DNA of 64,000 bases from Calothrix sp. PCC 7103. GTDB taxonomy: Bacteria > Cyanobacteriota > Cyanobacteriia > Cyanobacteriales > Nostocaceae. Within the stretch, counting starts at the first letter, position 1; the number at the start of each line of letters is the position of its first letter. The notes under the pieces are model-generated. The model did not search any database. It saw nothing but the letters and a program-made list of their open reading frames with translations, and was not told where the DNA came from. The position numbers and the translations under genes were made by a program. The stretch covers positions 924,904 to 988,903 of the forward strand of contig NZ_KB217478.1 of NCBI RefSeq assembly GCF_000331305.1, in the 5' to 3' direction. Shown here piece by piece: positions 1-64,000 of the stretch.

Positions 1-1
1 T

Positions 2-157
2 TCTAGAGTTGCAGACCATACAGCATTCTTTAATACAGAAACCGATAAAAACGGTAAACGCTACGGTAGATTGGTTGAATTTAGTCCTACTAAACAAATA
101 TTTGAGGCGCCGAAAACTCCAGAAGCTGCTGAGTATATAAGCGGTCGTTTCGGTTAA
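2..157 (+). CDS. pstB: Phosphate ABC transporter ATP-binding protein PstB, C-terminal end (partial)
   Basis: Only the last 51 residues are in the window; the 5' part lies beyond the left edge. The readable tail begins with SRVADHTAFF and ends with EYISGRFG before TAA. This is the characteristic C-terminus of PstB, the ATPase that energises the high-affinity phosphate importer PstSCAB at the cytoplasmic membrane. The segment follows the Walker B and H-loop region, so no catalytic motif is visible here. The identification rests on the terminal motif alone. It is probably the last gene of a pst operon running in from the left. Confidence 0.85.
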   Translation, partial: SRVADHTAFFNTETDKNGKRYGRLVEFSPTKQIFEAPKTPEAAEYISGRFG

Positions 158-407
158 AGATATTTAACAATACCATTTAGATTTCTAATTTCCTTAAGAA
201 ATTGGGAATTTTTTTATTTGTATCATCCTAATCAAAGAATTATTGCTTTGGTGCCATACCCTTTATAAATCATCCTTATTTGTATCGCCTTAATCAAAGA
301 ATCATTACCTGAGCATCGTAAACTACTATATGTTTATCGATATTTAGGTGTATATACATAACAAATTTCAATTATGTGTGACATTCATTACTATAATGGG
401 AGTTCAA

Positions 408-902
408 ATGCTAAAGGCTATTGTTTTGGCTTGGCTACTGCTGTTTATTGGCGACTTCCTCTCGACATTTTTATACCATGTACCTCAACATGTTTTTGGT
501 AGCTTGCATTTAAAAACGCACCACTCAGGAAACAAAGATTTTCGTCACTACGCAGTTTTAGCGCTAAACCTCGATGTTCTTTTAGATGGTGTTTTAGGCG
601 CCATTCCTTACATTATAGTAGGGATATTTTTATGGCAATTTTCACCTATTGGGGTTATTATTGGCTTACTTTTAGGCCAACTACATGTGTGGTGGAGACA
701 TACAACCGCTCTCGGTTGGCAAACACCAGAATGGGCAAATACTCTATGTCGGTTTTTACTTATTACCACTCCTGAAAGACACTGGTTGCATCATAAAAAA
801 ACTAGCGTTGGTTATGGGGACATCTTCACCATTTTTGAAAAGCCAGCAAAAGCTTGGCAGTCTTGGCTACGTTTACTAAGACTCCATTCGCAACGGATAT
901 AA
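408..902 (+). CDS. Sterol desaturase / fatty acid hydroxylase-like membrane protein
   Basis: About 164 residues from the ATG at 408, which has GGGAG five bases upstream; an in-frame ATG at 348 lacks a comparable site. The protein has a hydrophobic N-terminal segment, then a His-rich stretch (YHVPQHVFGSLHLKTHHSG), a long hydrophobic middle, and a second His cluster (ERHWLHHKKT). Spaced HxxxH/HxxHH boxes between membrane segments are typical of the di-iron fatty acid hydroxylase superfamily, which hydroxylates or desaturates lipids, sterols or carotenoids in the membrane. The substrate cannot be told. The last residues are encoded inside a dispersed inverted repeat (890-957), so the native C-terminus may be slightly altered. 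Confidence 0.7.
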   Translation: MLKAIVLAWLLLFIGDFLSTFLYHVPQHVFGSLHLKTHHSGNKDFRHYAVLALNLDVLLDGVLGAIPYIIVGIFLWQFSPIGVIIGLLLGQLHVWWRHTTALGWQTPEWANTLCRFLLITTPERHWLHHKKTSVGYGDIFTIFEKPAKAWQSWLRLLRLHSQRI

Positions 903-957
903 CAGATGTAACGGATAGTTGGTACTTTACATCCGTTACATCCGCTTTATCGGTTGC
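890..957. repeat. Inverted repeat of the GCAACGGATGTAACGGAT family
   Basis: The left arm contains GCAACGGAT and ATGTAACGGAT; the right arm contains ACATCCGTTACATCCG and ends CGGTTGC. A second copy with the same arm sequences frames 41234-41424. The repeat overlaps the stop codon of the upstream desaturase-like gene. Confidence 0.6.
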
Positions 958-1046
958 AAGAACTTGCTTTCAAAATATAATATAGTGTAAAATAATGTAA
1001 CTGTATCAGCTTACCGTAGATTCAAGTCTAAAATAAGCAATATTAG

Positions 1047-1286
<240 letters not shown>

Positions 1287-2174
1287 CCGGAGGAGCAGAT
1301 GCTTCTGACTGGTGGGAACCTTTATTCGGCGCCAATAAAGCTTTTGACCCAGAGGTAGATTTTATAGTATGTAGCAATGTTTTGGGAAGTTGCTATGGCA
1401 CAACAGGCCCTATAAGCATTAACCCTCAAACAAATCACATATACGGCGCCAGCTTTCCCCAAATTACCATCCGCGATATGGTAAATTTACAAGCTGCTTT
1501 AGTACAAGCTCTGGAAATTCAACGTATTAAATTAGTGGTCGGTGGTTCTTTAGGAGGAATGCAAGTACTAGAATGGGGATTATTATATCCTGATTTGGTT
1601 GAAGCAATGGCGCCAATTGCAGTTTCAGGTCGTCATTCAGCTTGGTGTATTGCTTTAAGTGAAGCACAGCGACAAGCAATTTATGCTGACCCTAACTGGC
1701 AGTTAGGAAATTACACTTTAGATAAACAACCATCACAAGGTTTGGCTGTAGCTAGGATGATGGCGATGAGTACCTATCGTTCGTGGGGTAGCTTTGAAAA
1801 TCGGTTTGGACGACAACAATATTTAAATGAATTTGCCATAAGTAGTTATTTGCAACATCAGGGGCAAAAATTTATCCAGAGATTTGACGCGAATACTTAC
1901 ATTACTCTTACCCACGCGATGGATAGTCATGATATAGCTAGAGGTCGTGGTAGTTTTGCTGATGTATTAAGTAATGTAAAGAAATCAACATTAGTAGTAG
2001 CGATTGATTCAGATATACTTTATCCACCACACGAACAACAAGAATTAGCAACATTAATATCTAACTCTAAGTTCGCTCTTGCAAAATCGCTTCACGGTCA
2101 CGATGCATTTTTAATCGATATGTCAGAACTTAATGACTTGATAGTAAATTTTCGGCGTGAATTGGCGCCATATC

Positions 2175-2204
2175 GTAGGTTGGGTGGAGGCACGGAACCC
2201 AACC
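2175..2204. repeat. Dispersed GTAGGTTGGGTGGAGG repeat
   Basis: A short repeat that reads GTAGGTTGGGTGGAGG, two or three variable bases, then CGGAACCCAAC. Further copies in the opposite orientation lie near 26099-26127 and 28878-28908. Its two ends (TTGGGT / ACCCAA) can pair. Here it encodes the last residues of the metX remnant. Confidence 0.7.
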
Positions 2205-2209
2205 AATAG

Positions 2210-2551
2210 TTCTATAACAGCAAAAAATAATATTTTTGTTCTCAGTGTAATCGTTGAAAAAGCTGAAACTTTACAATTTACTTGAAAACTATTTACAACA
2301 TCTTTAACAATCTCTACAATTTTACGTGTATTGTGATACAAGACGCAAAAAAAGGCATTTTCATACAATATATAAATCCTAATAGCAAACACAGAAGGAT
2401 TTAATAATTGTATTCATTAATAAACGTTCTGTGTTAATTGCTATTTATGATTAAATATTAATCTATAAATAGCCAATAATTTCTATAAATATAATTAAAA
2501 TGTTCATCTTTTTTGCATCTGCGGCTGACATGTAACAAGATCAATATTTTT
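2210..2551. other. AT-rich intergenic region
   Basis: A non-coding stretch between the metX remnant and a glycosyltransferase. It is very AT-rich. A loose inverted pair (TATTAATC / GATTAAATATTAATC) lies near 2440-2462. No gene, RNA or clear terminator was recognised. It probably holds the glycosyltransferase promoter. Confidence 0.4.
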
Positions 2552-3718
2552 ATGATACAAAAAATATCTGCTCCCAGTAATCCTGATTCGCGAGTTTTAT
2601 TGTTATCAATGCGTAATTTAAAATACCATGTTTCTCGCGGAGCGGTTTATGAGCTTGAAGATGTAATACAAAACTGCGATGCGGTTGATGTAATTGCACC
2701 AAAGTTTAATCCAAATTTTTTCAAATTTACTAATAGAATAGCTAATAGTACAGCTAATTTTTTAAAAAATGGAAAATATGTACAATCATTAGTGAATCAA
2801 AAAATCGAAGTAAATAAAAATTACGATTTATTTTTCTTTTTTTGTCAGTCAATTCAAGATGTTCTGGTTTTAAATTCTATCAAAGGCTGGCGGGAAAAGT
2901 GCCGTTATGCTGTTTGTTGGTTAGACGAACTTTGGGCAAAAAATATAAATAGTTGGCTACCGCAGCTACGAGTTTTAGAAAATTTTGATAATATTTTTCT
3001 AAATTTTGATGGTAGTATTAGTCAGGTTGCTGATATTGTTGGGTGCCCTTGTCACTCACTAGCTTATGCTGTTGACGCTATCAAACTGTGCCCTTATCCT
3101 AATCTTACCGAACGATGTGTTGATGTATTGAATATTGGACGCCGTTCTACAGTTACTCATAATGCTTTGTTGGATTTAGTGAAGCATAAGAATCTATTTT
3201 ATATCTATGACACTATCCAAGATTTATACATGGCTGATTATAGAAGCCATCGTGGTCTTTATACCAATTTTCTGAAAAGAAGTCGCTACATGATAGTGAA
3301 TAAAGCAAAATTTGATTTAACTGGTAAATCTAATCCTCAAGAGGAGGTGGGGCCACGTTTCTATGAAGGAGCAGCAGCTGGAACTATTATGTTAGGCGTA
3401 CCTCCCAAATGTACAGCTTTTACACAAAACTTTGATTGGTCTAATGCTGTAATTGAAATTCCTTTTGATTGCTCTAATATCGCTGAGGTTATCACTGAAT
3501 TAAATCAAAGCAATATCAGCGACAAAATACGTAAAGACAATATTACTAATTCGTTACTCAGACATGATTGGGTTTACCGTTGGGAAAAAATCCTTGAAAC
3601 AGTAGGGTTAGAAACAACTCCTCAAATACAAGCGCGTAAAGCTGTTCTTGAAAAATTAGCTGATACAGTAAATGCATCAACTTCAGACAATCACAACCCA
3701 CAATTAGTTTGGAACTAA
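2552..3718 (+). CDS. Glycosyltransferase, CgeB/group 1-like
   Basis: About 388 residues from the ATG at 2552; a longer frame from a TTG at 2513 is possible but no ribosome site favours it. The N-terminal half is an irregular Rossmann-type domain. The C-terminal half carries EVGPRFYEGAAAGTIMLG and later RHDWVYRWEKIL, the acceptor/donor-site pattern of CgeB-like glycosyltransferases, which transfer sugars from nucleotide donors to surface glycans. There is no signal peptide or membrane segment, so it should be cytosolic. It stands alone, so the product is unknown. The family call is inferred from the C-terminal motif. Confidence 0.6.
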   Translation: MIQKISAPSNPDSRVLLLSMRNLKYHVSRGAVYELEDVIQNCDAVDVIAPKFNPNFFKFTNRIANSTANFLKNGKYVQSLVNQKIEVNKNYDLFFFFCQSIQDVLVLNSIKGWREKCRYAVCWLDELWAKNINSWLPQLRVLENFDNIFLNFDGSISQVADIVGCPCHSLAYAVDAIKLCPYPNLTERCVDVLNIGRRSTVTHNALLDLVKHKNLFYIYDTIQDLYMADYRSHRGLYTNFLKRSRYMIVNKAKFDLTGKSNPQEEVGPRFYEGAAAGTIMLGVPPKCTAFTQNFDWSNAVIEIPFDCSNIAEVITELNQSNISDKIRKDNITNSLLRHDWVYRWEKILETVGLETTPQIQARKAVLEKLADTVNASTSDNHNPQLVWN

Positions 3719-4165
3719 TGCAGGCTGGCAAAAGGTATCTCAACAAGTCAGGACTGTCATTTTAGCGTAAGGTGGGCATCCCCAGCCCTTTCAACGCGAA
3801 CTAGTGAACTAGTGTAGCAAGGCAGATGGCAGAGGGCAGATGGCAGAAGTGAAAAGCCTTATGAAACATACGCTTTTTACTCTTTCAACTGTACTACTAT
3901 TTTAGTCAAGCTGCACTAGTAACATAAGTACTAAAAGCTTAAGTAATTGGTTGCTTAAAAATAAGGTATTTTTTATAAAATATTAAATATACGAACTTTC
4001 AAAGTGGCAAGTATGTTTTCTTATTTATACATCTTATCAAATACGGTTTTATTCATAACTTTGTCTTAGATAAAACATCATATTTGATAAATTGTTGACA
4101 TGAAAAATATGCACGAAAATATTTTACGTGCGGTAAGCAGTTAAAAAATATTCTTTCTTTTATAA
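3719..4165. other. Intergenic flank of the IS element
   Basis: Contains one arm (3766-3808) of a roughly 45 bp imperfect inverted repeat whose partner lies at 5644-5684 beyond the transposase gene. It also has an ACTAGTGAACTAGTG duplication near 3800, a GGCAGATGGCAGA tandem near 3830, and AT-rich sequence up to the transposase stop. The left end of the IS itself could not be fixed. Confidence 0.4.
3766..3808 (+). repeat. Left arm of inverted repeat flanking the IS4 element
   Basis: Reads AGCGTAAGGTGGGCATCC then AGCCCTTTCAACGCGAACTA. The reverse complement of 5644-5684 reads AGCGTAGGGTGGGCAGTGCC then AGCCCTTTCAACGCGAACTA. The pair brackets the transposase gene and its flanks, well outside the coding sequence. 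Confidence 0.65.
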
Positions 4166-5558
4166 CTAACTTTGTGATTTCTTTTTTTGGTGGGTCTCTA
4201 AAAGTCGTGCGGTAGAAACATGGCGATGGTTACTATTAACTATTAAAGGTTCTCGCTTTTTTTTCTTACCTCTCGTTGCTTTTAAAAAACGTTTCAAATG
4301 TACACCATCTGCAAGTCGTTGTAGAAGTTCTGCTATTTGGTCAAGAGAATATGTACCAAACACTTCCCACTTTGGTGGTGGTATCGCAATCATCATCCCT
4401 CTATATATTCCTTGAATCTCATCTACCAAATAAAAATCAGATAAGCCAACTTCAATTTTATTAACTCCATGTACACTTCCCAAGGCACCTCGTAAAGTCG
4501 CAAGTATATTGTATGGCAACTAATGCCATTGAAAAAGAAAATAATGCAGCTTTGGGGTAGGCTAAAGTCTGAATTTCGCCGTTAAAATTTTCAGTGACAG
4601 TTTGAAAAAGTGTTTCTATTTTCCAACGATTGCGGTATATTTCAGCAACTTCGACTGCGTTTGCATCGCTACTTGGTAAGTTAGTAAAAATCGCTATTTC
4701 CCATTCTTTATCTCGCGTCGGTACATTTAGCTTTACCAAAACCCGCCTGAGTTGTAGGATTTCCCCTTCATATGATATTTCTATTTTCTGCTCAAACACT
4801 TTTCCTGTTTCAGTTTCTCCTATATACTTTAATTCACTTAATTCTTTAAATCCTAATGAACCATGTTGGCGAATTACAAAAAACGCTCCTTTCAATATTA
4901 TTGTATATAAGAACTTTGCTGTACAAAAGTTACGGTCTCCACACCAAATATCTTTCGGTTTAACTAAAGCCAGTATTTGGTCAAATGACGCGCGCTCTTG
5001 AGCGTGACCGTCCTCAACTAATAAAACATCTGTTACTAACTTTGATGCTTGGTCTAATATTGCTATTGCTTTACCTGGTAGAGAAGAAGCTGCATAAGCG
5101 CGGATTGCATCTAGTCTATGGTCTGTTGCCGCAAGGCAGGTACCATCTACAAATTTCAGTTTATAACCTGTCAATAAATCTGCTTGTTCTCCACCCATTG
5201 CTTGAATTAAATACATTAAATCACTTGCTGTTTCTCGTAATAATGCTTGACTTACATTTAATTCAATTCCAGAGAGCTTGTTATATAATGCGGTTGTACT
5301 TACTATTTTTTCTATTGCTTTCGCTCTATAAGCAGCATGGACTGACTTATGAATCCCACATACGACCAAACTCATTAAATCGACCTGACTTGAAAACAAT
5401 AAATCTTGCTGATATTGAACAGTCGCATGTGCCTCAAATATTTTATCCAAGCGTTCTGGCATGAAAATACACTCCATTAACACTCGTGCCATCACACTTA
5501 TGGGACTTTCTTCTACAAATTGCTCAAAGACAGTAGATAACATTTTGATGCACCACAA
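4166..5558 (-). pseudogene. IS4-family transposase, frameshifted
   Basis: A DDE transposase split into two overlapping frames: 365 residues (4461-5558) and 117 residues (4166-4519). The first frame has the catalytic aspartates in VDGTCLAATDHR and CGDRNFCTAKF and the YRNRWKIETLFQ signature with the catalytic glutamate. The second frame continues the C-terminus after a shift near 4490-4520. A single small indel would restore one protein of roughly 460 residues, so the copy is probably dead. Programmed frameshifting is less usual in this family. The element lies between a glycosyltransferase and a broken sensor kinase. Confidence 0.8.
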
Positions 5559-5643
5559 TTATTAATACTGTCAAGAATACCTTGAAGTCGTTCTTAATAA
5601 TCAATACCAGGAGCGGCTTACAGGCGCCGTCCTAGTAGTGCAT

Positions 5644-5684
5644 TAGTTCGCGTTGAAAGGGCTGGCACTGCCCACCCTACGCTT
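5644..5684 (-). repeat. Right arm of inverted repeat flanking the IS4 element
   Basis: Near-complement of 3766-3808. The core TAGTTCGCGTTGAAAGGGCT is identical to the complement of the left arm. It lies just upstream of the transposase gene and abuts the stop of the kinase remnant. Confidence 0.65.
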
Positions 5685-5688
5685 CCCA

Positions 5689-6356
5689 TTAAACAGTAAA
5701 ATAAAAAGTGGCGCCAAATCCAACAGTACTTTCAGCCCAAATTTTACCTTCATGACGGTTAATAATTCGCTGTACTGTAGCTAAACCGATACCAGTACCT
5801 TCAAATTCAGTATCGGAGTGCAATCTTTGAAAGGGTAAAAATAATTTATCATGGTATTTCATGTTAAATCCGGCGCCGTTATCGCGGACAAAGTAGATTG
5901 GTGACTTTGATGAGTTAGCATCTTGATTTTCTACAATGCCAAACTCGATACGCGCGTATTCAACGTATTTAGTATATTTTCAAGCATTACCAATTAAGTT
6001 TTCTAAAACATAATAAATTAAACGCTTATCTGCAAAAGCAGTAATACCTCCAGGGATACAAAATAAAACTTGACGTTCCGGTTCTGCTGCAAATAACTAG
6101 GATAATTTAAATAACCAACGCTTGGAGTAAAGCCAGTTAAATATTCCTCTGTCAAGCTTATCTGCCATTTGGTAAGATAAATCTGTAAAAATTTTCCTGT
6201 CGAAGCTTCTAACTGCTTACTCGCAGTGTAGCCAACAAGTAAACTAAGCAAAATTGAAAGTATTAATGCTACACTGCCAATTGCTAGACCCAGACGCAGC
6301 CTAAAATTTCTGCGCGGGTCAAGAAAAGCGAAAACGCAGCGCCAATTAACACTCAT
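5689..6356 (-). pseudogene. Sensor histidine kinase, degraded
   Basis: Reading on the minus strand, the start (6356) gives about 80 residues with a strong transmembrane helix (LAIGSVALILSILLSLLVGY). The frame then shifts into a kinase N-box (DKRLIYYVLENLIGNA), broken by a TGA near 5980. After it come an ATP-binding G1-type box (VRDNGAGF), a [19 protein letters not shown]2 box, and a normal end [10 protein letters not shown] before TAA. The phosphorylated-His region and most of the sensor domain are gone. This is a membrane sensor kinase destroyed by internal deletion, frameshift and nonsense mutation. Confidence 0.75.
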
Positions 6357-6483
6357 GTATAAACCTTAAATTTGTGCGCTTCTTAATATATTATGTCGTT
6401 TTCGCACAAGCTGTGATCGGCTCCAATTGTGAAGAAATATATATTACAAATATTAGACTGGTGAGTTAAGCGCGCATTATAGA

Positions 6484-8496
6484 TTAATTATTTTTAATTC
6501 GGCGCCATATTCGTAACGTTCTGTCGGCGCCACCACTAATTAATATATCACCGTCTTTGCTAAATACGAATGTTTCTACAGTATCTCCGTGTTTGGCAAG
6601 GGTACGAATATTCTTTGCTGTGATGTAGTTCCAAATTTTAATGGTTTTATCGGTACTGCTACTCGCGAGTATCATCCCATCCGGGCTAAAATTGAGTGCG
6701 GTTATTTCTCCTGTGTGTCCTTGTAAACTACGAGCGAATTTTAAAGTTTCAACATTCCAAATATTAATCGTATTATCACTACCACTTGCTAGGTATCTAC
6801 CATTAGTGCTAAAAGCAAGCGAGTCTATTTTAGCGCTGTTACCTGTAAATGTATGAATGAGGCGCCCGGTTTCAGTATCCCAGAGTTTGATACTGAAATC
6901 ATTGCTACCACTAGCTAAAATTTTACCATCAGGACTAAAAGTTACTGCCCGTACTGCCTGAATATGTCCATTAATAGTACGAATAAGTTCACGTGTTGAA
7001 AGTTTCCACAATTTAATAGTTTTATCATCGCTTCCTGAAGCTAGTATTTTTCCATCTGGACTAATAGATAAAGTCTTAACTGAAGCAGCATGTCCAGTTA
7101 ATGTGCTGATTTCCTGACCATTGGCTAAATTCCAAAGTTTGATAGTACTGTCTTCACTACCTGTAGCTAAAGTTTGTCCTTCCGGACTAATTTTAATGAC
7201 ATTGACGCGATTATGCCCGACCAAGGTTGAAATAGCTTGTCCTGTAGCCAAACTCCATAGCTGTACTGTCCGGTCATTTGTACTAGCAATCGTGTTACCA
7301 TCTGGTGTTATTGCTGTTGATATAACGCTACTTTCATAACCCCTAACTGTCACAGCAAGATTAAAATTGGGCATAACGTTGCTCATTGAGTCTAGCTGTC
7401 CTTCTGTTAATGCTTGGTTTGGCTGACTGTTATATGGGTTAAGCGCATTAAAAGAAAACTGCTTATACCAGAATTGTCCTAGTACTAAAAGCAGTACACT
7501 GGCAATAGCTATAAAGCCAAATTGAAGCTTAATATCACGAGTTGAGAATATTGATGGAGAAGTTGATTTTAATTGAGGTGATTTAGAGTGCAAATCTTGA
7601 AGAACCTCATCAGCAGATTGATAACGCTGATGTATATCTTTTTTCAGTAATTTCTCTAACACCTTTGCGAAATTATCACTAACAGGAGCTTTTAAATAAT
7701 TCTGCCAGCTACTTACCCAAGCATAACCATGTTCTGACCATAGCTTAAAAGGAGAAATTCCTGTTAGCAAGTGAAAAGCTGTTGCACCTAAGCTAAATAA
7801 ATCACTTGCTGGATGTGCTGTTCCATCGCGAATTTGTTCAATAGGAGAATATCCATGTGAACCTATCGAAGTTCCTGTTTTAGAATATACTCGTGCTGTT
7901 AATTGTTTTGACGAACCAAAATCTATCAATATTAACTTTCCATCGCTTTGACGACGCACTATATTTTGCGGTTTAATATCACGATGAATTACTGAGCGTT
8001 CGTGAATGAATTTAAGAATCGGTAATAAATCTAGCAATAAATTACGTATATCTTCTTCATTATAAGGCGAATTGGACGCTTTTGCTTGGCGCCGTGAATT
8101 TAACTCACGTAATAAATTTTGCCCATCTATATATTGTTGAACTAAATATAAATAACTTTTTTCTTCAAAATAAGCAATTAACGTTGGAATTTGTCCGTGT
8201 TCTCCCAACTGTTGTAAACGTTCTGCTTCTTGTTGAAACAATTCAATTGCTTTTTTCAATGCCCAACTACTATCAGCTTTTGGTGCTAATTGCTTGATAA
8301 CACACAGTTCATTTAATTTATCAATATCCTCTGCTAAATAAGTTCTACCAAATCCACCTTCATTACTAAGTACCCGTAGTACCCGGTAACGATAACGTAA
8401 TAATTCTACCAGCGGGGCGCCGCAAGTTAAGCAAAACTTCTCACTATTGGGATTTAGCGGGTTAGGACAATCGGGATTTAAGCAGCAGATTGTCAT
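6484..8496 (-). CDS. Serine/threonine protein kinase with WD40 repeats
   Basis: 670 residues. The N-terminus is a four-cysteine zinc-ribbon (CCLNPDCP ... CLTCGAPL), followed by a Hanks-type kinase domain (about residues 34-290) with VIKQLAP lysine, VIHRDIKPQNIV catalytic loop and LIDFGSSK magnesium loop. A single membrane helix lies near residue 325, then about seven WD40 repeats (SPDGKILASGSDDKTIKLW type) to the end. Cyanobacteria use this architecture to link a membrane-anchored kinase to a beta-propeller scaffold or sensor. All catalytic residues are present. The target is not evident from the neighbours. Confidence 0.92.
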   Translation of the reverse strand: MTICCLNPDCPNPLNPNSEKFCLTCGAPLVELLRYRYRVLRVLSNEGGFGRTYLAEDIDKLNELCVIKQLAPKADSSWALKKAIELFQQEAERLQQLGEHGQIPTLIAYFEEKSYLYLVQQYIDGQNLLRELNSRRQAKASNSPYNEEDIRNLLLDLLPILKFIHERSVIHRDIKPQNIVRRQSDGKLILIDFGSSKQLTARVYSKTGTSIGSHGYSPIEQIRDGTAHPASDLFSLGATAFHLLTGISPFKLWSEHGYAWVSSWQNYLKAPVSDNFAKVLEKLLKKDIHQRYQSADEVLQDLHSKSPQLKSTSPSIFSTRDIKLQFGFIAIASVLLLVLGQFWYKQFSFNALNPYNSQPNQALTEGQLDSMSNVMPNFNLAVTVRGYESSVISTAITPDGNTIASTNDRTVQLWSLATGQAISTLVGHNRVNVIKISPEGQTLATGSEDSTIKLWNLANGQEISTLTGHAASVKTLSISPDGKILASGSDDKTIKLWKLSTRELIRTINGHIQAVRAVTFSPDGKILASGSNDFSIKLWDTETGRLIHTFTGNSAKIDSLAFSTNGRYLASGSDNTINIWNVETLKFARSLQGHTGEITALNFSPDGMILASSSTDKTIKIWNYITAKNIRTLAKHGDTVETFVFSKDGDILISGGADRTLRIWRRIKNN

Positions 8497-9010
8497 TTGA
8501 ATTTATTAAAATTAGATTATGGTCAACCGGGATTTGAAAATGAGAATCAGAAATTAGGCTTTGGGTAAAGAGAACCTTTTAAATCATTCTCTGTTCCCAA
8601 TTCACTATTCTCTGTGTCAAAATTAACTTATACATGTCGCATCGAAACCACCGACATTTATTAAGTAAGATAATTTATCTTTGTATTATACAAAAAGATT
8701 TTAAAAAGCAAGCCTTTTTCTTCGTACAATTTTCACAATAAAATATTCATATTTTTCAAATTAATTTGTATCAAAACCCACAAAATATTGATTATAATCA
8801 AAAATATATAATTTTAATCTAGATACAAGCCAAACATCATATTATTTTCTTCATTCATTCCTACATAACCGCAATCTTTTAATTAAAAAAATCTAAATTA
8901 TATTTTTGATGAATAGTTCTAAACTTTGACAGGTATAAAAATGTCATTCTGAGCGCAGCGAAGAATCTAGAATATATAATGTAGAATAAGAGGACTTACC
9001 AGAGAATTGG
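8497..9010. other. AT-rich intergenic region with dispersed repeat
   Basis: Non-coding DNA between the divergent kinase and fic genes, likely holding both promoters. At 8943-8970 it contains GTCATTCTGAGCGCAGCGAAGAATCT, given here in two blocks: GTCATTCTGAGCG and CAGCGAAGAATCT. The same repeat is inverted at 10127-10152 on the other side of fic. Nothing else was recognised. Confidence 0.45.
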
Positions 9011-9910
9011 ATGGAATTTGCTTCTGCTGAGTTAGAAAGTCTTGCTGAGATATGGAAAGCTCAGGCTAGTAAACTTCAAAAATCTAATGCGTTAAATACT
9101 TTTAATGAAAAGCTGAGTCGAGAGTGGGCAATTGAAACTGGTATCATTGAGAACATTTATTATATTGATGAACCAACAACACAGCTTTTAATTGAAAAAG
9201 GAATTAATATTGATTTGATTCCTTTTGGTACAACGGATAAACCAGCAACAGAAATTATCTCAGTTTTGAATGCTCATCAAGAAGCTTTAGAAGCGTTGTT
9301 TGATTTAGTACAGCAAAAGCGGGCACTTTCACTTTTCTATATTCGAGAGCTACATCAAATTATAACGCAGCATCAAGAAACGGTTGATTCTGTCGATGCT
9401 TTTGGGCGTAAAGTACAGGTCACTTTATTACAAGGACAATGGAAAAAACATTCTAATAATCCAACTAGGAAAGATGGAGCATATCATCAATACTGCCCTC
9501 CTTTACAAGTTCAAACTGAAATGGAACGTTTAGTTAATATGCATTTTGGGCATGTTAAACAACAAGTTACACCAGAAATTAAAGCTGCTTGGTTGCATCA
9601 CCGTTTTACGCAAATTCACCCATTTCAAGATGGTAATGGAAGAGTCGCGCGTGCATTAGCTTCTCTAGTTTTTATTCAAGCAGGTTGGTTTCCTTTAGTT
9701 ATTACTCGCAATGTTAGAGACGAATATATTGGCGCTTTAGAAGCAGCAGATAAGGGAAATTTATCTAATTTAGTTCATCTATTTACAAAACTACAAAAGA
9801 AGGTGTTTACTAACGCTTTAAGACTTTCAGAAAATAATATTATTGAAAATAAAATACTTCAACAAGCTATCATAGCAGGAATTACGGTTCTTTCGTACAT
9901 AGCGTGCTAA
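9011..9910 (+). CDS. Fic family protein (AMP transferase-like), 3' end altered by a MITE
   Basis: 299 residues. The Fic active-site motif IHPFQDGNGRVARAL matches HxFx(D/E)GNGRxxR, so nucleotidylylation chemistry (usually AMP from ATP onto a Ser, Thr or Tyr hydroxyl) is expected. Residues 1-100 form an N-terminal Fic_N-like region with no clear inhibitory helix motif. The last eight or nine residues (TVLSYIAC) are encoded by the terminal inverted repeat of a MITE that starts at 9885, so any C-terminal winged-helix domain has been lost. The gene is bracketed by inverted copies of a dispersed repeat (8943 and 10127). Confidence 0.85.
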   Translation: MEFASAELESLAEIWKAQASKLQKSNALNTFNEKLSREWAIETGIIENIYYIDEPTTQLLIEKGINIDLIPFGTTDKPATEIISVLNAHQEALEALFDLVQQKRALSLFYIRELHQIITQHQETVDSVDAFGRKVQVTLLQGQWKKHSNNPTRKDGAYHQYCPPLQVQTEMERLVNMHFGHVKQQVTPEIKAAWLHHRFTQIHPFQDGNGRVARALASLVFIQAGWFPLVITRNVRDEYIGALEAADKGNLSNLVHLFTKLQKKVFTNALRLSENNIIENKILQQAIIAGITVLSYIAC

Positions 9911-10126
9911 ATTTTAATTTAAATCGATAATTATCCTTTATTTTCAAGGCTTATAGGCACTTATCGTTGAAATTTCAGTAATTTTATCTTTATAAAGATA
10001 ATAATTTTATCTTTATAAAGATAATAATGGCTGCTTTATAAAGATAATAATGGCTGTAAGATAAGCACAGCATGGGTTTAAAGCCAATTTTTCAACAGAT
10101 TTAGCACGCTAAGTACGGAAGAGCCG
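9885..10126. mobile_element. MITE of about 242 bp with 28 bp terminal inverted repeats
   Basis: The left end (9885-9912) begins CGGTTCTTTCGTACATAGCG. The right end (10099-10126), reverse-complemented, begins CGGCTCTTCCGTACTTAGCG, and both continue to TGCTAAAT. The arms match at all but three or four positions. The inside contains three tandem copies of TTTATAAAGATAATAAT (about 9990-10050) and no gene. No unambiguous target-site duplication was seen. It has inserted into the 3' end of fic. Confidence 0.75.
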
Positions 10127-10372
10127 AGATTCTTCGCTACGCTCAGAATGACAATTTTAGACCGTTTTTAGTATAACTTATTACTATAATGTTTGATATA
10201 AGTCTTGTGGGATGGGCATCCTTGCCCGTCCTTATATGAAGAACAGGCATCCCTGCCTGTTCCACAATTTTACCATTTGCAAATTACAATCCACAATGTA
10301 TTTAATTTTTTAATTTTATTATATTTAATTAGCAAGGAGTTAATATTTAAAATCAAGCGGAGTTAATGTTAT
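10127..10372. other. Repeat-rich intergenic region
   Basis: Starts with an inverted copy of the GATTCTTCGCTACGCTCAGA repeat. At 10207-10265 there is a hairpin of the GGGATGGGCATCCTTGCCCG / GGCATCCCTGCCTGTTCCA family. An AT-rich stretch follows up to the stop of the kinase gene. No gene recognised. Confidence 0.45.
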
Positions 10373-11449
10373 TCACGGTAATCGGTTTCGCTTTCGCATA
10401 GCTTGTTTTTGTTTTAATTTTTCTCGCCATTCACGAATTGCCATTGCTGTTCTTGTAACATGTGTTTTATATCCTTCTGGAATTTCTAGGCTGTTACTGC
10501 TGCTTGTGGCGCCTAAACGTTGGCTTGTCATACAGTTGTTTAAGGTTGGTAAATACGATTCCATCCCTAAGTCCCACATTACGTCTTCTGCGTTTTTGTA
10601 ACGTTCTTCAAGAGGTATTTTTACCATTTTGGATAATACTTTGGCGAAGTGGTCACTAATTTGCACTTCTTTTTGCCAAGCTATTTCTCCATTATGGGCA
10701 TCATAATCAAATTCTAACGGCGCCTTGCCTGTTAACATGAATAAACAAGTTACCCCAACTGCGTAAACGTCGCTTGCGTAAACTGGACGTAACGAAAATT
10801 GTTCTGGTGGTGCAAAACCCATTGTTCCGACAAAATTTGTCGTCGCGCTTTTAGAGTTACCATCGCTGCTTTTTGCTAATTCCTCTTTAACGGCGCCAAA
10901 ATCTATTAGTACTAATCTACCATCGTCATCGCATCGCAGTAGGTTGTGTGGTTTAATATCACGATGAATTACTTTGTGTTTGTGAATGTACTGTAATACT
11001 GGCAGTAACTCGCGTAAAAATTGTTTTACGACTCCTTCGCTTTTTGGCCCAGTTCTACGAATTTCGCGTGCGAGTGTTGAACCACGTACATATTCTTGCA
11101 CGAGGAAAAACTCACCATTCATATCAAAGTAATCTAATAACATTGGTATTTGAGAATGATTACCAAGTTTTCCAAGAGCTTTCGCTTCTTTCTCAAACCG
11201 AACACAAGCACGTTGCCAGCTTTTTGGTTTTGTAACCTTTGGGCAAAGCTGTTTAATTACGCAAAGTGGGTTTCCTGGTAAAGTCATATTCTTAACTAGG
11301 AATGTGACTCCAAAACCACCTCTACCTAAAACTCGTTGAATTTCGTAGCGGTCACGAAACAGTTGCTTGGTACCGCATAATTGTCCAAGCTGGGTTTCGT
11401 GCAAAACATCATCGTGAAAATCAGACACTTTGTGAGATAAACGATTCAT
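10373..11449 (-). CDS. Serine/threonine protein kinase, soluble
   Basis: 358 residues, almost all kinase domain: glycine loop VLGRGGFGVTF, VIKQLCP lysine, VIHRDIKPHNLL catalytic loop, LIDFGAVKEE and an APPEQF activation-segment end. The C-terminal 70 residues are polar and basic with no membrane helix, so the enzyme should be cytosolic. It resembles the kinase part of the 6.5-8.5 kb gene but lacks the zinc ribbon, membrane anchor and WD40 repeats. The two may be paralogues. The target is unknown. Confidence 0.9.
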   Translation of the reverse strand: MNRLSHKVSDFHDDVLHETQLGQLCGTKQLFRDRYEIQRVLGRGGFGVTFLVKNMTLPGNPLCVIKQLCPKVTKPKSWQRACVRFEKEAKALGKLGNHSQIPMLLDYFDMNGEFFLVQEYVRGSTLAREIRRTGPKSEGVVKQFLRELLPVLQYIHKHKVIHRDIKPHNLLRCDDDGRLVLIDFGAVKEELAKSSDGNSKSATTNFVGTMGFAPPEQFSLRPVYASDVYAVGVTCLFMLTGKAPLEFDYDAHNGEIAWQKEVQISDHFAKVLSKMVKIPLEERYKNAEDVMWDLGMESYLPTLNNCMTSQRLGATSSSNSLEIPEGYKTHVTRTAMAIREWREKLKQKQAMRKRNRLP

Positions 11450-11614
11450 TAGAGTATTGCTGGTAATAAGTTAACAGCTACTTTGCAATGTCTTTAATTT
11501 ATCCGCGATTCGAGCTTGGCGCCAGTAGCATTACCGTATCTTTGCAAAAACCTAATCTTTCTCCGAAGTATCCGGATTCCAGTACTTTTGAAATGTAAAT
11601 TATACAACAAGTAT

Positions 11615-11636
11615 GAGACCGTACATGGACGGTCTC
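11615..11636. repeat. Hairpin repeat downstream of the GH57 gene
   Basis: GAGACCGT, a six-base loop, then ACGGTCTC, placed just after the GH57 stop. It belongs to the same kind of GAGAC..GTCTC dispersed hairpins as 18053 and 31306. It may serve as a transcription end, but no strong T-run follows. Confidence 0.5.
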
Positions 11637-11640
11637 TACA

Positions 11641-13875
11641 TTATGGGACTTCAATAGGGACTAAGATGTTTTCTGGCAAGTAACTGTGAAATTTACCATC
11701 TTCGGTAAGTATTAATACTAGCCGTAAGGGGTAATCAGGGGGTACTTGTAAATCTGCCCAAGGTACTGCGATTTCTAAGCAGCTATCCATTGCTACTTGC
11801 GCGCGACTGCTACGACTGTGCCATTGAAAGTTTTCTCCAGCTTCCTGGAATTGAATTGATTGTGTGATTAAATTAACTTCTAAATGGTGGTGATAGTGGT
11901 AGTTTAATGGCGCCGTGTTTGGAACGGATGTTAGGGGTATGGGGCTGTTATGCATGGTACGGTCTGGATAAAACCACAGTAGGTTTAATTCAGCGGGTAT
12001 ATCTTGTCCTGGCTGTACTCCAACTTTGAAGTCTAAGCGTAAGTAAAAGTTGATGTGGTCGGCGCCATACCACAATCTTTGTATTGCACTACTGTTGTGC
12101 ATTGTACCCCTGGCGCCGCCAATTTCCATGCGTCCAGCTTTGTCCCAGTCTTGTTCGTCACCTTTACCGTTAATAACCGGATGAATAAAACTGGCAGGAC
12201 GACAGTCACCTCGCGCTGCATGACTTTCTAGCGGTTGGCGTAAATAAGAGGGTATTGGTTCATTGAGTGCTTTGTATATACCGTACAGGTGTTCGCGAAA
12301 TAACTGGTCAAAAATTGCATCTTGGTTCGAGGAATGTCCTTCACCAAACCACCAAAACCAATCTGAACCTTCGGCAGCATACAGCGCTTCCCAAGCTTCG
12401 GGGTTACTTTCCTCGGTTGCTTCTGGATGACTTGCTAATACTGCACGCGCTTCTTTAAGATAATCCCACGCACGGTTTTTTACTGGGTCGCCTATCCAAG
12501 TCGTAAAACTTCCATCAACCCATGAACCGCTATGAAGTTGGGCGCCTGGTATTGTCGCAGTTGCAGGAAATTGGTCTAAAAATTCGGCGACGGTAACAAG
12601 TTTGATATGGGGTTCGTTACTCAAACTTTGATATAAAGCTTCTAAAAACGGTTTACCATCTTGCTGGTAATATTCCCAGCAATTTTCACCATCTAGAGCA
12701 ATTGTTACTAACCAAGGCTGTTCAGGTTGCCGTTCACGCTGCATTTTGGCGATGGCTTCAAGATGTCCTATTAAATCTGCTGCTGCTTTTTTAGGAGGCA
12801 TTGAGCCATAAGTAAAACCTATCAAATCTGATAAGCGATGGTCACGAAAAACTATTGCTAAATCACCCGCTGGTGTTTGCAAGCGATATGGTCGATATAG
12901 CAATTCGGGTTCTAAGACATTTCCCGCTGCGTTACGGTTGAAAAATCTTTTTAAAGTCCAACCTAAAACTGCTTCATCCGAGCAAATCCACTTAAAGCCT
13001 TGTTTTATGATATAAGGCAATACTGCTGGACTAACCGATTGTTCTGAGGGCCATAGACCGCGCGGTTCACGTCCAAATCTGTCTAAATATAAATCCCAAG
13101 CTTTACGTAAATGTCGAGGAATATCTTCTGCCCACTCAAACCGGGATTGCGGTAGTGTCATATTTGGAACTGCCACACGTCCCGAATTTGTATCAGCAAG
13201 CAAGGGCATAATTGGGTGGGTGTAGGGAGTAGTTGTGACTTCCAACTGTCCCGCCGCTTGCATTTTACGATGTTGAGGAATAATTTGAGCTAAAATTTCG
13301 CGCTGTTTTGAGTAAATGCGCTGACGGTCACTCAATGTAAAATTACGGTCTTGCTTTAGCCAAGCTGCTATTTCGGGGTCATCCCAAAATAAAGGGTCAA
13401 TCCATGCTAAGTTGTGCCAAGCTAGCAAATCTCCATATTCTGACTCTTGCCAATTTTCAAAACACCAATTTACACCATTGTTATTACGTTGCTCGTATAA
13501 CTCTGAGTAACGAGGATGAGGGTCAATTAGGGTGTGGTGATTGGCATCGAAAAAATGTTCAATAATAAACGCGCGCTGTTCGCGACTGAGCTTTTCTGTA
13601 GGTGTGAGAGTCGCTTCTAAATAAGGGTCAAATGCAGTTCCCGCGATATAATCTTCGAGTTGTAATATTAATGACGGTACTAAATTGACAGTTTGGTGCA
13701 ACTGTGGATACTTCTCTAAAAGCAGCACTAAGTCCAAATAATCTTTTGTACCGTGCAATCGTACCCAAGGGAGGCGGTATTTCTGAGTACTGGTACTAGA
13801 AATACCAATCTGAGGGGATTTGTACAGAGGTTGATGCTGATGCCAAATAAAAGCTACGTGGAGAGGATGAGGCAT
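11641..13875 (-). CDS. Glycoside hydrolase family 57 (alpha-amylase / glucan-acting)
   Basis: 744 residues. The N-terminus HVAFIWHQHQPLY is the GH57 signature. A roughly 400-residue catalytic barrel contains PSEQSVSP and the ICSDEAV and ALDGENCW motifs, the latter expected to include the catalytic aspartate. A C-terminal beta domain (about residues 560-744) resembles the carbohydrate-binding tail of GH57 proteins. There is no signal peptide, so it likely acts on cytosolic glycogen or related alpha-glucans. Family membership is clear; exact specificity (amylase, branching or pullulanase-type) cannot be read from the sequence. Confidence 0.9.
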   Translation of the reverse strand: MPHPLHVAFIWHQHQPLYKSPQIGISSTSTQKYRLPWVRLHGTKDYLDLVLLLEKYPQLHQTVNLVPSLILQLEDYIAGTAFDPYLEATLTPTEKLSREQRAFIIEHFFDANHHTLIDPHPRYSELYEQRNNNGVNWCFENWQESEYGDLLAWHNLAWIDPLFWDDPEIAAWLKQDRNFTLSDRQRIYSKQREILAQIIPQHRKMQAAGQLEVTTTPYTHPIMPLLADTNSGRVAVPNMTLPQSRFEWAEDIPRHLRKAWDLYLDRFGREPRGLWPSEQSVSPAVLPYIIKQGFKWICSDEAVLGWTLKRFFNRNAAGNVLEPELLYRPYRLQTPAGDLAIVFRDHRLSDLIGFTYGSMPPKKAAADLIGHLEAIAKMQRERQPEQPWLVTIALDGENCWEYYQQDGKPFLEALYQSLSNEPHIKLVTVAEFLDQFPATATIPGAQLHSGSWVDGSFTTWIGDPVKNRAWDYLKEARAVLASHPEATEESNPEAWEALYAAEGSDWFWWFGEGHSSNQDAIFDQLFREHLYGIYKALNEPIPSYLRQPLESHAARGDCRPASFIHPVINGKGDEQDWDKAGRMEIGGARGTMHNSSAIQRLWYGADHINFYLRLDFKVGVQPGQDIPAELNLLWFYPDRTMHNSPIPLTSVPNTAPLNYHYHHHLEVNLITQSIQFQEAGENFQWHSRSSRAQVAMDSCLEIAVPWADLQVPPDYPLRLVLILTEDGKFHSYLPENILVPIEVP

Positions 13876-13899
13876 AAAATATACTTATGAGTTGGGAGG

Positions 13900-14099
13900 T
13901 AGGGTGCGTGACGCTAATAACAATTCTGAAACGAAGCTAGCATCTAATAGCGTCACACACCGACGTTAGTTAGGAGTTATGAGTCCTAACTTTTTACTCT
14001 TTACTCCTTACTTTTAACTTTTCACTCGTAGATTAAGGTACGTGACGCTACTAGAACGCTTGCTTCGTTTCAGGTTTTTGGTAGCGTCACGCACCCTAT
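13900..14099. repeat. Inverted repeat TAGGGTGCGTGACGCTA around the GH57-nfu gap
   Basis: TAGGGTGCGTGACGCTA starts at 13900 and its complement TAGCGTCACGCACCCTA ends at 14099, with another TAGCGTCAC half-copy between them. The right arm supplies the TAG stop of the nfu gene. A related, diverged copy lies at about 36876-36946. Confidence 0.6.
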
Positions 14100-14326
14100 A
14101 TTACTTGTTCTACTTCGGCAATTTCGGGAATCATTTCTCGAAGACGACGCTCTAAACCCATACGCAGGGTCATTGTCGAACTGGGACAACTACCACAGGC
14201 GCCTTGTAACCGCAGTTTAACAATAGGACCATCGAGTTCTACAAGTTCCACATTACCACCGTCTGACATCAGGTAGGGGCGCATTTCATCTAATACTGTT
14301 TCAACGTTTTCAACTGTAAGTTCCAT
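14096..14326 (-). CDS. Nfu-type iron-sulfur cluster scaffold (NifU C-terminal domain)
   Basis: 76 residues forming a single NifU C-terminal domain. It contains [20 protein letters not shown] and the ligand motif [11 protein letters not shown] (CxxC), where a dimer binds a [4Fe-4S] or [2Fe-2S] cluster for delivery to apo-proteins. This stand-alone form is the cyanobacterial NfuA/CnfU type, the main scaffold of the SUF system including photosystem I clusters. The length is normal. The stop codon lies inside a dispersed repeat. Confidence 0.92.
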
Positions 14327-14449
14327 AGTTTTAGACCTGGTAAGTTAATTGTGGTGCTTTAACAAAAATTATCTCTTCAGGAATTGATGACAATTGATAT
14401 TCTAAGTTCCATATTCCATTCTATGGAAATATCAACAATTTTTGGCAGT

Positions 14450-16171
14450 TCAACTTAATACTGGCTGCTGGTACAAAGGAACTGTAAATGTCACGGTAGA
14501 ACCTAATCCTTCACCTAGACTGTAAAAATGAACCTCTCCACCCATTGCTTCAACAAGTTTCTGAGAGATGGCAAGTCCTAAACCTGTACCTCCGTACTGA
14601 CGGGTACGCGAGCCATCAACTTGTGAGAATGATTGAAATAGTTTATCTTGCTTATCTAATGATACACCAATACCAGTGTCAGCGACTCGAACTTTTACAA
14701 TGCCTGGAAATTCTCGGTCTTGGAATCGCATTTTCTTACGCACCACATCCGCACTCAATGTTATACCACCTTCATGAGTAAATTTAATCGCGTTTCCGAC
14801 CAAATTAATCATTACCTGCTTTAAGCGTAAATAATCCCCAAAAACCACTATCTTATCGGCTGTATCGGGCAATTGCATTTGGAAGCTAAGATTTTTTTGT
14901 TCAGATTGCAACCGCATTGAATTACTTACGTCAGCGAATAATTCGTCTAGATTGACTGAACTTAGCTCTAAATCGTTTTTTCCTGCTTCTATTTTGGCAA
15001 AATCAAGAATATCCTGAATTATATCAAACAAATGTACTGATAATTTATGAGATTCTTGTAAATACTCTCGTTCTTCTTCAACGCTGTCGGTCATATCATC
15101 AAGGATAAGCTTTAGAAAACCCATTATTCCATTTAAGGGAGTTCTAATTTCATGAGAGACGTTTGCCAAAAATTCGCTTTTGCGTCGCGTAGCTTCTTCT
15201 GCCTGAAATCGAGCGGCGCCTAGTTCTTTATATAATGTTGCATGTGCGATTGCGGTTCCTAGTTGGTCAGCTACTTCTTTAGCTAATTCAAGTTCTTCAG
15301 CAGTTAGAGATTTACACTCGTCGCGCAAAGTTATGGCAATAATTCCGTTTGGCTGGTCTTGGTGACATGTAACAGCAACTAAAATACGTCCTTGTCGAAA
15401 GTATGGATGCTGAGAGTCAACGACAACTGGTTTGAGCGTTAAGAGTGTTTCTACCAATCCAGGTTCAGAGTTAATATCGATTTCTAAACCCAACATTGAA
15501 GTGATATTTGGCTTGTGATACTCGGCTATGACTTTAACACTCTTGGCGCCTGGTTTGTAAGGACAAATAATACACCTGTCTAACCGTAACGCTTCACCTA
15601 GGCTATCAACCGTTTGCTGCCAAATTACATCTAAATCAAGAGTACGACGTATACTACTTGTAATACGATTAAGTATTTTTTGGTGCTGTTGCGAGCGTAA
15701 CGCTAAGTCTGATATGGATGTCGTTGATAATGGCGGTAAAGCTTCATGATTTTTTTCTGCCACTTGTAAAAGCCTTCCCATTACCAACACAGTAGTCGCG
15801 GTATCACCTAATGATGGCATTACAGGAGTAATTGCTAAATCGAACTCATATAAATACTGTCGATAAGCAAACCAAAACTGACACCGTTCAGGCGTTAGTA
15901 CCGTCATAACTCGCTGTAAACGTTGTGAATAAATAACTTTATCAACAGGAGCAAATGAATCATCTTGATTCAAAGAAGCAACAATTTGTTCAGTATTAAT
16001 ACTTAAACTATCAGAAGGCTGCCAATAAAAGCTTAAAAAGCGTCCTGCCCAATCTTGGGTATAGACGAGTTCGGCTCCTAAATTTGCCCATGAGCCATCA
16101 GTGTTACTAGCAATTGATTCCAAATTTCTTGACAATACTTTTGAGAGTTGGGAATTGGCAGTAATGCTCAT
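14450..16171 (-). CDS. GAF-domain sensor histidine kinase
   Basis: 573 residues with no membrane segment. After an N-terminal region of about 150 residues of unclear fold comes a GAF domain (about residues 170-310). Next are the dimerisation helix with phospho-acceptor His in FLANVSHEIRTPLNGIMGF (near residue 340) and the ATPase domain with NLVGNAIKF, DTGIGV and GTGLGLAI boxes. No receiver domain is attached. It should be a soluble kinase sensing a small ligand or chromophore through GAF; the conserved Cys of bilin-binding GAF domains is not obvious. The partner regulator is not in the vicinity. Confidence 0.9.
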   Translation of the reverse strand: MSITANSQLSKVLSRNLESIASNTDGSWANLGAELVYTQDWAGRFLSFYWQPSDSLSINTEQIVASLNQDDSFAPVDKVIYSQRLQRVMTVLTPERCQFWFAYRQYLYEFDLAITPVMPSLGDTATTVLVMGRLLQVAEKNHEALPPLSTTSISDLALRSQQHQKILNRITSSIRRTLDLDVIWQQTVDSLGEALRLDRCIICPYKPGAKSVKVIAEYHKPNITSMLGLEIDINSEPGLVETLLTLKPVVVDSQHPYFRQGRILVAVTCHQDQPNGIIAITLRDECKSLTAEELELAKEVADQLGTAIAHATLYKELGAARFQAEEATRRKSEFLANVSHEIRTPLNGIMGFLKLILDDMTDSVEEEREYLQESHKLSVHLFDIIQDILDFAKIEAGKNDLELSSVNLDELFADVSNSMRLQSEQKNLSFQMQLPDTADKIVVFGDYLRLKQVMINLVGNAIKFTHEGGITLSADVVRKKMRFQDREFPGIVKVRVADTGIGVSLDKQDKLFQSFSQVDGSRTRQYGGTGLGLAISQKLVEAMGGEVHFYSLGEGLGSTVTFTVPLYQQPVLS

Positions 16172-16351
16172 GGCTCAAGTTCAATAGTTTAACGGCAACC
16201 AAAGGTTATTTAGCTAGATAGCTCCCTAAAGTTTGGCATAAATTTTTACAGATGAGGTATGGTAAAGCTGAAAAATTTTGGTTGCTCTTGAATCAAGCAT
16301 TACATGGTTCAAACGTAAATAATATTCTCCTTTCAATAAAAATTAAGGAGT

Positions 16352-16588
16352 TTAATCATTCCACTCACCACGTGGGGGTATGGCTCGACGCACAGGGTTG
16401 CGCGTTAGTTCGTCATCTCTTGGCACATCCCCACGTAACCACTGACGAATGGCTACTTCTATGACTTTACTAGGGTCATTAGTCAGATGCTGAATTTGCT
16501 CTAGCAATTCTGAGTCAAGACGAATTGCTATCTCAACTTTCTCAGCAGGTCGCTGGTCAACATCTGTTGGTCTATCTTTCATATTCAT
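16352..16588 (-). CDS. Small hypothetical protein, ribbon-helix-helix-like
   Basis: 78 residues, hydrophilic. The middle (KVEIAIRLDSELLEQIQHL then SKVIEVAIRQWLRG) has the strand-helix-helix pattern of ribbon-helix-helix DNA-binding proteins. The C-terminus is a Pro/Arg-rich tail. No toxin gene sits beside it. It could be an orphan antitoxin or small regulator; the fold is inferred from pattern only. Confidence 0.55.
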   Translation of the reverse strand: MNMKDRPTDVDQRPAEKVEIAIRLDSELLEQIQHLTNDPSKVIEVAIRQWLRGDVPRDDELTRNPVRRAIPPRGEWND

Positions 16589-16833
16589 AGGTTGATGTAC
16601 CTGAAACTGGTTTTACTATATAAATGCTGTTACAAGCGGCGGACATTCAATGTTTATTGTACGCCTCTAATTGGCAAATGCCAGAATCCCTAGGCTAGGT
16701 TTAATATACCCCCCAAAGTCATGCAAATGAAGAGTAGAACCCTACTCTTCATTGATATTACCGTTCAAATTGTAACTTTTGCTACAGATTTGAAAAACTT
16801 AACTTTATCCAAACTCACCCAAAGGAGAGAGGA

Positions 16834-18000
16834 TTACGTCAAATTTTCAACCTTGCGTTTTTTGAGGAAATTGGACATAAAGGGTCGTTCAAAAGCAAGA
16901 TAGAAGAGATAAGCAAACATTAGCGAGGCGCCCAACCCGACAATATAAGATGCTGCTGCGAACATTGATGGGGATAAATTCAGGTTAAAAAGCCAGTATC
17001 GAACTAAAACGAGTATTGGACCGTGAGTTAAATATAAGCTGTAAGAAAAAGTACCTACTGTGATTAGCCAAGGCTGTTGAAAAAGCTTTAATAAAATATT
17101 GGGCGCCTTTTCTCCATCAACTATCGACTTTGTGCAAGAAATAAATAGACAAACTACGGCTAATCCAAAAAAACTATAACCAACCCAGATATGTAAACCT
17201 AGTTTTCTCCACTCAGTAATAAAGCCAATGGCAATAAAAATAATACTAAGTAAGTTCCACGGCAAAGAATTTTTGATTGAGATAAATTTGGGTTTTTGAG
17301 AGAATCCAATTTCTGCTGCCAGCATTCCCAGACTAAATATACCTATATAAAAAGCAGGCTCAAAAAATCCATCAAAAGCAATAGTTGGGATTAAGCCAGT
17401 TATATAAGCAATAGCTATAGTAGCAAGAATACCAAAACGGCGCCGTACAGGTAGTAAAAGTAAAGGAAATATAAAATAAATTTGCCACTCAGTTGCCACA
17501 CTCCACATTGGTGGATTAATTGACATGTGAGTATCAGAACTTAAATTATGAATGAGAAACAAGTGAGACAAGATATCAATTAAGTTAAATTTGGGATGAA
17601 ATGGACCTGTACCTGCAACACTATTCCAGATAAAGCCATTAAAAGTTTCGAGTATAAGAATCCCCAGCGCTAACAGAAAGCAAAAGATTAAAGCAGCATA
17701 ATAAGGTGGTAAAATCCTTCGCGCACGTCTTTTAAAAAAATCGCTTAAACCACCTGGAATATAGCCTTCCTCCGAGCGTGAGACCGGAAGCATAAGCACA
17801 TACCCTGACATCACAACAAAAATTACAACAGCGAAACCACCGTACCTTAAAAGCTTTACAAATGCAGACCAGAATAAAGGTAAACTTGCTTCAATACTTG
17901 GTTCAACGTGAACTAACACTATATACAAAGCAGTTAATCCACGCAAGCCATCTAAATAACTCAGGTGAAGCCTTTTTGTTTTTTCTACTGTTTTATTCAT
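16834..18000 (-). CDS. Acyltransferase family 3 (OafA/NodX-like) membrane protein
   Basis: 388 residues from the ATG at 18000, which has an AGGGG site upstream; a longer frame would run through a dispersed hairpin repeat and is unlikely. It starts HLSYLDGLRGLTALYIVLVH, the classic acyltransferase-3 entry containing the essential His, then has about ten transmembrane helices and RRARRILPPYYAAL. These integral membrane enzymes add acetyl or other acyl groups to sugars of exopolysaccharide or O-antigen. It stands alone, so the acceptor is unknown. Confidence 0.88.
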   Translation of the reverse strand: MNKTVEKTKRLHLSYLDGLRGLTALYIVLVHVEPSIEASLPLFWSAFVKLLRYGGFAVVIFVVMSGYVLMLPVSRSEEGYIPGGLSDFFKRRARRILPPYYAALIFCFLLALGILILETFNGFIWNSVAGTGPFHPKFNLIDILSHLFLIHNLSSDTHMSINPPMWSVATEWQIYFIFPLLLLPVRRRFGILATIAIAYITGLIPTIAFDGFFEPAFYIGIFSLGMLAAEIGFSQKPKFISIKNSLPWNLLSIIFIAIGFITEWRKLGLHIWVGYSFFGLAVVCLFISCTKSIVDGEKAPNILLKLFQQPWLITVGTFSYSLYLTHGPILVLVRYWLFNLNLSPSMFAAASYIVGLGASLMFAYLFYLAFERPFMSNFLKKRKVENLT

Positions 18001-18052
18001 ATAACAACCCCTGATATATAATAGTCCGAAATCCCATGTAAAATCCCGCATT

Positions 18053-18080
18053 GTAGAGACGCGATTAATCGCGTCTCTAC
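18053..18080. repeat. Perfect hairpin GTAGAGACGCGATT / AATCGCGTCTCTAC
   Basis: A 28 bp perfect palindrome. An identical copy lies at 31306-31333 inside a MITE. It is located just upstream of the acyltransferase start. Confidence 0.85.
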
Positions 18081-18090
18081 ATGAATACAT

Positions 18091-18585
18091 TTTTTATAAT
18101 TTATTTATAGTTGCGATAATAAGTTATTGCTAAGGGAGCAAATCAAATATATATTCAGGTTTATATCAACTCTTGCAGTAATCATGATACGCAGAAAAAA
18201 TAATACCTATAAATTAATTGTTTAGATTTTGAAGCCAAATTAAATTTAATTAGTTTACGTATTAGTAAATTTATCGAATATTCGTTCAACACAGATAAAG
18301 ACTTCATAAAGTATTAATAAATAATTATGAAAATTTGATATTATTTTAATAGTTTTTGCAAATTTTATAAGTAAGCATAGATAAGAAAAGGTAGTACAGG
18401 TTTACAAAAAGGGATAAATACTATTATTGCCCGTTTGCTACGTGCCAAGTGCCAATCCTGAATCGAGGCGCCGCTAGCGAAGAGCGATTAAAATGCGTAT
18501 AGCAGCGTTTGGGCAAATAAAGCATTAAAATACGTTAAGTATCTTCTTTTTTATCTTGGTTGCTAAAAACAGCAAATAAAAGTAT
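18091..18585. other. AT-rich intergenic region upstream of lepA
   Basis: Non-coding; separates the divergent acyltransferase and lepA genes and so should carry both promoters. Long A/T runs and an ATGC-poor stretch precede lepA. No RNA or riboswitch fold was recognised. Confidence 0.4.
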
Positions 18586-20397
18586 ATGACTGACGTTCCC
18601 GCAGCGCGCATTCGCAATTTTTGCATTATTGCTCACATCGACCACGGGAAATCAACCCTTGCCGACCGCTTACTACAAGCCACCGGGACTGTAGAACAGC
18701 GGCAAATGAAGGAGCAATTTCTTGACAACATGGACTTGGAACGGGAGCGCGGCATTACAATTAAGCTGCAAGCTGCCCGGATGAACTACAAAGCAAAAGA
18801 CGGTCAAGAGTATGTACTCAACTTGATTGATACTCCTGGACACGTGGATTTTTCGTATGAAGTATCCCGCAGTCTTGCCGCTTGTGAAGGGGCTTTATTA
18901 GTTGTAGATGCTTCTCAAGGTGTCGAAGCACAAACCTTGGCAAACGTTTACCTTGCCCTAGAACACGATTTAGAAATTATCCCAGTCTTAAATAAAATCG
19001 ATTTACCCGGTGCCGAACCTGACCGGGTAGCTGGGGAAATAGAGGAAATTATAGGTTTGGATTGTAGTGGCGCCATTCTCGCTTCTGCAAAAGAGGGAAT
19101 AGGCATTGACGAAATTCTCGAAACGATTGTAGAACGAGTACCACCGCCAAAAAATACTGTTGATGAAAAATTGCGTGCCTTAATTTTCGACAGCTATTAT
19201 GACAGTTACCGAGGAGTAATTGTATACTTCCGTGTAATGGATGGTACCGTCAAGAAGAAAGACAAAATTTACCTGATGGCATCGGGTAGCGAATTCGAGA
19301 TTGATGAATTGGGCGTTTTATCACCTAGTCAAAAACCTGTTGATGAACTTCACGCTGGAGAAGTAGGTTATTTATCTGCCTCCATTAAAGCTGTTGGTGA
19401 TGCCCGTGTTGGGGATACAATTACTCTTTCTAATGCGAAGTCGCCAGAACCGTTACCTGGTTATACCGAAGCTAACCCGATGGTATTTTGCGGCATGTTC
19501 CCTATCGATGCCGACCAATTTGAGGACTTACGCGAAGCTTTAGACAAGCTAAGTCTTAATGATGCAGCGTTACACTTTGAACCAGAAACTTCAAGTGCAA
19601 TGGGTTTTGGTTTCCGCTGCGGATTTTTGGGACTACTGCACATGGAAATTGTGCAGGAACGTTTAGAGCGCGAATATAACCTTGATTTGATTATCACGGC
19701 GCCTTCGGTGGTTTATAAAGTGATAACTATCAAAGGCGAAGAGTTATATATAGATAACCCCAGCCATTTACCATCTCCTAACGAACGGCAACACATTGAA
19801 GAACCTTATGTAAAAGTCGAAATGATAACCCCAGAAATTTATGTTGGGACATTAATGGAGTTATCGCAAAATCGCCGAGGTATATTCAAAGATATGAAAT
19901 ATCTCACCCAAGGACGGACAACTTTAACGTATGAATTGCCGCTGGCAGAGGTTGTTACCGACTTTTTCGACCAAATGAAATCAAGGTCACGCGGTTATGC
20001 AAGTATGGAATATCACCTAATAGGCTACCGCGAAAACCCACTAGTCAAGCTGGATATAATGATTAACGGCGACCCCGTAGATTCGCTGGCAATGATTGTT
20101 CACCGTGATAAAGCTTATGGTGTGGGACGGTCTATGGCTGAAAAGCTCAAAGAACTAATTCCCCGTCACCAATTTAAAGTACCTATTCAAGCTTCAATTG
20201 GTAGCAAAGTTATCGCCAGTGAACATATTCCAGCATTGCGGAAGGACGTACTTGCTAAATGTTACGGTGGTGACATTAGCCGGAAGAAGAAACTTTTGCA
20301 GAAACAAGCTAAAGGTAAAAAGCGCATGAAATCTGTAGGTACGGTAGATGTACCACAAGAAGCTTTCATGGCTGTATTACGTTTAGACCAATCTTAG
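18586..20397 (+). CDS. lepA: Elongation factor 4 (LepA)
   Basis: 603 residues, the normal length. GTPase motifs [13 protein letters not shown] (G1), RERGITI (G2), DTPGHVDF (G3) and [10 protein letters not shown] (G4) are all intact. EF-G-like domains II, III and V follow, then the LepA-specific C-terminal domain with [19 protein letters not shown]. The protein binds ribosomes and back-translocates or remodels stalled complexes during translation. It is monocistronic here. Nothing unusual. Confidence 0.98.
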
Positions 20398-20587
20398 CAG
20401 ACCTCTAGATTGGGTAATTCTTAGAATAATTAAAAATCTTGTGGGGTGGGCATCCTTGCCCGCCCTTTTTAGATACCGATGGCAAATGAGGGGTCTCACC
20501 CAGTTTTGCATCAGTGCAAATTAGGACAATTATGATTAAGGTGGCTGCGTTAATGATACAGGCGTGCAGCCAAATATAAGTAAACAG
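20398..20587. repeat. Spacer with half-copy of the GGGTGGGCATCCTTGCCCG repeat
   Basis: At about 20439-20465 one arm of the dispersed hairpin (TGTGGGGTGGGCATCC then TTGCCCGCCC) appears without its partner. No gene recognised. Confidence 0.5.
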
Positions 20588-20923
20588 ATGGCTATACACG
20601 TTAATAGGCGCCTGCGTTATTGGGGGCTTTGGGGCATTAGCACTCGGTGGGCTGGCTCAAATAAAAAAGGAGTATCATCAAACGTTCAAGACTATTGGGA
20701 TGAATATTATCAAAATGTTGGAACACAAGGAGATGATTTAGATTCCCTTGTAAGTAAAGCTAGAGATAAAGGTATTAATATTGTTTTTGGCTCTCAAGCT
20801 GCCTTCAATCCAATGACTGGAAATATAGAATTTGAAGCAAGTTCTAAGATATGGGAGTTTTTTGAAGAGTTTCTACATAAAAAAGTCGCTCAAGGATGGA
20901 AAAAGATGAAATTACCAGTTTGA
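20588..20923 (+). CDS. Hypothetical protein, possibly a truncated toxin-type C-terminal domain
   Basis: About 111 residues from ATG 20588; a GTG at 20564 would add eight. I do not recognise the family. The core is DSLVSKARDKGINIVFGSQA then AFNPMTGNIEFEASSKIW. A decayed copy of exactly this core (VNIVFGSQAAFEPMT) lies 1.3 kb downstream at 22022. The stop overlaps the start of the next gene by 28 bases, so the three genes 20588-21661 look translationally coupled. Duplicated C-terminal cores beside small unknown genes are a pattern of polymorphic toxin/immunity loci, but this is inference. Confidence 0.5.
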   Translation: MAIHVNRRLRYWGLWGISTRWAGSNKKGVSSNVQDYWDEYYQNVGTQGDDLDSLVSKARDKGINIVFGSQAAFNPMTGNIEFEASSKIWEFFEEFLHKKVAQGWKKMKLPV

Positions 20924-21120
20924 CTCAACAGTTAAGAAAAGTTAAAAATTATAAAGGTTATAAAAGTGTTAAAGCACCTGCTGTTGCGGCAGAGGAGATA
21001 ACTGTAAAACAATGGCTGCTGCGACATGCTAGTTTAGTAGGAGTAGGAGAAGCAGAAAAAATCTTACTTCAAAATCAAATTAATCAATTAAGACAATATG
21101 GTACAGCAAGAGGTTATTAA
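20896..21120 (+). CDS. Hypothetical small helical protein
   Basis: 74 residues, basic and helical, with VKQWLLRHASLVGVGEAEKI. It overlaps the preceding frame by 28 bases and the following one by 23 bases, as in a tightly coupled operon. No motif identifies its function. It might be a cognate small partner of its neighbours. Confidence 0.5.
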   Translation: MEKDEITSLTQQLRKVKNYKGYKSVKAPAVAAEEITVKQWLLRHASLVGVGEAEKILLQNQINQLRQYGTARGY

Positions 21121-21661
21121 CCCAGGTTTAGCTATTTGGATTACAGACTGTAATCTGTATAAAGTATTGCCTCCTGTTTGGAAAGCCGACGGCATCGCCA
21201 TTGATGCTTATCATGGTTTTGGAAACAATGAGACTCGATATTTTGATGGAGAAGCTGTATTGCTATCCTTAGACAATAAAATTATTCAACGCTTATCAAT
21301 ATCAAATACTCACTTTTCTCGTGAGGGATTTCAGTGGCTTATACAGGGTACTGAGCATCTTCCTCAAACACCTTTTTTAATCACATCTGACCCAAAGATG
21401 CAAATAATCTTTGATGGGCTTGTTGAAATAAAAGATGATCAAAAAGTTATTGATTTTTCTGAGCCAGATGCCTGCATATACCCTGTTGGTACAAAAGATT
21501 GGTTTGCTGTTATGACAGTAAAAGGCAATAACAGAGCTTATCTGACTGCCTTCTCGACCTATAAAAATTTAAAAGTTTCAGATAACGATGAAATATGGTC
21601 GTTTGAGTGGGACTGTCCAGTAAGTAAAATAGAAATTGTTCAAAATGTGCTAATTAAGTAG
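21098..21661 (+). CDS. Hypothetical protein, beta-rich
   Basis: 187 residues with alternating hydrophobic strands and no signal peptide. Landmarks are GLAIWITDCNLYKVLPPVW, a DAYHGFGNNETRYFDGEA stretch and a C-terminal DEIWSFEWDCP. I do not recognise the family. It is the last gene of the coupled trio. If the first gene is a toxin fragment, this would be the best immunity-protein candidate by position and size; that is inference only. Confidence 0.5.
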   Translation: MVQQEVINPGLAIWITDCNLYKVLPPVWKADGIAIDAYHGFGNNETRYFDGEAVLLSLDNKIIQRLSISNTHFSREGFQWLIQGTEHLPQTPFLITSDPKMQIIFDGLVEIKDDQKVIDFSEPDACIYPVGTKDWFAVMTVKGNNRAYLTAFSTYKNLKVSDNDEIWSFEWDCPVSKIEIVQNVLIK

Positions 21662-21768
21662 TCTTTTTCCCAATAGATAAGTAGATAATTGATAATCAAA
21701 CTATAAATGGAAAGCGCTTAACGAAGGCGCCAACACAATCGCGCGTCTATTTTTTACTAAACCTGAAA

Positions 21769-21915
21769 TTACTTACTGATGCGCTCCATAACACCACCAA
21801 ATGAAACTGCAACATTGTATCCAATTTTAATACCGAATAGTCGGGCAGTTGGATTCTTCACACGCAAAATCTTTGCTGATTTTAAACCAGTAGTATCAAC
21901 GCCATACTCTCCTGT
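21769..21915 (-). pseudogene. Gene fragment, unknown family, copy A
   Basis: A 48-codon open stretch preceded by a stop and without a start. It contains TTGLKSAKILRVKNPTARLF then GIKIGYNVAVSFGGVMERIS before TAA. A second, shorter copy lies at about 22083-22165 on the same strand. The source gene is unknown. Confidence 0.5.
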
Positions 21916-22021
21916 CTAAAATCATATTTTTTTACCTCGATACTGAAAAAAGGTTGATAATCAAGGTTTTAAGCTAGATTCAGCGTTAGCGTATTATTTT
22001 CTCTCGCCAGAGACATAAAAT

Positions 22022-22084
22022 AGCGTTAATATTGTTTTCGGTTCTCAAGCAGCCTTCGAACCAATGACTAAAGTATTTTATTAG
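22022..22084 (+). pseudogene. Decayed copy of the 20588 gene core
   Basis: Reads SVNIVFGSQAAFEPMTKVFY before TAG, matching KGINIVFGSQAAFNPMTGN of the 20588 gene. There is no start and no flanking homology, so it is a remnant. Confidence 0.6.
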
Positions 22085-22165
22085 ACCGAAAATCCGAGCA
22101 TTTGGATTTTTAGCACGTAGAATCTTGACTGATTCTAAGCCAGCTTTGTCAAAAGTGCTAATAAT
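22083..22165 (-). pseudogene. Gene fragment, unknown family, copy B
   Basis: Minus-strand reading gives TFDKAGLESVKILRAKNPNA then RIFGL, clearly related to copy A (TTGLKSAKILRVKNPTARLF). It is oriented opposite to the adjacent 22022 remnant, showing rearrangement of the locus. Confidence 0.5.
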
Positions 22166-22534
22166 TTTAATAGTACTAATGACCTGATTTTGATAAGCTT
22201 ACCAGTCACCTACGAAAAGCCAAAATTGTTAGCGAACTCTGCATAAATACTAAGCCTAAATAAAGAATAGATGTTATAGGCTACTAATTACAATATTTTG
22301 ACACTTTCATGCCAAGAGATGCATTTAGTTTTAGACGGCGCCCCTTAGCCATGACTATTTAGGCGCCTATAAATAGCTGATATATTAAGTGAGCTTTTTA
22401 CTGAGCTTTTTTGTGAGCTATTAACTGAGGCTTGTGTAGTTTAGAGAATTTTACTAAATTTATTTTAGACAGATACACAAGGCTTTTTGCCATAGATAAG
22501 CCATTATTTTCTAAATGTAAATGAGGTTAGAGTT
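22166..22534. other. Non-coding tail of the decayed locus
   Basis: Contains several TGAGCT repeats (22390-22425: GTGAGCTTTTTACTGAGC and similar) and two close GGCGCC sites. No gene was recognised. It probably holds the promoter of the small secreted peptide. Confidence 0.35.
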
Positions 22535-22741
22535 ATGTTATCTATCAAAACTAGAAGAATTATTACTACTATTACATTAGCTATTTTATTTATGGAAATA
22601 CATCACCCAACATTAGCATCAGCAAATAGTCAAGTCTCAAAACCTAATCAAGTATTCGTTGCATCAAAGGGACAATCAAGAAAAAGCTTGAATGTGTTCA
22701 AGATATTCCGGCAACCCAAACAAAGCCGTATTTCTCGTTAA
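22535..22741 (+). CDS. Small secreted or surface peptide
   Basis: 68 residues. An N-terminal signal-like helix (IITTITLAILFMEIHHP then TLASANS) suggests export with cleavage near residues 29-31. The mature part is about 35 residues, basic, ending KIFRQPKQSRISR. The start follows GAGGT. No family recognised. It lies 42 bases upstream of a GRDP-like gene on the same strand, so the two are probably co-transcribed. Confidence 0.6.
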   Translation: MLSIKTRRIITTITLAILFMEIHHPTLASANSQVSKPNQVFVASKGQSRKSLNVFKIFRQPKQSRISR

Positions 22742-22783
22742 AAATTTTCATGACAATTTCATACATATTAAAGGAGTTACAAG

Positions 22784-23203
22784 TTGAAACTCATAAAAAC
22801 TTTATTTATCGCTAATTGGGAACTAATAGCAGATAAAGCTTTTATCAATAAGCTTTTAGAGATTGACTGGCAAGCTATATTTATAAAACTAATTAGGCCT
22901 GATGAATGTTTGCAGTTAAACGCGACTCAAGCTCTCCTTCCTATTTATAAATATGGCTTGTTTCTGTACCTAATCAGCAAATATCCACATAAAAAAATGG
23001 TTCCTAACCAAGAAATTGATGCAGTGCTACATGCTCATATTGCAAATCATGATCAATTTGAGAAAGATTGTATCAATCTCTTTAATAACAAGCTTGTACA
23101 TGTTCCAGAAGTGGGAATAAATCCAGAAGAACGCCAAGAATGGTTACCTTATATCTTGCACCTTTACGTATACATACGGCAAAATCAAAAACTTACGCTG
23201 TGA
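22784..23203 (+). CDS. Glycine-rich-domain-containing-protein-like (DUF1399-type) protein
   Basis: 139 residues from a TTG start with GGAG seven bases upstream (AAAGGAGTTACAAGTTG). The signature PNQEIDAVLHAHIANHDQFE then KDCINLFNNKLVHVPEVG parallels the (P)xxxVDxxWHxHI...Y..DC...lhHxP pattern of GRDP-like proteins. The role in bacteria is not established; the spaced His residues could bind a metal. No membrane segment. Likely co-transcribed with the preceding secreted peptide. Confidence 0.6.
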   Translation: MKLIKTLFIANWELIADKAFINKLLEIDWQAIFIKLIRPDECLQLNATQALLPIYKYGLFLYLISKYPHKKMVPNQEIDAVLHAHIANHDQFEKDCINLFNNKLVHVPEVGINPEERQEWLPYILHLYVYIRQNQKLTL

Positions 23204-23244
23204 AGCTACAGTATTAATGTTCGCTTTTGACGTTAAATCAATAC

Positions 23245-23451
23245 TTATAGCTTTGTACCGAGTATTTTAATTCCATCAACTTTTCTTGGTGCAAGATGTG
23301 AGTTACTCACTTTTTCCGAAACCCAGAAATTATTCGAACGGAATTTTGGACAAGATGCGATGGGTAGTTCAACTGCTGCTTGCTGTGAATTACTTTTGAG
23401 CTTTACATAACGCGCGTTATTGGCAGTGTTTTTATTACTGCCACTCAACAC
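23245..23451 (-). pseudogene. Possible gene remnant, unknown
   Basis: A 68-codon minus-strand frame with a plausible middle (QQAAVELPIASCPKFRSNNF then WVSEKVSNSHLAPRKVDGIK) but no ribosome site or recognisable family. It sits between two plus-strand genes and may be a decayed fragment or spurious. Confidence 0.25.
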
Positions 23452-23504
23452 AAGTTAATTTTTTCTAATTTTCAAATCAGTGCAATACCTAATTGAGGTT
23501 TATT

Positions 23505-24515
23505 ATGATTACATATCGAATTGCTAAAAAAATCATCTGTCAAATCGGAATTACAGCAGCTATTCTTTCTTCAATATCATACCGAGATGTTGCATATAGC
23601 GCCCAGCCAGTACCAACGGCAACTCCAACCGCATCTAGTAACCAAGCAGATATTGAAGATGAAAAGCCAATTTATCCGATAGCTGAAAAGATAATTCGTG
23701 CGAATGGATTAGATGAAATTACATGGCGCCTAAAAGTAGATGATGAATATGAGTTTAACGCTGCTGCTACAGATTTGAATCAAATCATACTTCTGAAGGG
23801 TTTGCTAGATAGAGTATATGGTGATGACGCTGCTATTGCTTTTGTGATTGGACATGAAATAGCTCATCACACACAAAAACATATGTATTCATACACTGCT
23901 TATGCAGCTAAGTTAACCAAGCAAATGCAGGCTGAAGTTGATGCCAAAGTTCAAAATATAATCGTGACGGAGACAAAAAAATTTGAGACTGCTAGAAGTA
24001 ACAAGCGTCGTAGTAAGTTATTGTGTAATCAAGACATTGCTAAAAAAACTTCGTTATCTGTTGCTCCAGATTACCTAGCTCTTAACTGTCAAGGAAAACC
24101 AGATTCCAATAAAATTGAGCAGCTAAAACAGCAATTTACCGCTGAAAAAGAGCCTAAAATCTACAGCCAATTGAAAAAACTAAGTCGTCAGCTAGAATTT
24201 GAAGCCGATAAATTTGGTTACATATATATGGTGCGTGCAGGCTATAGTCCAGAAGGCGCCTTGCGTGTCCTAGAACTCATGTCACGTTCACCACACCCTG
24301 CTTCAGATGATACTACTCATCCATCTTTTAATGATAGACTTAATGCTATCAAAGAACTGATGAATAAATATCCGGCGCCAAGTTTGATGGCTGAAGGTAA
24401 AATTCGTTTGCAACTCCACCCAAATCCTTTAACTTATGATGTGTCAAAGGATGGGCAATCTTTGCGAATTAATTCTCGGTTTGGTTCCCAACAGCAAGTG
24501 AGTAAAGTGAAGTAA
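23505..24515 (+). CDS. M48-family metallopeptidase, secreted
   Basis: 336 residues from ATG 23505, preceded by GAGG at 23495; the upstream TTG is not needed. There is a signal peptide (IICQIGITAAILSSISYRDV, cleavage near AYS-AQ). The catalytic zinc site is IGHEIAHHTQKH (HExxH), with the third ligand in LEFEADKFGY. The C-terminus carries HPSFNDRLNAIKEL as in YfgC/Oma1-like M48 enzymes. It should act in the periplasm on misfolded or surface proteins. An insert of about 70 residues with a Cys pair lies between the zinc motifs. It follows the small secreted peptide locus, which may be chance. Confidence 0.9.
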   Translation: MITYRIAKKIICQIGITAAILSSISYRDVAYSAQPVPTATPTASSNQADIEDEKPIYPIAEKIIRANGLDEITWRLKVDDEYEFNAAATDLNQIILLKGLLDRVYGDDAAIAFVIGHEIAHHTQKHMYSYTAYAAKLTKQMQAEVDAKVQNIIVTETKKFETARSNKRRSKLLCNQDIAKKTSLSVAPDYLALNCQGKPDSNKIEQLKQQFTAEKEPKIYSQLKKLSRQLEFEADKFGYIYMVRAGYSPEGALRVLELMSRSPHPASDDTTHPSFNDRLNAIKELMNKYPAPSLMAEGKIRLQLHPNPLTYDVSKDGQSLRINSRFGSQQQVSKVK

Positions 24516-24544
24516 TGAAGTAGGTTGGCTTCGCGGAAGCCAAC

Positions 24545-24605
24545 ATATATATTGATAATTGTGTAGGGGTGGGGCGGGCAGGGATGCCCGCTCCACAAGA
24601 TTATG
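24545..24605. repeat. Dispersed GGGCGGGCAGGGATGCCCG repeat
   Basis: One arm and loop of the same hairpin family found at 1190, 10207 and 20439, ending GCTCCACAAGATTA. Confidence 0.6.
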
Positions 24606-24619
24606 TTGATACATTAAGA

Positions 24620-24825
24620 TTATGTTGCTATATCTAGTTCTTGAAGTCTAATTTGTGTTTCTTCTGCTTCTGGTATCATTCCTAGTTTCTCAAAATTATT
24701 CAATGCTTTAGTTGCCCAATCATGAGCTTCCGTTGAATTACCTTGAGCTTTTGCGAAGTTAGATAACGAGCGTTGACAAAATACAGTACGACTTTTATCT
24801 TGGTTTGCTTCAGCAACGCGCTCTC
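24620..24825 (-). pseudogene. TPR-repeat protein C-terminal fragment
   Basis: A minus-strand open stretch without a start. It reads RVAEANQDKSRTVFCQRSLS, then EAHDWATKALNNFEKLGM and EAEETQIRLQELDIAT before TAA. This is a helical tetratricopeptide-like tail typical of cyanobacterial STAND ATPase or CHAT-associated proteins. It abuts an oppositely oriented STAND fragment. Confidence 0.55.
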
Positions 24826-25209
24826 ATGCAGGGGCGCTCACTAGTGAATAAAAATGCAGATGTTAAACCAGTAATTTATACATTAGAGCCAGTCATTTTG
24901 AAGTACACGACTAATCGCTTTGTTGAAGAAACTGTTCAACAAATTATTCAGGTTGCTAGAACTAAAATTCTTCAAGGTGACGAACTATTTATTAGTCATA
25001 GTTTTGTCACAACAAGCACCGAGGATGATGACCTAACTCAGCAGCAAATAAGACGCATTGTCAAATCAATTCAAGATAAATTATTAGCTAAGTTTCAAGA
25101 TCAAAAACGATTAGAGGATGAGTTAATAAGGGTTTTATCTTTATTGGAAGAAAAAGGATTTTTACACGGGTATGGGCGCCAGAATATTTTGAGTTTACTT
25201 TCATCATGA
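24826..25209 (+). pseudogene. STAND (NB-ARC/WD40-type) ATPase internal fragment
   Basis: A plus-strand frame reading ADVKPVIYTLEPVILKYTTN, RFVEETVQQIIQVARTKI, and ending FLHGYGRQNILSLLSS. In cyanobacterial NB-ARC proteins this block, including the GYG.xNILxLL ending, lies between the ATPase arm and the pentapeptide/WD40 repeats. Neither the P-loop nor the repeats are present, and the first codons of the open frame belong to the adjoining fragment. Confidence 0.6.
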
Positions 25210-25216
25210 TTATAAG

Positions 25217-25290
25217 TTGTCATTCTGAGCGTAGCGAAGAATCTGTAATTTGGCTGTAGATTGAGATGCTTCACTGCGTTCAGCATGACA
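25217..25290. repeat. Dispersed GTCATTCTGAGCG...AGCGAAGAATCT repeat pair
   Basis: One copy reads GTCATTCTGAGCGTAGCGAA, GAATCT. An inverted relative reads GAGATGCTTCACTGCGTTCA, GCATGAC. Further copies: 8943, 10127, 39538-39604. Confidence 0.65.
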
Positions 25291-25314
25291 TTAGGGGTAT
25301 TCTACTGTTAATAA

Positions 25315-25992
25315 TTAACGTGTGGGTGGCGCCTCTGGTGCAATGGGTGTGTCGGGTAGTTTTTGTTGACGCTGTAGATATTGGCTGAGTAAATATGCCA
25401 TTTCACCGCGTGTCATGGGTTTTAAGGGTAAAAGATTACCTTGTGAGTCAGTGCTGGCAAATCCTTCGGAGATGACGGTGGCAATAGCTCTTCTTGCCCA
25501 TTCTGGAATGGAGGCTTTGTCTGGATATGCTGCTAAAATTTCGTTTACTGTTTCGTCGGGAAATTGAAATACTCCGTATGCTTGGGCAAATATTGCCATT
25601 GCTTCGGCGCGTGTTACCCTTTGGTTGGGGAAAAATAAGTTGTTTCGATATCCACGCATGATGTCGGTTTTTAAAACCGTTTGAATATCATTGTAAGCCC
25701 AATGTGAAAGAGGCACATCGGCGACTGTTATACTCTCTTTTGGTAAGTTTATACGCTTGTTAAGTCTAAATGCTTTCACCATTATCGATGCTAATTCAGC
25801 CCGACTAATTAATCGTTCGGGATAAAATTTACCGTCTGAGAAGTTAGTCATTAAATTAGACGCAATTACTTGTGCAATTGGGTCTGTAGGCTGTGTCGCT
25901 GTCGTTTGAGTCTCTTTTACTTCCGAATTAACACTGATAGGCAGTGATAATAGTAATGCAACGAACGAAAGTGTACTAATAAGCTTACGCAT
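25315..25992 (-). CDS. S-layer homology (SLH) domain protein, secreted
   Basis: 225 residues. A signal peptide (STLSFVALLLSLPISVNS) is followed by three SLH-type repeats (FYPERLISRAELASIMVKAF; LFFPNQRVTRAEAMAIFAQA; LKPMTRGEMAYLLSQYL). In cyanobacteria SLH domains bind peptidoglycan or its polymers and often anchor outer-membrane porins. Here there is no porin domain, so the protein may be a periplasmic cell-wall linker. The C-terminus is Pro-rich. Confidence 0.85.
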   Translation of the reverse strand: MRKLISTLSFVALLLSLPISVNSEVKETQTTATQPTDPIAQVIASNLMTNFSDGKFYPERLISRAELASIMVKAFRLNKRINLPKESITVADVPLSHWAYNDIQTVLKTDIMRGYRNNLFFPNQRVTRAEAMAIFAQAYGVFQFPDETVNEILAAYPDKASIPEWARRAIATVISEGFASTDSQGNLLPLKPMTRGEMAYLLSQYLQRQQKLPDTPIAPEAPPTR

Positions 25993-26098
25993 GGTTATTT
26001 TACTGTCTACTGCTATTTAAAATACGAAAAAATAAAAACATCCTACCTAAATAGTAAGACCAACTCAAACCGACTTCGTTCCTGATAAACAATATTGT

Positions 26099-26132
26099 GT
26101 TGGGTTCCGTTCCTCCACCCAACCTACGTCTA
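26099..26132. repeat. Dispersed GTTGGGTTCCGTTCC...CACCCAACCTAC repeat
   Basis: Same family as 2175 (inverted relative to it) and 28878. It lies in the SLH-rpiA divergent promoter region. Confidence 0.65.
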
Positions 26133-26183
26133 CCTGGTACGATAAAGGATTGTATATAGATTGGATTATCTGGAGTTTTGGGA

Positions 26184-26891
26184 ATGACAGCAGCAGACCC
26201 CGTGAAGTTGATGAAGCAAGAAGTTGGTAAAGCCGCCGCAGCTTTGGTTAAGTCTGGTACCATAGTTGGGTTGGGTACGGGTTCAACTACGGCGTTTGCA
26301 ATTCAGTATATCGGCGAACGTCTTAAGTCGGGCGAGTTAAAGGATATTGTTGGAGTCCCCACTTCGTTTCAAGCTGAAGTTTTGGCAAAAGAATATGGTA
26401 TTCCTTTAACCACCCTTGATGCTATTGACCATATTGATATTGCCATTGACGGCGCCGATGAAGTTGACCCACAGAAAAATTTGATTAAAGGTGGTGGCGC
26501 CGCTCATACGCGCGAGAAAGTTGTAGACTATCTGGCAAACCAGTTTATAGTCGTGGTCGATGGCGGTAAAGTGGTTGATAAGCTTGGTTCTATATTTGCT
26601 GTTCCTGTAGAAGTCATACCAATGGCAATGACTCCTGTAATGAATGCACTCAAAAAGCTTGGTGGCAAACCTGAACTTCGTATGGGTGTCAAAAAAGCGG
26701 GACCTGTTATTACTGACCAAGGCAACATGGTTATTGACGTCAGATTTGACGACATCCCTGACCCAGTTAATTTAGAGAAAACACTCAATAATATTCCTGG
26801 TGTTTTAGAAAATGGAATATTTGTTAACTGTGCGGATATCGTCTTAGTTGGCGAAGTTGTCGATAACCAACCTGTCGTCAGACAACTATAA
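26184..26891 (+). CDS. rpiA: Ribose-5-phosphate isomerase A
   Basis: 235 residues from ATG 26184, with TGGAG at 26171; the TTG at 26178 is within the spacer. Substrate and catalytic motifs are [20 protein letters not shown] (general-acid/base region), [11 protein letters not shown] and the C-terminal [13 protein letters not shown]. The enzyme interconverts ribose-5-P and ribulose-5-P in the Calvin cycle and pentose phosphate pathway. Full-length and apparently intact. Confidence 0.97.
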
Positions 26892-26970
26892 ATCTAATCA
26901 ATCAACTAAAAAATTCTGAATGCAGGGTGTAGAGTATGAACTTTACACTCAGCACTCAGCACTCATAACT

Positions 26971-27103
26971 ATTAAGTAGGTGGACGGGAAAATTTACCGC
27001 TATGTAACGAAATGTAAATAGGCTATAATCCTTTCACAGTATGCCTTTAGCGCTCTTAACCGGAAAACCCCAAGTGTGGTTTATTTCCACCCACCTACTT
27101 AAT
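26971..27103. mobile_element. MITE with TTAAGTAGGTGG ends
   Basis: About 133 bp with terminal inverted repeats. The left end is ATTAAGTAGGTGGACGGGAA; the right end, reverse-complemented, is CATTAAGTAGGTGGGTGGAA. There is no gene inside. Its right end supplies the TAA stop of the minus-strand membrane protein gene at 27099. Confidence 0.7.
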
Positions 27104-27326
27104 GTGTTTTCTCGTCAATATTTATATGCCACAACCTTTCTAACTTGGCGATGCGATTACGGTGTGTGGTGATTTTATATTTTTTGTAACCAATAATACT
27201 TAATAATACTACTACAGGAATTGCGATGACAAAATATCCTGCGTAATTACATATCGACTCAGAATGACTCTTAGCTGGAACTGGCGCCGATGGACTTACA
27301 GACTGTGAAATTTGCTGGGAGCGCAT
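27099..27326 (-). CDS. Small membrane protein, hypothetical
   Basis: 75 residues with one hydrophobic helix (YFVIAIPVVVLLSIIGY) followed by a basic stretch (KKYKITTHRNRIAKLER), consistent with a membrane anchor and cytosolic tail. No family recognised. The stop codon is formed by the MITE end, so the original C-terminus may have been longer. Confidence 0.55.
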   Translation of the reverse strand: MRSQQISQSVSPSAPVPAKSHSESICNYAGYFVIAIPVVVLLSIIGYKKYKITTHRNRIAKLERLWHINIDEKTH

Positions 27327-27686
27327 TTTAACCTCTAACTATCTATCTACTAGCAACGTGTACAGACAACTACTTCAGGGGTTATTCCCTAATTTCCTGA
27401 TAAGTAACTGTAAATTTTTTATGTCAGGCTACATTTTATTACGCCATAACCAGTAATTGATTACGCAACTTTACGTAACATTTCTGTATGCGCGAAACTA
27501 TATATGTGATATACAGCTATTTGCAGAAGCCAATACCTGACAAGACAATCTACCTAAAAGGGGATTACATCTGGATGTAGAAACACCTATAAATTCTAAC
27601 CGAAACATGAATCATTTGGCATCATTAAATTACAATGATATCGATAGATTCACTTACAACCCCAGTTTTTCAACCCTAGTGATATA
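27327..27686. other. Intergenic region upstream of aldo/keto reductase gene
   Basis: Non-coding, moderately AT-rich; contains a TGTGATATACA run near 27505 and the palindromic ATGATATCGATAG near 27636. No RNA or terminator recognised; probably promoters for the flanking divergent genes. Confidence 0.35.
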
Positions 27687-28868
27687 ATGCTGTACCGAAG
27701 ATTTGGAAGAACTGAGTTACAAATGCCCGTTTTCTCCTGTGGTGGAATGCGATACCAGTTTAAATGGCAAGATGTTTCACAGTCACAGGTTCCTTTTGAT
27801 AATCAAGCAAATCTAGAAGCGACGATTAAACGCTCGTTCGAGCTTGGAATTAATCATATCGAAACTGCACGCGGTTACGGTAGTTCTGAAATGCAGTTAG
27901 GTCAAATACTACCGACGCTACCGCGCGCTGAGTTAATTGTTCAAACCAAAGTAGGACCTACCGCAAACCCGAAAGATTTTGCGTGCGACTTTGACAAGTC
28001 TCTTAAATATTTAAAGCTTGATTACGTAGATTTACTGAGTATTCATGGTATTAATAATTTTGAAACCTTTAATCACAGCCTTCGTCCGGGTGGCTGTTTG
28101 GATGTTGCTCGCAAACTCCAAGCGCAAGGCAAAGTTAAATTTATTGGTTTTTCAACTCACGGTGCCTGCGACACTATTATTCAAGCTATAGAAACTAATT
28201 ATTTCGATTACGTAAATTTACATTGGTACTATATAAATCAAAACAACTGGCGTGCCATAGAAGCTGCCACACGTCATGATATGGGAGTATTCATTATCAG
28301 CCCATCAGACAAAGGTGGTAAGTTATATAGTCCCCCACCTAAATTAGAACAACTTTGTGCCCCCTTGAGTCCGATGGTATTTAATGACTTGTTTTGTTTA
28401 AGCCATTCCCAAGTACATACTCTCAGTTTAGGCGCCGCAAGACCAAGTGATTTTGACGAACACCTCAAAGTATTAGATTTACTTAATTCTTCAGATAAAA
28501 TCTTGCCACCTATATTGGAAAGATTCGAGCAAGAAGCTATCAAAGCTTTGGGTGAAGAGTGGGCGAAAACTTGGCACGTAAATTTACCAACTCATGAGCA
28601 AACACCCGGTAATATAAATATACCAATAATTTTGTGGCTACGAAATTTAGCTGTGGCTTATGACATGGTAGATTATGCCAAGATGCGCTATAACCTGCTT
28701 GGTAACGGTGGTCATTGGTTTCCTGGCGCGAAAGCTGATAAGTTAGAGAATCTTGACTTACGCTCCTGTTTGGTCAAAAGTCCTCATGCTGAGACAATTC
28801 CCAATGTTTTAGCTGAAGCACATAATATGTTGAGTGGGGAAGCGGTGCAAAGGTTATCGCGTAAATAA
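27687..28868 (+). CDS. Aldo/keto reductase with C-terminal iron-sulfur-family-like tail
   Basis: 393 residues. The TIM-barrel N-terminal two thirds has the AKR features HIETARGYGSSEMQLG (Asp/Tyr region), IVQTKVGP (Lys) and LLSIHGIN (His). The C-terminal 100 residues are the extra helical segment of the YghZ-like 'predicted oxidoreductase' group, which in many members carries a CxxC..C cluster; here that cysteine pattern is not seen. The physiological substrate is unknown. Upstream spacing suggests monocistronic transcription. Confidence 0.85.
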   Translation: MLYRRFGRTELQMPVFSCGGMRYQFKWQDVSQSQVPFDNQANLEATIKRSFELGINHIETARGYGSSEMQLGQILPTLPRAELIVQTKVGPTANPKDFACDFDKSLKYLKLDYVDLLSIHGINNFETFNHSLRPGGCLDVARKLQAQGKVKFIGFSTHGACDTIIQAIETNYFDYVNLHWYYINQNNWRAIEAATRHDMGVFIISPSDKGGKLYSPPPKLEQLCAPLSPMVFNDLFCLSHSQVHTLSLGAARPSDFDEHLKVLDLLNSSDKILPPILERFEQEAIKALGEEWAKTWHVNLPTHEQTPGNINIPIILWLRNLAVAYDMVDYAKMRYNLLGNGGHWFPGAKADKLENLDLRSCLVKSPHAETIPNVLAEAHNMLSGEAVQRLSRK

Positions 28869-28903
28869 AATTTTTAATGTTGGGTTCCGTTCCTCCACCC
28901 AAC

Positions 28904-30133
28904 CTACAGTTCTAATAGTTTTTCTCTGACGACATTAAAAAAGTTTTCGTCTGTTAATAGTTGGTATAAAAAGGCTTGATGTGTGTAAGTTTGTACTAAG
29001 CTAAACCAGGCGCCTGCTGGAATGTTTTCAAAAAATAATGCTGCGACGTGCGTGTTTGTTGTTCTGGCTGGTTTTAAATACCATGCTTCTGTGAGAATAC
29101 TTGCTAAACTACCGTTTTTGGCACCGAATGTGTCTAATTCCTGTTGGTTAGAAGGTAATTCCATTGCCCATTCCAAGTATTGACGCATAATTTTGTCGGC
29201 GCCTGGAGAAATTAGTAAACCACGGTATACTCTTTCCATGATTTGAGCATAAGCGCTAGCTGTGCCTTTACCATTCAAAGCTTGTGCCATTGCTTGCTGT
29301 TCTTTAAGCTTTAGCCATTGCTGCGATGTAATGTGCTTAATTTGTTTATCGCGAAATTCTTCTGAATGGCGCCATACTTCTGTCCAGCGATAAACTTCAT
29401 CTATATAAGTGCTTTGTGATGCTAAGTACTTACTTAATCTTTCGGCTGGAGTGTCAGTGAATGTATGATTACTCCAAGTTAATATTTGACCAATAATTGG
29501 CACCGGAGGATCTTGATTTTTAAGACTTAAACCGGAAACTAGATTTTCTAAATTTTTACGCCCTAAACGTAAGATTAAATAATCGGTCGCAGCATTATCA
29601 CTATGTTTAATCATTGCCCTAGGAATATGCCGCAATTCAAGTTTATTGTCTGAATTTATATATTTTTTTTGCCGAAATTCAGTAATTGCACTTGGATGAG
29701 CATCTCCATCAGTACGAGGCAAATAATATAAATCAATATCATCAAGATTTACTAATTCTTCAGGTAATAGTATCCCTTTTTCTACCTGACGCGCATATTC
29801 AGCCAGCACTAAAATTTTTATTGTCGAAGCTAAAGGTCTTGGAGTATCAGCATTATAAAAAATTTCCTGCTCAGAATTAGCAGTATCGCGCGCGACAAGA
29901 GATACGTCATTGGGATGCGTAATTATGTATTCAAGTACGTCTTCTGGTGTTTTAAGTTGTGATGCCCATTCTTTACCTTCAGATAAGACGTTAAAAATAT
30001 CAAATATACTAAGTATTGCTTGTTTTTGCCAAAAAATTACACCAATTAAACCAATTATTAAAACGGTACTAATTAACCAGTTTAGATTTTGAATCAAGTT
30101 TATATTTATCAAATAAGTCATAATAGTCTTCAA
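28904..30133 (-). CDS. Serine hydrolase, class A beta-lactamase-like, membrane-anchored
   Basis: 409 residues with an N-terminal membrane helix (WLISTVLIIGLIGVIFW). The penicillin-recognising fold motifs are STIK (SxxK, in PLASTIKILVLAEY), SDN (KHSDNAATDYLI) and KNG (FGAKNGSL). Class A enzymes carry an Omega-loop ExxxN that I could not locate, so this may be a DD-peptidase or esterase-like member rather than a true beta-lactamase. It would act in the periplasm. Confidence 0.8.
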   Translation of the reverse strand: MKTIMTYLININLIQNLNWLISTVLIIGLIGVIFWQKQAILSIFDIFNVLSEGKEWASQLKTPEDVLEYIITHPNDVSLVARDTANSEQEIFYNADTPRPLASTIKILVLAEYARQVEKGILLPEELVNLDDIDLYYLPRTDGDAHPSAITEFRQKKYINSDNKLELRHIPRAMIKHSDNAATDYLILRLGRKNLENLVSGLSLKNQDPPVPIIGQILTWSNHTFTDTPAERLSKYLASQSTYIDEVYRWTEVWRHSEEFRDKQIKHITSQQWLKLKEQQAMAQALNGKGTASAYAQIMERVYRGLLISPGADKIMRQYLEWAMELPSNQQELDTFGAKNGSLASILTEAWYLKPARTTNTHVAALFFENIPAGAWFSLVQTYTHQAFLYQLLTDENFFNVVREKLLEL

Positions 30134-30271
30134 AGGTATGTAATTTATAATACTTCATCACTACAGTGTAAATTATCAGGTCATATTTTTTACTAAAACT
30201 GATGATTTATTGCTCAAATCCCAGAAAATAAGGTAGAGAACATATCTCATTATTAATTGTCTTATCACTTT

Positions 30272-31045
30272 ATGATTTTAAACCGTCGTCATTTCTTACT
30301 TTTACTCGGCGCCAGTGTTGGTTCGTTTACTTTGGAGGGGTGTGCTTTAGTCCAAAATAATCCGTCACCTGAAAATACCTCAACTGCGGCGCCTTCCCCA
30401 ACAGAGAAAAGTGAGGCGCCCAAAGGAGCTATTGCCCTTCCAGCATTACCATATGGATATGATGCTTTAGAACCACACATCGATTCAGAGACAATGCGCT
30501 TCCACCACGATAAACATCATGCTACTTATGTAAATAACTTAAATGCAGCTTTAGACAAACATCCACAGCTAAAAGGCAAAACAGTGGAGCAAATGCTACA
30601 AAATCTTGACGGCGTACCAGCAGATATTCGTAATGTAGTGCGTAATAACGGTGGTGGTCATGTCAACCACAAAATGTTTTGGGAAATTATGAAACCCAAA
30701 GGTGGTGGTGAACCTACTGGCGCCTTAGCAGCAGCTATTGCTGAAAATTTCGGTAGCTTTGCTGACTTCAAAAAAAAATTCAACGCCGAAGGTGGTAAGC
30801 GGTTTGGTAGCGGTTGGGTATGGCTAGTTCGTAATAAAGACGGCAAGTTGGAAGTTGTCAGCACAGCAAACCAAGATAGTCCCATCAGTGCAGGTAAGTA
30901 TCCCATTATGGGAAATGATGTATGGGAACATGCTTACTACTTAAAATACCAAAATAAGCGAGCCGACTATTTGGAAGCTTGGTGGAACGTTCTTAACTGG
31001 GATGAAATAAATAAACGCTTTGAACAAGCAAGCAAGTTAGCTTAG
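30272..31045 (+). CDS. Superoxide dismutase (Mn/Fe), exported lipoprotein
   Basis: About 257 residues from ATG 30272. The N-terminus [15 protein letters not shown] is a twin-arginine signal, followed by LEGC, a lipobox. A Thr/Pro/Ala-rich linker leads into the SOD fold. Metal ligands are seen in [24 protein letters not shown] and [20 protein letters not shown] (Asp and His). It removes superoxide at the membrane surface. Its folding before Tat export fits a cofactor-containing enzyme. Mn versus Fe cannot be fixed, but heterocystous cyanobacteria typically export a Mn form. Confidence 0.93.
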
Positions 31046-31248
31046 TAAGCGGAGCACAAGGTATGGTGGGCACTGCTCACCTTACTTTATTGGTAAGGCA
31101 TTTGTTGTGGTGCATTATTTATGTTTCAAGACGAGCATATGTAAGTGAAGATTATTTTTTCAACCAAAATATATTTCTAAATAATATCTAATCTTTTTGA
31201 TTACCTATACATTAAACAAAATACTTTTGAACACAGTAATTTAGTACT

Positions 31249-31370
31249 ATAGCAGTCCTAAATTATTTGTGTTCACGAAGTGTACCGAAGGTAAATCCGA
31301 ACCCTGTAGAGACGCGATTAATCGCGTCTCTACCAAATCACATTTTTTACGACTCATTTAGGATTGCTAT
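31249..31370. mobile_element. MITE with ATAGCAATCCTAAAT ends
   Basis: The left end is ATAGCAGTCCTAAAT; the right end is ATTTAGGATTGCTAT. The perfect GTAGAGACGCGATT palindrome (31306-31333) is nested inside. A second element with the same ends lies at 63198-63300. Confidence 0.75.
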
Positions 31371-31393
31371 ATCAAACATTAATCAATAATAAG

Positions 31394-31530
31394 CCTATCT
31401 AAAGATAGATTAATCGGTTTAGGTGACTATTTACACTTTAATAGCTATTTAAACACTATCTACTTATGATAGTTATTTTGTATTATCCAATTTTTAATTG
31501 ATTTTGATGAAACCTATCTAAAGATAGATT
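31394..31530. promoter_or_regulatory. Two palindromic CCTATCTAAAGATAGATT sites
   Basis: Identical 18-mers at 31394-31411 and 31513-31530. Each contains the perfect palindrome CTATCT-AA-AGATAG. The pair lies about 420 bp upstream of the pentapeptide gene and looks like two binding sites for a dimeric regulator, or a small repeated element. Confidence 0.4.
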
Positions 31531-31953
31531 TATTAACTCGTATTAACAATTCATGTCAAAGTTATTATTTAATTAATTTTATTGTTTGTGATGAGGTGAA
31601 TATTTATATTTATATTTTAAGTAACGTTAAACCCGATTAAAACTATAAAGAGAATCTAAAGATTTAGAGGCTAAAATCAAATATCAAATATTTATGACTT
31701 GTGTCAAGGTTCTGTGACACAATAAATTGTGAACACACATAACTGTATGTTACGAGCAAAAAAATTATACTCTGAATAAAGTATATATTCAGCTAGTTGA
31801 TTTCCGATTTAAGGTTTGGTGTGTTGTCTACTTGTTTACAAATGCTCTCCTAAATATTTTTATGTTTTGTGTTTTTCTTTACTTAAATGACCTGGTTAGT
31901 CAGTGTAACCTAAAATACAAAGAAATTTGCACCCTAAGAGTCCGAGGAAAATT

Positions 31954-32625
31954 ATGAGTAATCAACTGGATAGACAAAAATTGCTCCTGAGAAAAATCTT
32001 TAATCAAACCACAGATAAATCGATTCAGCACAAGAACTTAAGTGGATGTGATTTGGCTGGGATTGATTTATCGGGAATTGATTTGAGTGGATTTAATCTT
32101 GTAGGTGCGAATCTGAACGGTGCAAATCTAAGTAGTTCAATCCTTACAGGTACAAATTTGAGCGGTGCAAACCTTGTAAAGGTTAATTTGAGGGAAGCTT
32201 ACTTACATGAGGCTTGTTTGTGTGAGGCTAATCTAATAGACGCGGATTTATCGCGAGCTAATTTATGTGGTGCTTTTTTATGGCGTGCAAAGCTAAAGCG
32301 TGCTAATTGCTGGGCTGCTTCGCTATGTGGTGCAGATTTACGAAAGACTGACTTTCGTGATGCTCAACTAGTTGAAGCTTCGTTGATCGAAGCTAACTTG
32401 ATTAAAGCTAATCTTAGTAATGCTAAGTTGTGCGGCGCCAATTTTGTTGAAGCTAATCTAAATCAGGTTAATTTGACAGGCGCCAATTTAAGTTGGGCAA
32501 ATTTGATTCAAGCAAATCTGTTTGAAGCAAATATTAGCGGTGCTAATTTCTATAATGCTAAGTTAACAGATACAATTATGCCCGATGGCACAATTGACCA
32601 ACCACATATATTGTTTTTTGATTAA
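31954..32625 (+). CDS. Pentapeptide-repeat protein
   Basis: 223 residues from ATG 31954, with CGAGG eight bases upstream. After about 25 residues, nearly the whole protein is tandem A(D/N)LxX repeats (SGANLVKVNLREAYL, LSRANLCGAFLWRAKL), forming a right-handed quadrilateral beta-helix. No signal peptide. Such proteins are common in cyanobacteria; individual roles are mostly unknown. It stands alone behind a long upstream region. Confidence 0.9.
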   Translation: MSNQLDRQKLLLRKIFNQTTDKSIQHKNLSGCDLAGIDLSGIDLSGFNLVGANLNGANLSSSILTGTNLSGANLVKVNLREAYLHEACLCEANLIDADLSRANLCGAFLWRAKLKRANCWAASLCGADLRKTDFRDAQLVEASLIEANLIKANLSNAKLCGANFVEANLNQVNLTGANLSWANLIQANLFEANISGANFYNAKLTDTIMPDGTIDQPHILFFD

Positions 32626-32678
32626 TTTTTGATTAAACATAAAAATAGCAAATCATGGGGGCACCATTTGACCCCCAA

Positions 32679-33458
32679 TTAAAATTCGCGTTTAGAGATT
32701 AAAAGAATAGCTAAACTCAACAGCATAACGCTATAAAATATACCGTAACCAGCATTGCCAACCAATGTCATAAATGATGGTAAAGCTTGTAAGCCATAAA
32801 CAGCTTCGTTTTTAAAATCTAACCGCGATAAATCAGGCAGTATTAAATATATAGCTTGCGTTATTGTTTCAATTACAGGGTTACGACTGATATTACCAAG
32901 TTTGAGAAGGTCTTGAGTAATACTACCCATGAGATATATACCGAAAGTCAAAGCTGTAGCTAATAGCGAACTAGTAAAAACACCCAAGGTAATTGCAACA
33001 GCAGCAATTAAACAAAGCTGTAACAATAAAAATATCAACGCAATTGTTATATCTTGTATCGAGTAAGCTACTTTAGCAATTTGCAAACAACCTAACATTA
33101 TAGCAGTCATTGCTAATACCAACACAGTTAAAACCGCTGATAATCCCAGAAACTTACCTGCTATAAACTCACTGCGACTAATCGGTTTAGCTATCAACAT
33201 CAAAATCGTGCGCTTTTCGATTTCCTTATTTACTAAATTTGTGCCAATAAATATTGCCACTATCACACCTAGCCCACTCATAAAAGCTAATGCAAAATCT
33301 AGAAGCATTTTGTCTTCAGTGGCAGCGGCAAATTCAGGCAACAGACGCATTGAAGCAACGACAATCAAAGCGTATAAACCAATAACATACAGTATGCGGT
33401 CACGCACTACTTCGCGAAATACATTTTTAGATAGTACTAATATCCTACCAAAGTTCAT
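32679..33458 (-). CDS. fraE: FraE, ABC-2-type permease for filament integrity
   Basis: 259 residues with six transmembrane segments and an ABC-2 permease profile (IEKRTILMLIAKPISRSEFI between helices). Its position third after fraC and fraD identifies it as FraE. In Anabaena this protein is needed with FraC and FraD for cell-cell junctions, filament integrity and diazotrophic growth. No ATPase gene is adjacent, as in other fra operons. It is transcribed with the two upstream genes; gap to fraD about 155 bases. Confidence 0.88.
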   Translation of the reverse strand: MNFGRILVLSKNVFREVVRDRILYVIGLYALIVVASMRLLPEFAAATEDKMLLDFALAFMSGLGVIVAIFIGTNLVNKEIEKRTILMLIAKPISRSEFIAGKFLGLSAVLTVLVLAMTAIMLGCLQIAKVAYSIQDITIALIFLLLQLCLIAAVAITLGVFTSSLLATALTFGIYLMGSITQDLLKLGNISRNPVIETITQAIYLILPDLSRLDFKNEAVYGLQALPSFMTLVGNAGYGIFYSVMLLSLAILLISKREF

Positions 33459-33614
33459 AAGTTAAGAATAATTGGGTAAGGGTAAAGGAAAAGGGTACAA
33501 ATCGTTTAGAAACGGGTATACCAAATTCTTTATACCCGCTTGATTGGGTATCTGCCCACTATGAAGTTGATAATTATCCTTTTAGCATTTCCCTTTACCA
33601 TAAAGCCGAAATGA

Positions 33615-34700
33615 TTACTGCTTTGGTGGAAGACTTTCGGGGACGGGTTTAGGCGCCTGATCGCATTGAATTTCTGCAACAGTGATTCTTTCTCCTGGCT
33701 TTTTGATATTTACTGTTGAAGCATCTGCTGGTCGGGAGATGGGGTCAATTTGACAAGATTTGCGTAGGTAATAATTCTTATTGAAAGACCTTGGACCATC
33801 CCAGGAGGCTAATAAATCTAAACGATAGCCGCCACCTTTTCTATTGACTACACGCGCATCAACATTCCAATATCTCAGTTCTTCAAGGCTTTCTACTTGA
33901 TTTTCTCGAACTTTTTTACCGCTTTGGCGACTTAAATCTTGTATAACTTGCCTGCCTAAAGCATTTACTCTACCTAGAGAGTTTTTAGTATTTGGCGCTT
34001 CAATTAGCCAGCGTTCAACATTTGACCAAGGTGTTGCTTCGAGTTGTTGTTGAACTAATGGCTGTATTCTATTTAAGATTTTGGCGCCGTTTTCGGGAAG
34101 TTGTTTGCGCGTTTCGGTTTTAATAACAAAAGCACTGCGACTAAAATCGTCAAATAATAAGCTCGGATACTGTCTTGCCCATTTGTCAACAGTAAAATAA
34201 AGTTGTATCCAAGCACTCAATATTAAACAACAGCCAACTAAAACAATAATTCTCTGGCGTACTTCAGCTTTGGGTATTTGACGTTTGGAATCGATACCAC
34301 TACCTTCAAAGAATTCTGGAACCGCTGTAATTAGCGCACTAATGGTAGGCCACAACACAATAGTTCTTGTTGTGATTATATCTTCCTCATGACCGAAAGC
34401 AAAAACGCTAACTAAAAATCCTGTAATTACAGCACCGACAGGCATATTGGTACCAGGGATTAGTATAGGCTGGTCGGTTGTATACCATGATGTGCCTGCG
34501 ATTAAAAATGCCCAGCCAAAAAAGGCAATGACGTTTTTAATTGGGTATCCAGCTAAGGACGACATTATCCAAGAAAATATACTCAGATAAATTAAAGTTT
34601 GCCAAGAATAAGCGCGAGGTGGAATGAATATCTTTTTTAGTCGCTCATAAATGCTTTCAAAAATACCTAGTAAGCCGAATAAGTCTTTTGTGATTTGCAT
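33615..34700 (-). CDS. fraD: FraD, septal-junction protein
   Basis: 361 residues. Five transmembrane helices in the first 190 residues (IYLSIFSWIMSSLAGYPIKN, GAVITGFLVSVFAFG, IIVLVGCCLILSAWI) are followed by a large extracytoplasmic domain. This topology, and its place between fraC and fraE, match FraD, which forms the plug of septal junctions that gate molecular exchange between cells of the filament. The C-terminus is Pro/Lys-rich. Confidence 0.9.
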   Translation of the reverse strand: MQITKDLFGLLGIFESIYERLKKIFIPPRAYSWQTLIYLSIFSWIMSSLAGYPIKNVIAFFGWAFLIAGTSWYTTDQPILIPGTNMPVGAVITGFLVSVFAFGHEEDIITTRTIVLWPTISALITAVPEFFEGSGIDSKRQIPKAEVRQRIIVLVGCCLILSAWIQLYFTVDKWARQYPSLLFDDFSRSAFVIKTETRKQLPENGAKILNRIQPLVQQQLEATPWSNVERWLIEAPNTKNSLGRVNALGRQVIQDLSRQSGKKVRENQVESLEELRYWNVDARVVNRKGGGYRLDLLASWDGPRSFNKNYYLRKSCQIDPISRPADASTVNIKKPGERITVAEIQCDQAPKPVPESLPPKQ

Positions 34701-34770
34701 AGTATTTTCTACCCATTTGTAGATAGTTAATAGTTTGTGAGTCTGTTTTAAGGATATAACTTTAACTCAA

Positions 34771-35373
34771 TTACTTCTGAAGTGTAGTTATTAATAAGAT
34801 GATAATAGTTATTGCAGTATAACTTAGGGAGTTTCCTATCAAAACAGTTGTTAGTATGCTTGTATTTTGCAGCTTCATTCTACCTAGGCGCCGCGAAGTT
34901 TTACGACCAATAATTTGAGCTTCTTGTTTTACTTGCCCAGGTTCCCGTAGTGACATCAATGCCATTTTGAGAAGGAAAAATTTGACTAGAAAAGTCGAGA
35001 AGAAAATGATGAAAGCAGTCATCATTAAAATTAACAAACTAGTATTACCACCTGGTCGGTTAAAGAAAAAGTAGCTAACTATTTCTGATCTGATTTCGGG
35101 CGGTAACATTGGCTCGACTAAGAAAAAGACAAACCATCCAATAGCGCCGGAAAATAGATTGATAGCTATCGAGTAAAATATACTAGTGCGTTTATCAAAT
35201 TTGAGTCTATTAGTAAGTATATACGCTTCAATCGGTATCGCAAGCGTAAAAAATAAAAAATTGAACAGAATTGCACCAAGTGGGAAAACAGGGGATACAT
35301 CAAAAAACGGGAAACCAACAAAATCTAGCATACGAGTGTTGATAGTAGTGTTTGAGTAAAGGTGTAGCAGCAT
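34771..35373 (-). CDS. fraC: FraC, filament integrity membrane protein
   Basis: 200 residues from ATG 35373, preceded by AGGTG; an internal ATG at 35331 would give 186. Several transmembrane helices (AILFNFLFFTLAIPIEAYIL, TAFIIFFSTFLVKFFLL, ILTTVLIGNSLSYTAITIII) with basic loops. First gene of fraC-fraD-fraE. FraC localises to the septum and is required for long filaments and heterocyst maturation. The operon suggests that this organism is a multicellular, probably heterocystous cyanobacterium. Confidence 0.9.
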   Translation of the reverse strand: MLLHLYSNTTINTRMLDFVGFPFFDVSPVFPLGAILFNFLFFTLAIPIEAYILTNRLKFDKRTSIFYSIAINLFSGAIGWFVFFLVEPMLPPEIRSEIVSYFFFNRPGGNTSLLILMMTAFIIFFSTFLVKFFLLKMALMSLREPGQVKQEAQIIGRKTSRRLGRMKLQNTSILTTVLIGNSLSYTAITIIILLITTLQK

Positions 35374-35395
35374 GTCTTACACCTGTTGGGGGAAA

Positions 35396-35566
35396 TTATC
35401 GCATTCTCAAGCGTCGTTTAACACTGTTTGATACAGAACTTTCCATACGATTTAACCAAGACATAGTATAAGGCACATAGTTAAAACTATTGGTAATAAG
35501 TAATTTAGTTCGGAGAGCGTCTACAACAAATATTACACAAGCAAGAACGTCGAAACGCGCTACCAT
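35396..35566 (-). CDS. Possible small basic protein upstream of fraC
   Basis: A 56-residue frame beginning MVARFDVLACVIFVVDALRT and ending SNSVKRRLRMR, 22 bases ahead of fraC on the same strand. It could be a small leader gene of the fra operon or spurious. No ribosome site is visible and no family recognised. Confidence 0.3.
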   Translation of the reverse strand: MVARFDVLACVIFVVDALRTKLLITNSFNYVPYTMSWLNRMESSVSNSVKRRLRMR

Positions 35567-35597
35567 ATAACACTGCGAACTAATAACTCTGGGTAAA

Positions 35598-36734
35598 ATG
35601 ACAAGGAACGGCATTGGTATTCGCACAGCTAGTGTGCTTTCTCAAAGGGTAACGGGACAAATTCATGTTTATGATGGTTTAGGTAAGGGTAAATCTCAAG
35701 CCGCTTTAGGTGTAGTTTTACGCTCGATTGGTTTAGGTATAAATACTCCTAATAATTATAATCGTGTTTTACTGCTACGATTTCTAAAGGGTCCTGAGCG
35801 TGATTACGATGAAGACGGCGCCATAGCAGCTTTGCAAAGTGGTTTTCCGCATTTAATAGACCAAGTTCGTACTGGTAGGGCAGAGTTTTTTAGTTCTGAA
35901 CAAGTTACCAGTTTTGACAGACAAGAGGCAGCACGTGGTTGGGACGTTGCCAAAGGCGCCATTGCTTCTGGACTATACTCAGTTGTTGTACTCGACGAAA
36001 TAAATCCGGTTCTTGACTTAGGTTTGCTAGATGTAGATGAAGTCGTTCGAGTTCTCAAGTCCAAACCACACGACTTAGAAATAATAGCCACAGGACGTGC
36101 GGCGCCGCAAAAGCTTTTAGATATATCTGATTTACATTCCGAGATGAAACCCCATCATCACGAATCAGCATTATTACAAGGAATCGATGGTATAGAAATA
36201 TATACAGGCGCCGGAAAAGGTAAATCGACGAGTGCCTTGGGTAAAGCCTTACAAGCGATTGGACGAGGTATAAATCATCCTGGTTCAACGCGCGTCTTAA
36301 TCATGCAATGGCTCAAAGGGGGCAGTGGTTACACCGAAGACGCAGCAATAGCAGCATTACAGCAATCGTATCCAGAAGTCGTAGACCATCAGCGTTGCGG
36401 ACGCGACGCAATTGTATGGCGTAACTCGCGACAGGAATTAGATTATGTAGAAGCTGAACGCGGTTGGGAAATAGCCAAAACAGCCATCGCTTCCGGACTA
36501 TATAAAACCATCATTCTCGATGAATTAAACCCCACAGTCGATTTAGAATTACTCCCAGTCGAACCGATAGTCCAAGCACTACTTCGCAAACCGCGCGATA
36601 CTGAAGTTATTATTACAGGTCGCTGTCAAAATCAACCAGCCTATTTTGACTTAGCCACAGTACACTCAGAAGTATACTGCCATAAACACTATGCCAATCA
36701 AGGTGTAGAACTCAAACGCGGAGTTGATTTTTAG
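35598..36734 (+). CDS. Corrinoid adenosyltransferase, tandem two-domain form
   Basis: 378 residues made of two BtuR/CobO-like domains. P-loop one is YDGLGKGKSQAALG (near residue 25); P-loop two is YTGAGKGKSTSALG (near residue 205). Each is followed by a matching GWDVAKGAIASGLYSVVVLD / GWEIAKTAIASGLYKTIILD strand and a (D)TEVIITGR-type end. The family transfers adenosyl from ATP to cob(I)alamin or cobyrinic acid diamide. Here one polypeptide holds two full domains, so it arose by internal duplication. Divergent from fraC. Confidence 0.88.
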   Translation: MTRNGIGIRTASVLSQRVTGQIHVYDGLGKGKSQAALGVVLRSIGLGINTPNNYNRVLLLRFLKGPERDYDEDGAIAALQSGFPHLIDQVRTGRAEFFSSEQVTSFDRQEAARGWDVAKGAIASGLYSVVVLDEINPVLDLGLLDVDEVVRVLKSKPHDLEIIATGRAAPQKLLDISDLHSEMKPHHHESALLQGIDGIEIYTGAGKGKSTSALGKALQAIGRGINHPGSTRVLIMQWLKGGSGYTEDAAIAALQQSYPEVVDHQRCGRDAIVWRNSRQELDYVEAERGWEIAKTAIASGLYKTIILDELNPTVDLELLPVEPIVQALLRKPRDTEVIITGRCQNQPAYFDLATVHSEVYCHKHYANQGVELKRGVDF

Positions 36735-36773
36735 ACTCATAACATCTTGAATTAATCATTAAAAACTAACCGT

Positions 36774-36878
36774 ATGAACGAAAGTACACTCGACTTAATA
36801 ACAGCCGGACTAGCAGTAACTATTCTTGTTGGTGGAATGCTAATGATGTATACAACCATTTTCACAACCAAGAGGTAG
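36774..36878 (+). CDS. Small single-pass membrane peptide
   Basis: 34 residues: a polar start (MNESTLDLITAG), one hydrophobic helix (LAVTILVGGMLMMYTTIF) and a basic end (TTKR). It lies 39 bases after the adenosyltransferase gene on the same strand. The size and shape resemble small subunits of thylakoid complexes, but I cannot match it to a known Psb, Psa, Pet or Ndh subunit. It could also be a fortuitous frame; the stop codon abuts a dispersed repeat. Confidence 0.45.
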   Translation: MNESTLDLITAGLAVTILVGGMLMMYTTIFTTKR

Positions 36879-36963
36879 GGTGCGTGGCGCTATAAAAAAA
36901 TTCCAACGTAGCTATAAAAGTTATAGCGTCATGCACTAAATCTTATAATTGTGAATAAAATAA
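36879..36963. repeat. Diverged GGGTGCGTGGCGCTA inverted repeat
   Basis: TAGGGTGCGTGGCGCTATAA pairs with TTATAGCGTCATGCACTAAA; related to the repeat at 13900-14099. Confidence 0.5.
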
Positions 36964-36985
36964 AAACCCTTTAATTAAAGGGTTT
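36964..36985 (-). terminator. Rho-independent terminator of tRNA-Thr
   Basis: AAACCCTTT, AATT loop, AAAGGGTTT: a perfect nine-base stem just past the 3' end of the tRNA gene, followed on the minus strand by T-rich sequence. Confidence 0.7.
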
Positions 36986-36993
36986 CTAATCTA

Positions 36994-37065
36994 AGCCGGC
37001 AGTAGGATTTGAACCAACGACCTTCCGATTACAAGTCGGATGCACTACCACTGTGCTATGCCGGC
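36994..37065 (-). tRNA. tRNA-Thr (anticodon UGU)
   Basis: Minus-strand sequence begins GCCGGCATAGCACAGTGG and ends CTACTGCCGGC plus discriminator. The acceptor stem GCCGGCA pairs with TGCCGGC. The anticodon arm is TCCGA-CTTGTAA-TCGGA, with TGT at the anticodon position. The T loop is GTTCAAATC. CCA is not encoded. All four arms fold normally. Confidence 0.97.
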
Positions 37066-37449
37066 AAGGTGTTTTGTTTTTTTTGCTCAACAGTCATTGA
37101 TTATAGCATAGTAGATTTTTTTGTAAATAGGTAAGTTTGAGAATTTGTTTTGATATAGGTTTTGGATTTTGGAACGGGCTTTCCTGCCCATTCCACAAGA
37201 CTACTGTTATTTCTCTGTCTGAAGAATGATTTATAAAATTCTGCGAATGTGGTTTATCTGTAAAAGGGTTAATGCGTCTACTAGTAGCAATGCAACTGTT
37301 GACAGTTAACCATTATCTTGGTTAAACCAAAGAAATATCTAGATAAATGTTTAACTGGCTAGCTAGCACTAGTAAGCTGCGGTGCCGCCACTGTTTGCAT
37401 TGCTGGGTATGAAAATGATTATAGTACTATTTTTCTTGGCAGAGAAAGC
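37066..37449. other. Intergenic region between tRNA-Thr and argF
   Basis: Contains a fragment of the dispersed hairpin (GGAACGGGCTTTCCTGCCCA near 37170) and GCTAGCTAGCACTAG palindromic sequence near 37357. Probably carries the argF promoter; AGAGAAAG sits just before the argF start. Confidence 0.4.
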
Positions 37450-38370
37450 ATGGCAGCGTTGATTGGAAGAGACTTATTAGGTTTGGCTGATTTGACTGGT
37501 GAGGAAGTTGAGTCTCTGCTAAAACTAGCAACCCAGTTGAAATTAAAACAGGTGAAGCCACAGTGTAATAAAGTTTTAGGACTTTTATTTTCTAAAGCTT
37601 CGACTCGGACTAGGGTGAGTTTTACAGTGGCAATGTATCAATTGGGTGGGCAGGTAATTGATTTAAACCCAAATGTGACTCAGGTGGGTCGTGGTGAACC
37701 AACACAAGATACCGCTCGAGTGTTAGATAGATATTTAGATATTTTGGCAATCCGCACTTTTGCTCAACAAGAACTTGAAACTTTCGCCAATTACGCCAAA
37801 ATTCCTGTTATTAACGCGCTTACTGATTTAGAACATCCTTGTCAAGTTTTAGCTGATTTGATGACGATACAAGAATCTTTCGGCTGTTTTCATGGGCTAA
37901 CCTTGACCTATGTCGGAGATGGTAATAACGTCGCCAACTCTTTAATGTTAGGTTGTGCTTTGGTGGGTATGAATGTAAGAATTGCCACACCCGAAGGGTA
38001 TGAACCAAATGCTGGTGTCGTGGAAAGTGCCCGCAAAATTGCGCGGGATAAAACCGAAGTTATTTTGACTAATGACCCCAAAGCGGCTGTAAAAGGAGTA
38101 AATGTACTTTACACCGATGTGTGGGCAAGCATGGGGCAAGAAGAGGAAGCCTCAGATAGACTTCCAATTTTCCAACCTTATCAAATTAATGAGCAATTAT
38201 TAAGTCTTGCTGACCCGACCGCAATCGTTTTACACTGCTTACCAGCCCATCGCGATGAAGAAATTACCGACGCTGTAATGGAGGGTTCTCAATCGCGAAT
38301 CTGGGAACAGGCTGAAAATCGTATGCACGCTCAAAAAGCTTTGCTTGCTAGTATTTTAGGGGCAGAATAA
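37450..38370 (+). CDS. argF: Ornithine carbamoyltransferase
   Basis: 306 residues, normal length. The carbamoyl-phosphate site is SKASTRTRVSF, with HPCQVLADLMT. The ornithine-binding loop end is HCLPAHRDEEITD, carrying the HCLP motif. It makes citrulline from ornithine and carbamoyl phosphate in arginine synthesis. Intact and monocistronic. Confidence 0.97.
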   Translation: MAALIGRDLLGLADLTGEEVESLLKLATQLKLKQVKPQCNKVLGLLFSKASTRTRVSFTVAMYQLGGQVIDLNPNVTQVGRGEPTQDTARVLDRYLDILAIRTFAQQELETFANYAKIPVINALTDLEHPCQVLADLMTIQESFGCFHGLTLTYVGDGNNVANSLMLGCALVGMNVRIATPEGYEPNAGVVESARKIARDKTEVILTNDPKAAVKGVNVLYTDVWASMGQEEEASDRLPIFQPYQINEQLLSLADPTAIVLHCLPAHRDEEITDAVMEGSQSRIWEQAENRMHAQKALLASILGAE

Positions 38371-38711
38371 AAATAAGGGCATTCAATAGGGGAATTACGA
38401 AAAAAAGGTAAGGTATATGAGAATGAATCTTAAAATCTTATCAAGTAACTTCAAATGTAGGCGCCGATTTGGTTCGAGTTCATGCTTACCAGGTTCATGT
38501 TTACTAAATTTTTGTTACTTTAAGTTTTTTCGGACAAAAAACGAGTATACTTACTTATTAATAGGATTTATGAATCTCCCTACGCCCCATCATTCTTCTT
38601 ACGAATATAAATTTTTTGATCAAATATTCAAAAAGTATGGTGCTTTTGTAATTTTTGTAGTACTAATGTTCTAAGGGAGATTTGTATTTCACCTCCTTAA
38701 ATCTAGGTTAT
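38371..38711. other. Region between argF and lexA
   Basis: An 85-codon frame at 38417-38674 has a Cys/Phe-rich, low-quality composition and is not accepted as a gene. The stretch is AT-rich toward lexA, with CACCTCC-type sequence near 38690. It probably holds the lexA promoter; no clear LexA box was identified. Confidence 0.4.
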
Positions 38712-39320
38712 ATGGAACGATTAACGGAAGCGCAAAAAGAATTGTACGAATGGCTAACGGAATATATCCGTATGCACCAGCATTCGCCCTCTATTAGACA
38801 GATGATGCAGGCGATGAACTTAAAATCGCCGGCGCCAATTCAAAGCCGTCTTGAGCATTTACGTACAAAGGGCTACATCGAGTGGAACGAGGGTAAAGCT
38901 CGTACAATAAGGGTATTGCGTGCATCAAGACATGGTATCCCAGTTTTAGGAACAATCGCCGCAGGTGGTTTGATTGAGCCTTACAGCGATGCAGTAGAAC
39001 ATATTGACTTTATGAACTTAGCATTGCCGTTACAAACTTATGCGTTGCGCGTCACGGGTGACAGCATGATTGAGGATTTAATCGCCGATGGTGATTTAGT
39101 CTTCTTGCGTCCTGTGCTTGAGCCTGACTATTTAAAGAATGGCACAATTGTTGCTGCGCGCGTTGAAGGTCACGGTACAACTCTGAAGCGCTTTTATCGC
39201 GAAGGAGAAATGGTTACTCTACAACCTGCAAACCGCAAATACAACCCAATTGAAGTAACTGCTTCAAGCGTTCAGGTTCAAGGTTCACTTGTAGCTGTAT
39301 GGCGCACTGAAATTCAGTAA
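38712..39320 (+). CDS. lexA: LexA repressor
   Basis: 202 residues from ATG 38712 (MERLTEAQKELYEWLTEYI); ten extra upstream codons from a TTG are not needed. The N-terminal winged helix contains SIRQMMQAMNLKSPAPIQSR. The Ala-Gly cleavage site is in GTIAAGGLIEP. The serine is in VTGDSMIEDLI and the lysine in GTTLKRFYREG, so self-cleavage is predicted to be possible. In cyanobacteria LexA often controls carbon and redox genes rather than a full SOS response. Confidence 0.96.
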   Translation: MERLTEAQKELYEWLTEYIRMHQHSPSIRQMMQAMNLKSPAPIQSRLEHLRTKGYIEWNEGKARTIRVLRASRHGIPVLGTIAAGGLIEPYSDAVEHIDFMNLALPLQTYALRVTGDSMIEDLIADGDLVFLRPVLEPDYLKNGTIVAARVEGHGTTLKRFYREGEMVTLQPANRKYNPIEVTASSVQVQGSLVAVWRTEIQ

Positions 39321-39717
39321 ACCGCATCGACTTTATGGTGCCGATGCAAAACTTGTACCTTTTTGATGAAACAAGGTGCTATAGATAATTCTGTAGGGAC
39401 GTGGGTGTTACCACGTCTCTGCGGTCATCTGATAGCATGTAAAAAAAAATTTACCTAAATAGGTATGACAGATTTCTTGTTTGTTGTGTAAGTTGTGCTG
39501 TTTAGATTTATACTGCGAACGGGTAAAAACTAAACTTTGTCATGCTGAACGGAGCGCAGCGGAGTGAAGCATCTTGGAGATTCTTCGCTACGCTCAGAAT
39601 GACATTTCTTACCCGTTTTGAGTATATTTAACACCGTAATTTGCACGCTTATGTTTCGATCCCCCCAACAAGAACGATGATTTGGGGGATCAAATCCAAT
39701 ATTAAAACAACTAATAT
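39321..39717. other. Repeat-containing intergenic region
   Basis: Holds a GTAGGGACGTGGGTGTTACC / ACGTCTCTGC hairpin (39394-39420). At 39538-39604 there is a large dispersed repeat, GTCATGCTGAACGGAGCGCA through GATTCTTCGCTACGCTCAGA. A CCCCCC-TTGGGGG inverted pair lies at 39661-39689. No gene. Confidence 0.45.
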
Positions 39718-41229
39718 ATGTATTTAACCAAAACCAGGGTAGAAAAAACATCTGGGCAAATTAACATAACTAATAAATTTCAACTTTCAACGAAAAAATT
39801 ATTTCGTTCCGTCAGGGAGTCAACCAACAAATACCACGTAAAACCATCACCTGGATGCCCCCATATCCCATCATGGTTGGTATTACGTCCATATCAAACC
39901 CAAGCGATTACCAACTGGTTTAAAAGTAATGGTCGGGGTACATTGAAAATGGCGACTGGTAGCGGTAAGACTATTACTGCATTATCAATAGCCTGTGAAC
40001 TTTACAAACAAATTAAACTTCAAGTATTACTTGTAGTATGTCCTTATCGACATTTAGTGACGCAGTGGGGACGGGAATGTGAAAAATTTAACTTACAGCC
40101 AATATTAGCTTTTGAAAGTGTAAGCACTTGGCAAAGTCAGCTAACAACACAGCTTTATAATATACATTCAGGCGCGCAACAATTTTTAACAATAATCACG
40201 ACTAACTCGACTTTAAATACAGACAGTTTTCAATCACAGCTTAGATATTTACCTGAACGTACTTTAATTATTGGAGATGAAGCGCATAATTTAGGCGCCT
40301 CGAAAGTGGAAGAAAGTTTACCTAGGCAAGTGGGGTTACGGTTAGGGCTTTCAGCAACACCCGAAAGATATTACGATGATGACGGTACTCAATCTTTACT
40401 TAGCTACTTTGGGGCAGTTATTCAGCCGGAGTTTACATTAAAAGATGCAATTGCCCAAGGGGCATTAGTCCACTATTTATATTACCCAGTTCTTGTAGAG
40501 CTAACTGAGACAGAAAGCATTGCGTATTCTAAGATTACCCAAAAAATTGGACGTAAACTTTTGTTTAAAAATAAAGAGGGTACCAATTTAACGGATATTG
40601 AGAATAACGAGGATATCACACATCTGTTAATGCGGCGTGCAAGGCTTGTTGGTGCCGCCGAAAATAAACTTAACGCATTGCGTGAACTCATGCAGCGGCG
40701 CCGAGAAACTACTCACACATTATTTTACTGTGGCGATGGTTCTCCTCAAGCGGACTCAAAATCTGACTTGAGTCAACTTAGGGCAGTTACTCAAATATTA
40801 GGTGTTGAATTAAATTATCGTATTACTACATATACAGCACAAACACCCTTATCTGAACGAGAAAAATTACGGCGCCAGTTTGAAAGTGGAGAACTACAAG
40901 GTTTAGTCGCAATAAAATGTTTAGATGAAGGTGTTGATATTCCTGCTATTCAAACAGCCGTAATACTCGCGAGTTCAAGTAATCCTCGTCAGTTTATCCA
41001 GCGTCGAGGTCGAGTTTTACGTCCACACCCTGGAAAAGAAAGGGCAACGGTATTCGATATGATTGTTTTACCGCCAGATTTGGATAGAAATACGCTAGAG
41101 GTGGAGCGTAACTTGCTTAGGAAGGAATTAAAACGCTTCATTGAATTTGCTGATTTAGCTGATAATGCTGGGCAAGCTAGGATTAAATTACTTGAATTAC
41201 AAAAACGTTACGGGTTACTTAGCATATAA
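39718..41229 (+). CDS. SF2 DEAD/DEAH helicase, Dnd-type restriction-associated
   Basis: 503 residues. Helicase motifs: LRPYQTQAITNWF (Q-like), MATGSGKTITAL (Walker A), IGDEAHN (DEAH box), LGLSATPER (III), then the second RecA domain with CLDEGVDIPA and QRRGRVLRPH (VI). It is followed by a 71-residue gene and a DndD-like ATPase in the same direction. That set matches helicases annotated as restriction enzymes of DNA phosphorothioation (Dnd) systems in cyanobacteria. No nuclease domain is visible in this protein. The Dnd link rests on context and family resemblance. Confidence 0.75.
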   Translation: MYLTKTRVEKTSGQINITNKFQLSTKKLFRSVRESTNKYHVKPSPGCPHIPSWLVLRPYQTQAITNWFKSNGRGTLKMATGSGKTITALSIACELYKQIKLQVLLVVCPYRHLVTQWGRECEKFNLQPILAFESVSTWQSQLTTQLYNIHSGAQQFLTIITTNSTLNTDSFQSQLRYLPERTLIIGDEAHNLGASKVEESLPRQVGLRLGLSATPERYYDDDGTQSLLSYFGAVIQPEFTLKDAIAQGALVHYLYYPVLVELTETESIAYSKITQKIGRKLLFKNKEGTNLTDIENNEDITHLLMRRARLVGAAENKLNALRELMQRRRETTHTLFYCGDGSPQADSKSDLSQLRAVTQILGVELNYRITTYTAQTPLSEREKLRRQFESGELQGLVAIKCLDEGVDIPAIQTAVILASSSNPRQFIQRRGRVLRPHPGKERATVFDMIVLPPDLDRNTLEVERNLLRKELKRFIEFADLADNAGQARIKLLELQKRYGLLSI

Positions 41230-41233
41230 TCTT

Positions 41234-41424
41234 GGCAACGGATGTAACGGATGTAACGGATGGGTTGTTGCTCTTTCTTTGTCATGCCAAGGAACGTTAA
41301 CGCAGTTTTCCCGTAGGGTAGCATCTTCAGGATTTTCACTCCTGTTTAAAAGTAAAGTTGTAACCCATTTTTAGTATAGTTTTTTTAAATCACCTATCGG
41401 TTACATCCGTTATAATCCGTTGCC
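41234..41424. repeat. Inverted repeat of the GCAACGGATGTAACGGAT family (second copy)
   Basis: The left arm is GGCAACGGATGTAACGGATG; the right arm is GTTACATCCGTTATAATCCG then TTGCC. Same family as 890-957. It occupies the helicase to 41574 gap. The spacer contains a GTCATGCCAAGG stretch and no gene; AT-rich sequence continues to 41573. Confidence 0.6.
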
Positions 41425-41573
41425 AGTATTTAATATTACATAAAACTTGTGTAAACCTATATAGAGGAAGGCTTTTTCAAGATTATCTTGCTAATTTAAA
41501 CACAGTGCGTTCACGGATAGAAAAAGATGATACGAAAAAGTACAATCGTATCTAAATGTATCTAGAATAGCTA

Positions 41574-41789
41574 ATGAAAAAGCAAAGTAAGCTAAGTAGT
41601 AACTTAGAAAATACAGAAAATAATTTTGACGATATTGAGGATGTACAGGCGCCTATATACATGGCGCCTGAAGAAGTGAGAAAGATAATCGAAATGGTGT
41701 GGCAGTTAGAGAAAAACCGACTTGATAGAAAAAGTTTTGGTCATATAAGTGATGATATTTTGACAATTATTAAGGGTGTTGTGCAATGA
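41574..41789 (+). CDS. Small acidic protein of the Dnd-like locus
   Basis: 71 residues; acidic N-terminus, then a helical second half (PEEVRKIIEMVWQLEKNRLD). The stop overlaps the start of the DndD-like gene by four bases (ATGA), implying translational coupling and a joint role. No recognised fold. By position it may be a partner or inhibitor of the SMC-like ATPase. Confidence 0.65.
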   Translation: MKKQSKLSSNLENTENNFDDIEDVQAPIYMAPEEVRKIIEMVWQLEKNRLDRKSFGHISDDILTIIKGVVQ

Positions 41790-43864
41790 AGCTGATATCG
41801 ATAAGTCTTTGTAACTTTCGCTCGTTTTATGGCAGAACACCGGAAATGTTTCTCTCGGTTGACGAAGTAAAAAATACGACAGTATTTCATGGAAATAATG
41901 GTGTTGGGAAAACGAGTTTATTAAATGGGTTTACTTGGGTGCTATATGAAAAATTTAGTGCTGCTTTTGCGTCGGCAGAACAGTTGGTGAATAAACGCGC
42001 GGTTGCGGAAGCTTCTATTGGGCAAGCTGTAGATTGTTATGTAGAAATTACTTGGGAACACGACAGTAAACGTTACCGTGCTAAACGTCAGTGTCGGGTA
42101 TATAGAACCGAGTTTGATGTGGAAGCAGGTAAGACTGATATGTTTATGTTGGTGACGGGGGATGATGGACGCTGGTTTGTCCCCGACCAACATCCAGAGG
42201 ATATTATTAATCAAATTTTGCCTTGTAGTTTGCACCAATATTTCTTTTTTGACGGTGAACGGATAGAGAAGATTGTTCGCAATGACAAGAAAGCTGAAAT
42301 TGCCGAAGCGACGAAAATGCTTTTGGGAGTAGAGGTAATAAACCGTTCAATAAGGCATTTGGCAGAAGCGAAACGCTCGTTGGAAGCTGAACTACGTACT
42401 ATTGGGGATTTGGAAATTAAGAAGTTACTTAAGCAGCAGAGTAATATTGAGTCTCAGGTTGAGGCAATTAGTAAGCGTTCTGTTGAAATTCAGCAAGAGA
42501 TAGAATATCAAAATACGTTTAAGCAAGAAGTTAGTGGTCGGCTGCGTGAATTGAGTGTAGTTAAGGAGTTGCAAGAAAGGCGCCAACATTTGGAGTCACA
42601 AAAAATTTCGTTACAGAAACAGTTAGCGAAAAGTAAAGATAACTTACAGCGGTATATATCTAATCAAGGTTATAGTGTATTACTTTCAGAAACTAATATA
42701 CAATTCCGTAATATTATTGAGAACTTAAAAGAGTCGGGTGACTTAAAGTCGGGAATATCAAGGGAATTTGTAATTAATTTACTCAATGGCAGTAAATGCA
42801 TTTGCGGTAGTTATTTACACGAACATAGTCAAGCGCGTAAACATGTTGAACAATGGTTAGAAAAAGCGGGTTCTTCCACAGTAGAAGAAACAGCAATTCG
42901 CATGACTGCACAAGTTGATGAAATTGACAAGCAAGCAGTGTCATTTTGGCAAGAAGTAGATGCAGAGCAAGTTAGGATTAATGAGGCTAGGCAGACACTA
43001 AGTCAAGTTGAAACAGAATTGCTAGAAATTAAGGAAAAACTGCGGAAAAACCCAAGTGAAGAAATTCGCGATATTGAACAGCGTGTAGATGATATTGAAG
43101 CAAAGATTTCTGAATTAATTTTTGAACAAGGTCGTAACCAGCAGCTAACCGAGACTTTACATGCTGAGTTAGATGATTTGAATAAACAAATAGCCAAGCA
43201 AAAGCTGAACGAAGAACGACAACTGCTGGCACAACGTCGTATTGGTGCCACTCAAGATGCCATTGACAGGTTGAGTGAAGTTAAAACACGGCAAGAGAAT
43301 CATTTTCGTTATTCACTCGAAAAGCGGGTTCAAGAGATATTTAGTGCCATATCTCCGGCGCCATATATTCCAAAAATTAGCGACAAATACGAACTAACAC
43401 TGATGGAGACTAGTCTCGGTGTAGAAATGCCCGTTGCGGCATCAACCGGAGAAAATCAAATACTCAGCCTTTCATTTATTAGTAGCATTATCGATAAAGT
43501 GCGCGAGTGGAGCGAAAAGAAAAAAATGTTAATGCTTCCTGAAAGCAGCACTTTTCCAATTGTGATGGACTCCCCATTTGGTAGCTTAGATGAGATATCA
43601 CGGCGCCATATAGCAAAAATAGTTCCAGAAATGGCGAACCAACTTGTGGTGCTAGTAACAAAAACCCAGTGGAGAGGAGAACTGCAAGAAGAAATAGCAA
43701 ACCGTGTAGGTAAAGAATATGTTTTAACTTACCACTCATCTAAACCTGATTGCGAACAAGATTATATAGAACTTGGAGGAATTCGATATCCTTTAGTTAA
43801 GCAAAGTCCCAACGAATTCGAGTATACCGAATCCCCAGTGGCTACTTGGGTAAAATCGATGTAG
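41786..43864 (+). CDS. DndD-like SMC/Rad50-type ATPase, C-terminus joined to a mobile element
   Basis: 692 residues. Walker A is HGNNGVGKTSLLNG at the N-terminus. A long coiled coil (about residues 190-540) is interrupted by a CxCG zinc-hook-like motif (NGSKCICGSYLHEH, near 330). The ABC signature is STGENQILSLSF, and Walker B is PIVMDSPFGSLDE. This is the layout of DndD, the ATPase of DNA phosphorothioation. The last ten or so residues after NEFEYTES run into sequence shared with an oppositely oriented phage gene (stop at 43762). The native end was probably replaced when the virus-like element inserted. Confidence 0.8.
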   Translation: MKLISISLCNFRSFYGRTPEMFLSVDEVKNTTVFHGNNGVGKTSLLNGFTWVLYEKFSAAFASAEQLVNKRAVAEASIGQAVDCYVEITWEHDSKRYRAKRQCRVYRTEFDVEAGKTDMFMLVTGDDGRWFVPDQHPEDIINQILPCSLHQYFFFDGERIEKIVRNDKKAEIAEATKMLLGVEVINRSIRHLAEAKRSLEAELRTIGDLEIKKLLKQQSNIESQVEAISKRSVEIQQEIEYQNTFKQEVSGRLRELSVVKELQERRQHLESQKISLQKQLAKSKDNLQRYISNQGYSVLLSETNIQFRNIIENLKESGDLKSGISREFVINLLNGSKCICGSYLHEHSQARKHVEQWLEKAGSSTVEETAIRMTAQVDEIDKQAVSFWQEVDAEQVRINEARQTLSQVETELLEIKEKLRKNPSEEIRDIEQRVDDIEAKISELIFEQGRNQQLTETLHAELDDLNKQIAKQKLNEERQLLAQRRIGATQDAIDRLSEVKTRQENHFRYSLEKRVQEIFSAISPAPYIPKISDKYELTLMETSLGVEMPVAASTGENQILSLSFISSIIDKVREWSEKKKMLMLPESSTFPIVMDSPFGSLDEISRRHIAKIVPEMANQLVVLVTKTQWRGELQEEIANRVGKEYVLTYHSSKPDCEQDYIELGGIRYPLVKQSPNEFEYTESPVATWVKSM

Positions 43865-44058
43865 TACTCCCTGCCTGCCTCAAAAAATGCTACAGCTTTG
43901 CGATTATTGATAAACATTTCTAGACTTCCGCTTGGGGTAGCTTGCCAAAATGATTTATTTTCTTCACTACCAGCAAGTACCGGACTCATCCTAACGGTAC
44001 TTGCTCCACCAGCGTAACCAGTTACACTCTCGACAAAAAATTTAGCTCTAACAGACAT
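43762..44058 (-). CDS. Phage-type small protein, 3' end fused to dndD
   Basis: 98 residues. The first about 70 (SVTGYAGGASTVRMSPVLAG then SEENKSFWQATPSGSLEMFI, and AGREYYIDFTQV) follow a pattern seen in small proteins of tailed phages, which normally end right after YYVDFT. The remaining 25 codons are antisense to the dndD 3' end. This suggests that the element boundary lies near 43835. Function unknown. Confidence 0.6.
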   Translation of the reverse strand: MSVRAKFFVESVTGYAGGASTVRMSPVLAGSEENKSFWQATPSGSLEMFINNRKAVAFFEAGREYYIDFTQVATGDSVYSNSLGLCLTKGYRIPPSSI

Positions 44059-44134
44059 ATAGTATTCCTCAAATTAACTTTCATAGTTAGTATACTCATG
44101 TTCTATTAACTACCCAATATTGTATTATTGAGGA

Positions 44135-44312
44135 GTTGCAGCACAAACTACACCCTATCAGGGATTGAAAAGCAAAAGTGTTGCTGTTAGAAGTTCTCGA
44201 TTTATGTTGCAACACAAACTACACCCTATCAGGGATTGAAAACCAATACGGTGTTTACTGCTGGATAGGTTTAACGTTGCAACTCAAACGACACCCTATT
44301 AGGGATTGAAAC
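44135..44312 (+). CRISPR. Three-repeat CRISPR array inside the virus-like element
   Basis: Repeats of 36-37 bp at 44135, 44206 and 44276. Each starts GTTGCA(A/G)C and ends (T/C)AGGGATTGAAA; the middle is CACAAACTACACCCTATC. The third is diverged (CTCAAACGACACCCTATT), as expected for the leader-distal end, so the leader should lie to the left. Spacers are 35 and 34 bp and unlike each other. The GTTGCAAC...GGGATTGAAAC form is common in cyanobacteria. No cas gene is in the window. I found no match of either spacer inside the window. Confidence 0.9.
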
Positions 44313-44331
44313 AAACTTTTTTATACAAAAC

Positions 44332-44362
44332 AAAGACGTAGCTGTATAATTGCTACGTCTTT
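44332..44362. terminator. Bidirectional hairpin terminator
   Basis: AAAGACGTAGC, nine-base loop, GCTACGTCTTT: a perfect 11 bp stem. It lies between the CRISPR array and the 3' end of the minus-strand structural cluster. Confidence 0.75.
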
Positions 44363-44380
44363 AATTTCCGTATTTAGAGG

Positions 44381-44581
44381 CTATTCTGTTGGGGGTTGCT
44401 CTATCCCCAAGTTTTTCTCTAGCCGAACAAGGCGCCAGTTGATCAACTTTAAGTCACTCTGTAACATCGCTCGTTCGCTCGCTGCGTTGCGAGATTCTTG
44501 CCGAACAAATGCCAAAAGCTTGGAAAGCATACCTATAACGCAAAGGGCAAAACCAGCGGCCGCAATATCAATACCTATCAT
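44381..44581 (-). CDS. Small membrane/coiled-coil protein, holin-like candidate
   Basis: 66 residues: an N-terminal transmembrane helix (DIAAAGFALCVIGMLSKLLA) and a polar coiled-coil-like tail (LKLINWRLVRLEKNLG). It is near the end of the structural operon; its start overlaps the upstream gene stop by four bases. One membrane helix with a charged tail would fit a class III holin or a hemolysin-XhlA-like protein; not proven. Confidence 0.5.
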   Translation of the reverse strand: MIGIDIAAAGFALCVIGMLSKLLAFVRQESRNAASERAMLQSDLKLINWRLVRLEKNLGIEQPPTE

Positions 44582-45669
44582 GTTCGTGTTTTTATATAAA
44601 TTGCAAAGTTAGTGGTCGCGTTGCTACCGTTGGCATATCGAAATCTAAACTGTGATAAATCCAAGGTGAATTGAAAAGTATTTGCACCGCTAACACAAGC
44701 CTTTGAACCATAATCAAGCCAAGTTATGCCATCTGGTGTTTGTTCAAAAAACAATGTACCGGGCTGGTCGGTTCTTACCGTTACGCCGACTGAATTTCTA
44801 CTTGTTGAAAGAGTCGCAACGCTTGTAAAGATTCCATTGGCTAATAAATTAGAAGTTGAGAGAGTTGCGAAGCCCCCACCATCCGCGATACTAACGGCAC
44901 TACTACCAGCCGATTGTTGGGTGATAATTACAGGGACAGACTCGACAATAGAAGTACTGCTTCTACTAGTGTTCAGGTCTGCGTTTATTTGCTGATACGA
45001 TTGATAGCTTACCGAATCCAAGAATAAATCAGTATTACTCGCAGCGGCAACACTTGAATTAACCGCTCTAATTTGAATAAAGTAATTAACGCTGGGGTCT
45101 GGTATTTTTCTATTGCGAATATAAGCAAGCGTTCGTGTACTAACAGAATCGACTGCTTTTGTCGTAATCTTCACATCTTCTATTCCAATATCAAATTCTA
45201 ATAAGCTGTAATTAATGCTATTAGCAATCGTGATTGATAGAGGAGATGTTGAAAATCCATTATTAGCACTTTCGCCTGTTGCTAATGTTGCTGATGTGCC
45301 ACCAAGAGAAAATTTTACAAAATTATTGCCAGATGAATCAACCAATTCAAGATGAAAACCTTGATTTACTATTCGTTGCGTTAAAGAGTAAATAAAAAAT
45401 ATTCGACTGGGAAGGGTTATTACTTTTTTACTGCGAATAATAGTTTGTGCATTAGCAGTGATTCCACTGCTAACTCTCAGCTCACTATTGCTAACCTGTA
45501 TTGATTGTCCGCTTCCAGTACTCAGTATTTCCCAATTGTCAGACGACAAGGAATTACCGCTAAAATCATCGCGCCATTTAGTAAGTCCTTGAATAGTAAC
45601 AGGCTTATTGATACCAGGAATGATATTAAGTATTTTCCTGAGAACGTTTACATCATCAAAACCGCTCAT
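44578..45669 (-). CDS. Phage structural or receptor-binding protein, lectin-like N-terminal domain
   Basis: 363 residues. After a short helix comes DDFSGNSLSSDNWEILSTGS then ELRVSSG, the start of a concanavalin/LamG-like sandwich found in phage tail and adhesin proteins (about residues 30-215). The C-terminal 100 residues are a separate beta domain ending FRFRYANGSNATTNFAIYIK. Likely a surface or host-binding component. Start overlaps the previous stop (ATGA). Confidence 0.55.
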   Translation of the reverse strand: MSGFDDVNVLRKILNIIPGINKPVTIQGLTKWRDDFSGNSLSSDNWEILSTGSGQSIQVSNSELRVSSGITANAQTIIRSKKVITLPSRIFFIYSLTQRIVNQGFHLELVDSSGNNFVKFSLGGTSATLATGESANNGFSTSPLSITIANSINYSLLEFDIGIEDVKITTKAVDSVSTRTLAYIRNRKIPDPSVNYFIQIRAVNSSVAAASNTDLFLDSVSYQSYQQINADLNTSRSSTSIVESVPVIITQQSAGSSAVSIADGGGFATLSTSNLLANGIFTSVATLSTSRNSVGVTVRTDQPGTLFFEQTPDGITWLDYGSKACVSGANTFQFTLDLSQFRFRYANGSNATTNFAIYIKTRT

Positions 45670-45971
45670 ATCAATTCCCTAATTTGTACATCCCCGTCGG
45701 TAGATTCCCATATCCCGCTAATTGCCCCTGTATATTTAAAGGGCAATTCAAGATATCCCCCCTCAGCGATTTTTAGAGCAAAGCTAGTAGTAGTAACTGC
45801 ATTATCTAGGTCAATGTATAAATCGCTAGTGGAATTATTGAAAAAAATTGCACCAATCCTGTCTGGATTTGCATCTAGTAAAATTTTTGATTCCGTATCA
45901 GCCGTTATGGTTACGGGTGTTGCTGTTGATGATGTTTCAGTTTTGATAATAGCTGGATTATGTAAAGGCAT
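45666..45971 (-). CDS. Small beta-sandwich phage protein
   Basis: 101 residues. DANPDRIGAIFFNNSTSDLY then GGYLELPFKYTGAISGIWES is a recurrent pattern in small phage virion proteins that decorate capsids or fibres. The neighbouring 45971 gene shares NPxR(I/M)xAxF and a similar end, so the two are paralogues. One-base overlap with the gene upstream. Confidence 0.6.
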   Translation of the reverse strand: MPLHNPAIIKTETSSTATPVTITADTESKILLDANPDRIGAIFFNNSTSDLYIDLDNAVTTTSFALKIAEGGYLELPFKYTGAISGIWESTDGDVQIRELI

Positions 45972-46291
45972 TATTCACACTCCACCCATGAGATTTTCGC
46001 TTCATTCTCGCAAATAGCGGAAACTTCACCCCGATAAAGATTCATCAAGTTTATCTCAAATGTTCCTTCAGGGTTTAGTGGGATACCTTTATCGTAGTCT
46101 CCATTATTTCTGTTGCCAAAAAAGAAAGTTACGGGTGACTTTGACTTGACAACAAAACTCGCGTACATTCGATTAGGATTTGCTGGTAATATTGTCGCGG
46201 GCAAGCCTTCATTTAATGCAGTTACACCGTTTTTAGCTTCGGTAAAGCTAATCAAAGTCCCGTTTGATTGTAACGATACGTTATTAATCAT
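45971..46291 (-). CDS. Small beta-sandwich phage protein, paralogue
   Basis: 106 residues with ANPNRMYASFVVKSKSPVTF then FFGNRNNGDYDKGIPLNPEG. Same architecture as the 45666 gene. One-base stop/start overlaps on both sides show a tightly packed operon. Probably a minor virion protein. Confidence 0.55.
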   Translation of the reverse strand: MINNVSLQSNGTLISFTEAKNGVTALNEGLPATILPANPNRMYASFVVKSKSPVTFFFGNRNNGDYDKGIPLNPEGTFEINLMNLYRGEVSAICENEAKISWVECE

Positions 46292-46731
46292 TACGCTATT
46301 GCATCAATTTTTGATTCAAGTCTAGAAAGAATCGTTTCTATTGGTTCGTTCTCTGTTCCAACGTATTTATAGATGGAATAAGAAACATCTTTAAACCAGC
46401 TAGGAACGGTAAATGTAATTGCGTACTCTGGGGTAAGTTTTGGCAGAATTATTAAGGTAATTCTATTTAGCCAAATTCGGCGCCTGCTACCATCTGTATC
46501 TGGGTTGCCCCCAACGGTTAAACCAAGGCGTAAGCGTTGGTTTAGAAAGCCCGCAAACTTCCAAGTATCTTTTGCAGTGCTTGAAGTTGCGTAGATAGCG
46601 ATAACGTGACGGTCGAGTAAAATTGGTACTGTAATTTCTGGAATCGGCGCCGTAATCCCAGCAATTGTCACGGCGCCTTGGGAGATTGAATAAAACAACT
46701 CCCAATTATCGGAGTTGTTTAATTGGAGCAT
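46291..46731 (-). CDS. Hypothetical virion-operon protein
   Basis: 146 residues, beta-rich; NSDNWELFYSISQGAVTIAG and RLGLTVGGNPDTDGSRRRIW. A C-terminal helix (IETILSRLESKIDAIA) may oligomerise. The family was not recognised; the operon context suggests a structural role. Confidence 0.5.
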   Translation of the reverse strand: MLQLNNSDNWELFYSISQGAVTIAGITAPIPEITVPILLDRHVIAIYATSSTAKDTWKFAGFLNQRLRLGLTVGGNPDTDGSRRRIWLNRITLIILPKLTPEYAITFTVPSWFKDVSYSIYKYVGTENEPIETILSRLESKIDAIA

Positions 46732-46732
46732 G

Positions 46733-46981
46733 TTAAAGCATCAAGAGTCTTACGTGTTCCTCAACTTCCTCTACAAATAAGTAGGGGTCAATGCCAAATT
46801 CTGCCAACAGGTCGAAATAATAATTGTCATCGATAAGCCCGGTTGTCCAGTCATTCGCAGCACCGTTGATTATAGTCATACCGCGAATTGTGCTGTTATC
46901 CGCGTCACTATCAACGGATACTGTTAGTAAGTCAGTGATATCTTGAGGGACTAAAAGCCCCCCATTACTTGCTGCGAACAT
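46733..46981 (-). CDS. Hypothetical virion-operon protein
   Basis: 82 residues, acidic (DNTIRG... DLLAEFGIDPYLFVEEVEEH). No motif recognised. One-base overlap with the larger gene upstream. Confidence 0.45.
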   Translation of the reverse strand: MFAASNGGLLVPQDITDLLTVSVDSDADNSTIRGMTIINGAANDWTTGLIDDNYYFDLLAEFGIDPYLFVEEVEEHVRLLML

Positions 46982-47574
46982 TACAGAGCCTCTGGCACAA
47001 ACCGGAACTTAGACGCAAGAGCATTTGCACTACCAGTGAATAGTGCTTTAAATTCTGCCTTTTCTTTGATAGCGGCAATTACAGTGTCCTGGGTGTCACC
47101 GACTAATTTCTTACCGAATACGCCAGTAACACTGTCGTTTTCGTGTCTGTAGTACAAGCGTCCAGTGATGCGTGAAGCTTCTTTAGTCGTAGCAGTACTC
47201 ACGCGCTGGATAATAGTTAATTTAGCGGGTTTAAACTTTTTGACGCCTTCCAATATATTGGGGTTGGTAAGCGCTCCGACTTCTGCTTGTGTAAAAGTAT
47301 ACTCACCCAATATCCCGCGCAGTGTAGATGCTAGTGTTCCACCGCGTCCGGTCTGGGTATCGGCAATTAGTCGGGCAGGGAGGTAAACTAAGGCGCCTGT
47401 AGAAGTGAACGGTACAAGGTAGCCTGGTACTCTATCAGTTTTTACTTTATTAGCTGGTGTGGTAACGGCTGCGTAAGCGGCTTGACGTGCTGCGGTATCT
47501 TTGTTCAACCACAACATATACTTTGCGTGGTCAGCTGCGAGGCGAACGCCACGAGAAATATCTGAATATCCCAT
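46981..47574 (-). CDS. Hypothetical virion protein, major-structural candidate
   Basis: 197 residues. It begins with a helix (SDISRGVRLAADHAKYMLWL), followed by mixed alpha/beta sequence and KKFKPAKLTIIQRVSTATT. No recognised domain. It heads the lower block of the operon behind a gap with a hairpin, so it may be expressed at a high level; a capsid or tail-subunit role is only a guess. Confidence 0.45.
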   Translation of the reverse strand: MGYSDISRGVRLAADHAKYMLWLNKDTAARQAAYAAVTTPANKVKTDRVPGYLVPFTSTGALVYLPARLIADTQTGRGGTLASTLRGILGEYTFTQAEVGALTNPNILEGVKKFKPAKLTIIQRVSTATTKEASRITGRLYYRHENDSVTGVFGKKLVGDTQDTVIAAIKEKAEFKALFTGSANALASKFRFVPEAL

Positions 47575-47635
47575 TTTAATTATTTTTGGTTATTTCTGGT
47601 TTTGCATAAAAGCTTGTAAGCCCTACTGTAACTGA

Positions 47636-47697
47636 GTTTTTAGCGTGGTTTGTTTATCGGAAACATATAATGTTTCCTATAGTTTTTAGCGTGGTTT
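47636..47697. terminator. Hairpin between direct repeats in the structural operon
   Basis: GGAAACAT-ATA-ATGTTTCC (47659-47677) forms a perfect eight-base stem. It is flanked by two exact copies of GTTTTTAGCGTGGTTT (47636 and 47682), the second overlapping the stop codon of the 47696 gene. It could attenuate or process the operon mRNA. Confidence 0.5.
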
Positions 47698-48529
47698 ACA
47701 AATTAACAAGTGGTTTGTACCGATAAGTCGTATCAATGAGGAATACCGGGTTTGGCTCTCCCGGTATCAATGCGTATGCGTACCGAAAACGAACATTTAC
47801 CACACGACGGTAAGCGCGCTTTTTACGAGTTTTACCCATAATTACCTGCGTACCACTCGATAAGCCAATAGTTGATGGTTTTTTTGGGTTATGTACTGTA
47901 ATATTTTGTTCGTTGTATGGCACGTCAATAACATTACATATCCGCTTATAAATATCTATTGCATCTGCTTCGCTATTGGTTAAAATCCTTCTGCCATTAG
48001 AGAATCCATTCTCAGTATCTTTATAGCTAACTGCGACATTCCCCTTTGTTAATATTATTCCTTTCTTTGCATCAACAAATTGCACTTTTATCTCATTCGC
48101 AATTTCTATTAATTTGGTTCGCAAATTAGCTGATGTGTTTTCAAATTTCATTAATCTAACGCTATATTCTGCATCAGCCCTGCTTGTTTCGTTCGGTACT
48201 GATTGTGCGTCCTGACTAAAATAAAACACTATTTTGGGATGCCCGATAACTGGAGGCTCTTGATTCTCTTTGCTTCCATAGAATAAAGTAAGCCCATTTT
48301 TAGAATATCCTAATACGTCATAAAGTAAATTATGGCGTAAGTTTGTCATCTCTGTTGTGTCCTCTTCTGTGTGAGTACACGCCACTCTTAGCTGACTTCT
48401 GCCATCATTTAATGATGGTTCCCAATTGTCTCCTAAGTCTCCAAAAAAACGAGCAACTTCTTTGTTAGCAGACTTTTTAAATACGTCTTGTAAAAACTCT
48501 TTAGGGTTGTAACCTTCTGGTAATGCCAT
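47696..48529 (-). CDS. Hypothetical virion-operon protein
   Basis: 277 residues. Contains LPEGYNPKEFLQDVFKKSAN at the start and a basic C-terminal part (MGKTRKKRAYRRVVNVRFRY). No signal peptide and no recognised domain. It is separated from the 48532 gene by only two bases, so the two are coupled. Confidence 0.5.
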   Translation of the reverse strand: MALPEGYNPKEFLQDVFKKSANKEVARFFGDLGDNWEPSLNDGRSQLRVACTHTEEDTTEMTNLRHNLLYDVLGYSKNGLTLFYGSKENQEPPVIGHPKIVFYFSQDAQSVPNETSRADAEYSVRLMKFENTSANLRTKLIEIANEIKVQFVDAKKGIILTKGNVAVSYKDTENGFSNGRRILTNSEADAIDIYKRICNVIDVPYNEQNITVHNPKKPSTIGLSSGTQVIMGKTRKKRAYRRVVNVRFRYAYALIPGEPNPVFLIDTTYRYKPLVNL

Positions 48530-48531
48530 AA

Positions 48532-51225
48532 TTAATCATTCGCATTAAATATATCATCGGGTAAAATATTTGATATTCTTGAAGCTAATTTAGAAGCTAA
48601 TTCATCCGCTTTAAGCTTTTCTGGTTCAGGTGTTTCGATGCCTTTATTTTCAGGTTTGTTGTCTTCCTTAATAGCTTTAACTAGTTCTGTATTCGCGGTT
48701 TGTAATTCAGTGACAGCATTTATTACGTCAAGGGGTGCTTGCGTGACTTGCTGTATTGTTGATGCACCTTGCTGCAAATTTTCTAAGGTTTGAGATATGC
48801 GATTAAACTTTGGTTGGGGATTCATCCATCCGTAAGCTGTTTCTAGTACTTCCCCACCTTTCTTAAGCGCATTACCTATTTTCCCGGTATAGCTTCCTAT
48901 TAACTCCATCCCAGAAAGAATGGTATTACTAATATTTTGAAATGAGTTTAATACGTTCGTAGTTGCTTGATAGATTCTATTAGCTTTTGCCCATATTTCC
49001 GTCAGTGTCGTGTAGTTTTCAGCACCAACAATACCTTTTACTAAATTTTCAATTGAAGAATTAATAATAGTTCCGAGGTCGAACGCTTGCCCAGAGTCAT
49101 CTTTTAGCCCAATTAAACTAAGTACATTTGAAAATGCACCTAGTAATGTTGTGCCGATTTCTCGGCTCAACATTAAATGATTTTGCACAGTAGCCGCAAA
49201 CGTTAAAACATTTAAAGCTCTGTCTAATTGCAGCCACTTAAAACCATTAATTAATTTACCCGCGATTCCACCGCCTGGTATCTGTGGTCCAAGTTTCGTA
49301 TTTATTACACCTAAAAGAGCTAAATCAACGCCTTGCAATAAAAGGTTTAATTGGTCAAGTTTATTGTTATTATTGGTCGCTTGGTCGAGAATTTTCTGTT
49401 GACAGCTTGAGCATCCATTGGGTGTGGGTGGTGGTGGTGGTGGTTCGGCTTTACGCGGTGGTCCGAAAGGGAATGGCGCAGGAAAACCGGGAGGTTTTGG
49501 CACTGGTGATGGTGAGGGACTTGGGCTAGGACTTGGACTTGGTGATGGTGAGGGACTTGGGCTAGGATTTGGACTTGGTGATGGTGAGGGGCTTGGGCTA
49601 GGACTTGGACTTGGTGATGGGCTAGGGCTAGGACTTGGTGATGGGCTAGGACTTGGGCTAGGGCTAGGGCTAGGACTTGGTGATGGGCTAGGATTTGGAC
49701 TTGGTGATGGGCTTGGGCTAGGGCTAGGACTTGGACTTGGTGATGGGCTAGGATTTGGACTTGGTGATGGGCTTGGGCTAGGGCTAGGACTTGGACTTGG
49801 TGATGGGCTAGGACTTGGTGATGGGCTAGGACTTGGGCTAGGGCTAGGGCTAGGACTTGGTGATGGGCTAGGACTTGGGCTAGGACTTGGACTTGGGCTA
49901 GGGCTAGGACTTGGACTTGGACTTGGTGATGGGCTAGGACTTGGGCTAGGCGGTGGCAACGGCACTGGTATTGGGGAACCATCTGGTTGCTCAAGTCTTA
50001 ACAAGTCAATGCTTGATAAACCATCTGTCTCGTTACCTAGCGTTACCCAGCGTGGCTCTACAGTAAAATCGTTCCAACCTCTGCCATGACATAGTATTTG
50101 AATTAATTTTCCTATCCCTCCAGCCTGAGTTTGATAATCAATTACTCTGTACGCATAAAGTGGACCTCTAAATAAGTAACCATTATTGGGATTAGATGTA
50201 TCTGGAGAAACCCTACCTCTTGCATCTGTGTAATTAAAAGCAAAATAAACTCTATAGTAAGCACCAATCTCTTGTCCGTTAGGAGGTACTTGAGTAATAG
50301 GATTTGATGGTGGTGCTGACGGATTAGACGGCGCGTCAATGCCAGGTGGATGAGGAAAAAGCAAATCAGCGATAAATCCACCAGCCATGCTGCCAACTAA
50401 TCCACCAACAAAAGCGCCAGGTGGACCACCCAACGCACCACCAATAGCACCCCCAAGAATACCCCCAACGACACCACCACCAGCCCCAAACAATGCAGCA
50501 GTTGGGGGCTGTCCTCTTAAGGAGCGAATTGCAAAATCAGCGGCACCACCAATTAAAGGTCCAGCTAAACGCGCTGCGGGAGTTGGTGGAAGACCTGGAG
50601 GTAGAGCGGGTTTTGGTGGTGGGGGTGAAGGTTTCGGCGGTGGGAATCCTGGAAACTTATTAACTGGAGGCGCCTTAACTGCTGTTGGGGCCGTTGCACC
50701 GCCACCATTGCCAGGAGGAGGGGAGGCAGAAGTAGGTCGATTAGCTGTTGGTGTTGGCTTGGGAGGGTTTCCCGCTTTAGGTTTTGGTTGAGTTTTTTCG
50801 CCAGGTGGTTTATATCGATTTAAAGCTTCTCTATCAGCAGCTTGCCTACGTTGTTGTATTGCCTCTTCAGGAGATGGAGTAGGTTTATATTTAGCGTTCC
50901 TTGCCTCTTCTCTAGACTTTCTTATTGCCTCTTCAGCATCTTCTATTAATTGTTGCTTTCTGAGTTTTTGTTTATTTTGGATATCCGCAGTATTTGCGCT
51001 GTAATCTTCATTCCAAAATTCAGCACGGTCTTTAAAAGTTTGTTTGATTGCAGCATCCGCGTCTGCAACCTGTTGAGCTTTATTAGCTAGTTGTTTTTTC
51101 TGAATATCAGCAGAATTTATTTTCTGTTGCTCCCACATTTGAAGCTGCTCGGCATAAGCTTTCTCTTGCGCTGCTTGCTTCAAAAGTTGTTGCATTAAGT
51201 TGCTATTCTGCTCAAAATCAGCCAT
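48532..51225 (-). CDS. Large proline/serine-repeat structural protein
   Basis: 897 residues from ATG 51225, one base after the upstream stop. Domains in order: charged coiled coil (about 1-150); Pro/Ala-rich linker; a glycine-zipper hydrophobic block near 220-300 ([18 protein letters not shown]), which could insert into a membrane; a beta domain (about 310-420); a Ser-Pro dipeptide repeat of about 155 residues (DNA 49500-49965), broken only by rare Asn-Pro; a CSSC pair near 620; and a long helical C-terminus. The layout resembles a virion spike, tape-measure or membrane-penetration protein. An oxygenase of the prolyl-hydroxylase type is encoded 430 bp away. Confidence 0.6.
49500..49965. repeat. 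Ser-Pro coding repeat, G-rich on the plus strand
   Basis: Degenerate 6 bp units (GGACTT / GGGCTA / GGTGAT on the plus strand) encode (Ser-Pro)n on the minus strand. Longer duplicated blocks such as GGGCTAGGATTTGGACTTGG recur at about 49686 and 49746, showing expansion by slippage or unequal exchange. The G-rich strand could form quadruplexes. Long open frames on the other strands here are repeat artefacts. Confidence 0.85.
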
Positions 51226-51226
51226 T

Positions 51227-51526
51227 TTAAGCCTCAAAGATAGATGGAATAGTAACAGTGCTTAATGATTGTGCGTAATTCCACATTCCACCACTTCCGG
51301 TCAAATAATCTTTGCTCATTTCAATAGAGACTCGTCCGAGAAAGCGATATTTCTTATCACTTTCAACATAAAAAACACCCGCTTGAGCCGCTCTTTCTGT
51401 AGAACCAGTACCTTCGATAACCACTAAATCTGAATTGATATAAGAAAGAGCAAGGATTGCCCATGTCGCCAATTCTTCAAGTGAATTAACGTTATCAGGT
51501 AATTGAGTTTTAGCAAAGGCTGTCAT
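51227..51526 (-). CDS. Hypothetical protein at the head of the structural operon
   Basis: 99 residues; TLPD... [20 protein letters not shown] then [20 protein letters not shown]. No family recognised. It is the first gene of the minus-strand cluster, so the operon promoter should lie between 51527 and the divergent oxygenase gene at 51670. Confidence 0.5.
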
Positions 51527-51669
51527 TTTTTTACTTTTTAAACATAGTATTAAATAGATTTTTAAGGATTTTGTATTATTTGTAAAGTGCCTGTTTTAGG
51601 TTAAACAGGCACTAGCAACCAAGCATTAAAAAAGTTTAGACTACAGGACAAATAAGACAAGGCAAGGTA

Positions 51670-52266
51670 ATGAGTATAGTTACTTCAAAATATGTATTAA
51701 TTAAAGAGTTTTTAACACAAGAACTAAATGAAGAATTAGTAACATACACACTAAACAATGAATCAAGCTTTGCACAACGATTGATTACTCCCGGTTATCC
51801 GCAACAATACAGCTTTGGAGCATCAAACGGATTTGATTTTTGGAAGTTGCATATTATTGAACAAGTAAAGCTACGCTTGCCCGAAGTACTTAAGATATTT
51901 GATATAGATTTTAATATTGGGGAAATTGAATCCGACGTTAGTGGCTTTCTTGATATGGGATTTTTGGGAAGTCACAACGATACATTCTGTGCAAGTAGCA
52001 GAATACTTACTTTTGTTTACTACTTCAGTAGAGAAGCCTTTAGCGGAGGACAATTAGCTCTATACGATAGTGAGGTTGATTGCTTTCTTCGAGATAAACA
52101 AGCTAGGTCATGCCAGTTAATTAAACCAGTAAACAATTCTTGTGTTATATTCCCGTCGAGATGCTGGCATGAAGTCTTACCAGTCTCATCTGACTTTAAA
52201 ACTTTTCCAAATAACTATTTTAGGGGTGGCAGATTTTCTATTAGTGGATGGATAAACCGCAACTAA
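51670..52266 (+). CDS. 2-oxoglutarate/Fe(II) oxygenase, prolyl-hydroxylase-like
   Basis: 198 residues. The iron site is HND (in GFLGSHNDTFCASS, HxD) plus a distal His in FPSRCWHEVLPV, and the 2-oxoglutarate arginine is in FRGGRFSISGW. The order and spacing match the PKHD/prolyl 4-hydroxylase family; FSGGQLALYD fits the core strand. All ligands are present, so activity is expected. It is divergent from the structural operon with its Ser-Pro-rich protein, making proline hydroxylation of that protein a reasonable hypothesis. The substrate is not known from sequence. Confidence 0.8.
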   Translation: MSIVTSKYVLIKEFLTQELNEELVTYTLNNESSFAQRLITPGYPQQYSFGASNGFDFWKLHIIEQVKLRLPEVLKIFDIDFNIGEIESDVSGFLDMGFLGSHNDTFCASSRILTFVYYFSREAFSGGQLALYDSEVDCFLRDKQARSCQLIKPVNNSCVIFPSRCWHEVLPVSSDFKTFPNNYFRGGRFSISGWINRN

Positions 52267-52458
52267 AAACAAGGAAGAGTAAAAACGTATAAAGAATAGG
52301 TGAAGTACCGCTTCTATGTAAATCCGGTACTTTACGGATGTATTGAAAGTATTGCTAAATATAAGATGTAGCGATTCCACTTAATAGCTATAAAAAAAAG
52401 ATACCGGAATAACCTGTTGCAGAGGTTAATCCGGAATATTATCTCAAATCAAATTTAT

Positions 52459-53040
52459 ATGAAGAATAACCGCTATGGTCAATCCGCGATACTGTCCGAC
52501 GGGGAATATTTTAAAATTCGTCAACAAATCAAAAGTAAAAAGTACCAATTGCTTTTAGATTTAGCTTGGTTCACGGGTGAAAGGTGGGGTGCATTGGTAC
52601 AACTCAAATTTGAGGACGTTTACCTTCCCGACGGAAAACCTTTAGATACTATTACCTTTCGGGCTGTAACTCGCAAGGCATCACCCGACGGAAAACGAAA
52701 AACTAGGCAAGTTCCCACGCACCCAACCCTAAAAAGTTTATTGAGAGATTACAAACCTCTAACGAGCAGCGGGTATTTATTCCCTGCTCAAAATCCTGAA
52801 AACCACATGAATTTAAGACTTGCAGATAAAATCTTGCGCTCTGCCACAGAGCGTGCGGGCTTAGGGGAAAAGGGAATAAGCACCCACAGTACCAGGCGCT
52901 CGTTTATCACCAAGCTACACAGCAAGGGAGTTGACCTTTACACAATCCAACGCATAACAGGACACCAGGACTTAAAAGCCTTGGGAAGATACGTAGAAAT
53001 TGACACTGACAAAATTACTGGCGCCATAGCTCTTATATAA
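52459..53040 (+). CDS. Tyrosine recombinase (integrase)
   Basis: 193 residues from ATG 52459; a TTG at 52417 is an alternative. Catalytic set: Arg in TGERWGALVQL, HSTRRSF (HxxR), His in ITGHQDLKALGRY, and the nucleophile Tyr in GRYVEIDT. It is essentially a catalytic domain with little or no arm-binding or core-binding domain, so shorter than typical phage integrases. It probably integrates the element. Confidence 0.85.
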   Translation: MKNNRYGQSAILSDGEYFKIRQQIKSKKYQLLLDLAWFTGERWGALVQLKFEDVYLPDGKPLDTITFRAVTRKASPDGKRKTRQVPTHPTLKSLLRDYKPLTSSGYLFPAQNPENHMNLRLADKILRSATERAGLGEKGISTHSTRRSFITKLHSKGVDLYTIQRITGHQDLKALGRYVEIDTDKITGAIALI

Positions 53041-53054
53041 AGAATTAAACAAGT

Positions 53055-53612
53055 ATGAATTTACTAAAATTTGCTATTGACTTGGGACATGGAGTTGGAC
53101 AGGACGGCGGAGCTGTTGAAATTATGGCAGAAGAGGACGCAATAAATGAAGTCGGTAAGCGAGTGATTAACAAGCTAAAAATGCTTGGACACTCGGTAAT
53201 TGAAACCCGTCCAAGCAAAGCATCAAGTGTTAGGGATTCATTGAAGCAACGTTGCCAAACCTCTGACAACGCCAAAGTAGATTTTTTTGTATCCCTACAC
53301 GCTAACGCGGCGCCCAATGAGGTAAAAGGTAAAGCAAATGGTACAGAGTGTTACGCAATTAGTGAAGACGGTCGGCAATTAGCGTTTAGGATTTGTAGAG
53401 AAATAGCTGCACTCGGATACTTTAACCGAGGCGTAAAAAACGGCAATCATCTATACGTAGTTAGGGAAACCGAGAAACCGGCGGTACTCATTGAAATGTT
53501 TTTTCTAGACTCTAAAAAAGACTGCTTATTGTACGACCCCGAACACATGGCTAATGCAATAGTGCTTGGATTGTGCGGTAAAACTCCCAATATTGCCGAC
53601 AAAGCGGCATAG
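53055..53612 (+). CDS. N-acetylmuramoyl-L-alanine amidase (endolysin)
   Basis: 185 residues, Amidase_3 fold. Zinc ligands: His in FAIDLGHGVGQDGG, Glu in the MAEEDAINEV helix, His in FFVSLHANAAP; the catalytic Glu is in VLIEMFFLD. There is no signal peptide or wall-binding domain, as for phage endolysins that need a holin. It starts 14 bases after the integrase stop and ends at a strong terminator. Confidence 0.9.
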   Translation: MNLLKFAIDLGHGVGQDGGAVEIMAEEDAINEVGKRVINKLKMLGHSVIETRPSKASSVRDSLKQRCQTSDNAKVDFFVSLHANAAPNEVKGKANGTECYAISEDGRQLAFRICREIAALGYFNRGVKNGNHLYVVRETEKPAVLIEMFFLDSKKDCLLYDPEHMANAIVLGLCGKTPNIADKAA

Positions 53613-53640
53613 TTGATTAGAGAATATCAAACTTATGAAA

Positions 53641-53680
53641 AAGCCGACTCCCCTCCCAGTCGGCTTGTTTATTATTTTCT
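53641..53680. terminator. Bidirectional terminator after the endolysin gene
   Basis: AAGCCGACT, loop CCCCTCCC, AGTCGGCTT, then TGTTTATTATTTT. The complementary strand also ends in a T-run (TTTTTC), so it can serve both the amidase and the convergent 53672 gene. Confidence 0.85.
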
Positions 53681-54637
53681 AGAGTTATTGGACTTCTTTA
53701 CATACTCCACGATTTTTGTAGGTGTTGCACCTGCATCAATTAATTCCAGTACTTCACGGCGCCTCAACTTCCCATTGTTCGATGAAACCGAACCAAGATG
53801 AACCTTGCAAATTTTCCTACCTATCATCCAACAATAACGATAGTAAAAATGTTTTCTATTTCCGCGCTTTACCCAGTATTGTTCAATCCAATGGGTGTTT
53901 TGTTTGTTTTCTGGTTTTTCCTTACCGTATGGGTACTGATTGAAGTTCGTAGATGGTAATTGCTCCCAAAAACTTTCATGTAAAAGAGTGCTTTTTTGAG
54001 GCGCCTCGTCCTCGTCGTTGTCCCCACAGTGTTCGGGAGCAGATTTTAGAGATTGAAATTGCTCCCGAACACTTTCCTGTAATGGAGTGGAGTTTTGCGT
54101 TAAAGCACTCCCCTCAATATCCCCACAGTGTTCGGGAGCAGATTCTAGAGATTCAAGTTGCTCCCGAACAGTTTCGTTGTTTTGTTTTGCTGTCCGTGCT
54201 TGAATTTGTTCGTGCTGTGCTTGAATTTGCTCGTTTTGATAGCGACCATAGATTACAAAATATAGCTCTTCTCGAATATCTACACCCTCAATGTGTTCGG
54301 GAGCAGATTCTAGAGATTCAAGTTGCTCCCGAACACTTTCCTGTAATGGAGTGGAGTTTTGCAATAAAGCACTCCCCTCATTACTCAAAGTGTGTTCGGG
54401 AGCAGATTCTAGAGGTTGAAATTGCTCCCGAACACTTTCCTGTAATGGAGTGGAGTTTTGCAATAAAGCACTCCCCTCATTGTCCCCACAGTGTTCGGGA
54501 GCAGGTTTAACTATTTCATCCCAGTAGGGGTCATGTACTATTTTTGTTCTATAGGTTGGGGCAATATTAAACAATGCTAGCTGTGCATGACACTCATCAA
54601 AATGTCCTGCGCTCCCTTTGTTTTTGGAATTATTCAT
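53672..54637 (-). CDS. Repeat-containing hypothetical protein with basic C-terminal domain
   Basis: 321 residues. The first about 215 consist of four to five copies of a 33-residue unit (SAPEHCGDNEGSALLQNSTP, LQESVREQLE), one interrupted by an EQIQAQHEQIQAR insert. The C-terminal 75 residues (HWIEQYWVKRGNRKHFYYRY then VKKSNNSRK) are basic and aromatic, probably nucleic-acid-binding. The DNA of each unit contains perfect 12 bp hairpins (54030-54503). Function unknown; possibly a replication or partition protein with its own iteron-like sites. Confidence 0.6.
   Translation of the reverse strand: MNNSKNKGSAGHFDECHAQLALFNIAPTYRTKIVHDPYWDEIVKPAPEHCGDNEGSALLQNSTPLQESVREQFQPLESAPEHTLSNEGSALLQNSTPLQESVREQLESLESAPEHIEGVDIREELYFVIYGRYQNEQIQAQHEQIQARTAKQNNETVREQLESLESAPEHCGDIEGSALTQNSTPLQESVREQFQSLKSAPEHCGDNDEDEAPQKSTLLHESFWEQLPSTNFNQYPYGKEKPENKQNTHWIEQYWVKRGNRKHFYYRYCWMIGRKICKVHLGSVSSNNGKLRRREVLELIDAGATPTKIVEYVKKSNNSRK
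54020..54505. repeat. Tandem hairpin repeat, period about 100 bp
   Basis: Arms TGTTCGGGAGCA and TGCTCCCGAACA pair perfectly at 54030/54060, 54129/54159, 54294/54324 and 54393/54423, with a fifth half at 54492. A second stem, GGAGTG...CACTCC, lies between most units. All are in frame within the 53672 gene. A diverged unit precedes at 53955-54025. Confidence 0.85.
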
Positions 54638-54680
54638 ATAACAATCGAAGTTAGGTTTTTATGTTGAATGCCCTCTATGT

Positions 54681-55415
54681 TTAGAGGGTTTTTTGTTGCA
54701 ATGAATCGAGTTCGTTGAACATCGTATCTAAAGACACCCCGCTAATATCATCATAAGGTGTTAATCCAGAGGCTTTGAATACAATTGCTAAGTAATTACG
54801 TCGTGATTCCCAATACCTGTTACGTAGACACTCTCTCATCCAACCTTCAGGGTTTTCGATATGTTTCCTAGCTTGTCTAATTTGAAATAAGACTATTGCA
54901 GCCCTAATCTCCCAGTGAGGACGGCTCAATACTTCAGTCTCCTTAGTATCAAATTCAATACCATTTGATGCCAGCGTCTCTTGATTAAGCTCTAAGTCAG
55001 AATGCTGCTGCTGCATAGAACTGGCGACCGCATTTATATCATTTGATGCCTGCAAAGTGAAACTAGAGTTGCAATGTTGTAACTTTTTTTTCTTAAGTGG
55101 AATTAACCATTCTATTGGTCTTAAAACGACTCGGTATATCTTCCAACAGAATTTTTTCAAGACACCAACCACACCTAAACTCTTAAGTAGTTCAAACATT
55201 TTCTTTAGGTATTGGTGGGTGTATTGTTTACCCCTCCACTTCTCAACCCAAGAGTTAAACTCGCTTAAATCAGGTTCGCATTCCTCTTTTAATTCTGCTT
55301 CCCAAAGTAGCCATTGCCATAATCTCTGTGCAGCATGAGGCACGTTGTTCTCTAGACAGAAGATTTCGTGCTGTTCAGTCCAAAGGTTCTTTTGTTTTGT
55401 TGATGTTTTAGGCAT
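54681..55415 (-). CDS. Replication-initiator-like / winged-helix protein
   Basis: 244 residues from ATG 55415 (MPKTSTKQKNLWTEQHEIFC). The N-terminal part (LWQWLLWEAELKEECE, then YTHQYLKKMFELLKSLGVVG) looks like a helical winged-helix DNA-binding domain. The C-terminal part, after a Gln/Ser linker, has RAAIVLFQIRQARKHIENPE then GWMRECLRNRYW, resembling helical replication-protein segments on cyanobacterial plasmids. Downstream of the iteron-bearing region, it is a good Rep candidate; family assignment is tentative. Confidence 0.5.
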   Translation of the reverse strand: MPKTSTKQKNLWTEQHEIFCLENNVPHAAQRLWQWLLWEAELKEECEPDLSEFNSWVEKWRGKQYTHQYLKKMFELLKSLGVVGVLKKFCWKIYRVVLRPIEWLIPLKKKKLQHCNSSFTLQASNDINAVASSMQQQHSDLELNQETLASNGIEFDTKETEVLSRPHWEIRAAIVLFQIRQARKHIENPEGWMRECLRNRYWESRRNYLAIVFKASGLTPYDDISGVSLDTMFNELDSLQQKTL

Positions 55416-55508
55416 AATAGTGATAAGTTCAAAGAAACAAAAACCATTAAAGCTGCTCCCTTCACATGTACTAGAGATGCTTTTTTGGTTTTTTTTTGCA
55501 ATAAAATA

Positions 55509-55535
55509 AACCGCCACGTCCATTGACCGGCGGTT
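55509..55535 (-). terminator. Terminator overlapping the RHH gene stop
   Basis: On the minus strand AACCGCC, 13-base loop, GGCGGTT then TATTTTATT; the stem includes the stop codon at 55534. Confidence 0.65.
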
Positions 55536-55872
55536 ATAAATCTTGGTTCTCTTCTTCTACTAGCTCATTGCGTAATGATTTTAGCTGAGAGAATTTAGAC
55601 TCAAGTTGTTTTATTTCTTGCTTCTTTGCTTCAATCTGAATTACGCACTCGCTGATAAGCTGGTCAATGACTTTCCCAGTAACAACTTTTGACTTTTCGG
55701 TATAGAGTTTTGTCTCGCTATCGTTTCTATCAACTCGGAGCGACTCAACCCCAATTGAGAGGCTTTCATGTCCAGGTGAGCTATAGCCGTAAGTGTCAGA
55801 GACATATTCACTCTCCCCTTCGGCTCGTCGTAACGCCCGTGCTTTTTCTTCATTATCTAAAGTTGATTCCAT
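55534..55872 (-). CDS. Ribbon-helix-helix regulator with coiled-coil tail, in two overlapping frames
   Basis: Two same-strand frames overlap. Frame one (55641-55853, 70 residues) contains a CopG-like domain, RVNMSLTLTAIAHLDMKASQ then LGLSRSELIETIAR. Frame two (55534-55872, 112 residues) has a nondescript first half but ends in a coiled coil (IQIEAKKQEIKQLESKFSQL). A shift from frame one to frame two near 55690 would give a normal RHH plus coiled-coil protein of about 105 residues. Either a mutation or a programmed shift. Four repeated sites just upstream suggest autoregulation. Confidence 0.6.
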   Translation of the reverse strand: MESTLDNEEKARALRRAEGESEYVSDTYGYSSPGHESLSIGVESLRVDRNDSETKLYTEKSKVVTGKVIDQLISECVIQIEAKKQEIKQLESKFSQLKSLRNELVEEENQDL

Positions 55873-55873
55873 A

Positions 55874-55974
55874 TCTTACACAAGAAGTTTAACATTTCTT
55901 ACACAACAAGACTTGATAATCTTACACAAGATGTTATCATAATTTCAATCCTACACAAGATTGTGTGTAGGATT
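55874..55974. promoter_or_regulatory. Operator or iteron array TCTTACACAAGA
   Basis: TCTTACACAAGA at 55874 and 55920, TCTTACACAACA at 55897, TCCTACACAAGA at 55949: starts are spaced 23, 23 and 29 bp, about two to three helical turns. The last is part of a near-perfect palindrome, AATCCTACACAAGATT then GTGTGTAGGATT. They lie immediately upstream of the RHH gene and in the divergent interval before 56151, so they may be repressor operators, replication iterons or both. Confidence 0.75.
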
Positions 55975-56150
55975 AACGAGAAAACTTGTATACGACCGAT
56001 AGCCGCTGACTAGTGGTTTATCCCGCAGCGCGTCTATACATTGAAAGTATCGAACAGCCAAAACCCTTGCTTTATCTACGTTGTGAGCAATGCCTTAAAC
56101 AAAAAAATCGCAGTAAACACCATTAACACAGGAGGTATTCAATAAGTTAA
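55975..56150. other. Leader of the rightward operon
   Basis: Non-coding. A strong AGGAGG occurs at about 56131, but 15 bases before the ATG at 56151, which is unusually far. No other structure recognised. Confidence 0.35.
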
Positions 56151-56516
56151 ATGTCAGAAAACACGGTATTAAATGGCAATAGAGACGCCGTAAACAGTAC
56201 CAATAAGCCAGATAAAAAGCCTAAGAAAGCGAGGTATCTACCTGGTTTACCTATAGCAAGCAGCGCAAAGGATACCAATAAAGGTGTTATTGAGGTGGCA
56301 GTTAATAGAGCGCCTGCGGAGTTTTCAGCACTTGACTTATACGAATTATTCTCGACCGTTGAGGACGGCAACGACGTGATGATTAAAGTCACCTGCTCAA
56401 AAGCAGCTAGGTTGTCTGACGGCAAGCCGTTTTTAACAGGAGGGGGTCGCGTTTACCGAGTCAACTACCTCAGTTTCAAGCCTATTAGTAATAGCGAAAA
56501 TTCCAAGCCAGCATAA
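56151..56516 (+). CDS. Hypothetical protein, possible single-stranded-DNA-binding type
   Basis: 121 residues. A basic N-terminal third (NKPDKKPKKARYLPGLP) precedes a compact beta-rich domain (GVIEVAVNRAPAEFSALDLY then DVMIKVTCSKAARLSDGKPF). First gene of the rightward operon next to the presumed origin. Size, position and basic N-terminus suit a replication accessory or ssDNA-binding protein, but no OB-fold motif can be shown. Confidence 0.5.
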   Translation: MSENTVLNGNRDAVNSTNKPDKKPKKARYLPGLPIASSAKDTNKGVIEVAVNRAPAEFSALDLYELFSTVEDGNDVMIKVTCSKAARLSDGKPFLTGGGRVYRVNYLSFKPISNSENSKPA

Positions 56517-56569
56517 TGATTGATGCGCTATGCCGGCTATTAGTTCACTCACTGGGAGTTACCTAAATA

Positions 56570-56757
56570 TGACAGATAAGTACATTGAAAAGCAACTAAA
56601 CCAATACAATCAGTACGATTCTCAAGAAATCAAAGACGATGCCTTGTATAGATTAGGAACTTATCTAGAGGTTATAGAGGTTGATAGCGCAAAATTAACA
56701 CCCGAACAGCGTGAAACCGTTATTAATGCGGTAGAAGAGGTGAAAAGAAATGGCTGA
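56570..56757 (+). CDS. Hypothetical small protein
   Basis: About 62 residues from ATG 56570 (MTDKYIEKQLNQYNQYD); an earlier start at 56530 is possible. Acidic and helical, ending LTPEQRETVINAVEEVKRNG. The stop overlaps the next start by eight bases. No family recognised. Confidence 0.5.
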
Positions 56758-56959
56758 TATCAACCAAGCTGTTTACAATGCAAGTCTTGAAGCGCTTGTT
56801 AGTGCAGGTGTCCCAGAGCCACTGGCGGATGCCGCTTCTAGAATAGTTGCTAGCGACGATGAAACTCAACTGGGTTTGGGTCGTAACGATGCTGATATAC
56901 AAGTTTGTCAGTCAGTTGCTCAAATTTACACACAACTGACTCAAGGAGACAGCAACTAA
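56750..56959 (+). CDS. Hypothetical small protein
   Basis: 69 residues, acidic and helical (ADINQAVYNASLEALVSAGV). One-base overlap (TAATG) with the following gene. Unknown function. Confidence 0.5.
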   Translation: MADINQAVYNASLEALVSAGVPEPLADAASRIVASDDETQLGLGRNDADIQVCQSVAQIYTQLTQGDSN

Positions 56960-57108
56960 TGAACGACGCTACTACTTTGTATTTAGTAGTAGCGGCCCTT
57001 GCTGCTACCACTTTTTTACAATTCGGGAAAAGCGAATTACAGGATAAATTGAACACCTGTAACTCCGAGTACAAGGGATTCAGGGAAGGGGTGATTTATG
57101 GAAAATAA
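56959..57108 (+). CDS. Small membrane protein preceding the ATPase
   Basis: 49 residues: an N-terminal hydrophobic helix (TLYLVVAALAATTFLQF) then a charged tail (GKSELQDKLNTCNSEYKGFR). Its stop overlaps the ATPase start by 11 bases, so the two are coupled. It may anchor or assemble with the membrane ATPase. Confidence 0.6.
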   Translation: MNDATTLYLVVAALAATTFLQFGKSELQDKLNTCNSEYKGFREGVIYGK

Positions 57109-58240
57109 CCGCTTACGCCGCATTGAATGGGTTGATTTAAAACTACCGTCCCTCAAAGACTTTGACCGCTTTTTTGGTTGGGCGGTTGGGAGAGTATGTT
57201 TTTCTGTTTGGCTGTTCGGGTTAAATACTATTCGCGTAACCTGCAAAGTAACTTTAGCGGTTATTGACCAGACGGAAAAGGGGACTTATCGACTACTCGA
57301 AGTTTACGAACAACTACCCCACATGGGGATAACAGAAGCTAAATATATAGATGCTTCTGTTGTCGAAGTTGGGAAAGTAACACCCATTACCGATATCATC
57401 ACCGCGATTGAAGGTAAGCAGCTGATGATAATTGGGGAGATGGGTACTGGGAAAAGCACCATTGCCCAGTACCTCGCTTACACCGTTGGTGGGAGGGTGA
57501 AAGTGTATGAGTGCGAAGGGACGCCCGACGATTGGGCGGGTTTAGAGGTAATTGGTAAAGGTGAAGATTGGGAAAGTATTAATCAAGGTATGCTTGCTGA
57601 CCTCGATGACCTATCAAGCCAAATGCAGTTACGCAACGAAAAGGGTGAATCCGCATTGAGCGGTACAGAAAAGGTGATTATCTGTGAGGAGTACCCGGAG
57701 TTGGTTTCCAAGGTTGAAGCGTCGGGTGAATGGCTAGAACGTCACGCGCGTAGAGGCAGAAAAGCCCGACGATTCACAGTTTTACTCTCTCAATACGACC
57801 GTGTAGCAGCTTGGGGAATTGAGGGGAAAGCCGACTTGGCTGACGCTTTTTACCGTTTACGGCTTGGTAAGAAAGCGGTTGCACACGCTAAAAGCTTGAA
57901 GCGTGAAGATTTAATTGAGTGGTTAAAAATTGACCGTTCACACTGTTTACTCGACGATGAGCCGTGTAAATTACCTGCTTACCGAGAGATGAAATCAGTT
58001 ACACAGCGGTTATTCTTAACCCCCGTTGATCAAAAATTGGTAACGTCTGAAACGACCGTACAGCAAGCATTTCAGCCGCCGGAGCCGCACCCGAACCAAG
58101 ATTTAGAAGCGCTCAAAAAAGCCGTAAAAGCCTGTGCTGACGCGGGTTTGAGCGATTCCAAAATCATTAAAGATATTTTGGGCTGTTCCGGCAATCGTTA
58201 CCAATCGGGCAAGCAACTGCTAGAAAAACTGAGGGGTTAG
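57098..58240 (+). CDS. Membrane-associated P-loop ATPase (FtsK/HerA/Zot-like)
   Basis: 380 residues. An N-terminal hydrophobic region (FFGWAVGRVCFSVWLFGLNT) is followed by Walker A GEMGTGKSTIAQYLAY (near residue 120), Walker B-like KVIICEEYPEL (near 190) and RRFTVLLSQYDRVAAWGI, a sensor-like strand. The C-terminal about 50 residues (ADAGLSDSKIIKDILGCSGN) look like a winged-helix or DNA-reading module. It could pump DNA: genome packaging in a non-tailed virus, filamentous-phage export (Zot-type) or conjugation. Sequence alone does not choose. Confidence 0.7.
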   Translation: MENNRLRRIEWVDLKLPSLKDFDRFFGWAVGRVCFSVWLFGLNTIRVTCKVTLAVIDQTEKGTYRLLEVYEQLPHMGITEAKYIDASVVEVGKVTPITDIITAIEGKQLMIIGEMGTGKSTIAQYLAYTVGGRVKVYECEGTPDDWAGLEVIGKGEDWESINQGMLADLDDLSSQMQLRNEKGESALSGTEKVIICEEYPELVSKVEASGEWLERHARRGRKARRFTVLLSQYDRVAAWGIEGKADLADAFYRLRLGKKAVAHAKSLKREDLIEWLKIDRSHCLLDDEPCKLPAYREMKSVTQRLFLTPVDQKLVTSETTVQQAFQPPEPHPNQDLEALKKAVKACADAGLSDSKIIKDILGCSGNRYQSGKQLLEKLRG

Positions 58241-58241
58241 C

Positions 58242-58460
58242 ATGAGCGACTATAAAAATCATTACTGGGTTAATTTTTCTTCGGACGAGTACCAGGACGC
58301 AACATTAATACATTCGACAGATAAAATCTATAACGATGCGAATGAATGGGCCGAGGACGAACAAAAAAACACAGGAGATACGGGGATTCAAGTATGGGAA
58401 TTTCAACAAGTACCTGGGATTGTAGCGGATGTTATTGACTTCTTTAGAGGTGAAAAATGA
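58242..58460 (+). CDS. Hypothetical small acidic protein
   Basis: 72 residues starting MSDYKNHYWVNFSSDEYQDA and ending VADVIDFFRGEK. Two bases after the ATPase stop and overlapping the next start by four bases. No family recognised. Confidence 0.55.
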   Translation: MSDYKNHYWVNFSSDEYQDATLIHSTDKIYNDANEWAEDEQKNTGDTGIQVWEFQQVPGIVADVIDFFRGEK

Positions 58461-58744
58461 AACCACCAATTGAACAAGCAAAAGAAAATATCTTAAAAGT
58501 ACTTCGGGAGAATAGCGGCATGGATGAAATTGTTTACCCATGCTTACCTGAAGACTTGGCTGATTACAGAAGCGCGCTTGATTTAGTTGAAGTGCAGCGG
58601 GAGTTTAGGCGCCGTGGTGTTAGAGCTAGAGCCGTAGATTGTCGAACAGTCCAACCACAGCAACCTCAAATAGTAATAGCAACTTACGATGGCGCTATAA
58701 ACGGGAATCTTGACAACTATCTAAAAAGCAAAGGACTTCAATAA
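58457..58744 (+). CDS. Hypothetical small protein
   Basis: 95 residues, alpha/beta, with SALDLVEVQREFRRRGVRAR then QIVIATYDGAINGNLDNYLK. Overlaps neighbours by four bases and one base. Unknown function; possibly nucleic-acid-related. Confidence 0.5.
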   Translation: MKPPIEQAKENILKVLRENSGMDEIVYPCLPEDLADYRSALDLVEVQREFRRRGVRARAVDCRTVQPQQPQIVIATYDGAINGNLDNYLKSKGLQ

Positions 58745-58992
58745 TGACAATATCTCAACTTGAAAAATGCCCAAGCTGTAACTCCACAAATACAGCATTT
58801 AATAATGAGTTTGGGTACCACCAATGCAATGAATGCGGCAATCACTGGGCACATGACAAAGATGACCCGGACTATGAAGAATTTATTATTGACGATGTAA
58901 TTCATTGCCCTAATTGCAATGCACCGTATCACGAAACATTGCCCGATTGGGTAGCTTTTAGGACTTGTGGGGAATGTAGGCATGAGTGGTAA
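58744..58992 (+). CDS. Double zinc-ribbon protein
   Basis: 82 residues with two CxxC...CxxC ribbons: CPSCNSTNTAFNN to CNECGNHW, and CPNCNAPYHE to CGECRHEW. Likely a small nucleic-acid-binding or regulatory zinc protein, as phage early operons often carry. It overlaps the next gene by eleven bases. Confidence 0.7.
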   Translation: MTISQLEKCPSCNSTNTAFNNEFGYHQCNECGNHWAHDKDDPDYEEFIIDDVIHCPNCNAPYHETLPDWVAFRTCGECRHEW

Positions 58993-59173
58993 AAAGCGGG
59001 AATTTGAAAAAGGTTACTACCCTTGCCCAATTTGCGGGAGAATGACCCTTCATGACTGGGTGTCACCAATGGACGTACAGGAATACGAAATTTGGGACTA
59101 TAAAAACCCAATTCCAGACGATATATTTGTTTGCTTAAAATGCCAAAAAGTTGACATCGATGACGAAGCCTAG
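58982..59173 (+). CDS. Zinc-ribbon protein
   Basis: 63 residues from ATG 58982, with YYPCPICGRMTLHDW and FVCLKCQKVDI forming a single four-cysteine ribbon. Last gene before the ribozyme region; 16 bases separate its stop from the first ribozyme stem. Confidence 0.65.
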   Translation: MSGKKREFEKGYYPCPICGRMTLHDWVSPMDVQEYEIWDYKNPIPDDIFVCLKCQKVDIDDEA

Positions 59174-59189
59174 ATTTTGGTTTGACTTA

Positions 59190-59265
59190 TAGTATCGCCT
59201 GACGAGCCGGTTAGCCCGCCGGCGAAACACTGCCCTCTCTGGTAGTGTAGCGACTTGGGCAACTA
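59190..59265 (+). ncRNA. Hammerhead ribozyme, type I
   Basis: All core elements are in order: CTGACGA (59199-59205), stem II GCCGG/CCGGC (59206-59210 with 59219-59223) around loop TTAGCCCG, GAAA (59224-59227), stem III CACTGCC/GGTAGTG (59228-59234 with 59241-59247, one G-U pair) around loop CTCTCT, then TA. Stem I is TCGC/GCGA (59195-59198 with 59250-59253), extended by TAGT/ACTA (59190-59193 with 59262-59265) across an asymmetric internal loop. That internal loop sits where loop II could dock. Cleavage is predicted after A59249. The conserved nucleotides match the family consensus without exception. Confidence 0.92.
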
Positions 59266-59454
59266 AGGCGCCAGTATCAACAAAAGTAACTTAGGGCTTT
59301 GATACCGAAGCAAGCTAAAGCTTTTATTATTTCGCAAGCTCGGTTACTAGTTGGTATTGCTCCTGCTGTCTTGAGAGTGAATTAAGCTCATCGGGCTTTT
59401 GGGTGATTCGCAGACACTCGCAGGATATTTTTTACGATTCGACCCGTAACACCC
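59250..59454 (+). ncRNA. Structured leader RNA, candidate IS110 bridge RNA
   Basis: No gene fits between the ribozyme and the recombinase start. Predicted stems: GTATCAA/TTGATAC (59274-59280 with 59299-59305) with an 18-base loop; AAGC-TAAA-GCTT near 59314; and a long arm made of GAGTG/CACTC (59375-59379 with 59415-59419), GAAT/ATTC (59379-59382 with 59406-59409) and AAGC/GCTT (59384-59387 with 59395-59398) with internal loops. IS110-group recombinases use bridge RNAs transcribed from the non-coding end upstream of the gene, which is this position and size. Assignment as bridge RNA is inference. Confidence 0.55.
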
Positions 59455-60651
59455 ATGACAAAACAATTAAGAATTTTGGGGCTTGACGTTAGTAAAGCCT
59501 CTGTTTCTGCTTGCTTGCTTGACGAGAAACCTAGCGAACCACGTAACTATTATTACAAATGTAAATTCCTAAATTTACCAGCTAACAAATCGGGAATAGA
59601 AGCATTGCTCGCACTCAATCCAGATGTAGCAGTATTAGAGCCGACCGGGAATAATTACAGCCAAATCTGGAAACACCACTTAACCAATGCGGGAGTAAAG
59701 GTATTGTTCGTCGGTCACAAAGAGCTTAGAAATTACCGGGCTTATCAGCTTAATCTACCCGACAAAGACGATAACGCGGATAGTTTAGCGCTTGCGTGTT
59801 ACTGGTTTGACTATCACCTTTCACCCGCGCGTTTCGTTGCTACCTATGATGAAAATATTAGTAAAATCCGAGAATTAATATTTAAACTTGAACACCTTAA
59901 CAGGCTACAAAACCCTGTTATCAATAGGTTACGTCAAGATTTAGCTCATCAATTCCCAGAAGTTGCATTAGTAAATTCCCGTCGCGGCAACGCTGGACTA
60001 GTACCGTTACTTTGGGGATGGGTCGCAGGTGAGAGGGTTTCTAAAAAGTACGATTATTTATATAGCCAGAGTATCGGCTTGGGTTTGACCGATTCGACGC
60101 GCGCGCGTGCCGAAATTATTTGCTCATTACAACGTCAAGAAATGTTAGTTGAGCAAGAATTACGGGAATTATTAAATAATCCTGCTTTCGAGTGCTACAA
60201 AAAAGTATTCGGGGTATTTAATTTTGGTGAGCGGTTAGCTTGGGTACTAATCGCTTACATTTACCCAATCGAGCAATTTTTGGTAGATGGTAAACCAGAG
60301 ATACGTATATGCAGGGGACGTAATTCAGGTAAACCAACCAAGCACTACTTGTCACTACGTAGATTCCAGAAAGTCTTGGGTGTGGCGCCTGTACAGGAAT
60401 CATCAGGAGATAAACGCGCTGTAAAAGCTCATAACGGCTCAAAGCTATGCCGTAAAGCCCTTTGGCAGTGGGTGTTTACAGCATTGGAACCAAAAGCGCG
60501 GCGCCGCAATACCGAGGTAATAAAATCACTATGCGACTACCTAGATAGAGAAAAATTAAGCGGTAAACCAGTTCGCTTGATTCGTTCGCGCGTTGCCGCT
60601 AAAGCTATTAAATTACTATTTCGTGAATTGACTAAACATGAATCAAATTAG
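59455..60651 (+). CDS. IS110-family transposase (DEDD recombinase)
   Basis: 398 residues. The RuvC-like N-terminal domain has LGLDVSKASVSACLLD (Asp), VAVLEPTGNN (Glu) and LPDKDDNADSLALACY (Asp-Asp), the DEDD set. The C-terminal Tnp_20 domain has FQKVLGVAPVQESSGDKRA, containing the catalytic serine, followed by KLCRKALWQWVF. The enzyme cuts and joins DNA through a serine and is guided by a structured RNA. Its 3' end overlaps a zinc-protein gene by 14 bases, unlike a free-standing IS, so it may be a fixed operon member. No terminal repeats were identified, which is normal for IS110. Confidence 0.88.
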   Translation: MTKQLRILGLDVSKASVSACLLDEKPSEPRNYYYKCKFLNLPANKSGIEALLALNPDVAVLEPTGNNYSQIWKHHLTNAGVKVLFVGHKELRNYRAYQLNLPDKDDNADSLALACYWFDYHLSPARFVATYDENISKIRELIFKLEHLNRLQNPVINRLRQDLAHQFPEVALVNSRRGNAGLVPLLWGWVAGERVSKKYDYLYSQSIGLGLTDSTRARAEIICSLQRQEMLVEQELRELLNNPAFECYKKVFGVFNFGERLAWVLIAYIYPIEQFLVDGKPEIRICRGRNSGKPTKHYLSLRRFQKVLGVAPVQESSGDKRAVKAHNGSKLCRKALWQWVFTALEPKARRRNTEVIKSLCDYLDREKLSGKPVRLIRSRVAAKAIKLLFRELTKHESN

Positions 60652-60865
60652 ATGTACTGACGTTAGTTTTTTAGTGCGACGTGAAGCCGGTCCAGGCTGT
60701 TTATGCTCACGCTGCTTACTTCCAATTTTTGACAAATTGATCAAAATTGTCCCAATTACCGACCCCGCATTAATGGCAGAAGATAGAGAGTGGCGTTATC
60801 ACTTGATGTGCTTGGACAAGCGCAAAGCCAATTGGGGGGAGAGTTACCAAAAGTTACCATTTTGA
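60638..60865 (+). CDS. Small cysteine-rich protein
   Basis: 75 residues with CLCSRCLLP and a later WRYHLMCLDKRK, giving a CxxC...HxxC zinc-binding pattern. It overlaps the recombinase gene by 14 bases, so they are coupled. Possibly a DNA-binding helper; no family recognised. Confidence 0.55.
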   Translation: MNQIRCTDVSFLVRREAGPGCLCSRCLLPIFDKLIKIVPITDPALMAEDREWRYHLMCLDKRKANWGESYQKLPF

Positions 60866-60881
60866 GGGTAAACGTTTACCC
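60866..60881. promoter_or_regulatory. Perfect palindrome GGGTAAACGTTTACCC
   Basis: A 16 bp perfect palindrome right after the cysteine-rich gene stop, preceded by two GTTACC direct repeats. It could be a terminator stem, an operator, or a site near the right border of the element. Confidence 0.5.
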
Positions 60882-60912
60882 TGTTATTAGAGTGAAATAA
60901 TAGAGGTTAACC

Positions 60913-61566
60913 GTGATGGTCAGTAAAGCATTTGAGGATACAGCTACAGCAGTAGATACAACACCAGAAACAAGTTTACATTTGTGGACTGTGGAAGACT
61001 ATCACCGCATGATTGACGCTGAAATTATTACGGAAGAACACAAAGTAGAATTACTCGAAGGTCAAATTATACAGATGAGTGCCCACAAACCTCTACATGC
61101 TTCAATTACACAAATATCATCTGATTATATTAGGGATTTGTTAAGACAAAAGGCAACTATTAGAGTGCAGGCGCCAGTAACGTTACGTCCTAACTCAGAA
61201 CCTGAACCAGATGTAGCAGTTGTTCGCATCGACCCTCAAGGATACGCGACTGCTCATCCTACACCTGAAGATATCTACTTGCTTATAGAAGTCGCAGACA
61301 GAACTTTGAATAAAGACCGCAAAACAAAAGCATGTACTTACGCTAAAGCCAAAATATTAGAATATTTTGTTATAGACGTTAAATCTCAACAAGTGTATGT
61401 GTTTCGCGAACTAGGAAAAGATAATTATATGCAACAAGCTGTTTTAGATAAAAATGCTAAATTATCACTGGTTGCTTTTCCCGATGTTGAAATTGAAATT
61501 AAATATTTATTTGAACCGTTAATTACACCTACACCACCCATACCACCCACATCACCCACACCCTAA
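60913..61566 (+). CDS. Uma2-family (DUF820) putative endonuclease
   Basis: 217 residues. The PD-(D/E)xK-type core is SEPEPDVAVVRIDP, then YLLIEVADRTLNKDRKTKAC and KILEYFVIDVKSQQVYVFRE. These proteins form large paralogous sets in cyanobacteria; their biological role is unresolved. The C-terminal about 10 residues are Pro/Thr repeats. It is probably outside the virus-like element. Confidence 0.85.
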   Translation: MMVSKAFEDTATAVDTTPETSLHLWTVEDYHRMIDAEIITEEHKVELLEGQIIQMSAHKPLHASITQISSDYIRDLLRQKATIRVQAPVTLRPNSEPEPDVAVVRIDPQGYATAHPTPEDIYLLIEVADRTLNKDRKTKACTYAKAKILEYFVIDVKSQQVYVFRELGKDNYMQQAVLDKNAKLSLVAFPDVEIEIKYLFEPLITPTPPIPPTSPTP

Positions 61567-61633
61567 AGGGTAGGCTACACTAGCAAAGCCCACCTTCGTG
61601 GGCTAAAAGATGACAAAAGATGAAATTTAGAAC

Positions 61634-62125
61634 TTGCTATCTACCAAATTTATGACAGAAACAGGCAAAATTAGAATTGCAAAAGACAAAGCTGAATTAG
61701 TAAAATCTCTAACTATTTCAGGTGGTAAAACAGGGGCATTTCAAACCTTTGCGGATGTAGTTGTATTTGCTGCCACGTTAGGCGCCAAGCACAAAAAGCG
61801 CGTACCTTTAGAAGGAGTATCGAAAAAAGAACCGGGTCCGATACGTATAGAGCAATTTATATCAATGGGGTATGATGTAGTAATTAAATTATTAGCAGTC
61901 GTAGAAACTCAAAATGTAGAAATACTATCACCAACCGAAGAAGAGTTAGAGAAACAGCGTAATCAAATATTTGAAGAGTACGCCAACGGTGGGTTAGAAA
62001 TAATCCAAAATGAAGTACTTGGCGCCGTAGATTACCTAGAAAGAATCTTATTGCTACTCAGCTACGAACGCACAAGCAAAGACAGAGCAGAGGGAGAATT
62101 TGATTTAAGTAGATTTTTACCTTAA
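61634..62125 (+). CDS. Dnd system-associated protein 4-like
   Basis: 163 residues; a start at 61652 (MTETGKIRIAKDKAELVKSL) is also possible and looks better conserved. Landmarks are AFQTFADVVVFAATLGAKHK, GPIRIEQFISMGYDVVIKLL and GLEIIQNEVLGAVDYLERIL, a helical protein matching the small proteins annotated as dnd system-associated protein 4. Its presence on the far side of the virus-like element from the DndD-like gene suggests the Dnd-type locus was split by the insertion. Molecular role unknown. Family assignment is from memory of its pattern. Confidence 0.65.
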   Translation: MLSTKFMTETGKIRIAKDKAELVKSLTISGGKTGAFQTFADVVVFAATLGAKHKKRVPLEGVSKKEPGPIRIEQFISMGYDVVIKLLAVVETQNVEILSPTEEELEKQRNQIFEEYANGGLEIIQNEVLGAVDYLERILLLLSYERTSKDRAEGEFDLSRFLP

Positions 62126-62281
62126 TTAATACAAATATACACTCTAGGATGGAATAGCAGTTACTTAAGGGTTATAAGCATTACCCATACTGGTTCTCAC
62201 ATCACATTTTTATGTGGAAGCAATGCGCGAATGTCAATATTGTTCTCTTAATCAACCTCTGAACTAATGGAATAATAAATA
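62126..62281. other. Spacer with TGGAATAGCAGTTACTTAAGG repeat
   Basis: At 62143-62173 lies TAGGATGGAATAGCAGTTAC then TTAAGGGT. A near-copy (TAGGGTGGAATGGCACTTAC then TTAAGGGT) is at 63360-63390 in the same orientation. They bracket the second uma2 gene. No gene here. Confidence 0.5.
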
Positions 62282-62455
62282 ATGTGGAAAGATGAAATAT
62301 TAGAATAAATCCGCAGAATTCGTGAAGAACATGCTAAGGCTTTTAACTATGATTTGGAGGCGATGTTTGAGGATTTGCAGAAAAGACAGTATGAAGATGG
62401 TAGGCAAGTTGTGAATTTAACATCAAAGCAACCTACCCGCAAGTCATTACATTAA
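62282..62455 (+). pseudogene. Small helical protein gene broken by a nonsense codon
   Basis: Reads MWKDEILE, TAA, then IRRIREEHAKAFNYDLEAMF and EDLQKRQYEDGRQVVNLTSK. Cyanobacterial genomes carry many intact small proteins of the type MWKDEIVEEVRxxREEYAxxFNYDLxxI. Here codon nine is TAA where Glu is expected. Such genes may encode antitoxin-like partners. Confidence 0.6.
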
Positions 62456-62553
62456 AATACTGAAAATAAATAGATTGGGCGCCATTAAAGAAAGCGCTAC
62501 AATTAGAAATTATAAAAGCCACATACTCGTAAACTGCAAAGTAAGGAACAAGT

Positions 62554-63189
62554 ATGACCCAGACTCAAACACAAGCAGAACCACAAATATTTACCTTCGA
62601 TGAATTTATCGAATGGTATCCAGAAAACTCAATAGTCCGTTACGAATTACATAATGGGGTAATTGTTGAGATGCCTAAACCTAGAGGAAAACATTCAAAT
62701 TTAACTGGTTCTTTAATTGAGAAACTACTTATCATCATTAGGGAGATGGGTAAAGGTGGTATCTGGACTATCCCTAGAGAATCAATTGTTAAACCTAGCT
62801 CTGATAAGTCAGGCTACGAGCCGGACATTATTGTTTTGAACCAAGAGACTATCAAGGCTGAAACACGCTGGAAAAGTGAGTCAGTTATCCAAAATGCAAC
62901 CTCGGTCAAATTGATAGTAGAAGTAGTTAGCACTAACTGGCGTGACGATTACTATGACAAGTTTAGCGACTACGAAGAAATGGGCATCCCTGAATACTGG
63001 ATTATTGACTATGCAGGGCTAGGAGGGCGTGATTTTATAGGGAACCCTAAACAACCAGCTATTTTTGTTTGTGAACTTGTAGATGGTGAATATGTAAAGA
63101 GACTATTTAGGGGCAGTGATGTCATTGTCTCTCCTACCTTCCCTCAAATCAACCTAACCGCACAACAGATTTTTGATTTGGCTGTGTAA
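62554..63189 (+). CDS. Uma2-family (DUF820) putative endonuclease, second copy
   Basis: 211 residues with GYEPDIIVLNQETIK, VKLIVEVVSTNWRDDYYDKF and GIPEYWIIDYAGLGGRDFIG, the Uma2 core with PD-(D/E)xK residues. It differs considerably from the 60913 copy, so not a recent duplication. Preceded by a weak AAGGAAC ribosome site. Confidence 0.88.
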   Translation: MTQTQTQAEPQIFTFDEFIEWYPENSIVRYELHNGVIVEMPKPRGKHSNLTGSLIEKLLIIIREMGKGGIWTIPRESIVKPSSDKSGYEPDIIVLNQETIKAETRWKSESVIQNATSVKLIVEVVSTNWRDDYYDKFSDYEEMGIPEYWIIDYAGLGGRDFIGNPKQPAIFVCELVDGEYVKRLFRGSDVIVSPTFPQINLTAQQIFDLAV

Positions 63190-63197
63190 ATTAGTCT

Positions 63198-63300
63198 ATA
63201 GCAATCCGGAATGAAACATGAGAAAATACGTAGATTAAAATTACCTGTTTATAAGCTTTTCAGCCATTTTTATTTCTCACAACTGATTTAGGATTGCTAT
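63198..63300. mobile_element. MITE with ATAGCAATCC ends (second copy)
   Basis: The left end is ATAGCAATCCGGAATGAAAC then ATGAGAAAA; the right end, reverse-complemented, is ATAGCAATCCTAAATCAGTT then GTGAGAAA. Same family as 31249-31370 but with a different interior. Starts nine bases after the uma2 stop. Confidence 0.75.
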
Positions 63301-63853
63301 AGGTCTTAAATTGCCTTGGCGCTGGAATATTAGATTTATTATAATATAAGCAAAAATCGTAGGGTGGAATGGCACTTACTTAAGGGTAAACGTGTTGGTA
63401 TGATAGGCTTTCACGCTTTGGTGATGGCGATTTACACGGTCGGCGCCTACATCAAGACCAATACGTATCAACTATACATCAACGTGAAGCGCGATTAATT
63501 TATCAGTGGTGAACAACAATTTATCACTTTCCTAAATTCAACTATCAATTACAAAATCTCAATCAATACATAAATACTATTTAATACTTACGGATAAAAC
63601 CGGAGGGCGCGTTACTAAATCGCGCATTTAGGGCGGGCGCCTATAAGACTATATTTAAGAATAAAAATTTGTGAATAAGTAAGTATAGTTAAACACTCAG
63701 GATATAAAATTATTGCAGTAAAAGCTTTAAAAATTAGCTTTTAAGCAATTTATATTTTTGAATCCTGTTATAGTTTATTACGTCTGCCTAAGAGATAAAA
63801 ATGTCATGCAATCACCGTAAAAATAAATTCAAATTTGTTTGTATGAATATACT
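63301..63853. other. Non-coding region with repeat and possible remnant
   Basis: Contains the TAGGGTGGAATGGCACTTAC repeat (63360) and a short open stretch at about 63400-63510 (reading HALVMAIYTVGAYIKTNTYQ) without a start that I could not identify. A GCGCGTTACTAAATCGCGC hairpin lies near 63607. AT-rich up to the transposase end. Confidence 0.35.
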
Positions 63854-64000
63854 TTATGCAGCAATTTGAGTTTTAGTAGCATTTCTTGGTTTGGTCATAA
63901 GAGGATATGATTTTTTTCTACGTTTTATAACTCTTGGCTCAGTACGGTCACTACGCTCAGGAAGTAGCTTCTGTACAATTTTATCAAGCATCGTTTTATA
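63854..64000 (-). CDS. IS4-type transposase C-terminal end (partial)
   Basis: 49 codons running off the right edge. The tail contains LDKIVQKLLPERSDRTEPRV then IKRRKKSYPLMTKPRNATK before TAA. Basic tails with PRVIKRRxxxYPxMTKPR are typical of IS4-family transposases in cyanobacteria. It is a different IS4 group from the 4166 copy. Confidence 0.7.
   Translation of the reverse strand, partial: YKTMLDKIVQKLLPERSDRTEPRVIKRRKKSYPLMTKPRNATKTQIAA

Follow-up and report, generated by a model that had tools for sequence, protein, structure and literature searches.

A predicted hammerhead ribozyme at the bridge RNA of a 17-kb IS110-type element in Calothrix sp. PCC 7103

How is the 5' end of a guide RNA set when the guide lies far from the end of the mobile element that carries it? 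In the accessible text of PMC11208160, the guide of IS621 starts at a promoter formed when the ends join, in the excised circle of small IS110 elements. The window analysed here (a stretch of 64,000 nucleotides from Calothrix sp. PCC 7103) contains an IS110-type element whose guide does not lie beside the joined ends in the IS621 manner, the left end being 15.4 kb away from it (Table 1). With about 15 kb of cargo between left end and guide, a joined-ends promoter cannot start the guide directly, and from so distant an end it would first have to transcribe the cargo. A hammerhead ribozyme is predicted exactly at the 5' border of this guide.

Table 1. Positions in the window of the ribozyme, the bridge RNA and the element that contains them
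Feature	Position	Strand	Remark
Type I hammerhead ribozyme (predicted)	59195..59253	+	Predicted cleavage between A59249 and G59250
Hammerhead stem I	TCGC 59195-59198 with GCGA 59250-59253	+	Window sequence
Hammerhead core segments	CTGACGA 59199-59205; GAAA 59224-59227; TA 59248-59249	+	
Hammerhead stem II region	59206-59223	+	
Hammerhead stem III region	59228-59247	+	
Loop II GCCC	59214..59217	+	Predicted stem I/II pseudoknot with GGGC 59257-59260
Hairpin CTTGG-GCAA-CTAAG	59254..59267	+	Directly 3' of the predicted cleavage site
Predicted bridge RNA region joined to recombinase leader	59250..59454	+	Two-domain consensus fold; guide-target match
Left target guide with core, GATACCGAA	59301..59309	+	ATACCGAA matches left target flank 43824-43831
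Right target guide, TATTATTTC	59325..59333	+	Reverse complement of GAAATAATA at 60894-60902
Left donor guide, GAGAGTGAA	59373..59381	+	AGAGTGAA is the element right end including core, exact
Right donor guide, GGGTGATTC	59401..59409	+	Pairs with left end GAATCCCCA: GAATC, one mismatch, CC
IS110-type DEDD recombinase, 398 aa	59455..60651	+	Pfam, NCBIfam
Small cargo gene, 75 aa	60638..60865	+	Downstream of recombinase, inside element
Same-strand cargo run (AAA ATPase, zinc-ribbon, small proteins)	56151..59173	+	Ends 25 nt before ribozyme core
Other cargo	44581..55523	.	Uncharacterised proteins, 2OG-Fe(II) oxygenase, Xer-like tyrosine recombinase, amidase
Whole mobile element, 17,065 bp	43829..60893	+	Inserted within a dndD-like gene, at its 3' end

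The hammerhead and its conservation

A sequence-only reading of the window had noticed a full type I core with three pairing stems, and the sequence is as it claimed. The core-plus-stem pattern occurred once in the 64-kb window and matched in 1 of 100 shuffles; stem I of the window site has 4 pairs. In the minimum-energy fold of the isolated 98-nt RNA, stems II and III were formed and stem I was absent (z = -1.1; 24 of 200 shuffles folded equally well). Since the isolated fold is weak, folding energy alone is insufficient to reveal the hammerhead, and it is comparison that reveals it.

Rfam at its gathering threshold gave no hammerhead match at the window site, where the sub-threshold match was to the type III hammerhead at 19.2 bits. 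The same threshold likewise gave none in 20 relatives, and none in 11 viral sources where the hammerhead pattern occurs, both stems being present in 9 of these. Rfam at the gathering score thus appears blind to the hammerhead subtype found here, so its null result at the window is uninformative and comparison was used instead. The expectation that a covariance search would pick up the site was borne out by the model built here (61.4 bits, the window site being part of the training set) and not by Rfam.

Relatives of the recombinase were present at 13 named loci in cyanobacteria, some of them fragments, and, across the order, in 131 out of 388 genomes. The comparison set comprised 79 recombinase loci with leaders, of which 73 were distinct 260-nt leaders and the rest copies. 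A simple scanner recognised the ribozyme in 53/79 loci and reading by eye added more. The ribozyme alignment, A2, contained 41 of 42 stretches; L034 was excluded, and loci with long inserts had been excluded beforehand. All 41 rows were identical at every fixed core position. In the position numbering of the core CUGANGA / GAAA / UH and of A15.1-U16.1, the variable positions were N7 (T, C or A), H17 (C in 36 rows, A in 5) and 10.1 (G in 39).

The stems varied and kept their pairing. Stems I, II and III were paired in 90.9%, 98.5% and 98.7% of cells, with double changes in 3/4, 4/5 and 4/6 pairs, respectively. Over the whole structure 91.3% of cells were paired, compared with 72.1% when shuffled, and 159 cells were changed on both sides against 42.0 in shuffles. 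The covariation score was 0.529 for the alignment, 0.158 when shuffled and at most 0.125 for slid versions. The open end of the three-helix fold is stem I, as in type I. The columns of the predicted loop II pseudoknot were paired in 75.1% of cells in the 41 relatives, with a double change in 4/5 pairs; in a looser shuffle test of this pairing the observed value was 5.20, the mean of 500 shuffles 4.90 and the largest 5.26. The columns of the post-cut hairpin were paired in 80.7% of cells, with double changes in 5/5 pairs, and this hairpin may be part of the ribozyme and not of the guide.

An invariant core with covarying stems marks selected catalysis, and by this comparison the window site is a hammerhead of the active type, with catalysis predicted. 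That the motif is a non-cleaving relic or a chance likeness is hardly credible: the missing Rfam match at the gathering score and the weak isolated fold would fit such an origin, whereas the invariant core with its covarying stems speaks against it and Rfam is also silent on other hammerhead-bearing sources.

With an E cutoff of 0.01, the covariance model from the 41 rows placed the ribozyme upstream of 69 of the 79 loci. Of these, 28 had no part in its training, copies or near-copies being among them. The search was given 83 sources; L011-L014, which are recombinase or leader fragments and gave no match, stand outside the 79. Among the 53 scanned relatives, stem I had only 2 pairs in 5 and an extra U stood at the base of stem II in 11. 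The 10 loci without a match include 3 with a truncated leader (L037, L057 and L079) and 7 that lack the ribozyme. The latter are six distinct loci, L009 (identical to L062), L056, L058, L063, L076 and L082, and all have kept the recombinase. The same ribozyme is thus present upstream of most related IS110 genes in the set, though not of these six. In a tree of 81 proteins, whose root is not fixed, the ribozyme-less rows needed 5 changes compared with a shuffled mean of 5.9, a placement that fits repeated loss. Three of these loci (L056, L076 and L082) have a long stable hairpin in the place of the hammerhead, seen there with no shuffle control; it is possibly another kind of processing site. 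At L004 (5459-5520, minus strand) Rfam gave a match just above threshold to NsiR1, a nitrogen-stress small RNA.

Searches that started from the ribozyme led back to the recombinase. Across the 11.6-Mb genome the model had no second match, even with E allowed up to 1. In 388 genomes of the class it matched in 34, with 49 places listed, and at 20 of the 23 newly examined places, some of them in genomes already known for the recombinase, an IS110 recombinase lay downstream. The stretch contained no IS110 gene at L137, L146 and L150, and at L146 the contig ends soon after the ribozyme. A phylum search matched in 21 of 292 genomes, many of them genomes of the class search, and the recombinase was present at 14 of 15 examined places, 8 of which were already known; the exception, L297, precedes a small gene and resembles hammerheads of the viral type. 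Intact-looking ribozymes with no IS110 gene in the stretch are thus those at L137, L150 and L297.

The bridge RNA and the ends of the element

The DEDD recombinase of the IS110 family that the sequence-only reading had placed about 200 bases downstream was confirmed, with its start at 59455. Pfam DEDD_Tnp_IS110 and Transposase_20 matched above cutoff, as did NCBIfam NF051857 (543 bits, cutoff 180), and NF033542 was below its own cutoff. In 13 rows D11, D106, D109 and S317 were invariant and E62 nearly so; we take these five residues to be catalytic. A sequence search found no solved structures for the recombinase.

The RNA between the predicted cut and the gene was aligned from 27 of 31 stretches (A3; L018, L026, L027 and L028 excluded). 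Its consensus fold has 35 pairs, 17 of them with double changes, in two domains with internal loops, and the first domain contains two short hypervariable stretches. In the window, the guides match the insertion site of the element over 8 nt on the left and 9 nt on the right. In a close relative in the same-genus genome G353, the left guide TAGGAAGAA has the same sequence as the left target, and at the right target GAATTAAAAA is matched by the right guide as its reverse complement.

We then compared right guides with insertion flanks over the whole set. The motif was readable in 57/79 loci and a recognisable right end was present in 42, the first such site being used; L016 was dropped, its flank not starting with GAA, which left 39 distinct pairs. 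All 5 variable positions matched in 26 of these, and the others matched in 4 positions (9 pairs), 3 (2), 2 (1) and 1 (1). The single one-match pair is a tandem copy whose right neighbour is the left end of another element. The mean was 4.49 of 5, against 1.53 when shuffled and a largest shuffled mean of 2.05 in 1,000 shuffles, none of which gave more than 4 perfect 5-nt pairs. A left end that fits the left guide was found in 3 of the 16 stretches with a readable guide (G353, G303 and the window); for the other 13 it may lie outside the stretch. Judged by these matches, the RNA 3' of the predicted cut is a true bridge RNA, and the expected guide RNA beside the recombinase gene proves to match the element's own insertion site.

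The core GAA of the element is at 43829-43831 and is repeated at 60894-60896. An empty site in two genomes of the same genus, G353 and G380, is identical to the joined flanks of the window over 28 nt on the left and 41 nt on the right. The interrupted gene (41786-43864) resembles dndD (NCBIfam TIGR03185, below cutoff); of the 197 residues used as query, most homologues align no further than residue 186-190, and it was uninterrupted in 10/10 homologues examined. Guide matches and empty site together delimit the element at 43829-60893. The sequence-only reading had located the ribozyme correctly and ended the feature at the start of the gene, whereas the whole is this 17-kb element. A left end near 44110, considered for its likeness to the left end in G353, was replaced by 43829 on the left-guide match, the homologues and the empty site. 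Likewise, variable upstream flanks had suggested a short insertion sequence starting at the ribozyme; this was rejected, as copies in the same genome are alike far upstream and true left ends were found.

On contig 10 of G353 (L092/L093) the element is duplicated in tandem; the two copies, of 15,393 bp each and identical in sequence, fix the element ends there and share a 4-nt junction, GAAT. The left end is 13.8 kb from the guide in this relative and 6.5 kb in G303, where the element is 7.8 kb.

Searches of protein families gave few names for the cargo. A protein of about 900 aa with a long proline-serine repeat is encoded at 48532-51237 on the minus strand, with very weak family matches. At 44135-44316, within the element and some 300 bp from its left end, there are three CRISPR-like repeats of 36 nt, separated by spacers of about 35 nt, and by eye such repeats are found at the left end of the G353 copy too. 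Two genes for putative Uma2-type endonucleases (60913-61566 and 62554-63189) lie just outside the right end. Elsewhere, a 20,352-bp contig (G588 contig 250; L285 with L286) has a hammerhead, an IS110-type gene and a 127-bp terminal repeat; from this repeat it is probably a 20,225-bp circle, either an excised element or a plasmid.

Setting the 5' end of the guide

We consider it probable that the hammerhead excises the guide-recombinase RNA from the cargo transcript and sets the 5' end of the guide. Transcription would enter from the upstream cargo genes. The hammerhead would cut after A59249, the cargo mRNA would end shortly 3' of its final stop codon, and the bridge RNA would start at G59250, four nt 5' of its first hairpin. 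Self-cleavage would in this way replace the joined-ends promoter in fixing the guide 5' end, and a hammerhead at the 5' border of the guide would give a defined end whatever the promoter. We infer that cleavage takes place in the cell, that position 59250 becomes a 5' end through it and that it is of benefit to recombination.

The upstream operon that had been supposed to lead into the ribozyme is consistent with the same-strand run of cargo genes, which has no predicted terminator. On the plus strand, no terminator-like site was found between 57842 and 60185, and a scan for sigma-70-type promoters found no promoter-like site from 58890 to the guide. The order of ribozyme, bridge RNA and recombinase gene is, by sequence comparison, conserved. 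In 50 distinct loci scored, the distance from the cleavage site to the recombinase match was 172-302 nt, a gap filled by the guide.

Many of the ribozymes lie beside a stop codon. Stops were counted in 59 loci; L047, whose core was not located, and loci with less than 300 nt upstream were excluded. An ORF of at least 50 codons ended at -60 to +15 of the core in 46/59 loci, compared with 134 of 1180 random positions. The stop lay at -10 to +14 in 43 of the 46 and was the core's own TGA in 12. Since any ORF open in that frame ends at the core TGA, 34/59 is the safer count. A stop codon beside the core speaks for a function in the cargo mRNA, or for a connection with translation, in addition to guide maturation, and these roles are compatible with each other.

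Like the role proposed for prophage hammerheads, that of the present ribozyme could be mRNA processing, which would define where the cargo mRNA ends 3' or insulate the expression of the recombinase, with the guide 5' end as a by-product. The stops near the core (46/59 loci, or 34/59 on the safer count) are in keeping with this, and the accessible text of PMC3088659 describes hammerheads between prophage genes. A scan of viral contigs, covering at least 120 stretches, gave at least 156 pattern matches, at least 59 of them with both stems, and among the 156 matches listed only 2 precede an IS110 gene, which also favours mRNA processing; the hammerhead motif itself is not unique to these IS110 elements. 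The spacing argues the other way. Among the viral matches listed, 56 hammerhead leaders were considered, with a readable start in 37 and none in 19, and 30 of the 37 starts were at most 70 nt from the cleavage site, whereas in the IS110 loci the guide lies between the cut and the recombinase, which are 172-302 nt apart. Moreover, the covariance model detected no second hammerhead between guide and recombinase gene in the window. We regard mRNA processing as the sole role as unlikely.

A switch tied to translation has also to be weighed, in which ribosomes stopping at the ribozyme would keep it unfolded and the guide would be freed only under poor translation of the last cargo gene. The stops at -10 to +14 (43/59 loci, 12 at the core TGA) would suit such a switch. 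Against it, the tight packing may merely reflect compact elements and the window's own last cargo stop is 25 nt off the core, and we hold this explanation to be very improbable.

Returning to guide maturation, we put forward a broader proposal with rather more doubt than confidence: in a branch of IS110-type elements, promoter-set guide starts would have been replaced by ribozyme maturation. This would have enabled the elements to reach sizes of roughly 8-17 kb, cargo separating the guide from one end, and the release of the guide may depend on translation in the many members whose cut lies beside the last cargo stop. Within this joint reading, it is to the ribozyme maturation part that the evidence points. 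The idea that the ribozyme occurs only where cargo is present was dropped: in G313, which lacks the ribozyme, about 5 kb upstream of the gene is common to the copies, so that large neighbours do not always depend on the ribozyme.

Ribozymes and RNA guides in other systems

Like IS621, in the accessible text of PMC11208160, the window element has a DEDD recombinase, a guide RNA upstream of its gene and two internal guide loops, with target and donor guides that share the core. Unlike IS621, it is 17 kb long, and its guide, some 15 kb away from the left end, is preceded by a hammerhead; the sole ribozyme mentioned in that text is an engineered HDV. The seekRNA of ISEc11 and ISEc21 (PMC11187229) is a further case of RNA-guided transposition in IS110/IS1111, and the accessible text, unlike the window, has no natural ribozyme, HDV being used only as an engineered 3' trimmer. 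The window hammerhead shares its core, three stems, stem I/II pseudoknot and place between genes of one transcript with the type I hammerheads of bacteria and prophages in the accessible part of PMC3088659. The prophage hammerheads are thought there to process transcripts and, unlike that of the window, have no tie to a guide RNA in that part; the text of PMC3088659 has no occurrence of IS110 or cyanobacteria.

Hammerheads with RNA guides have a precedent in VIPR, whose guide arrays are interspersed with hammerheads and for which small-RNA sequencing is reported (PMC13142463, a 2026 preprint, in its accessible part). Like the window, VIPR associates a natural hammerhead with RNA guides. Unlike the window, it consists of viral interference arrays with tandem-repeat guides, marked by a Vipr protein and GGY/NN tandem guides, and not of a recombinase bridge RNA. 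The arrangement at this locus, which the sequence-only reading had said would be new, appears to be so in the literature searched: no natural ribozyme at a bridge RNA or IS110 element was found there, including the accessible parts of PMC11208160, PMC11187229, PMC3088659, PMC12643982 and PMC13142463, most subscription papers being outside this search.

If the proposed maturation is true, the guide of an RNA-guided recombinase would be matured by a natural self-cleaving ribozyme, the carriage of kilobases of cargo despite a guide far from the element end would be explained, and some bacterial hammerheads of unknown function would have a definite job. The loci also supply many natural and diverse pairs of bridge RNA and recombinase, some with large cargo, as wanted by bridge-recombination engineering, for which the hammerhead would be a ready-made 5' trimming device.

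Relatives of the recombinase were found in plasmid records (2), and the protein search found none in viral contigs or phage records. The two viral-contig IS110 recombinases downstream of a hammerhead, met by pattern, share 27-32% identity with the others. A possible re-pairing of the cut strand once cleaved was seen in 28/50 IS110 leaders and 31/56 viral leaders listed, compared with 43% and 37% when shuffled, and was set aside as not convincing. Several hammerheads of the same subtype per contig are present in L188, L233, L216, L272 and other viral contigs, which may relate to prophage or to VIPR arrays; in L188 each hammerhead lies shortly 5' of a possible gene start.
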